This document shows, one piece after another, positions 1-31,642 of a stretch of DNA of 31,642 bases. The translations under genes and the position numbers were made by a program. The stretch covers positions 1-31,642 of the forward strand of contig JAGXAV010000001.1 of the NCBI GenBank assembly GCA_018971455.1, in the 5' to 3' direction. Numbering within the stretch: the stretch's first letter is position 1; the number at the start of each line of letters is the position of its first letter. This DNA is from Rhodospirillales bacterium (GTDB lineage Bacteria > Pseudomonadota > Alphaproteobacteria > Acetobacterales > Acetobacteraceae). The notes below the pieces were generated by a model, which made no database searches, was not told where the DNA came from, and saw nothing but the letters and a program-made list of their open reading frames with translations.

Positions 1-677
1 CACTCGGCATTGCGGCCATTGACGGGCAGTTGCCGGGCGGCGGGCTGGCCGCGGGAGCCCTGCATGAGGTGGTCGGCGCCGGGCCCGATGTGGAGCATGG
101 CGCGGCGGCGGCGTTGTTCGCGGCCTGGGTTCTGGCGCGCACGCATGGGCCGGTGTTGTGGGTATCGGCGCGACCGGATCTGTTCGCCCCCGGCCTGGCG
201 GCCGCCGGGCTCGATGCCGGGCGGGTGGTGCATGTCGAGGCCGGGAAGGCCGTGCTGGCGGCAATGGAGGAAGGGCTGCGCCTCGGCTGCGCCGGAGGCG
301 TCGCGGGCGAGGTCGAGGGGCGCTTCGGGCTGACACCGTCGCGGCGGCTGCAACTCGCCGCTGAGGCAGCGGGCGTCATCGCCCTCGCCATCCGCCGCGG
401 CCGCTCGGCCGACGACCCGGCGCTCACCGCACCATCGGCAGCCGTCACCCGCTGGCGCATCGGCTGCCTGCCCACGGCGCCGCCGCTCCCCCATGCACCG
501 GCGATCCCGGGCCTGGGGCCGGCGCGCTGGCGGCTCGATCTGCTGCGGGTGCGCGGTGGAGACCCTTCCTTATGGATCGTGGAGGCTGGCAATGCGCCGG
601 ATCATCTCCGTCTGGCTGCCGGACTGGGCGACGGATCGGCTGCGGCGGGGCAGCCCGGGCAGCGCGCCGCCGGCTGA
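1..677 (+). CDS. imuA: ImuA, RecA-like SOS mutagenesis accessory protein (5' partial)
   Basis: The reading frame is open from the first base (codons in phase with base 3) to TGA at 675-677, so the true start lies upstream of the window. The visible N-terminal stretch LGIAAIDGQLPGGGLAAGA followed by LHEVVG is the hallmark beginning of the ImuA core, a RecA/SulA-related P-loop-like fold. ImuA is known to work with ImuB and DnaE2 as an inducible translesion mutasome in many bacteria lacking UmuDC. The C-terminal half (WRLDLLRVRGG..., LRLAAGLGD) is typical of the family. The 3' end overlaps imuB by 86 bases in another frame, which indicates translational coupling. Any LexA operator would lie upstream, outside this window. 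The family call is firm; the full length cannot be judged. Confidence 0.88.
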   Translation, partial: LGIAAIDGQLPGGGLAAGALHEVVGAGPDVEHGAAAALFAAWVLARTHGPVLWVSARPDLFAPGLAAAGLDAGRVVHVEAGKAVLAAMEEGLRLGCAGGVAGEVEGRFGLTPSRRLQLAAEAAGVIALAIRRGRSADDPALTAPSAAVTRWRIGCLPTAPPLPHAPAIPGLGPARWRLDLLRVRGGDPSLWIVEAGNAPDHLRLAAGLGDGSAAAGQPGQRAAG

Positions 678-2111
678 GGCGCCGCTGGTCACCTGCCGGC
701 ATGACGGGCGGCGGCTGATCCTCGCCGCGGCCGATGCGGCGGCGCGGCAGCTCGGCCTGCATGCCGACATGCCGCTCGCCCATGCGCGCGCTTTGGTACC
801 GGGGCTGACGGTGATGGAGGCCGACCCATCCGGCGATGCCGCCGCCCTCGCCGATCTGGCCGCCTGGTGCCTGCGCTACGCGCCGCTCAGTGCTGCCGAC
901 ATGGCGGACGGGATCTGGATCGATGCCACCGGCTGCGCCCATCTGCATGGTGGTGAGGCCATGCTGCTCGCCAACCTGACCGGGCGGCTGGCGCGCGCCG
1001 GCGTCACCGCCCGCACCGCCATCGCCGATACGCCGGGGGCGGCCTGGGCACTGGCCCGCCATGGCACGCCTTCCTGCTCCGTGGTGGCGCCGGGGGCCCA
1101 GGCGGCAGCGCTGGCGATGCTGCCATTGGCCGCGCTGCGGATCGCTCCGGAGGCCGTGCGCGGCCTGCGCCGATTGGGCATCGAGCACGTCGCGGCCCTG
1201 GCGGCGATGCCGCGGGGGCCGCTGGTCCGCCGCTTCGGCACCGCCGTGCTCACCCGGCTCGACCAGGCGCTGGGCCGGGTGGCGGAGCCGATCATGCCGG
1301 TCTGCCCGCCGGAGGCCGTGGCGCATCGCCTCGCTTTCATCGAACCATTGAGCACGGCCGCAGCCTTCGGCGTGGCGATCGACGTGCTGCTGCGCGCCGT
1401 CTGCGCCCGGCTGGCGGCAACCGGCCAGGGCGCGCGCCGCATCGACCTGGTCTTTGAGCGGGCGGATGGCAGCGCGCAGGCCATCGCCGCCGGCACCGTC
1501 CGCCCAGTGCGCGACGCGGCGCATCTGGCGCGCCTGTTCGCCGAGCGGATCGGCGGCATCGATCCCGGCGCGGGGGTGGAGGCGATGCGCCTCGTGGCGA
1601 CGCACGCCGAGGCTTTGCCCGCCACCCAGCTTGCCGCCGAGCCGGGCAAGGCGGCGGATAATACCGCTCTCGGCGCGTTGCTGGATGTGCTGGAGAATCG
1701 CTTCGGCGCCGCGCACGTCTATCGCTGCCAGCCGGTGCAGAGCGATGTGCCGGAACGCTCGGTGCGGCGAGTGCCGGCACTCGTCGCACCGGCCGGCGCC
1801 GGCTGGCCGAAAGAGCTGCCACGCCCGGTGCGCCTGCTGCATCCGCCGCGCCGCATCGAGGCACTGAGCCTGCTCCCCGATCAGCCGCCGGTCGCTTTCA
1901 CCTGGCGCCGCCAGCGCCTGCGCATCCGCCGCGCCGATGGGCCGGAACGCATCGCCGGCGAATGGTGGCGCCGCGATGCCGAAACCAGCGCGGTGCGCGA
2001 TTACTGGGCGGTGGAGGATGAAGCGGGACGCCGCTACTGGCTGTTCCGCCGCGGCGACGGCACCGATCCGGCGAGCGGCGATCTGTCCTGGTACCTGCAC
2101 GGGTTTTTCTG

Positions 2112-2112
<1 letters not shown>
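592..2112 (+). CDS. imuB: ImuB, inactive Y-family DNA polymerase homologue
   Basis: This 506-residue protein starts at ATG 592 ([12 protein letters not shown]), inside the end of imuA. A longer frame exists upstream, but this start matches the family N-terminus. ImuB is a Y-family polymerase homologue that has lost catalysis and acts as the hub joining ImuA, DnaE2 and the beta clamp. Consistent with that, the usual N-terminal catalytic Asp position reads SVWLPDW, and the region equivalent to the SIDE motif reads [13 protein letters not shown], without the acidic pair. A helix-hairpin-like segment ([16 protein letters not shown]) follows around residues 190-205. The tail has the ImuB-specific ending: LRLLHPP-like and GEWWRRDAE motifs, then [20 protein letters not shown] did not find a convincing beta-clamp-binding peptide by eye. 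The stop shares its last base with the dnaE2 start codon (TGATG). Confidence 0.92.
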
Positions 2113-5285
<3,173 letters not shown>

Positions 5286-5305
5286 GCATGGCACCCGAGA
5301 CGGAT

Positions 5306-5330
5306 CGGGCCGGCGCCGCGTCCCGGCCCG
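5306..5330 (+). terminator. Possible terminator of the imuA-imuB-dnaE2 operon
   Basis: An 8-bp perfect GC stem (CGGGCCGG at 5306-5313 pairing with CCGGCCCG at 5323-5330) with a 9-base loop lies 20 bases past the dnaE2 stop. The T-run (TTTT at 5346-5349) is displaced by 15 bases of GC-rich sequence, so this is not a textbook intrinsic terminator and could simply be a GC-rich hairpin. Confidence 0.35.
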
Positions 5331-5432
5331 GCCCGGCCCGGAAGATTTTGAACCTCGCCACAACTGGATTATGGCTTTCGTGCCCCGGGCGTGCCAGGGA
5401 AACGCCACCTCCGGCAGAAAGAGGAACCGCAC

Positions 5433-5828
5433 ATGACCACAAGCGTCAAGCAGATGATGGAAGCCGCCAATGCGGCCGTGCCGCGCATCACACCGGCGCA
5501 GGCCAGGGAGATGATGGCGGCGGGCAACACCCTCGTCATCGATGTCCGCGACGGACCGGAGGTCGAAAAAACCGGCAAGATCGCCGGCGCGCTGCACGTG
5601 TCACGCGGCATGCTGGAATTTCGCGCCGATCCGCAGACCCCCTATCACGACAAGAATTTCGACAAGACCAAGACGCTCATTCTCTACTGCGCATCGGGTG
5701 GCCGCTCGGCACTGAGTGCCAAGACCCTCAAAGACATGGGCTATGAGAAAATCTACAATCTCGGCGCGTTCAAGGATTGGGCCGAGAGCGGCGGAGCGAT
5801 CGAAAAGCCGCTGGAGCCCGGCATGTGA
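5433..5828 (+). CDS. Rhodanese-like domain protein (single domain)
   Basis: This 131-residue cytoplasmic protein is a single rhodanese domain. Rhodaneses carry sulfane sulfur on an active-site cysteine; here it is Cys86 in the loop CASGGRSA, preceded by the strand TLILY. The other conserved element, VIDVRDGPEVEKTGKIAGA, spans about residues 35-53, and the C-terminal helix reads YNLGAFKDWAESGG. The start is set by GAGGA at 5421-5425, seven bases before ATG 5433; an upstream in-frame ATG at 5391 lacks such a site. The gene lies alone between the dnaE2 operon and the convergent hsp20, so context says little about the physiological sulfur acceptor. Confidence 0.88.
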   Translation: MTTSVKQMMEAANAAVPRITPAQAREMMAAGNTLVIDVRDGPEVEKTGKIAGALHVSRGMLEFRADPQTPYHDKNFDKTKTLILYCASGGRSALSAKTLKDMGYEKIYNLGAFKDWAESGGAIEKPLEPGM

Positions 5829-5831
5829 CCC

Positions 5832-5869
5832 GGGTCTGTCAGGCCCCCGCCCGGGCGCCTGACAGACCC
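5832..5869. terminator. Shared bidirectional hairpin between rhodanese and hsp20
   Basis: GGGTCTGTCAGG at 5832-5843 pairs perfectly over 12 bp with CCTGACAGACCC at 5858-5869, with a 14-base loop. It lies between two convergent stops (5828 on plus, 5889 on minus) and could end transcription from both sides. Neither strand has a long U-run after the stem, so it is an unusual intrinsic terminator or an mRNA 3'-end stabiliser. Confidence 0.6.
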
Positions 5870-5888
5870 TCGCCTCCGCCCTCGCGCC

Positions 5889-6383
5889 TCAGGCCGCCTT
5901 GACCTCGATCTTCTTTGTCGCCGGCCTGGCGACCTTTGGCACCGAGACGGTCAGCACCCCATTGGCGAAGCTGGCCTCGAGCTTATCCGCCTCGACATCA
6001 TCGGGCAGCAGGAAAGACCGCTGGAAGCGGCCATAGCTGCGCTCGCTCAGGTAATAATCCTTTGCCGTCTCCTCGCGCTCCTGGCGCTTCTCCCCTTTGA
6101 GGGTGAGCCGGCCGCCGCTGAGCGACACCTCGATGTCCCGCTCGGTCATGCCCGGCAGCTCGGCCGTTATCTTCAGGCCCGCATCATCCTCGACGATATC
6201 GACGGCGGGAGCGGCGACGCCGAAGGATGCCTGCAGCGGCGATAGCGAATGCGGTGTCATGCCGAAGCCAAGCGTGAAGCGATCGAACAGCCGATCCATT
6301 TCGGTCCGGAATGACTGCCAGATATCGACCGTTCCAGCCGCGGCCGGTATGGTCTTCTGCACCGGAACCGGAGTTGAGCTCAT
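5889..6383 (-). CDS. Hsp20 family small heat-shock chaperone
   Basis: This 164-residue protein is an ATP-independent holdase of the alpha-crystallin family that binds unfolding proteins in the cytoplasm. The alpha-crystallin domain spans about residues 58-152: it opens with APAVDIVEDDAGLKITAELPGM and ends with the diagnostic A-x-x-x-N-G-V-L signature (ASFANGVLTVSVPK). A C-terminal I-x-V element (KKIEVKAA) can fill the oligomerisation groove. The start is ATG at 6383, with GAGGAG on the minus strand about 8-13 bases upstream. The longer in-frame extension to 6839 runs antisense-like through the neighbouring transglutaminase gene and is rejected. A FixK/FNR-like palindrome lies about 80 bases upstream, which suggests control by oxygen or redox rather than only by heat. 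Confidence 0.92.
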   Translation of the reverse strand: MSSTPVPVQKTIPAAAGTVDIWQSFRTEMDRLFDRFTLGFGMTPHSLSPLQASFGVAAPAVDIVEDDAGLKITAELPGMTERDIEVSLSGGRLTLKGEKRQEREETAKDYYLSERSYGRFQRSFLLPDDVEADKLEASFANGVLTVSVPKVARPATKKIEVKAA

Positions 6384-6461
6384 AGCGCAAATCTCCTCTT
6401 CTGGTAGATTGACGATGCGACGAGCGCGCGCATCCCATCCCATGAAGGGCGCCGTACGTCG

Positions 6462-6475
6462 TTGATTTAGGTCAA
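6462..6475 (-). promoter_or_regulatory. Candidate FNR/FixK-type binding site upstream of hsp20
   Basis: TTGATTTAGGTCAA (plus strand; TTGACCTAAATCAA on minus) fits the TTGAY-N4-RTCAA pattern bound by alphaproteobacterial FnrL/FixK proteins. Its centre lies about 85 bases upstream of the hsp20 start codon. No convincing -10 box is visible at the distance expected for a class II site, so activator geometry is uncertain. A CRP-like protein of the same family could also bind. Confidence 0.45.
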
Positions 6476-6534
6476 ACCGGCCACCGGGTGCGTGACGCCC
6501 GCGCGGCATCACACACCGGCGCAGCCCCCAGGCG

Positions 6535-7410
6535 CTACGCCTCCGCCTCCAGATCGACACTGACGGCAACACTGTGCGCGCCGCCGCCCAGGATGACGCC
6601 GCGGACCGGACTGATGTCGCCGTAATCGCGGCCCCAGGCGAGGACGACATGCTCGTCCTGCACCACCAGATTGTTGGTGGGATCGAGATCGACCCACCCA
6701 TGCGCCGGACCCAGCCAGCATCCAACCCAGGCATGCGACTGGTCCACTCCCCGCCGCGCCACCCGGCCGGGCGGCGGACGGGTGCGCAGATAGCCCGAGA
6801 CGTAGCGGGCCGGCAGGCCGAGGGCGCGCAGCCCGGCAATCATCAGATGGGTGAAATCCTGGCAAACCCCGGCGCGCTGCGCGAGCACGCGCGAGACCGG
6901 TGTGTGCACCGTGGTCACGCCCGGCCTGAACGCGAAATCCTGACGAATGCGGGCCGTGAGGTCCAGAAGCCCGGCAAATATCGGCCGCCCCGGGGGAAAG
7001 CTTGCGCGCACATAGGCGCCAGCGCCGGCATCGGCCGGAGCCATCGGGCTTGCGAAGGCGAACTCCGCGGCCTGCCATGCCTGCGGCCCGCCATCACGCG
7101 CCGCCGCCACGACCGCTTCCCAGGCCGGCGTGTCGTGTGGCGAGGGCGGCGGCGGGAAAGCCACATCAACCCGCGCCTGCACCGTCACCACGAAGCGCTC
7201 ATGCGGCAGGTCGAGAAAGACGCGGGCGACATGGTTGGCAAAATGGTCCTCGCCCTCGTTGATCCTGCTGGCCCGCGGCTCGATGCTGAACGATGCGGCG
7301 AGAACGCGCTGCCATGGCAGCGTGCGCGGCGAAAGATGCAGCATATGGCTGGCAAGATCGACCGGCTCGCCATAGCTGTAGGCGGTGTTGTGGTGGATCC
7401 GGTACTTCAC
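6535..7410 (-). CDS. Small transglutaminase-like protein of the ATP-grasp/alpha-E module
   Basis: This 291-residue protein starts at GTG 7410, overlapping the upstream stop in a GTGA arrangement, and begins VKYRIHHNTAYSYGEPVDLASHMLHLSPR. That N-terminal beta domain (about residues 1-90) is typical of the bacterial transglutaminase-like family. The catalytic triad is intact: Cys183 in AGVCQDFTHLM, His226 in SHAWVGCW and Asp243 in VDLDPTNN. Members have the cysteine-protease fold; proposed roles include peptide hydrolysis or amide-bond chemistry on peptides made by the associated ATP-grasp enzyme. No signal peptide is visible, so it should be cytoplasmic. It is the last gene of a minus-strand run and is followed by the separately controlled hsp20. 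The substrate is unknown. Confidence 0.85.
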   Translation of the reverse strand: MKYRIHHNTAYSYGEPVDLASHMLHLSPRTLPWQRVLAASFSIEPRASRINEGEDHFANHVARVFLDLPHERFVVTVQARVDVAFPPPPSPHDTPAWEAVVAAARDGGPQAWQAAEFAFASPMAPADAGAGAYVRASFPPGRPIFAGLLDLTARIRQDFAFRPGVTTVHTPVSRVLAQRAGVCQDFTHLMIAGLRALGLPARYVSGYLRTRPPPGRVARRGVDQSHAWVGCWLGPAHGWVDLDPTNNLVVQDEHVVLAWGRDYGDISPVRGVILGGGAHSVAVSVDLEAEA

Positions 7411-9920
7411 GCCACCCCCTGCAGGGCCTCGGCCTCGGCACTCATGCCGAGCGTCTGCACCGCCGGCAGCAGGGCGAAATAGCGCCGTGTCAGCCGGTCC
7501 GACAGGGCGGCGACGCCGGCGCTGACATCGTGCAGCCGCTCCGGACATTGCGCGGCGGCGACCGCCTGATCCGGCGCGGCAAGCACGAACTCGACCAACG
7601 TCTCGATCTCGGCGAGCAATCCGGCGGCGGTCGCCGCCAGCCGCTCCCGTGCGCCGCCACCCTCACCCGCCAATTCATCGAGCAGCGTATGCGTCTGGGC
7701 GAGCTGGAAGGCGAGGCCCCGCGGATTGCCCTGGTCGGCCAGCACCAAATCGAGCACCGGAGCAGGCTGCAGCACGTTGAGGTAGCGGCTGCGATAGGTG
7801 ATCGCCGAATCACAGAGTTCCAGCGCCAGATGCAGGCCGATCTCGATACGCGGCGGCGGCTGGTCGATGGCGAAGGCGACCTCGGTGGCCACCGCCTGGG
7901 CACGCTCCATCCGCCGTCCGAGATCGAGAAACAGCCAGCCGCCGCCACGCACCATGTTCTCGGCGGCAACACCGGCGACGGCGGTCGAGAAGCGCAGGAT
8001 GCCCACCATGCTATGGGCCAGCCCGTCCAGGCTGCGGCCCGCGGCGGCGGCATCGGCCCGGGCGGCGCGCAGGGTCTGGGTGAAGGTCGCGTACATGTCG
8101 CCGGTCAGCCGGTCGCGCACGCTTTCCGTAAGCTGGGCGACCCGGCTGAACAGCTGGCCGATCGAGCCCCCCTCGCGGACGCTGGCCAGCAGCGCCTCGG
8201 CCATCACCGTGCTGGTCACCGCGGCCGCCGCCTCCAGCGGGATGACTCCCGCCTCGACCAGGCAGCGCCCGAGCGCCTGCAACTCGGCCGTCTCATGCGG
8301 CATCACGGAGCTGCCCCGGCCGAGCCGGGCAGTGGCCGCGCGGGCGAGACGTGCGGCGCGTTCCAGGCGTTCGACGTAGCGGCCCAGCCAGAACAGATTG
8401 TCGGCGACGCGGCTCGGCAGGTCGCCGGTGGTGCGGCGCAGGCGCAGCCGGGTCTGGGCGGCAAAGGCGGGGCCGACGATATCGCCGCGATCCTCGCTGA
8501 GCACCCAGACATCCTTGGATACGCCGCCCGAGGGCAACCGCCCCGCGGCCACCCCGCTCGCGCCCCCGCCCGCCTCGGCGACATGCGGCTCCATCACGCG
8601 CGCCAGCCCGCCCGGAGCCGCCTGCCAGGACACTCCGTCAAACACCATGAAGACGCGCAGCACCACCGGCCGCGGCGTCATCCCCTCCGCGGTGAGGCAG
8701 GGCGCGACCGAGGGTGGGATCGCGGTGGCCGCACTCCATTGCCAGGGCTGTGCGGCGACGCGGGCCAGCAGCGCCTCGCGCGCCGCCGGCGCCATCGTCG
8801 CCGGCGCCTGGGCATGGGCGCCGCCATCCAGCGCCGGACGGATCAGCCAATTCTCCGGCGCCGCCCGCACCGTCGCGTGCGCCCGCTCCGACCCGAGCCA
8901 GAGAGTCGGCACGCTGGGCAGCGCCAGCTTCTCTCCGAGCAGATGCATGCACAGCGCCGGCAGAAAGGCGGCCAGGCCCGGGGCCTCAAGCAGCCCGGCG
9001 CCGGGATTGTTGGCGATCTGCACCTCCCCCGCGCGCGCCGCATCGAGCAGGCCGGGAACACCGAGCAGGCTGCCGGCTTCCAGCTCCAGCGGATCGATCA
9101 TCCGCCCGTCAAGGCGGCGAAGCAGCACATCGACCTGCTGCAGGCCTTTCAGCGTCTTGAGGAAAACGCCTCCCCCCCGCACCGTGAGGTCGCCGCCCTC
9201 GACCAGCGCGCAGGACAGCTCGCGCGAGAGATACATGTGCTCGAACCATTGCGCGCTGGCGGTGCCGGGGGTGAGCAGCGCGACCACGGGGTTCGTCTTG
9301 CCGGGCGGCGCCAGGCGTTGCAGTGCGTCCTGCCAGATATCGAAGAATGGCCGCAGCGGGCGAACATGCAGCGGGCGGAATGCCTCGGGCAGCACGCGGG
9401 CGAGCAGGCGGCGATTCTCCCGTGCGTAGCCGATGCCGCCGGCGCCGGCGGTACGATCGCTCAGCACGCGCCAGGCCCCGTCCGGCCCGCGCACCAGATC
9501 GGCCGCGTAGAAATGCAACAGGCTGCCCGTCGTCATGCCGCGGCAGGGACGCAGGAAGCCCGGATTGGCGAAGATCAGCGCGGGCGGAAGCCGCCCCTCC
9601 GCGAGCAGGCTCTGCGGTCCGTGCAGGTCGCGCAGCACCGCCTCCAGCAGTCGGGCCCGCTGCGCGAGGCCCGCCTGCAGCCCGGCGAAGTCGGCGGCCG
9701 GAATCAGCAGCGGGATCGGGTCGCAGCGCCAGACATTGGCTTGCGGGGTGGCGCCGGGCAGCACGGAGGTGATGCCCTCATCCTCGAAGGCGCGATCGAG
9801 CCGGCGGGCGCGCTCGGCGAGCCCGCCCTCGCCGAAGGCCGCGAACGCGCCAAGCAGGCCACGCCATTGCGGGCGTAGCCCACCCTGGCCGTCCACCATC
9901 TCATCGAGGGCCGGAAGCAT
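7407..9920 (-). CDS. Circularly permuted ATP-grasp / alpha-E fusion protein
   Basis: This roughly 837-residue protein fuses two families often encoded side by side. Residues about 70-480 are the circularly permuted type 2 ATP-grasp domain (DPIPLLIPAADFAGLQAGL, DLHGPQSLLAEG, then RPLRPFFDIWQDAL and EGGDLTVRGGGVFLKTL). From about residue 500 to the end is the helical alpha-E domain (DLPSRVADNLFWLGRYVERLE, RGGGWLFLDLGRRMERAQ). ATP-grasp enzymes ligate a carboxylate to an amine using ATP, so peptide-bond formation is the likely chemistry. I chose ATG 9920, preceded by CAGGG five bases upstream, over GTG 9926. Its stop overlaps the next gene start by four bases, and the upstream DUF2126 gene ends 18 bases before this ATG. 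Product and acceptor are unknown. Confidence 0.85.
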   Translation of the reverse strand: MLPALDEMVDGQGGLRPQWRGLLGAFAAFGEGGLAERARRLDRAFEDEGITSVLPGATPQANVWRCDPIPLLIPAADFAGLQAGLAQRARLLEAVLRDLHGPQSLLAEGRLPPALIFANPGFLRPCRGMTTGSLLHFYAADLVRGPDGAWRVLSDRTAGAGGIGYARENRRLLARVLPEAFRPLHVRPLRPFFDIWQDALQRLAPPGKTNPVVALLTPGTASAQWFEHMYLSRELSCALVEGGDLTVRGGGVFLKTLKGLQQVDVLLRRLDGRMIDPLELEAGSLLGVPGLLDAARAGEVQIANNPGAGLLEAPGLAAFLPALCMHLLGEKLALPSVPTLWLGSERAHATVRAAPENWLIRPALDGGAHAQAPATMAPAAREALLARVAAQPWQWSAATAIPPSVAPCLTAEGMTPRPVVLRVFMVFDGVSWQAAPGGLARVMEPHVAEAGGGASGVAAGRLPSGGVSKDVWVLSEDRGDIVGPAFAAQTRLRLRRTTGDLPSRVADNLFWLGRYVERLERAARLARAATARLGRGSSVMPHETAELQALGRCLVEAGVIPLEAAAAVTSTVMAEALLASVREGGSIGQLFSRVAQLTESVRDRLTGDMYATFTQTLRAARADAAAAGRSLDGLAHSMVGILRFSTAVAGVAAENMVRGGGWLFLDLGRRMERAQAVATEVAFAIDQPPPRIEIGLHLALELCDSAITYRSRYLNVLQPAPVLDLVLADQGNPRGLAFQLAQTHTLLDELAGEGGGARERLAATAAGLLAEIETLVEFVLAAPDQAVAAAQCPERLHDVSAGVAALSDRLTRRYFALLPAVQTLGMSAEAEALQGVA

Positions 9921-9938
9921 TGTCACCCTGGCACTGTT

Positions 9939-12900
9939 TCAGGCGAATCGGCGCAGGTCCAGCGTGCGCGGATGCTCGAGCCCCGGCGCGTCGCGCGGCG
10001 CATCCATCGGCCCCGGCGTATGGCCGAAGGCGAAGAAGCGCGAACGCCGGCGCGCCTCGGCCTCGTTGGCGTTGACCGGGAAGGTGGCGTAGCTGAGCCC
10101 GCCCGGATGCGAGACGTGGTGGGTGAGCCCACCCAGGCTGCGCCCGTTCCAACGGTCATACACGTCAAACACCAGCGGCGCCTGGGCGGCGATGGTGGGG
10201 TGCAGCGAATTCGGTGGCGCCCATGCCTTGAAGCGCACGCCAGCCACGTATTCCCCGGCGCGCTCTGTGCGCGAGAGCGGCACCGCGACGCCGTTGCACG
10301 CCAGCACGAAGCGATCCTCGATCCAGCCACCCACGCGCATCTGCACCCGCTCGACCGAGCTGTCCACGTAGCGCGCCAGGCCGGTGGGGGTGACCTCCTC
10401 GCCCAGCACATGCCACGGCTCGAGCGCGTGGCGCAGCTCGAGCTGCATGTCGCGCACCGCCGCCATGCCGATCTTCGGGAAGCGGAACTCCAGATGCGGC
10501 GCGAACCACTCCGGCTCAAGCCTGGTGCCGAGGGCCGACAGCTCCTCCAGCGCGTCGTGGAAATCCTGCGTGCAGCAATGCGGCAGCAGGAACTCATCAT
10601 GCAGCCGCGTGCCCCATCGGATCAGCCGGCGCTCATAGGGCGTCTTCCAGAACGCCGCGACGGCGGCGCGCATAAGCAGCATCTGAGCTGCCGACATTTC
10701 GGCGTGCGGCGGCATTTCGAAAGCCCGGAATTCGACGAGGCCACGCCGTCCCGAGGGGCCGGAGGGATCGTACATCTTGTCGATGCAGAACTCGGTCCGG
10801 TGGGTATTGCCGCTCATATCCGCGAGGATGTTGCGGAAGACGCGATCGGTCATCCATGGCGGCATCGCGTGCCCGGGGGCAAGGCGGCTGAAGGCGATCT
10901 CGAGCTCCAGCGTGGCGTCGTCGCGCGCCTCGTCGATGCGCGGATGCTGGCTGGTCGGCCCGATAAACAGGCCACTGAACAGGAAGGACAGGCTCGGGTG
11001 ATTATGCCAGAAGCCGAGCAGGCTCCGCAGCAGGTCGGGCCGGCGCAAAAACGGACTGTCGGCCGGCACGGCACCGCCCATCACCACGTGATTTCCGCCG
11101 CCGGTGCCGACATGGCGGCCATCGAGCATGAACTTCTCGGCCGCCAGCCCGACCTGGCGCGCCTCCTCGTAAAGCTGCACGGTACGGGTGACGTGCTGGT
11201 CCCAGCCCGTCGCCGGATGGACGTTCACCTCGATGACGCCGGGGTCGGGCGTGACGGAAAAATGCAGCAGGCCGGGATGCTCCGGCGGGCCGTACCCTTC
11301 CAGGATGATCGGCCGCCCCGCCGCCGCCGCGGTCGCCTCCACCGCGGCAACCAGCGCCAGCCAATCCTCGGATTCGTCGAGCGGCGGGAAGAAGATGTGC
11401 AGGATGCCGCCGCGCGCCTCGATCGCAAGCGCCGTTCGCACGGGCCCCAGCACCGCGGCCCCGGCGGGCGCCGGTCCCTGCGCCTGGATGGCCGGCGCGC
11501 CGACCCGCTCGACCGCGGCACGCAACGCCCTCTGCGCCGGCAGCGCGCGGGACGGCGCGAACGGATCGGCCGCCACCGAGTGTTCGACCCCGTCGGGATC
11601 GAGCCAGGGCAGGCTGTCGAGCGGCAGGCGCAGGCCGATCGGGCTGTCACCCGGGATCAGGAACAGCGTGTCGTCGCGGAAGAACCAGCGGCCGCTCTGC
11701 CAGACGCGCTTCGCCCCGGCCGCCACGCGGCGCAACGGCAGCACCGTTCCGACCGGAGCGGCGAGGCCCTGGGCGAAGAGGCGCGCCATGCGGGCACGCT
11801 CCAGCGGGTCGCGCAGCTTGCTGTCCTCGACCACCACATTGGCCGCCAGCCGGTGCTCTTTCCACAGATAGTAATGCACGTCCTCGTAGGCCGGCCTCAC
11901 CAGGCCAGGATCGATTTGCAGGCGCGTCGCCAGCGCCTCGGCGAACGCCCGCGCGTCCTCGGCGGTCGCCGTGTCGATGGTGCGATCAGGATCGGCAAGC
12001 AGCGCCGGATCGTTCCACACCGCCTCGCCATCCTCGCGCCAATGCGCGGTGAGGGCCCAGCGTGGCAGCGGCTCGCCGGGATAGAGCTTGCCCATGCCGT
12101 GGTGCAGCGCCGCCCCCGGCGCCCAGAGCGCGGCGAGGCGGCGGATCAGCTTGCCCGCCAGGCCACGCTTGGTCGGGCCAAGGGCGGCGGTATCCCATTC
12201 CGCGGCCTCGATATCGGTTGCCGAAACGAACGTCGGCTCGCCGCCGAGAGTGAGGCGCACATCGCCAGCCGCAAGCGCTTCGTCCACCGACGCGCCGGCG
12301 GCGAGGATGGCCTGCCATTGCGCCTCGGTATACGGTTTGGTGACGCGCGGGGTTTCAGCGATGCGCGCGATCTTCATTTCGAAATCAAATTCGACGCCGG
12401 CCGCCTCCACTCCCCCCGAGATCGGCGCCGCCGAGCCCGGATCGGGGCTCGCGGCAAGCGGGATATGGCCCTCTCCCGCGAGCAGGCCGGACGTGGCATC
12501 GAGCCCGATCCACCCGGCGCCGGGCAGGTAGACCTCGGCCCAGGCATGCAGGTCGGTGAAGTCGGCGGTCGGTCCCGTCGGACCTTCCAAGGGCTTCACA
12601 TCGGCGACGAGCTGGATGAGGTAGCCCGAGACGAAGCGGGCGGCAAAGCCGAGATGGCGCAGCACCTGCACCAGCACCCAGGCGGAATCCCGGCAGCTTC
12701 CCTTCGCCGCGCCCAGCGTCTGCTCGGGTGACCAGACGCCCGGCTCGAGGCGGACGATGTAGCCGATGCGGCGTTGCACGGCGAGGTTCAGCGCCACCAG
12801 CTTGTCCACGCTGCGCATCGGCGTGCGCGGAATGTCAGCGAGCAATCCGGCAAGCAGCGGCCCCGGGGACGTTGTCTTGCGGAAGGGCGCGAGTTCCTGC

Positions 12901-13232
12901 TCGAGCACCGGGTCATAGGCAAAAGGCCAGGTCTCGGCCTGCGGCTCGAGGAAGAAATCGAACGGGTTGATCGTCGCCATGTCGGCCACAAGATCGACGG
13001 TGACGTCGAAATGCCTGACTTTCTCGGGAAACACCACGCGGGCGAGGAAATTGCCTTGCGGGTCCTGTTGCCAATTGAGGAAATGCGGCTGGGGCGAGAC
13101 CGTCAGCGCGTAGGAGAGGATGGCCGTTCGGGCATGCGGCGCCGGGCGAAGGCGGATGGTCTGCGGCCCGAGTGTGACCGCGCGGTCGTAACGATAGGAG
13201 GTGCGGTGCGTCAGGGCTGCGTGAATGGACAT
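9939..13232 (-). CDS. Giant transglutaminase/DUF2126 family protein
   Basis: This 1097-residue protein, normal for the family, begins MSIHAALTHRTSYRYDRAV with the same N-terminal beta domain as the small transglutaminase downstream. The transglutaminase-like triad is complete: Cys180 in GSCRDSAW, His229 in LHAWAEVY and Asp245 in GLDATSGL. After about residue 300 the large DUF2126 region begins. It contains GGEPTFVSATDIEAAEW, an ATP-grasp/amidoligase-like stretch (VIEVNVHPATGWDQHV, GTGGGNHVVMGGA) and PEWFAPHLEFRFPKIG near the end. Glutamine-synthetase-like or amidoligase chemistry is plausible but unproven. It is co-directional with the ATP-grasp/alpha-E gene (12 bases between the stop and that reading frame). 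ATG 13232 has a GAGGCGG-like site upstream. A second-copy relationship with the small transglutaminase is evident only over the first 300 residues. Confidence 0.83.
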   Translation of the reverse strand: MSIHAALTHRTSYRYDRAVTLGPQTIRLRPAPHARTAILSYALTVSPQPHFLNWQQDPQGNFLARVVFPEKVRHFDVTVDLVADMATINPFDFFLEPQAETWPFAYDPVLEQELAPFRKTTSPGPLLAGLLADIPRTPMRSVDKLVALNLAVQRRIGYIVRLEPGVWSPEQTLGAAKGSCRDSAWVLVQVLRHLGFAARFVSGYLIQLVADVKPLEGPTGPTADFTDLHAWAEVYLPGAGWIGLDATSGLLAGEGHIPLAASPDPGSAAPISGGVEAAGVEFDFEMKIARIAETPRVTKPYTEAQWQAILAAGASVDEALAAGDVRLTLGGEPTFVSATDIEAAEWDTAALGPTKRGLAGKLIRRLAALWAPGAALHHGMGKLYPGEPLPRWALTAHWREDGEAVWNDPALLADPDRTIDTATAEDARAFAEALATRLQIDPGLVRPAYEDVHYYLWKEHRLAANVVVEDSKLRDPLERARMARLFAQGLAAPVGTVLPLRRVAAGAKRVWQSGRWFFRDDTLFLIPGDSPIGLRLPLDSLPWLDPDGVEHSVAADPFAPSRALPAQRALRAAVERVGAPAIQAQGPAPAGAAVLGPVRTALAIEARGGILHIFFPPLDESEDWLALVAAVEATAAAAGRPIILEGYGPPEHPGLLHFSVTPDPGVIEVNVHPATGWDQHVTRTVQLYEEARQVGLAAEKFMLDGRHVGTGGGNHVVMGGAVPADSPFLRRPDLLRSLLGFWHNHPSLSFLFSGLFIGPTSQHPRIDEARDDATLELEIAFSRLAPGHAMPPWMTDRVFRNILADMSGNTHRTEFCIDKMYDPSGPSGRRGLVEFRAFEMPPHAEMSAAQMLLMRAAVAAFWKTPYERRLIRWGTRLHDEFLLPHCCTQDFHDALEELSALGTRLEPEWFAPHLEFRFPKIGMAAVRDMQLELRHALEPWHVLGEEVTPTGLARYVDSSVERVQMRVGGWIEDRFVLACNGVAVPLSRTERAGEYVAGVRFKAWAPPNSLHPTIAAQAPLVFDVYDRWNGRSLGGLTHHVSHPGGLSYATFPVNANEAEARRRSRFFAFGHTPGPMDAPRDAPGLEHPRTLDLRRFA

Positions 13233-13286
13233 GCGCGACCGCCTCGATCGGGTTGGAGGGGTATCAGCGGAGGCACGGCATGGCGA

Positions 13287-14402
13287 TCACGTGGCCCGGA
13301 AACGGCGCGGATCGACCCCGGGCACGACCTCCGCGGCAGCGCCGGGATCGCGTCCGGCAATCAGGTCAGCCACCAGCTTTCCCGCGGCCGGCGAGGTTTG
13401 GATACCATAGCCGCCCTGCCCCACGCTCCAGAAGAAACCCTCCACCCGCGCATCCCAACCGATGGCCAGGCTGCGATCGGGGGTGAAGGTGCGCAAGCCT
13501 GCCCAGCTATGCTCGACGCGCCGCACATCGATGTCGAGCGCCTGCTGCATCCGATCGATGGCAATGGCGACATCGAGCTCGTCGGGCTGCACGTCATGGG
13601 CGTGGATGGCGGTCTCATCGGCCGGAGAGACCATCAGCTTGGTGCGGGCCTCGGGCCGGCAATACCAAGTGTGCCCGACATCATTCATCATCGGCCAGCC
13701 CGCGACCTGCCAGGGCGCGGGGTCGATGATCGTGCCGGTGCGTCGCTTGGGCTCGAGGCCGAGCGGGGCGACGCCAGCCTGCGCCGCCACCGCATCCCCC
13801 CAGGCGCCGGCGGCATTCACCAGGATCGGGGCACTGAAAGTGGCACCGCCGCTGACCTCGATATGCCACTCCCCATGGCGTCGAGCGATGCTGCCGGTTC
13901 GGCTGCGCAGGGCCAGCGTGCCGCCAAGCGCCCGCAACTGGCGCAGGAACCCCTGGTGCAGGGCAGCCACATCCATGTCGAACGCGTCTTCCTCGATGGC
14001 GGCAGCCTCGGCGTAGCCGCTCCGAATGGCGGGCACCCGGCGGGCCAACTCTGCCAATGATAGCTCATGCAGCCCGCTGCCGCCGGTCAGCAGCGCGTTC
14101 AGCTCGGAGACCTGCTCAGGCGGGGCGAGGAACACCACCGGACGCTGGCTCATGATCGGCGCGTCCGTGAAGCCTTCCGGCGGCGCTTCGAAGAAGCTGC
14201 GCGACAGGCCGGTCAGGATGCGTACGTCGGGCGGACCATAGTTGAGGATCCAAAGTGCCGCGGAGCGCCCTGTGCTGTGATAGCCGGCGGCCTCCTCGGC
14301 TTCGATCAGGACGACCCGGTGGTCGGGGGCAAGGTGGGCGGCAGCGGTGGCGCCGGCAATGCCGGCCCCGATCACCGCCACGTCGAATGCATTGGTGCTC
14401 AT
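13287..14402 (-). CDS. FAD-dependent oxidoreductase, DAO family, D-arginine dehydrogenase-like
   Basis: This 371-residue flavoprotein starts with an N-terminal dinucleotide-binding motif (VAVIGAGIAGATAAAHL, about residues 8-24), an acidic end of strand two (VVLIEAEE) and the segment GYHSTGRSAA. That segment is characteristic of the DauA-like branch of D-amino-acid dehydrogenases. The second FAD-contact region reads ILVNAAGAWGD, and the C-terminal one reads VGQGGYGIQTSPAAGKLVADL. The family oxidises amino acids to imino acids and passes electrons to the respiratory chain or oxygen. No signal peptide is present, so it is cytoplasmic. It ends 54 bases before the DUF2126 gene in the same direction, so co-transcription is possible. 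Substrate (D-Arg, another D-amino acid, or a product of the ligase module) cannot be read from sequence. Confidence 0.8.
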   Translation of the reverse strand: MSTNAFDVAVIGAGIAGATAAAHLAPDHRVVLIEAEEAAGYHSTGRSAALWILNYGPPDVRILTGLSRSFFEAPPEGFTDAPIMSQRPVVFLAPPEQVSELNALLTGGSGLHELSLAELARRVPAIRSGYAEAAAIEEDAFDMDVAALHQGFLRQLRALGGTLALRSRTGSIARRHGEWHIEVSGGATFSAPILVNAAGAWGDAVAAQAGVAPLGLEPKRRTGTIIDPAPWQVAGWPMMNDVGHTWYCRPEARTKLMVSPADETAIHAHDVQPDELDVAIAIDRMQQALDIDVRRVEHSWAGLRTFTPDRSLAIGWDARVEGFFWSVGQGGYGIQTSPAAGKLVADLIAGRDPGAAAEVVPGVDPRRFRAT

Positions 14403-14450
14403 CGGGTGAGCATCCCCTGCCGCAGCGCAGCATGCAAGGCTTGTGATGGA

Positions 14451-14984
14451 TCAGAACCGAACCGGGCGCAGAGCCTCCGGAGTGCCGGCCAACCGCCAGC
14501 CCATCGTCGCCGGCAGATGCGTCGTGGCGGACAGACCAGGCGTGGCGGGGTCGGCCATCAGCAGCGCGACGACGGTATCGGCAATCTCCTGGGCGCCGAA
14601 CGGCTTGCGCAGCAAGCGCACCGCCGGACCATCCGGCACCTCTCCGCGCACGTTCCAGTCGGTGAGCCCGGTGATGAACACGATCGGCATGGCCGCATGG
14701 CGCAGCCGGATCCAGCGCGCGAGCTCGATGCCGTTCATCCCGCCGGGCAATGCAATGTCGAGCACGACCAGACCAGGGGTGTCGTTCGCCAGCACAGCGT
14801 GCGCCTGGGGCGCCGTCGCCGCCTCGCTCACCCGGACGCGGTGCCGACGGAGGGCACGGGTGATCACGTCGCGAACGCCGTCGTGATCCTCGACCAGCAG
14901 CACATGCCGAACCGGGGTCGGTGGGGGCGGATCGCCGCCCGTGCGCGCGCCGCTCGGATCCAGGCGCCATGGATTGACGGACAT
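14451..14984 (-). CDS. Stand-alone response regulator receiver protein
   Basis: This 177-residue protein has one CheY-like receiver domain at about residues 26-145 and no DNA-binding output domain. Conserved positions are visible: acidic pocket Glu32/Asp33, phospho-acceptor Asp76 in LVVLDIALPGG, Thr105 in VFITGLTD and Lys127 in LLRKPFG. A 35-residue tail (PATPGLSATTHLPATMG...) has no recognisable domain. Two adjacent ATGs exist (14987, 14984). A GGAGG at 14993-14989 spaces better for the second, so I start there; a TTG-initiated extension to 15056 has no support. No histidine kinase lies nearby. It is 48 bases upstream of the oxidoreductase gene on the same strand and may share its transcript. 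Confidence 0.82.
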   Translation of the reverse strand: MSVNPWRLDPSGARTGGDPPPPTPVRHVLLVEDHDGVRDVITRALRRHRVRVSEAATAPQAHAVLANDTPGLVVLDIALPGGMNGIELARWIRLRHAAMPIVFITGLTDWNVRGEVPDGPAVRLLRKPFGAQEIADTVVALLMADPATPGLSATTHLPATMGWRLAGTPEALRPVRF

Positions 14985-15297
14985 CATGCCTCCACACCGT
15001 CGCCGAACAGGCCCAGGATGAAAGGCCCCGTGGCGCCGGTCGTCGCTTTCACTCAATTAAGCCGCGCATGGCGCGAGATGCGCGTCCTCTCAGAAATGTG
15101 ATGGCGGTGCAGTTCATACGATACAATCCCCCGCCGTTGCGCATACAGCGAAAATCATGATCACGTTACAGAGCACGCGACAACCTGCATATATCGTAAA
15201 TAGAATATTAACATCAGATCAAATCCCATTTTATATCCAGCTATTCACGCCGCGGCCGCGGGATACCTCCAAACTGACGAAAAATGGGGTCCACGCG
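14985..15297. promoter_or_regulatory. Divergent intergenic region with an AT-rich island
   Basis: These 313 bases separate the minus-strand receiver gene from a plus-strand small membrane protein gene. Bases about 15110-15245 are strikingly AT-rich for this genome (runs such as CATATATCGTAAATAGAATA). They probably hold one or two promoters, but I cannot pick out a confident -35/-10 pair. I found no perfect palindrome long enough to name an operator and no credible small RNA. Confidence 0.35.
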
Positions 15298-15510
15298 ATG
15301 CCGCGAACCGCAATGCTGCGAATCGCCGCCGCCCGCGAAAAGCGGAAGCCCCGTTGGTGGCGGGCGCCAGACGAAGCTCCGACAGAAGATGCCCAGGCGT
15401 ACACCGACCGAGGGGAGCAGGCCGACGGACTGAGCGCCGCGCGCGGCATCGCCCTCGGCGTCGTGCTGGCGATGTCGATATGGGCCGCGCTGTTGGCCCT
15501 GCTGCTCTGA
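15298..15510 (+). CDS. Small tail-anchored membrane protein
   Basis: This 70-residue protein has a basic N-terminus (MLRIAAAREKRKPRWWR), an acidic polar middle and one hydrophobic C-terminal segment (ARGIALGVVLAMSIWAALLALLL, about residues 48-70) that would anchor it in the inner membrane with the N-terminus inside. I start at ATG 15298, with GGGG about nine bases upstream. The in-frame ATG at 15157 would add 47 residues encoded in the AT-rich intergenic region, with unlike composition, and is less likely. Function is unknown. It converges on another tiny membrane protein gene 29 bases away. Confidence 0.6.
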   Translation: MPRTAMLRIAAAREKRKPRWWRAPDEAPTEDAQAYTDRGEQADGLSAARGIALGVVLAMSIWAALLALLL

Positions 15511-15539
15511 GGTGCAGGCCAGAAGGCCAGCCCCTCGCT

Positions 15540-15743
15540 TCAATGAAATTGAACGCAGTTCGATCGGCCCGACATGACGCAATCCTGAATCCGTCCGACC
15601 TGATTCAGCACGCCACTGAGCCATACGCCGGCGGCGACCAGCAGAATGACGACGATCCCGGCAATCACGGCCGGGCGTCGCGACTCCTCGCCATCCTCGT
15701 CAGGCTCGGGCCGGCCGGACTGGTCGGGAGGCTCCTCGGGCAT
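15540..15743 (-). CDS. Small single-pass membrane protein with C-terminal Cys-x7-Cys motif
   Basis: This 67-residue protein has an acidic, proline-rich cytoplasmic-type N-terminus (MPEEPPDQSGRPEPDEDGEE), one membrane segment at about residues 24-46 (AVIAGIVVILLVAAGVWL) and a short tail with QDCVMSGRSNC, i.e. Cys55 and Cys63. The two cysteines would face the periplasm and could form a disulfide or bind a metal. The start is well supported: GGAG lies four bases before ATG 15743 on the minus strand. The same frame is open far upstream to 16628, but that part is antisense to the hydrolase gene. The tail looks like a conserved motif of small proteins in related bacteria; this is recollection, not a search. 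Function is unknown. Confidence 0.62.
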   Translation of the reverse strand: MPEEPPDQSGRPEPDEDGEESRRPAVIAGIVVILLVAAGVWLSGVLNQVGRIQDCVMSGRSNCVQFH

Positions 15744-15788
15744 CGGGCTCCAATTGACACGCGGCGGCGGACGCAGGCAGTTGACCGC

Positions 15789-16640
15789 ATGCGCGCCCGT
15801 CTCGCAACCGCCCTGCTTCTGCTCCTGCTCCCTGCCCTGGGCGGGCTCGGCCGCGCATGGGCATCGGACCGCAGCTTCCTCAGCAGCGACGGCGTGCGCC
15901 TGCACTATATCGAGCGCGGTCGCGGGCCGACCATCGTGCTGGTGCCGGGGTGGACCATGCCGGCCTGGATCTGGCAGCGACAGATCGAAGATTTCTCGCA
16001 CACCTACCATGTCGTGGCCTTCGACCCGCGCGGACAGGGGGCCAGCGCCATCGCACCGTCCGGCTACGAGCCGGGGCGGCGCGGACAGGACATCGCCGAA
16101 TTGCTGACCCGGCTCGGCGGGCCGCCGGTGCTGCTGGTTGGCTGGTCGCTCGGCGTGCTCGACGTGCTGGCCTACGTCCACGCGCATGGCGACTCGCGCA
16201 TCGCGGGCCTTGTGCTGGTCGATAATTCCGTGGGCGAGGACCCGCCGCCAGCATTTCATCCGGCCCTTCCCGGCCCGCGAGTGCCGCGCCCCGTTAAAAT
16301 GCGCCGCTTCGTGCGTGGGATGTTCGCCACCCCGCAGCCACAAGCCTGGCTCAATCGCCTGACCGCCGCCACCCTGCGGCTGCCGAAGCGGGATGCGGAT
16401 GCGCTGCTCGCCTACCCAGTGCCGCGCACTTATTGGAAAGATGCGGTCTACGGCACCAGCCGGCCGATTCTCTACATCGTACGGCAGGGCTTCGCCGGGC
16501 AGGCGGAAAACCTGCAGGCACATCGGCCGAATACCGAGACGGTGGTGCTGCACGGCGTCGGCCACGCGCTGTTCGTCGACGAGCCGGCCCGTTTCGACGC
16601 GCTGGTGAGGGCTTTCATCCGCCGGCATGTTTGGCGGTGA
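15789..16640 (+). CDS. Exported alpha/beta hydrolase
   Basis: This 283-residue protein carries a Sec-type signal peptide (MRARLATALLLLLLPALGG, likely cleaved near AWA-SD at about residue 25), followed by a complete alpha/beta hydrolase fold. The oxyanion region is VLVPGWTMPAWIW, the nucleophile elbow is GWSLG with Ser120, and the catalytic His259 sits in HGVGHALFVDEP. The acid residue is probably in the loop after ILYIVRQG but is not certain. It should hydrolyse an ester, amide or similar bond in the periplasm. The start at ATG 15789 has only a weak ribosome-binding site (GCAGG region), and the start is 45 bases from the divergent small-protein gene, so its promoter is squeezed into that gap or overlaps the neighbour. 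The stop shares a base with the next start codon. Confidence 0.83.
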   Translation: MRARLATALLLLLLPALGGLGRAWASDRSFLSSDGVRLHYIERGRGPTIVLVPGWTMPAWIWQRQIEDFSHTYHVVAFDPRGQGASAIAPSGYEPGRRGQDIAELLTRLGGPPVLLVGWSLGVLDVLAYVHAHGDSRIAGLVLVDNSVGEDPPPAFHPALPGPRVPRPVKMRRFVRGMFATPQPQAWLNRLTAATLRLPKRDADALLAYPVPRTYWKDAVYGTSRPILYIVRQGFAGQAENLQAHRPNTETVVLHGVGHALFVDEPARFDALVRAFIRRHVWR

Positions 16641-19051
16641 TGGCGCCGCTCTTTCTGATATCGCTGGCCAGCATCGGCTACGAAATCGCGCTGACCCGCT
16701 ATTTCGCAGTCGCGAAATGGTCGGAGTATGGCTACTGGGTGATTTCGATCGTGCTGGCCGGCTTCGCCCTCTCCGGGGTCGTCATGGCGCTCGGGCGGGA
16801 TCGGTTCGCGCGGCACGGCACTGCCCTTCTGGGCGGGCTGCCGGTGCTGCTGATACTGGCGGCGGCCATCGGCTACCACTTCGTCACCACCAATCCGTTC
16901 AATCCGCTGCAGCTCCAGAATGCGGCAACTTTCGTCCCTCAACTCTATAATATCGCAGCATATTACCTCTGTCTTCTGCCATTCTTCTTCCTCGCCGGCC
17001 TGTATGTCGGGCTGAGCTTCGTACTCAATGATCACCAGCTCGGCCGGGTCTACGGGTTTGATCTGACAGGCGCCGGCGCCGGCGCGCTGCTGGTGTTGGG
17101 GCTGATGGCGCTGGTGCACCCTTTCGCGCTCGTGCCCTGCCTGCTGGTGCCGCTGGCGCTCGCCACGCCCTTCACCTCCGGCTGGACGAGTCGGCGGCGG
17201 CGCGGCGCCATGCTGCTCGCCACCGCCGCCGCCTTGCTGGCCGGCGAGGCGCTTCTGCTGGCCGACAATCAAGCGCAATTCAACGATTTCAAAGCAATAT
17301 ACGCCCCTTTGCATGTGCCGGACAGCCATGTTCTGGCGCGGAATTTCTCCCCGCGCGGGCTCTATATGATGCTCGACGACTTCACCGAGCGGGTGGACAC
17401 CGACGTGTCCAACGATGCGGGCATGCTCGGCCTGCCCGGCCCGCCAACCTCCTTCGGCCTGTACCGCGACGGCAACCGCCTGGCCTCGTTGCCGCGGCCG
17501 GGGCCGATTGACGTCCGCTATGCCAGCGCGACCCTTTCCGCCCTACCCTATGCCCTGCTCGCCCATCCGCACGTGCTGCTCGCCGGCGGCGGCGGGGGCT
17601 TTCGGGTCGCCGCGACGGCGGCCCTCGGCGCCGCCGGCATCGACGTGGTGGAACCGGAGCCGATGCTGCGCCGTGCCTTGCGTCGCGGCTTGGGGCCGTC
17701 ACCGGGTCTTGCGGGAATGGCGGGGCTGCACATCCTGGCCGAAAGCCCGATCGCGGCGGCGCGGACGCGCGGCCCATACGACCTGATCGACATCTCGGGC
17801 GGCTTTCTGGACAGTGCGGAGGCCAACACCAGCGCCTTCGCCGCGGAGGCCGTGGCAGCCTATCTGCGCGCGCTGACGCCAGGCGGCATCGTCTCCATTC
17901 CCGTCTCCATCCGCGAATTTCCCTCCTACGCCATCCGCATGCTGGCCACCGCCCGCCGCGCCATGCGCCTGGCCGGGATCGCCCATCCCGCCGAGCATGT
18001 GCTCGCCTACCGCTCGGCCTGGACGGTGCGGATCCTGCTCTCGAACGCCGCCTTCACCCCGGCCCGGGTGGCGGCCGCACACAGCTTCTGCAACGCGCGA
18101 TCCTTCGATATCAGCTACTTCCCGGGCATTGATGTCGCGGCCTCGCGCAAGGATGTGTTCAACGACCTGCCAGCGGTCTCCTTCTCGCAAGGTGCGGTGG
18201 TCTCCGGCGACGGGCTGCACGACGCCATCGCCGACGAGGCTTTGCAGACCCTGCTCGGCCAGGCCACCAGTTCGGCACGGGCCTTCAACCTGGCGCCGAT
18301 CACCTATGACCGCCCGTCCTTCTATTCCGTGCTGCGCCTGGAGCATCTCGGCACCATTCTGCGGCGCGTGGAAATCCTGCCGCAGGCCGAGATCGGCGCG
18401 CTGGTCAATCTGGCCGTGCTTGCCCAGGCGATCGCCATCGCTCTCCTGGTGCTCGCCGTGCCGCTGGTCGCCGGAAAAGCGTTGCGAACCGGCGGGACAC
18501 CGCGAGCGGTGATCTATTTCTCCGCCCTCGGACTCGGCTTCCTGTTCCTGGAAATCTTCCTCATCGACCGCGCCAGCTTCTACCTCGACGACCGGACCAG
18601 CGGATTCGCCCTGGTCCTGACCGGCATGCTGATCTTCTCTGGTATCGGCAGCATGCTGAGCGCCCGCTTTGTCGCGCGCCCGCGGCGCGGCGTCCGTCTG
18701 GCGGTGGGCCTGATCGTGCTGTGGGGGGTGGTTCTGGCGCTCGGCTTGCAGCCCTTCATGCTGGCGACGCTGGCCTGGCCGTTCCTGGCGCGCGCGGCGC
18801 TGGTGCTGCTGATGGTGGCGCCGTTGTCGCTCGCCCTTGGCCTGCCCTTCCCGCTCGGGCTGGGTGAGGTGGGCAGCGGCCGCTTCCTGCCCTGGGCCTG
18901 GGGACTGAACGGCGCCTTTTCCGTGGTGGCAACGCCGCTGGCCAACCTGATGGTGCTCGAACTTGGCTATGACAGGGTTCTGCTGGCGGCGCTGGTGCTG
19001 TATGTGACCGCCGTGATCACTTTTCCCCGCTCGCGAAGGGCCTCGCTGTGA
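16640..19051 (+). CDS. Polytopic membrane protein with spermidine-synthase/methyltransferase-like domain
   Basis: This 803-residue protein has three parts. The N-terminus (about residues 1-215) has six or so membrane segments (e.g. YWVISIVLAGFALSGVVMAL, LYNIAAYYLCLLPFFFLAGL). A large soluble part (about 215-585) contains a Rossmann-like aminopropyl/methyltransferase core: HVLLAGGGGGFRVAATAAL, then the acidic strand-two end IDVVEPEP near residue 335, and PYDLIDISGG near 380. The C-terminus adds about six more membrane segments. Canonical spermidine synthases have a D-S-x-D motif where this protein reads DISGG, so ordinary polyamine synthesis is doubtful. Its ATG overlaps the hydrolase stop by one base, and its stop overlaps the next GTG by four. 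Orientation of the soluble part, and thus access to cytosolic SAM or decarboxylated SAM, is unknown. Confidence 0.72.
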   Translation: MAPLFLISLASIGYEIALTRYFAVAKWSEYGYWVISIVLAGFALSGVVMALGRDRFARHGTALLGGLPVLLILAAAIGYHFVTTNPFNPLQLQNAATFVPQLYNIAAYYLCLLPFFFLAGLYVGLSFVLNDHQLGRVYGFDLTGAGAGALLVLGLMALVHPFALVPCLLVPLALATPFTSGWTSRRRRGAMLLATAAALLAGEALLLADNQAQFNDFKAIYAPLHVPDSHVLARNFSPRGLYMMLDDFTERVDTDVSNDAGMLGLPGPPTSFGLYRDGNRLASLPRPGPIDVRYASATLSALPYALLAHPHVLLAGGGGGFRVAATAALGAAGIDVVEPEPMLRRALRRGLGPSPGLAGMAGLHILAESPIAAARTRGPYDLIDISGGFLDSAEANTSAFAAEAVAAYLRALTPGGIVSIPVSIREFPSYAIRMLATARRAMRLAGIAHPAEHVLAYRSAWTVRILLSNAAFTPARVAAAHSFCNARSFDISYFPGIDVAASRKDVFNDLPAVSFSQGAVVSGDGLHDAIADEALQTLLGQATSSARAFNLAPITYDRPSFYSVLRLEHLGTILRRVEILPQAEIGALVNLAVLAQAIAIALLVLAVPLVAGKALRTGGTPRAVIYFSALGLGFLFLEIFLIDRASFYLDDRTSGFALVLTGMLIFSGIGSMLSARFVARPRRGVRLAVGLIVLWGVVLALGLQPFMLATLAWPFLARAALVLLMVAPLSLALGLPFPLGLGEVGSGRFLPWAWGLNGAFSVVATPLANLMVLELGYDRVLLAALVLYVTAVITFPRSRRASL

Positions 19052-19923
19052 CCATTTCCCTGACCCGCCGCCACCTTCTCGCCACGGCGCCAGCGCTGCT
19101 GGCCGTTCCGGCCGCCACCCCCGCCAGAGCCGCTGGGTGGACGCGCGACGCCTATATGGCGGCGATGGTGAAATCGGGGCGCCCGGTCTCGCTCACCCAG
19201 GCGCAGTTCGACGCCATCCAGAGCCGCAAGCCGGCCGCGATGCAGCGCATCGAGCGCTATCTCAAGGAGCGGCTCGGCAGCGCCGATCCGGCGGTGATGG
19301 CGGCCTTCGAGGCCGTCCCGCGGGAATATTTTCACTACCTCTATGACAGCCACCGCGCCACCCCCGGCGATGCCTACGAAGCCAACCCGAAGCCCTGGGC
19401 ATTGGGCTTCGGCTCGGCGCTGTCCGACTATCTGGGGCAGGCCTACATGACGCAGAAATGCGAGCCCAAGCCCGAGCACGTCACGCTCGAGATCGGCACG
19501 GGCAGCGGGTTCCAGAGCGCCCTGTTGTCACGCATCGTCAAGCGCGCCTATTCGATCGAAATCATTGAGCCGCTGGGCAAGGCCGTGGGGAAGATTTTTG
19601 CCCCGCTCGGCTACGACAATGTCGAGACCCGCGTGGGCGACGGATATTATGGCTGGCCCGAGGTCCAGGGCGGGTTCGACATCATCATCGTCACCTGTGC
19701 CGCGCAATACGCGCCGCCGGATCTGTTCAAGCAGCTGAAGCCCGGTGGGCGGATGGTGATCCCCATCGGCCAACCCTTCAAGCGCGGCCAGTTCCTGTAC
19801 ATCTACACCAAGGATAGCGACGGCAAGGTGCATTCACGCAAGGATGTCGGCGTCTATTTCATCCCGATGACGGGCGCGATGATGAAACAGCCGGCGCCCA
19901 AGCCCGCCCCCCTCACGCACTGA
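19048..19923 (+). CDS. Tat-exported protein-L-isoaspartate O-methyltransferase homologue
   Basis: This 291-residue protein starts at GTG 19048, overlapping the previous stop as GTGA. The N-terminus MTISLTRRHLLATAPALLAV has twin arginines (7-8) before a hydrophobic core and an ARA-A type cleavage site near residue 28, a good Tat signal. The mature part matches the PIMT family: LEIGTGSGFQSALLSRIV (SAM motif I, about residues 147-165), VETRVGDGYYGWPE, FDIIIVTCAAQYAPPDLFKQLKPGGRMVIPIG. The loop just before motif I reads LSDYLGQAYMTQK instead of the usual iSqPymvA-type loop, so substrate choice may differ from isoaspartate. Export of a SAM-dependent enzyme is odd, since SAM is cytosolic. It is the third gene of a tightly overlapping trio with the hydrolase and the membrane transferase-like protein. 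Confidence 0.8.
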   Translation: MTISLTRRHLLATAPALLAVPAATPARAAGWTRDAYMAAMVKSGRPVSLTQAQFDAIQSRKPAAMQRIERYLKERLGSADPAVMAAFEAVPREYFHYLYDSHRATPGDAYEANPKPWALGFGSALSDYLGQAYMTQKCEPKPEHVTLEIGTGSGFQSALLSRIVKRAYSIEIIEPLGKAVGKIFAPLGYDNVETRVGDGYYGWPEVQGGFDIIIVTCAAQYAPPDLFKQLKPGGRMVIPIGQPFKRGQFLYIYTKDSDGKVHSRKDVGVYFIPMTGAMMKQPAPKPAPLTH

Positions 19924-21010
19924 GGGCCGCGACGCAAGCCCGGCCTGCCTGCTCGCTGACCTGCCCGGCGAGCACCGAGCGAGCGCGCGCGAAATCCATC
20001 TCCGGACAGATGGTCGTCACCACCGCAATGGCGTCTGTGATCTGACGGGCGCGCCACTGGATCGCGATATCGTCGCTGCGCTGGCACGCGGCCAGCAGCA
20101 GCGGCAGTCGGGCCGCGAAGGCGGCCGCTTCCTGGCGCAGCAGCGGCAGCCAGCGGGCGCGAAAAATCTCCACCGCGTCGGCCATCAGCTGGAGTCGCGA
20201 GACCGGTGGAAGCCGCGCCAGGGCGAAACGCTCGACGTGGCCATAGGCCGTGGTAATCAGCGGCGTGTGCCAACGTAGATCGGCCAGCCAGTCATCGAGC
20301 CCAAGGCCACGCTGGGCAAAGCCGCTGCTGGCGCGGGCCAGAACGTCTACCGGCCGGCCGCCGTCGCGACGCCAGTAGAGCGGCTCGGGCAAATGACGAA
20401 TTTCACCGTACAGCGCCAGCTCGGCGAGAACCGCGTGGTCCCACCCTGCGCCATAGGCAAATGGAGAGAGGGCATCGATGGCCTGACGCCGATAGATGCC
20501 CCAGAAGCTCGGTGCGCTGGTGTACCGGCTCATCACATGCCGCGCGCGGGCAAGCGGATCGCCGTCGGTTGCAGCCAGATTATGAGCGGGTGGATAGACC
20601 GCGCTCACTCCTCCCGAGGTGGTGAAGATCAGGCCGCCAGCGTGGCACATAGCGCAATCGGCGTGGCGCAACATCACGTCCATAACACGTTCGATAAAAT
20701 CGGGTGCGATGATGTCGTCGCCGGTCTTGGGCATCACGTAATCCGCGTCGCCGTGCCAGAATGCCCGCTGGCAGTTCACCATGCCGCCAGTATCGACCCG
20801 GTTGCGCCGCAGCGACACGCCGGGCGCGTCGGCGTACCGTTGCAGAATCGCGAAGGTGCCGTCCGTCGAGGCATTGTCGATCAGTGTTAGCCGGATCGCA
20901 GGCCAGGTCTGAGCCAGCACGCTCTCGATCGCGGCACCCACCGTGGAGACGCTGTTGTGGACCAGGAGGTTCACATCAACGATCGGCGCCGCATCGCCAC
21001 CCACCATCAT
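19913..21010 (-). CDS. GT2 family glycosyltransferase
   Basis: This 365-residue protein has a GT-A fold start (VDVNLLVHNSVSTVGAAIESVLAQTWPAIRL) with LIDNASTDGT at about residues 45-55 and a metal-binding acidic motif in MPKTGDDIIAPDF. The acceptor side includes YGAGWDHAVLAELA. Such enzymes transfer a sugar from a nucleotide donor. About 150 C-terminal residues are helical with no family I recognise. I start at ATG 21010, whose ATGA overlaps the upstream glycosyltransferase stop and which is preceded by GAGGGG. A longer frame to 21091 has no such signal. It overlaps the convergent exported methyltransferase gene by 11 bases at their 3' ends. Position at the end of the flagellar/glycosylation run suggests a role in extending the flagellin glycan, which is inferred. 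Confidence 0.8.
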   Translation of the reverse strand: MMVGGDAAPIVDVNLLVHNSVSTVGAAIESVLAQTWPAIRLTLIDNASTDGTFAILQRYADAPGVSLRRNRVDTGGMVNCQRAFWHGDADYVMPKTGDDIIAPDFIERVMDVMLRHADCAMCHAGGLIFTTSGGVSAVYPPAHNLAATDGDPLARARHVMSRYTSAPSFWGIYRRQAIDALSPFAYGAGWDHAVLAELALYGEIRHLPEPLYWRRDGGRPVDVLARASSGFAQRGLGLDDWLADLRWHTPLITTAYGHVERFALARLPPVSRLQLMADAVEIFRARWLPLLRQEAAAFAARLPLLLAACQRSDDIAIQWRARQITDAIAVVTTICPEMDFARARSVLAGQVSEQAGRACVAALSA

Positions 21011-23304
21011 GCCGCCCCTCGCGCACACCAATCGCTCCAGGCGTGCCGCAATGCCGCGCCAAGATTGCGGCCGAAACGGGGCGCATCGCAAAGCGGACTC
21101 GCCTCAACGCGGGCCCGCATGACGGCCCGCAACTCGGCGAGCTTCCTCACATCGGCCGCATGGTGGCAGGCAAGTTCGCAGTATGACTCGCGGTCCCTCG
21201 CAATCCAGTCAGCCAGGCCGACATTGCTCAGATGGCTGAACGAGTGGCGGGACGCAAAGGTTTCACCAGGAAAGGTAACCGTCGGCACGCCCATCCAGAG
21301 CGCCTCGCATGTCGTCAGCCCACCGCCATAGGGGAATGGGTCGAGCACAATGTCGATGTCACCAAACTGCGCCAGCAACTCGCGGTGCGGTGAGGCGCCT
21401 CGCATCTCGATTCTGTCCGCGGATACGCCATGGCGCGCGAATTCGCGGATCAGCCGCTCACAAGTTTGCGCATCGGCAAGCTGATGGCATTTGAGAACGA
21501 GACGTGCCCCCTCTACCCGCCGCAGGATCGTGGCCCAGGTGGCGATCACGGTGGTGGTGATTTTTGCCAGATTGTTGAAGCACCCGAAGGTGACATGGCC
21601 GCGCGACAGAGCCGGAAGCGCTGCAACCTCTGGTGCATAGGCGGGTGGGCTATAGCAGACGTAGCCATCTGGCATCACGAGCAGACGCTCCGAGTAACGC
21701 CGGGCAAGGCTGGGCGGCGTCTCCCACCGGTCGGTGATGAACCAGTCCATTTCGGCAAGTCCGGTGGAATGGCTTTGCGACCCGACCCATTTGATCTGCA
21801 CCGGCGCCAACCGGCTCGCACACAAGGTCATCAACCCCTGATCGCCAAAACCGCCGAGATCGATGACGATGTCCAGCTGGCGCCGCCGAATATCGTCGAC
21901 CGGGCCGGGGGCGCCTTCGCCGCCGCCGAGGCAGACCCAGTCACTCGCCACCGCACGGAAGCGACGCTGGATCGCGTCGTCGGCGACGTTGCGCGAAATG
22001 CACACAATGTCATGGTGCGCGGGATCCAGTGCCTCGAATCCGGCTATGGTCAGCCACCCAACCGGGTGGGTGCGCAAATTGTTGGACAAAAGGCCAATAC
22101 GCAAGCGGCGTTCGGCATTCCTGGCATTGGAAAATGCCGGCGCGGCATCGCGAGGCAGTGCAGCGCCTGCCATCATGTTGACGCGCAACAACTCCGCGGC
22201 GCTTACCTCATCGCTATAGGGCATGGCATTGCTGAGCGTGCGCCATGACAGGCTCTCCGTCGGCCACAGCTCGGTTGCCCGCCGTGCGGTTGCAACGCCC
22301 TTTTCCTGAAGCCCGAGCGAGACGAGGGCATTGGTCAAGTTGCAGAGAAACCCCGACTGCTCTCCATGCTGATCGATCAGCGCCTCGAGCTCCTCGCGCG
22401 CCTGCCGATGGCGATGCACACGAACCAGGAAGGCCGCCTTGTTGTTGCGCAGAGTCAGATCATCCGGCGCCAGAGCTATGGCCCGGTCGAGTGCGAGCAA
22501 GGTTTCGCGAGTGCGGGTGCCCTTCACCATCGCATGTGCAAGCCCCGCCGCCGCTTCCGGAAGCTTCGGAGCCAGGCAGGTTGCGGCTTCAAGAATATCG
22601 GCCGCCTCGTGATAACGGCCAAGTCGGCCAAGAAGATGCCCACGCGCGGTCAGGGCGATCACGTCAAGCGGGTCTTCCAGACCGCGTTGCTCCAGGCGCG
22701 CGAGCTCTTCCAGCCCTTTGCCGGCAGCCATCGCGGCGTCACCGAGACGCAGCACGATCGCAATGCGTTCTGGAGCAAGGCGCACGGCTTCGGCAAATGC
22801 CGCCGCGGCGGACATGTCGTCCCGGCTGGCCTGCAACGTGATGCCAAGCAGGTCCCACGCCTCCGCATTGTGTGGCGCCCAGCAGCAACACCGCAACATC
22901 AGCATTTGCGCCCGGGCGAACGCCCCGCGTTGCACGAGCAGTGCGCCGAGCGCCACCATCGCTTCCTCGCGGGCGGGATTGCGTTGCAGGGCCGCCTCGA
23001 AATACGCCTCGGCCTCGGCAGGCTCCCCGGCACCACGCCAGCTTTCGGCCAAACGGAGGAAAGGCTCGTCCCAATCCGGCTCATTGTCGGAAAGCTGGGT
23101 CAGCAGCGCGCGCGACGCGGACAAATTGCCCAGCCGGTCCTCTGCTATGGCCAGGTTGACCATCGTCTCCCTCGTCGTCGTTCCCGCCGCAAGTTGTTCG
23201 CGCAGGACATCACGTGCCTCGGCAAAATACCCTTTGGCCAACAACTCCCGGGCGTCGTGAACCGGATGATCCGCGCGCACCATCTCTCCGACCGCGGCCA
23301 CCAC
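21007..23304 (-). CDS. TPR-GT41 (OGT/SPINDLY-like) glycosyltransferase, FlmG-like
   Basis: This protein of about 765 residues has TPR-type helical repeats over roughly the first 390 residues (e.g. AEAYFEAALQRNPAREEAM, AADILEAATCLAPKLPEAA) and then a GT41 catalytic region. The latter shows RLRIGLLSNNLRTHPVGW, LDIVIDLGGFGDQG, VTFGCFNNLAKITTTVI and the signature DIVLDPFPYGGGLTTCEALWMGVPTV with FASRHSFSHLSNVGL. This is the eukaryotic OGT/SPY architecture. In Caulobacter, FlmG combines a flagellin-binding TPR region with a glycosyltransferase region that modifies flagellin, and this gene sits downstream of flagellin, flbT and flaF. The start is ambiguous: GTG 23304 has GGAG eight bases upstream, while ATG 23361 lacks a site and overlaps the previous gene by 53 bases. 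The sugar donor is not identifiable here; no nucleotide-sugar biosynthesis genes are in the window. Confidence 0.82.
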   Translation of the reverse strand: MVAAVGEMVRADHPVHDARELLAKGYFAEARDVLREQLAAGTTTRETMVNLAIAEDRLGNLSASRALLTQLSDNEPDWDEPFLRLAESWRGAGEPAEAEAYFEAALQRNPAREEAMVALGALLVQRGAFARAQMLMLRCCCWAPHNAEAWDLLGITLQASRDDMSAAAAFAEAVRLAPERIAIVLRLGDAAMAAGKGLEELARLEQRGLEDPLDVIALTARGHLLGRLGRYHEAADILEAATCLAPKLPEAAAGLAHAMVKGTRTRETLLALDRAIALAPDDLTLRNNKAAFLVRVHRHRQAREELEALIDQHGEQSGFLCNLTNALVSLGLQEKGVATARRATELWPTESLSWRTLSNAMPYSDEVSAAELLRVNMMAGAALPRDAAPAFSNARNAERRLRIGLLSNNLRTHPVGWLTIAGFEALDPAHHDIVCISRNVADDAIQRRFRAVASDWVCLGGGEGAPGPVDDIRRRQLDIVIDLGGFGDQGLMTLCASRLAPVQIKWVGSQSHSTGLAEMDWFITDRWETPPSLARRYSERLLVMPDGYVCYSPPAYAPEVAALPALSRGHVTFGCFNNLAKITTTVIATWATILRRVEGARLVLKCHQLADAQTCERLIREFARHGVSADRIEMRGASPHRELLAQFGDIDIVLDPFPYGGGLTTCEALWMGVPTVTFPGETFASRHSFSHLSNVGLADWIARDRESYCELACHHAADVRKLAELRAVMRARVEASPLCDAPRFGRNLGAALRHAWSDWCARGAA

Positions 23305-23308
23305 CTCG

Positions 23309-24751
23309 CTAACTCCGTCGCAATGCGACAATGGCGCCGCGCACAGGCTGCCCGTCTTCATTGCGCAAAATGTCCGGCTGGAGGGTGGCAATGGAAAATC
23401 CGGCCGCTTCCGCCGCACGAGAGACGTAGGGCAATTTATGTTGGTACCGGGCGAGGCGGCTCAGAGACCATTTGTCCCCGTTTTGGCCGGCCTCCCACTC
23501 CTCAACCGAAAAAATGAACATGCCGCCCTCGCGCAACGCCGTGTGGGCTGACGCGAATATCTCTTCAAGTGAGCCAAAATAGCACAGCACGTCGGCGGCG
23601 ATGACGAACGTCCAATACGCCGAGCGCTCGGTCAGCGCCTCTCGCAGCTCACCCTTGACCAACCGATGATAGAGGCCGGTCGCCGCTGCCTGACAGAGCA
23701 TTCGCTCCGACAGGTCCACCCCCACCAATTCCTCAAACCGTCGGTCGGACAGCGCCACCGCAGCCATTCCTGTGCCACAGCCCAGATCGAGGGTTGGCCC
23801 GATCGATCGATCATCGTCCGGCACGTGCCGCAGCAGCGCCGTACGCAGCAACCCCGGAATGCGATAGCCGAGCTCGACGAGATGCGCGTTGAATCCCTCG
23901 GCAATGCCATCAAAGACCGTCTCGACATACTCCGGCGGCGCCGCTTCGGTCGCCGGAAGCAACCCCGCCGCTTGCACGAGATGCCGCACGTAGCGGTCCT
24001 CTGGCGCCAATTTGAGAGCTTCAGCGTACGACCGTCCGGCGTCCGCGTGACGTCCGAGAATCGAAAGCGCATGCCCATGCAGTCCGAACACACATGCGTC
24101 CGCACCACCGCCTCGTATCGCCCGCACCGCCAGCTCGGCCGCCCGAGCAAAATCCTGCTGCCGCATCTGAAGCGTGATGAGCGCAATCTGAAGCCGCGAG
24201 TCATAGGGGTTGACGGCGATAGCAGCATGCAACACATCCGCGGCGGCCCTCACGTCGCCGATCCGCTCCTCGGCCTGAGCAAGCGCCAGACCGTATGCCG
24301 CCACCCCTGGATTCTGCGCAACGGCTGCTGCGAGGCAAATGCGCGCCTCCGCCGGGCGATCCAGCTCAATCAACACGGCCCCGAGCATCGCCTTGGCCTT
24401 GACGTTGCCCGGATCGAGAATGACTGCGTCCGCCGCGTCCCGTGCGGCGCCTGCCATATCTCCGCCCTGGGCACGGGCATCGCCGCGGCAGAGGTGCAGA
24501 GCCGCGCCATCCGGATAGGCAGCAATCCCATCATCAAGCACGAGCACGGCCTCGGCAGCACGCCCCTCGCGCACCAGAAAGCGGGCCTCCAACTCAATGC
24601 AGGAGTCACGCGCGCAACCAAGATGCGGCAACGCAGCCAGAAGTGGCCGCGCGGCGGCCAAGCGCCCTTGATCGATCAGCGACCGCACATGGCCGGCGAC
24701 CACATCTGGATCTGCATGGGCTGTCGGAGTTTCCGCAACATTCGCGAGCAT
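23309..24751 (-). CDS. TPR repeat protein with SAM-dependent methyltransferase domain
   Basis: In this 480-residue protein residues about 10-255 are TPR-like helical pairs (ALHLCRGDARAQGGDMAGAA, LHGHALSILGRHADAGRSYA). From about 270, the linker PPEYVETVFDGIAEGFNAHLVELGYRIPGLL leads into a class I methyltransferase with motif I TLDLGCGTGMAAVAL (about 318-332), acidic LVGVDLSERML, and FVIAADVLCYFGSLEEIF. The FDGIAEGFNAHL linker is typical of TPR-methyltransferases. Methyl acceptor is unknown; flagellin or its glycan is a reasonable guess from position between flaF and the GT41 gene. The start ATG 24751 has a strong GGAGGGAG upstream. It is 56 bases after flaF on the same strand. Its stop (TAG) lies just before the preferred start of the glycosyltransferase, which fits coupling. 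Confidence 0.82.
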   Translation of the reverse strand: MLANVAETPTAHADPDVVAGHVRSLIDQGRLAAARPLLAALPHLGCARDSCIELEARFLVREGRAAEAVLVLDDGIAAYPDGAALHLCRGDARAQGGDMAGAARDAADAVILDPGNVKAKAMLGAVLIELDRPAEARICLAAAVAQNPGVAAYGLALAQAEERIGDVRAAADVLHAAIAVNPYDSRLQIALITLQMRQQDFARAAELAVRAIRGGGADACVFGLHGHALSILGRHADAGRSYAEALKLAPEDRYVRHLVQAAGLLPATEAAPPEYVETVFDGIAEGFNAHLVELGYRIPGLLRTALLRHVPDDDRSIGPTLDLGCGTGMAAVALSDRRFEELVGVDLSERMLCQAAATGLYHRLVKGELREALTERSAYWTFVIAADVLCYFGSLEEIFASAHTALREGGMFIFSVEEWEAGQNGDKWSLSRLARYQHKLPYVSRAAEAAGFSIATLQPDILRNEDGQPVRGAIVALRRS

Positions 24752-24807
24752 TTCTTGCTCCCTCCGAGTCTCATGTTCCGGCAGGCCTGCGCCTCGCCGT
24801 TCTTTAC

Positions 24808-25155
24808 TTAAGGCCGACCCGCGAGCCCCGCGGCGATGTTCTCATTTATCTCGAGAAGAAACTCGACATTCGGCGCCGCCGATTGCGTCTCTCTCTGGAC
24901 CGCCATACCGACCGAAATAATCGATGCCCGGAGTTTTTGGTCCATGTTGTTGCCCGGATCGCGCAGGAGGTCGATCACCGTGTTCCACAACCTCGCATTG
25001 TCAGCGACAGCGCGGACCCGCTCAACCGAGCTTGGATCAGATGCGCTGCGCAACGCGGCGTTGGCCAGCAGAAAGACATCCGCCTCCTGCTCGCGCAGAC
25101 TGCGATTGGCGCTTGAGGCGGAATAGGCAAGAGTTGCGGCCATAAAATTGGGCAT
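24808..25155 (-). CDS. flaF: Flagellar biosynthesis regulator FlaF
   Basis: This 115-residue cytoplasmic protein is of normal FlaF length. Family features include the start AATLAYSASSANRSLREQEADVFLLANAAL and ARLWNTVIDLLRDPGNNMDQKLRASIISVGMAVQRE. In alphaproteobacteria FlaF is needed for flagellin translation or secretion and acts opposite FlbT. ATG 25155 has AGGAAG eight or so bases upstream; ATG 25143 is an alternative. It follows flbT by 28 bases and surely shares its transcript. Confidence 0.9.
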   Translation of the reverse strand: MPNFMAATLAYSASSANRSLREQEADVFLLANAALRSASDPSSVERVRAVADNARLWNTVIDLLRDPGNNMDQKLRASIISVGMAVQRETQSAAPNVEFLLEINENIAAGLAGRP

Positions 25156-25183
25156 GGCAGTTTCTTCCTGTTGGGCGGCCCGG

Positions 25184-25666
25184 CTATCCGGCTCCTCGGG
25201 TGTCGCTCATCACCAAACCGGAAGGGGAGTGGCGCGGGCGCCCTGGAACCAGCGAGATCGCCGCCGGCGAATCAAGGCGCCCAAGAACGGAATCCTCGTG
25301 ACGAATGATCCGGCGCGTCAATTTAAGTGCCTGGTAGCAATCATCACGCTCGGCCGCCGCAACGACCCGATCCAGAATTTCGCGGGCCAGTTGGGATGTC
25401 GTGGCGGCCTGAAACGCCAGAATCAACTCTCGAGCCGCGACGATTCCGTCGACCCGCTCTTCCGGCTCCCCGATATAGGCTGTCTGCAGCGCGAAATAGA
25501 TGCGCCGGGCCGGGCTGTCCGCCTCCTCCGGCGCCATGATCTGCTTGCCGAACAAAAAGCGGGCCCGTGCGGTCAGTTCGATGCGCGTCTTGCTTCGGAA
25601 GCGGATCGGTGCCCCGTTCACGATCATCACCTCGCCTTGGCGAAGTTCAAGAACCAACGTCGACAT
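25184..25666 (-). CDS. flbT: Flagellar biosynthesis repressor FlbT
   Basis: This 160-residue protein begins with the FlbT N-terminus (MSTLVLELRQGEVMIVNGAPIRFRSK) and continues with RARFLFGKQIMAPEEADSPARRIYFALQTAY, diagnostic of the family. In Caulobacter FlbT associates with the 5' untranslated region of flagellin mRNA and lowers its stability or translation until the hook is complete. The C-terminal 25 residues (SLVPGRPRHSPSGLV...) are variable. The gene lies 88 bases downstream of flagellin, past a hairpin, and just ahead of flaF. Confidence 0.92.
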   Translation of the reverse strand: MSTLVLELRQGEVMIVNGAPIRFRSKTRIELTARARFLFGKQIMAPEEADSPARRIYFALQTAYIGEPEERVDGIVAARELILAFQAATTSQLAREILDRVVAAAERDDCYQALKLTRRIIRHEDSVLGRLDSPAAISLVPGRPRHSPSGLVMSDTRGAG

Positions 25667-25700
25667 CGTGCTCGCCTGCGATCCTGTCTTGAGGGAAGCA

Positions 25701-25741
25701 ATCCCGCCCGACCATGCCTATTAGCCCCGGCCGGGCGGGAT
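25701..25741 (-). terminator. Hairpin after flagellin gene
   Basis: ATCCCGCCCG at 25701-25710 pairs perfectly over 10 bp with CGGGCGGGAT at 25732-25741, with a 21-base loop, starting 14 bases past the flagellin stop on the minus strand. There is no strong U-run, so partial termination or mRNA stabilisation that sets flagellin above flbT-flaF is as likely as full termination. Confidence 0.55.
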
Positions 25742-25754
25742 CAGGCTGTTACGC

Positions 25755-26609
25755 CTACTTGAACAGGCTCAACAGGCTCTGCGGAGCCTGGTTCGCAATC
25801 GACAGCGCCTGGGTGCCAAGCTGCTGACGGATCTGGAGGGATTGCAACGTCGCGGATTCCTGCGCCAGATTGGCATCGATCAGCGCGCCCAACCCGTTGT
25901 TCAGCGCATCGATCTTGTTGCTATTGAACGTCACCTGATTGTTGACGTAATTCGTGGCCGCACCATAGGTATTGAGGTTGGTGCCGACCGCATTCAGCTT
26001 GTTCATGAACGTGGCGCTGGCAGCAGTGCCTATCAGGCCGGCCACCGTTCCGGCCCCATTGAGCTGAGTGGATGTGAAGTTGATCGATGCCATGAAAGCC
26101 GACCCGCTCATGGTGCCGATGTGGTAGGTGGCACCCACCTCGTTGCGGATCACGTTCACGGCGCCGAAGCCAGTCGCTCCACCGATATTGCCGATCAGCG
26201 TTTTTCCATTGTATTTTGAGTCTTCAAAAAACGTCTTGATGTTGGCGACATCCGACTGATACTGCTGAATGTATTGGCTCCGCGTTGTGCCCTGCACTGT
26301 GCTGTCGGCCAATTTGACCAGCACGTCGCGCGCCGTGTTCATTTCCGTCGAGACATTGTTCAGGCCCGAGATGGTCGTTGACAACAGCCCCTGCACGTTG
26401 CCGAGCTGCTGGTTCGCGCTCGTCAGCGCGCCCACATCCGATCGGACACGCTGCGCCACCGCGTAGGCAGCACCATCATCGGTGGCATCCGCCACGCGGT
26501 AGCCGGTGGAGATCTGCTTCTGCGTGGCTTGCAGCGCCGCACTCGTCATGTTCAGGGATTGGAGCGCAATTGCCGCGCTCATGTTCGTGTTAACGGAATT
26601 AAGGGACAT
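25755..26609 (-). CDS. Flagellin
   Basis: This 284-residue filament protein is the short alphaproteobacterial type, with both conserved ends and a small central domain. The N-terminal D0/D1 segment includes SLNSVNTNMSAAIALQSLN and STGYRVADATDDGAAYAVAQ. The C-terminal D1/D0 segment includes IDANLAQESATLQSLQIRQQ and ends in SLLSLFK. No cysteine is present. The middle (about residues 130-215) is rich in Ser, Thr, Asn and Gly and could be a target for the glycosyltransferases encoded downstream. The start ATG 26609 has AGGA about nine bases upstream. Expression is probably from its own promoter in the 118-base gap before it and controlled after transcription by FlbT and FlaF. Only one flagellin is seen in this window. 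Confidence 0.95.
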   Translation of the reverse strand: MSLNSVNTNMSAAIALQSLNMTSAALQATQKQISTGYRVADATDDGAAYAVAQRVRSDVGALTSANQQLGNVQGLLSTTISGLNNVSTEMNTARDVLVKLADSTVQGTTRSQYIQQYQSDVANIKTFFEDSKYNGKTLIGNIGGATGFGAVNVIRNEVGATYHIGTMSGSAFMASINFTSTQLNGAGTVAGLIGTAASATFMNKLNAVGTNLNTYGAATNYVNNQVTFNSNKIDALNNGLGALIDANLAQESATLQSLQIRQQLGTQALSIANQAPQSLLSLFK

Positions 26610-26646
26610 GGATGGTTTTCCTACTTGTCCAGACTGCTATGCATGT

Positions 26647-26663
26647 CCCGCCGTTTTTGCGGG
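26647..26663 (-). repeat. Inverted repeat at the flagellin promoter/leader
   Basis: CCCGC, seven bases, GCGGG (minus strand, with AAAAACG in the loop) spans the -12 element and the predicted transcript start. It resembles the sequence at 30921-30938 in the flgE/fliK intergenic region. It may be a regulator site or, if transcribed, a short leader hairpin. Confidence 0.4.
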
Positions 26664-26673
26664 GAGAACGCCA
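26659..26673 (-). promoter_or_regulatory. Candidate sigma54 (-24/-12) promoter of flagellin
   Basis: On the minus strand TGGCGTTCTCCCCGC has TGGC and the terminal GC at the exact spacing of TGGCACG-N4-TTGC, but lacks the TT of the -12 element. A transcript would begin about 38 bases before the start codon. It is weaker than the two sigma54 sites near 30850 and 31020. A 5-bp inverted repeat (26647-26663) overlaps its -12 side. Confidence 0.45.
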
Positions 26674-26727
26674 TATTGGCGAGGAGGGATTAACCGGTGG
26701 TGAACATGCCAGGCTTTTCGGCGCGGA

Positions 26728-27837
26728 TCAGGCACCAACCGGCAGGAACTTGGTCAGCGACAGGGACTGCGTGCCGGCAATGAGCTGGTAGGATGCCTGC
26801 AACTGCGTCTGCACTTGCGTGAGTTTCGACAGGGTGGCCGCCATATCGACATCCTCAGCCCCCGAGACTTGGGACTGCAACGCGGTGGTCGTGTTCGACA
26901 ATCCGGTTTTCGTGGTCTGCAACGAAGTCTGGCGGTTTCCCATCACGCCGGCATCACCATTGAGGGCGGTGATTGCGTCTCCGAGGCTGGTATGCGTATC
27001 GGCAACCAGCTGCGAGAAGCCAGTGACATTGGCCTGGCTGCTGGTCATGGCGCCAATGGTGGCCAGTGCGCGCATAATGTCGCGGGTGTAGGAGCCTGTG
27101 GTCGATGTGCCGCTCGAGGTGATGTCACCATTGCCGCTGGCGAGGAGGCCACTTGGAACGAACTGCCCGGGTCCGACCTGGACCATGCTGCGCAAGCCGG
27201 CGAGCGCCGCGCTTCCCTGCGACATATTGGCCGAAAATGGTGACGTCGTGGGCGCATTCGACCCGCCAATGGCGAGCGTGGCCGCAATCGTCGCGGTCGC
27301 CCCTGCCCCGGACAGTCCGGCCACGGCACTGGCGATTTGTGCCGAGAAGCCGGAGCTGAGGATATGATCCGCATTTGGGACTGGTGGATTGAGGCTGTCC
27401 TGACCACCAAATACGTAAATCGCCCCGTCCTGGCTGTTGAGCAGGCCGGCCACCTGTGTGAGCGCATCGCGCGCTGACGCGGCCACGCTGTCAATGGTCG
27501 CTGGGTCAAGCCCATTGAGGTTGTTCGTCTGGGCAAAGAAATTGCTGGCGATCTGCGAGATCTGCGACAGCGCCGTCTGCGCCACCTGCATTTGGCCGCT
27601 CACCGCATCGACATTTGCGGACCATGTCTGCTGCTGCAAAATGAGCGGATTGAGGTTGATGGAGGTTGACGCCGTGGCGCCCAGCCCCGCGTAGGTGGTG
27701 GTAATCTTGCCGCTGCCGATTTGTGCCGTCAGCGTGTCCAGCTGTTTTCGGATCTGGCTGCTATCGGTGATCAGCTGCCCGAGGCGGCCAACCGGAGAGT
27801 TGGTGTAACCAGGCGCCTGAGTGACAACACCGGACAT
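26728..27837 (-). CDS. flgL: Flagellar hook-filament junction protein FlgL
   Basis: This 369-residue protein has a flagellin-like N-terminal coiled coil (GRLGQLITDSSQIRKQLDTLTAQIGSGKI) and a C-terminal helix pair (EDVDMAATLSKLTQVQTQLQASYQLIAGTQSLSL), with a Gly/Ser/Ala-rich centre (GAIYVFGGQDSLNPPVP is the typical FlgL turn). FlgL joins the FlgK ring to the filament and is exported by the flagellar type III apparatus without a cleaved signal. The start ATG 27837 is fixed by a near-perfect AGGAGG; the longer frame reaching back to 27876 overlaps flgK and is rejected. It lies eight bases after flgK. Confidence 0.9.
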   Translation of the reverse strand: MSGVVTQAPGYTNSPVGRLGQLITDSSQIRKQLDTLTAQIGSGKITTTYAGLGATASTSINLNPLILQQQTWSANVDAVSGQMQVAQTALSQISQIASNFFAQTNNLNGLDPATIDSVAASARDALTQVAGLLNSQDGAIYVFGGQDSLNPPVPNADHILSSGFSAQIASAVAGLSGAGATATIAATLAIGGSNAPTTSPFSANMSQGSAALAGLRSMVQVGPGQFVPSGLLASGNGDITSSGTSTTGSYTRDIMRALATIGAMTSSQANVTGFSQLVADTHTSLGDAITALNGDAGVMGNRQTSLQTTKTGLSNTTTALQSQVSGAEDVDMAATLSKLTQVQTQLQASYQLIAGTQSLSLTKFLPVGA

Positions 27838-27845
27838 AACACCTC

Positions 27846-29387
27846 CTATGGCACCATTTGCAGCAATTGGGTCCATAACGCCTGAACCACGGAAATCACC
27901 TTGGCATTGGCGCCATAGGCATTCTGAAGCTGAATCATGCTCGACATCTCGGTGTCCATGCTGACTCCGCTGGCCGCCGAAACCTTTGACTGCAGGCTGC
28001 TCTGCACACCGTGTGCCATGGAGAGCTGGGTCGTTGCCGCGGCGCTGTCCTGGGCCTGGCTGCCGACGATCAATCCGGCAAAGGAAGCCAGATCAGTCGG
28101 TGCCAGAAACGGTGCGGCCAAAGTGCCGGCGACACCAAGACCGGTCACCGCGGGGGCCGGCTGCGGCACGCCGGCCTGGGCCTGGCTGCCCAGGGCGTAG
28201 GTCAGCACACGGATGATCAGGATGTTGAACCCGGCGGGGCCGCTGGCCGAATTGGGGGTGAAGGCGCTCGCTCCCGTGGCGCTTCCGGCCACGGAGGCAG
28301 TGCCATCGCGCACCAAGGTGGGGTTGGCCTGCACCGCGGGGTTGACCTGGATGGTTCCCGCATAGCCAAGATAGCCCGACTGAGTTGGCACACCGGTCGA
28401 AGTCGGGATGGCGCCGCTCGCGTCGGTGAACAGCGTCAATCCCTGCGCGGCAACTCTGTTGGAGATTGTCGAGGCGAATTCATCAAGCTCGGCCTGATAG
28501 GTCGGCAAGGTCTGGTCGCGCAGGGTGATGTTGGCCCCGATGCTTCCACCGCCATTCTGGCCGGCGGAAAGCTGATTGGTAACGTCAACCCCGTTCAGGG
28601 TCACTTCCGGTACGCCCCCTCCCGGATAGGAGAGGCTCGGGCCCATGGCGGCCGCCTGCGCTGCGAGCGGCGGCTGTGTGCCATGCGTCGGCAGCGTGAG
28701 GCCGGAGGGAGTGATCAGCGTGGCATCGCCGTTGGGTTGGGCGATCATGCGCACATCAACGTATTGCGACAGCGTGTGCAACGCCGCGTCGCGCTGGTTT
28801 TGCAAATCGGCGGTGCTTTGGCCCGCGGCTTGAAGGCGGATGATCTGGTCGCTCAGCCCGCCAATCTGCGCGAGCGTGGCATTCACGGTCTGTACACCAC
28901 TGACGATGCCGTCCTGTGCGCTCTGGCGCGCCGTCTGTATTGAGGAGGAAAGTCCATTGATCTGCGCCGCCAGGCGTTGCGCGGCCGCCACCACCGCTTG
29001 TTGCTGCGTCTGGTTCGAAGGATCGTTGCCGAGGGTCGAGAAGGCCGCCTGCATTTTTCCCAGAAGACTCGCGAGATCGCCGCCGCTGCCAGGCGCGGCC
29101 TGCACGCCGTCGATCTGCTGGAGCGCCGCCTGCCTGGTGGTCAGGCCAGTCACCACACCATTCTGGGTCGTCAGGAGCGCCTGCATTTGCGGATCGACGA
29201 CCCGGCCCACCGCGCCAGTGGCAACCCCGAGGCCCTGCCCGCCAGCCGTCACGCTGGTCTGTGTGGCGATTTCGCGCGCATAATCCGGCGTGGTCGCGTT
29301 GGAGACATTCTGTGACACCACGGCGAGCTGTCGGCTGATATTGCCGAGGCCGCCATTGGCGATGGAAAAGGCGCCGAACAGGCTCAT
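27846..29387 (-). CDS. flgK: Flagellar hook-associated protein FlgK
   Basis: This 513-residue protein begins MSLFGAFSIANGGLGNISRQLAVVSQNVSNATTPDYAREIA, the conserved rod/hook-type N-terminus with SNATTPDYAR, and ends with the matching C-terminal helix SMDTEMSSMIQLQNAYGANAKVI. The coiled-coil region (about residues 85-200, e.g. LSSSIQTARQSAQDGIVSG) is typical of FlgK. It caps the hook and forms the first junction ring. ATG 29387 has a loosely spaced GAGG upstream. It follows flgE after 40 bases with no terminator, so flgE-flgK-flgL is one operon. Confidence 0.92.
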   Translation of the reverse strand: MSLFGAFSIANGGLGNISRQLAVVSQNVSNATTPDYAREIATQTSVTAGGQGLGVATGAVGRVVDPQMQALLTTQNGVVTGLTTRQAALQQIDGVQAAPGSGGDLASLLGKMQAAFSTLGNDPSNQTQQQAVVAAAQRLAAQINGLSSSIQTARQSAQDGIVSGVQTVNATLAQIGGLSDQIIRLQAAGQSTADLQNQRDAALHTLSQYVDVRMIAQPNGDATLITPSGLTLPTHGTQPPLAAQAAAMGPSLSYPGGGVPEVTLNGVDVTNQLSAGQNGGGSIGANITLRDQTLPTYQAELDEFASTISNRVAAQGLTLFTDASGAIPTSTGVPTQSGYLGYAGTIQVNPAVQANPTLVRDGTASVAGSATGASAFTPNSASGPAGFNILIIRVLTYALGSQAQAGVPQPAPAVTGLGVAGTLAAPFLAPTDLASFAGLIVGSQAQDSAAATTQLSMAHGVQSSLQSKVSAASGVSMDTEMSSMIQLQNAYGANAKVISVVQALWTQLLQMVP

Positions 29388-29427
29388 TTAACATGCTGCC
29401 TCATCGCCATGCACCCACCGCCCCGCC

Positions 29428-30771
29428 TCAGCGCTTCATGTCGATGGTTGCCTGCAACAACTGGTCGGCCGTGGTGATCAGCTTGGCGTTGGCCGAGTAG
29501 GCATTCTGCGCCACAATCAGCTTGCTGAACTCGCTGGCGATGTCGACGTTGGATTGTTCGACCGAGCCGGTGACGATGTTGCCGGCACCGTTGGTTCCGG
29601 CATCGCCGGTCAATGGCGTGCCGGAATCGACCGTCGCGGTGAAGGACTGGCCATCCTGGCGCTGCAAGGCATCAGGATTGTTGAAGGTGACAATGGGAAC
29701 GCGGGCGATCACGCGCGACTGGCCATTGTCGTAATTGACCGAAATATCGCCCGTGGACTTGGTACTGACGCTGCTGAAACTGCCCGGAGGCACGCCGTTC
29801 TGGGTGATGCCACGCAGACTGTAGGTTGAACCGGCGAATTGCGTCACACCGTTGGACTGACCGAAATTGCCGAGACTGAGATTGATCGACTGGTTGGTGC
29901 CGGCGGTGAACTGGGTGGAGAAAGTGAGCGTCGCCGGCGTCCCTGCCGGGCCGGATGCCAACCCGCTCACCGTGCCGTAATCCGACACCGGGTTGCTCAG
30001 CGACTGGATGGTGCCATCGGGCCCGAAAGCCACCTGCGCCGTGCCGAGCACGCGGTTGCCGCTGGCGTCGGTCACCGCGGCGGTCGGCGTCGCATTCTTG
30101 TCGTCCGGGGAGACAATCTGCACCGTCCAGCTATTCGCCGACCCGCTGACCTGCGACCAGTTGAGCGTCATCACATGCGCGGTTCCAAGACTGTCGTAGA
30201 CGCTGATCTGCGAGGAGACGGGCGTGCCCACCGTTGGGGTCGCCGGCAGATTGGCAGCCAAGGTAAGTTGGCTGGTCGCGACGGGATTGAACACGCTCTG
30301 ACTGACCTGAATCGGTGCGACCGCATTGCGGTCCACCACGCCGGTGGCCGGATTGACACTCCAGCCATTCAGGTATTCGCCAGCGCTGTTGACCAGGTAA
30401 CCGCTTTTGTCCATCTGGAAGTCGCCGGCGCGCGAATAGTACGGCGTCGGGGAGAAAGCCACCTGGCCGGCGGTGCTGCCAACCGGATGACTGACCGGGA
30501 AGAACCCCTGCCCGGCGATGGCCAGACCCAACGGGTCGTTGCTTTGCGCCACCGTGCCCTGCACGTTGTTGGTGTAGGCTGGCGAGGCAACGACGGCGCC
30601 GGGGTCGTTGACGGTGGCGGTGCTGGTCGTCAGATAATCGGCGAATGACGTGTCGGTTCCCTTGAACCCGACTGTCTGACTGTTGGCGATGTTGTCGCTG
30701 ATGTTGCCGAATGAGATCGACTGCGCATTCAGCCCGCTGATGGCGGTGTTCATGGCCCCGGCAATGGACAT
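29428..30771 (-). CDS. flgE: Flagellar hook protein FlgE
   Basis: This 447-residue protein starts MSIAGAMNTAISGLNAQSISFGNISDNIANSQTVGFKGTDTSF, with the ANSxTxGFK signature of rod/hook proteins, and ends SNVDIASEFSKLIVAQNAYSANAKLITTADQLLQATIDMKR, the conserved axial-protein C-terminus. The middle has the FlgE D2-type segment (SQISVYDSLGTAHVMTLNWSQV). It is the subunit of the hook, exported by the flagellar secretion system. ATG 30771 is preceded by AGGAGAG. A near-consensus sigma54 promoter lies about 60 bases upstream of the predicted leader start and heads the flgE-flgK-flgL operon. Confidence 0.95.
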   Translation of the reverse strand: MSIAGAMNTAISGLNAQSISFGNISDNIANSQTVGFKGTDTSFADYLTTSTATVNDPGAVVASPAYTNNVQGTVAQSNDPLGLAIAGQGFFPVSHPVGSTAGQVAFSPTPYYSRAGDFQMDKSGYLVNSAGEYLNGWSVNPATGVVDRNAVAPIQVSQSVFNPVATSQLTLAANLPATPTVGTPVSSQISVYDSLGTAHVMTLNWSQVSGSANSWTVQIVSPDDKNATPTAAVTDASGNRVLGTAQVAFGPDGTIQSLSNPVSDYGTVSGLASGPAGTPATLTFSTQFTAGTNQSINLSLGNFGQSNGVTQFAGSTYSLRGITQNGVPPGSFSSVSTKSTGDISVNYDNGQSRVIARVPIVTFNNPDALQRQDGQSFTATVDSGTPLTGDAGTNGAGNIVTGSVEQSNVDIASEFSKLIVAQNAYSANAKLITTADQLLQATIDMKR

Positions 30772-30843
30772 CGCGCTCTCCTGTCTCGACGGGACGCAAC
30801 GCGGTCACCCACCGCCCCGATGATGAACCTCGCGGGGCTCAAA

Positions 30844-30858
30844 GCAGGTTGCGTGCCA
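30844..30858 (-). promoter_or_regulatory. Sigma54 promoter of flgE-flgK-flgL
   Basis: The minus strand reads TGGCACGCAACCTGC, matching TGGCACG-N4-TTGC at every consensus position but one (C for the first T of the -12 box). A transcript would start near 30832, giving a leader of about 60 bases before flgE. Hook operons in alphaproteobacteria are known to use sigma54 with a FlbD-type activator. Confidence 0.82.
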
Positions 30859-30920
30859 GCGATCGCGGCCGCTCAATCCAACGAATTTGCCACCCCTTCC
30901 AACGCGGCATACGCCGTCAT

Positions 30921-30942
30921 CCGGCAAAATCGACCGGGCAAA
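30921..30942. repeat. Direct repeat, candidate activator (enhancer) site
   Basis: CCGGCAAA (30921-30928) and CCGGGCAAA (30934-30942) repeat at a 13-base step. They sit between the two divergent sigma54 promoters, where an enhancer protein such as FlbD would be expected to bind. The first copy with following bases also forms CCGG-N9-CCGG. That they bind a regulator is an inference. Confidence 0.35.
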
Positions 30943-31011
30943 CCATGCCGCACGGCGCGGTCGCGTCTGGCTCAAGGTCAAAATCCCGGGCACCCGGCAC
31001 TCCGCGCCGCA

Positions 31012-31026
31012 CGGCACGATAGTTGC
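31012..31026 (+). promoter_or_regulatory. Sigma54 promoter of the fliK-like gene
   Basis: CGGCACGATAGTTGC agrees with TGGCACG-N4-TTGC at all positions except the first base, and the following base is the preferred T. A transcript would start near 31038, leaving a leader of about 57 bases before ATG 31095. It faces away from the flgE promoter, with about 150 bases between the two. Confidence 0.78.
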
Positions 31027-31094
31027 TGATCCCCATCCGCTGGCATGGAGCATCTGTGGCGGAATGACCGGGATCTCATGATGAGTTGTCTGCG

Positions 31095-31642
31095 ATGAGC
31101 GCGACACAGGCTGTGACGGGCGGACCGCCTCCGGCGCAGCGTGGCGCGGTCCCTTCACTGTCGTCCCCACCGCAGGAATCGGGTCTTGCGCCAGCCGCCG
31201 GACCTGTCGGCGGGCAACCAGGCACGACAACAGCTGGCAATGCCCCTCATGCCACCGGCGCCGCTGATTTCCTGACCGCGTTGATGCACTCGATGCGCAG
31301 CCCACAAGCAGCGTCGTCGCCTGCCCTCGCCACCACCCCGCCAGCCATTGTCGCGACGAGCGCTCCACCGACAGCGCCGCCGGCGCCGGCCGCCAGTAAG
31401 ACTGGTGTCCCGGGACACAAGACAACGCCAGCCAAGACAGCGGCGCGCAAGGAGACACCCGGCACGACGGCGATATCCGCTCAGGCGCCGGACCTGCCAA
31501 CCGGCGCGCTTGCCGCGCTGACGCTGACCGTCCCGGCACCGACGGTTGCGGCCACGCCCGTCACCGGTGGGCCAGCGGCACCAGCCCCGACCTCGTCGCG
31601 GCCCAATGCCGCGGCACTCGACCCGGCAGGCACGAAGGCCGG
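31095..31642 (+). CDS. Probable FliK-like hook-length control protein (3' partial)
   Basis: From ATG 31095 the frame is open to the end of the window (182 complete codons). The visible part begins MSATQAVTGGPPPAQRGAV and is dominated by Ala, Pro, Thr, Ser and Gly, with a short ordered-looking patch GADFLTALMHSM near residue 60. Low-complexity, Pro/Ala/Thr-rich N-terminal halves are usual in FliK, the secreted molecular ruler that sets hook length. Its divergence from flgE and its near-consensus sigma54 promoter support this. The diagnostic FliK C-terminal domain is outside the window, so another exported flagellar or unrelated low-complexity protein is possible. The Shine-Dalgarno is poor. 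An upstream six-codon frame (31078-31098) ends in a TGA overlapping the start codon. Confidence 0.6.
   Translation, partial: MSATQAVTGGPPPAQRGAVPSLSSPPQESGLAPAAGPVGGQPGTTTAGNAPHATGAADFLTALMHSMRSPQAASSPALATTPPAIVATSAPPTAPPAPAASKTGVPGHKTTPAKTAARKETPGTTAISAQAPDLPTGALAALTLTVPAPTVAATPVTGGPAAPAPTSSRPNAAALDPAGTKA

Follow-up and report, generated by a model that had tools for sequence, protein, structure and literature searches.

The locus described here raises the question of what a relative of the isoaspartyl methyltransferases (PIMTs) would do outside the cytosol and how it would be supplied with SAM there. In the window (the whole stretch of 31,642 nucleotides that was analyzed), three genes follow one another on the plus strand, encoding an alpha/beta hydrolase of 283 amino acids (aa) with a Sec-like signal (positions 15789 to 16640), a membrane protein of 803 aa (16640 to 19051), and a PIMT relative of 291 aa (19048 to 19923). 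The TGA stop codon of the hydrolase gene (16638 to 16640) and the ATG of the membrane protein gene at 16640 have one base in common, and the GTG start of the PIMT-family gene at 19048 lies just ahead of the last bases of the membrane protein gene (stop codon, 19049 to 19051), giving a 4-base overlap. These coordinates and the stop and start bases agree with the 1- and 4-base overlaps reported in a first-pass annotation, which had raised the possibility that an exported hydrolase, a membrane transferase-like protein, and a Tat-exported PIMT homolog form a joint system facing the envelope. The sequence comparisons presented here indicate that the gene set is real, co-inherited, and envelope-facing, with no earlier description found among the open-access papers listed.

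Elsewhere in the window, positions 493 to 5285 encode a Y-family polymerase (IMS domain) and then a DNA polymerase III alpha-type protein, an arrangement that we take to resemble an ImuB-DnaE2 mutagenesis cassette. The minus strand carries, in one run at 6535 to 13232, genes for a transglutaminase-like protein, a circularly permuted ATP-grasp plus Alpha-E protein, and a transglutaminase-DUF2126 amidoligase fusion. Also on the minus strand, positions 19913 to 24751 hold genes for a GT2 glycosyltransferase, a TPR-GT41 (OGT-like) protein, and a TPR-methyltransferase next to genes of the flagellin-domain, FlgK, and FlgE types; the region may be an island for flagellin glycosylation.

Linkage of the three genes and an older pair

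When named genomes were scanned for the membrane protein, 226 relatives were obtained, and 80 loci were kept, mostly titled Acetobacteraceae or Rhodospirillales and including Caulobacter and Brevundimonas. The hydrolase gene was directly upstream of the membrane protein gene in 78 of the 80 named loci (the exceptions being L060 and L076), and a PIMT gene was directly downstream in 76. The four loci lacking a direct PIMT neighbor comprised two at contig ends (L012 and L067), one with the PIMT gene 1.3 kb further on (L044), and one with none in sight (L062). In 150 genomes of the same family, searched at E-value cut-offs of 1e-60 for the membrane protein, 1e-70 for the PIMT, and 1e-50 for the hydrolase, the membrane protein was found in 57 and the other two in 58 each, with all three present in 56. 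Hypergeometric values for this co-occurrence take no account of how the genomes are related and were not treated as probabilities. The exceptions were G793, without the PIMT, G661 and G732, with the PIMT only, and G724, with only a piece of the hydrolase. The PIMT gene was present apart from the membrane protein gene in G706 (about 13 kb), G779 (about 18 kb), and G694 (another contig), and in genus g411 one genome (G753) had all three genes and another (G658) had none at these cut-offs. The homologs therefore do co-occur, the point on which the first-pass annotation had made its joint system depend.

A larger conserved cluster was considered and rejected. With antisense shadows of the trio genes set aside in the neighbor-family counts, no other family occurred in more than 11 of the 80 named loci plus the window. 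In 38 further distant or intermediate loci, the membrane protein was counted in 34 and the PIMT in 31, the next families being ABC transporter genes in 6 and 5.

Beyond the near relatives, the membrane protein and the PIMT were found together across Pseudomonadota. A class sample of 289 genomes contained 18 with the membrane protein, 15 of them with an adjacent PIMT gene; the exceptions were G124 (PIMT about 5 kb off on the same strand), G185, and G045 (a contig-end fragment). Of 398 genomes sampled across the phylum, 24 had the membrane protein (E 1e-40) and 22 of these had an adjacent PIMT gene, G468 and G484 being the exceptions. Three genomes were common to both samples, which leaves 39 distinct Pseudomonadota genomes carrying the membrane protein, 34 of them with the pair adjacent. 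The distant loci have the order PIMT then membrane protein, with identity down to about 26 to 33%, and the persistence of linkage through a change in gene order argues for function rather than inertia. PIMT as such is independent of the membrane protein, since a PIMT match was obtained in 217 of the 289 class-sample genomes and the membrane protein in 18. The hydrolase query matched nothing in the distant loci, which span about 1.5 kb past the match. By comparison of these groups, the membrane protein and the exported-looking PIMT are an old, co-inherited pair, which the hydrolase joined in the group holding the window. The proposal of a joint envelope-facing system is thereby well supported, with the amendment that the trio is not a unit everywhere and that its deep core is the membrane protein and the PIMT. 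We consider a joint function and a shared compartment of the gene set highly probable.

The pair was found on plasmids of Microvirga, Phyllobacterium, and Paraburkholderia, with transposase genes nearby in Microvirga and Paraburkholderia. Exported-looking PIMTs were observed in G095, G097, and, as judged by eye, G235, genomes without a full-length membrane protein, and the membrane protein occurred without an adjacent PIMT in G185, G468, and G484. Distant relatives of the membrane protein on plasmids of Legionella adelaidensis (L185) and Microvirga ossetica (L186) had no annotated PIMT neighbor, suggesting that the membrane protein family has other contexts. In one locus of G186 (L154, positions 9326 to 11272), two tandem PIMT-family genes stand behind a single membrane protein gene, and the same genome has a second pair, of the distant type, on another contig (L146). 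In G124 (L151, positions 2147 to 10551), genes resembling those of an oligopeptide-type ABC transporter lie between the PIMT and membrane protein genes, with comparable genes close to the pair in L140.

The PIMT relative and the hydrolase

The third protein belongs to the PCMT family (PF01135, E 1e-37), and its nearest solved structures by sequence are PIMTs; its score against the NCBIfam PIMT equivalog is 152 bits, below the cut-off of 188. The Tat signal that had been read ahead of the methyltransferase was borne out by the N-terminus TRRHLLA and by the signals of near relatives, and the predicted twin-arginine signal peptide comprises the first 29 residues (positions 19048 to 19134). An N-terminus resembling an export signal was detected in 110 of 114 rows of linked PIMTs vs 3 of 19 unlinked controls. 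By group, signals were found in 73 of 74 near sequences (72 with RR), 3 of 3 intermediate sequences, and 34 of 37 far rows (10 with RR; G066 counted twice). The remaining 24 distant signals have no RR and resemble Sec signals. The predicted signals in the near relatives speak against the cytosolic location that membership among the PIMTs would imply, and the window-type PIMT relative is predicted to be exported.

The signal rule was home-made and replaced a narrower Tat regular expression, which matched 65 of 73 and missed L009, L027, and forms with a lipobox. L091 and L156 fail the rule despite a visible hydrophobic N-terminal stretch, L127 fails though a signal is suggested, and L121 passes doubtfully. 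The near count covers 74 of the 80 loci, the remainder having no match or no motif I. Controls (L117 to L123 and L125 to L137) were chosen as loci without the membrane protein, so that its absence there is not a result; L135 was left out of the 19 used for signals, as its alignment begins within the gene before it, and L116 and L124 were excluded as coming from genomes with the membrane protein. In seven loci (L060, L075, L076, L077, L079, L082, and L160), the PIMT N-terminus has a lipobox followed by Asp; the first five are from Caulobacter and Brevundimonas, and L079 fails the signal rule. Under the Asp+2 rule, Asp directly behind the lipidated Cys keeps a lipoprotein on the inner membrane, which would place these PIMTs on the periplasmic face, where the soluble domain of the membrane protein is also predicted to lie.

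The SAM site of the PIMT relative appears intact. Residues E148, G150, T151, G152, S153, G154, and E171 were present in 75 of 75 near sequences, motif I and E171 were retained in every group, and the SAM motifs of the linked proteins were conserved equally to those of the unlinked controls. The substrate pocket differs between the groups. T-[IM]-S-x-P was found in 37 of 37 distant linked rows (36 distinct genes, as L096 and L167 represent the same G066 gene), and these proteins have the appearance of genuine isoaspartyl methyltransferases that were relocated beyond the cytosol. The group of the window instead has [AV]-L-S-D-Y-L-G-Q (75 of 75) in place of the T-I-S-x-P of PIMTs. The remodeled motif, GSALSDYLGQAY in the window (residues 122 to 133, positions 19411 to 19446), is invariant across these 75 sequences except at residue 124 (A in 69 and V in 6). 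PIMTs under 150 residues were left out of the motif count, which kept 19 of 20 controls. The rebuilding of the isoaspartate pocket suggests that the window's group probably has a new substrate. A second full-length PIMT was not found in the genome of the window, which is about 86% complete.

The reading of the first gene product as a hydrolase with a Sec signal and a Ser120/His259 fold was upheld: it matched Abhydrolase_6 (Pfam, E 2.5e-18), with BioH among its weak NCBIfam matches, and its N-terminus was judged by eye to be Sec-like. Among 79 aligned sequences, the window's included, S120 was conserved in 77, D145 in 78, and H259 in 79. The three residues would provide the nucleophilic Ser, the His, and the acid of an esterase, D145 being the probable acid of the triad. 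The hydrolase was found only alongside PIMTs with the rebuilt pocket, yet it was missing beside L060 and L076, and neither of the short loci L082 and L083 contained it. This pairing, which counts as one evolutionary association, is what would be expected of an esterase whose substrate is a stable methyl ester. From its gene linkage, the hydrolase is a candidate methyl-esterase of the module discussed below.

Topology and fold of the membrane protein

The 803-residue protein matched no Pfam family, and its single NCBIfam match had a chance-level E value of 0.39. Hydropathy averaged over 98 homologs indicated seven helices, a soluble stretch at about residues 209 to 586 (positions 17264 to 18397), and seven further helices. 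In 98 of 98 homologs, Lys and Arg were more numerous in the loops that a periplasmic soluble domain would leave on the cytosolic side (mean, 17.8 vs 4.3); helix ends were chosen by hand and the N-terminus was left out of this charge count. The odd number of helices ahead of the soluble domain, together with the positive-inside charge, would place the domain outside, and it is predicted to be periplasmic. This domain and the PIMT relative are hence predicted on the same side of the membrane; a location in different compartments had been named in the first-pass annotation as grounds against a joint system. A transporter-like internal repeat of 6 plus 6 helices (TM1 to TM6 vs TM9 to TM14) showed the expected register, and its score, reached by 5 of 60 block shuffles, was not significant.

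A profile of the 98 homologs retrieved spermidine synthases first (1uir and 3anx, E 7e-9; 1inl, E 3e-6). The spermidine-synthase-like domain shows only through this family profile and in distant homologs: the PF01564 cut-off was passed by 3 of 8 proteins tested (P0256, P0346, and P0273), the window protein not being among them. The domain contains a SAM-type glycine motif (G316 to G320) and E338, which is invariant in all 98 homologs and lies at the end of the second strand, the usual site at which the ribose of SAM is bound. The acid of the GxG(D/E)G motif is missing, position 319 being G in 96 (G319 in the window) and A in 2 of the 98. In aminopropyltransferases, the first Asp of D-x-T-D-P is catalytic; position 386, which aligns with the corresponding Asp of 1uir, is S, A, P, G, or T in 98 of 98 homologs (S386 in the window). 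The transferase-like character given to this protein at first was therefore correct as to a spermidine-synthase-like domain between two helix blocks, but the catalytic acids of an aminopropyltransferase are absent.

The name spermidine synthase, given to some homologs, was ruled out by the absence of both catalytic acids in all 98. It is further disfavored by a separate, soluble spermidine synthase in the same genome (L205), which keeps both motifs (GAGDGG and DSTDP). This suggests that members of the family called spermidine synthase in databases are misnamed. With E338 retained and with the resemblance to the fungal NHMT described below, the most likely role of the soluble domain is that of a methyltransferase or SAM binder outside the cytoplasm.

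A possible periplasmic methylation module and its relation to known systems

That the trio encodes a periplasm-facing methylation module is, in our estimate, an even proposition. In such a module, SAM would reach the periplasm, most simply through the 14-helix protein or handed over by it, and the soluble domain of this protein may also be a methyltransferase, like the fungal NHMT. The PIMT relative would methyl-esterify a carboxylate of an envelope molecule. In the distant lineages, the substrate would probably be isoaspartyl residues of aged periplasmic proteins; in the window's group it would be another, as the pocket has been rebuilt. The exported hydrolase would remove the methyl ester. 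Isoaspartyl repair can do without such an enzyme, since there the ester is lost as the succinimide forms.

We know of no SAM pool or SAM exporter in the bacterial periplasm. The Tat system could bring a folded protein across together with its bound SAM, enough for a single turnover. The distant PIMTs with Sec-like signals would cross unfolded and without SAM, so that SAM must be outside if they are active. Since an exported PIMT needs a supply of SAM and its sole constant partner is the 14-helix protein, we infer that the latter is the leading candidate for the supplier. The exported-looking PIMTs in genomes without a full-length membrane protein imply, if they are active, that it is not the only source. 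We offer tentatively, as a possibility short of probable, the most specific form of the module: SAM-dependent protein methylation in the periplasm, with the 14-helix protein as a dedicated SAM exporter or relay feeding an exported PIMT. Such a system would be the envelope's equivalent of isoaspartyl repair, and in Acetobacteraceae and Caulobacteraceae it would have been retuned to another carboxylate and have gained an esterase of its own.

Other explanations keep part of this picture. The membrane protein could be an NHMT-like methyltransferase of exported proteins, with SAM entering by a separate route that also serves the PIMT. The seven-helix and spermidine-synthase-fold layout and the loss of the GxG(D/E)G acid, both as in the portion of the NHMT report considered here (PMC10349129), speak for this explanation, as do the exported-looking PIMTs that occur without the membrane protein, but it leaves the constant PIMT partner unexplained, and the second seven-helix block is unlike NHMT as described in that portion; we regard it as unlikely.

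Still less likely is a cytosolic soluble domain, in which case the membrane protein would be a transferase of the cytosolic side and the PIMT would act separately outside. SAM is cytosolic, the topology derives from hydropathy and charge, and the PRK03612 model, which we take to describe a membrane-type aminopropyltransferase, weakly matches distant homologs; against these points stand the excess of Lys and Arg in the predicted-inside loops of every homolog and the phylum-wide linkage to an exported partner. Alternatively, the soluble domain and the PIMT relative may no longer use SAM, binding another ligand or serving as a periplasmic sensor or scaffold, with the 14-helix protein transporting something else. 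SAM is not known in the periplasm, and the membrane protein lacks the two catalytic acids of its nearest solved relatives. The PIMT SAM motifs are nevertheless conserved as in the unlinked controls and E338 is invariant, and a purely structural role would not explain an intact E-x-G-T-G-S-G site, so that we think this explanation quite improbable.

The preferred reading of a periplasm-facing methylation module would give the locus a wider interest. An exported PIMT with an intact SAM site and, linked to it across a phylum, a membrane protein whose SAM-type domain is predicted to be periplasmic provide a genetic handle on periplasmic methylation. Long-lived periplasmic proteins should suffer isoaspartyl damage out of the reach of cytosolic Pcm, and the repair that is missing there could be the task of the distant pairs. 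The open-access literature matches listed, a scope that takes in few subscription papers, described neither the pair nor an exported PIMT, and those listed on periplasmic methylation did not contain direct phrases for SAM, a methyltransferase, or methylation in the periplasm, in agreement with the earlier statement that no pathway of this composition had been described. A PHROGs search gave no lead.

Several known systems share parts of this arrangement. The catalytic part of PRK03612 (NCBIfam polyamine aminopropyltransferase) was matched by 6 of 8 homologs tested, at 25 to 38 bits; these matches are far under the 472-bit cut-off, the catalytic acids are absent, and the window protein had no match. 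BioC/BioH and LCMT1/PME-1 are cytosolic pairs of a carboxyl methyltransferase and an esterase. They resemble the trio in combining a methyltransferase with an alpha/beta hydrolase, but their substrates are unrelated and they have no membrane partner.

NHMT (AN4663) of Aspergillus nidulans is described, in the portion of its report considered here, as an ER-resident 7TM N-terminal histidine methyltransferase with secreted proteins as its targets (PMC10349129). Compared by layout and motif, it is like the membrane protein in having seven N-terminal helices, then a spermidine-synthase-fold domain in which the acid of GxG(D/E)G is replaced. It differs in its length of 558 aa and in ending without a second helix block, and that portion of the report mentions no PIMT partner (PMC10349129). 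In the same portion, its authors raise limited ER SAM as a possible limitation and find the 7TM block, in their own search, almost only in filamentous ascomycetes (PMC10349129). Pcm/PIMT (PF01135) shares its fold and SAM motifs with the PIMT relative, and the distant linked partners keep its T-I-S-x-P as well. The linked PIMTs differ from it in being predicted to be exported and in being tied to the membrane protein, and in the window's group the isoaspartate motif has been replaced.
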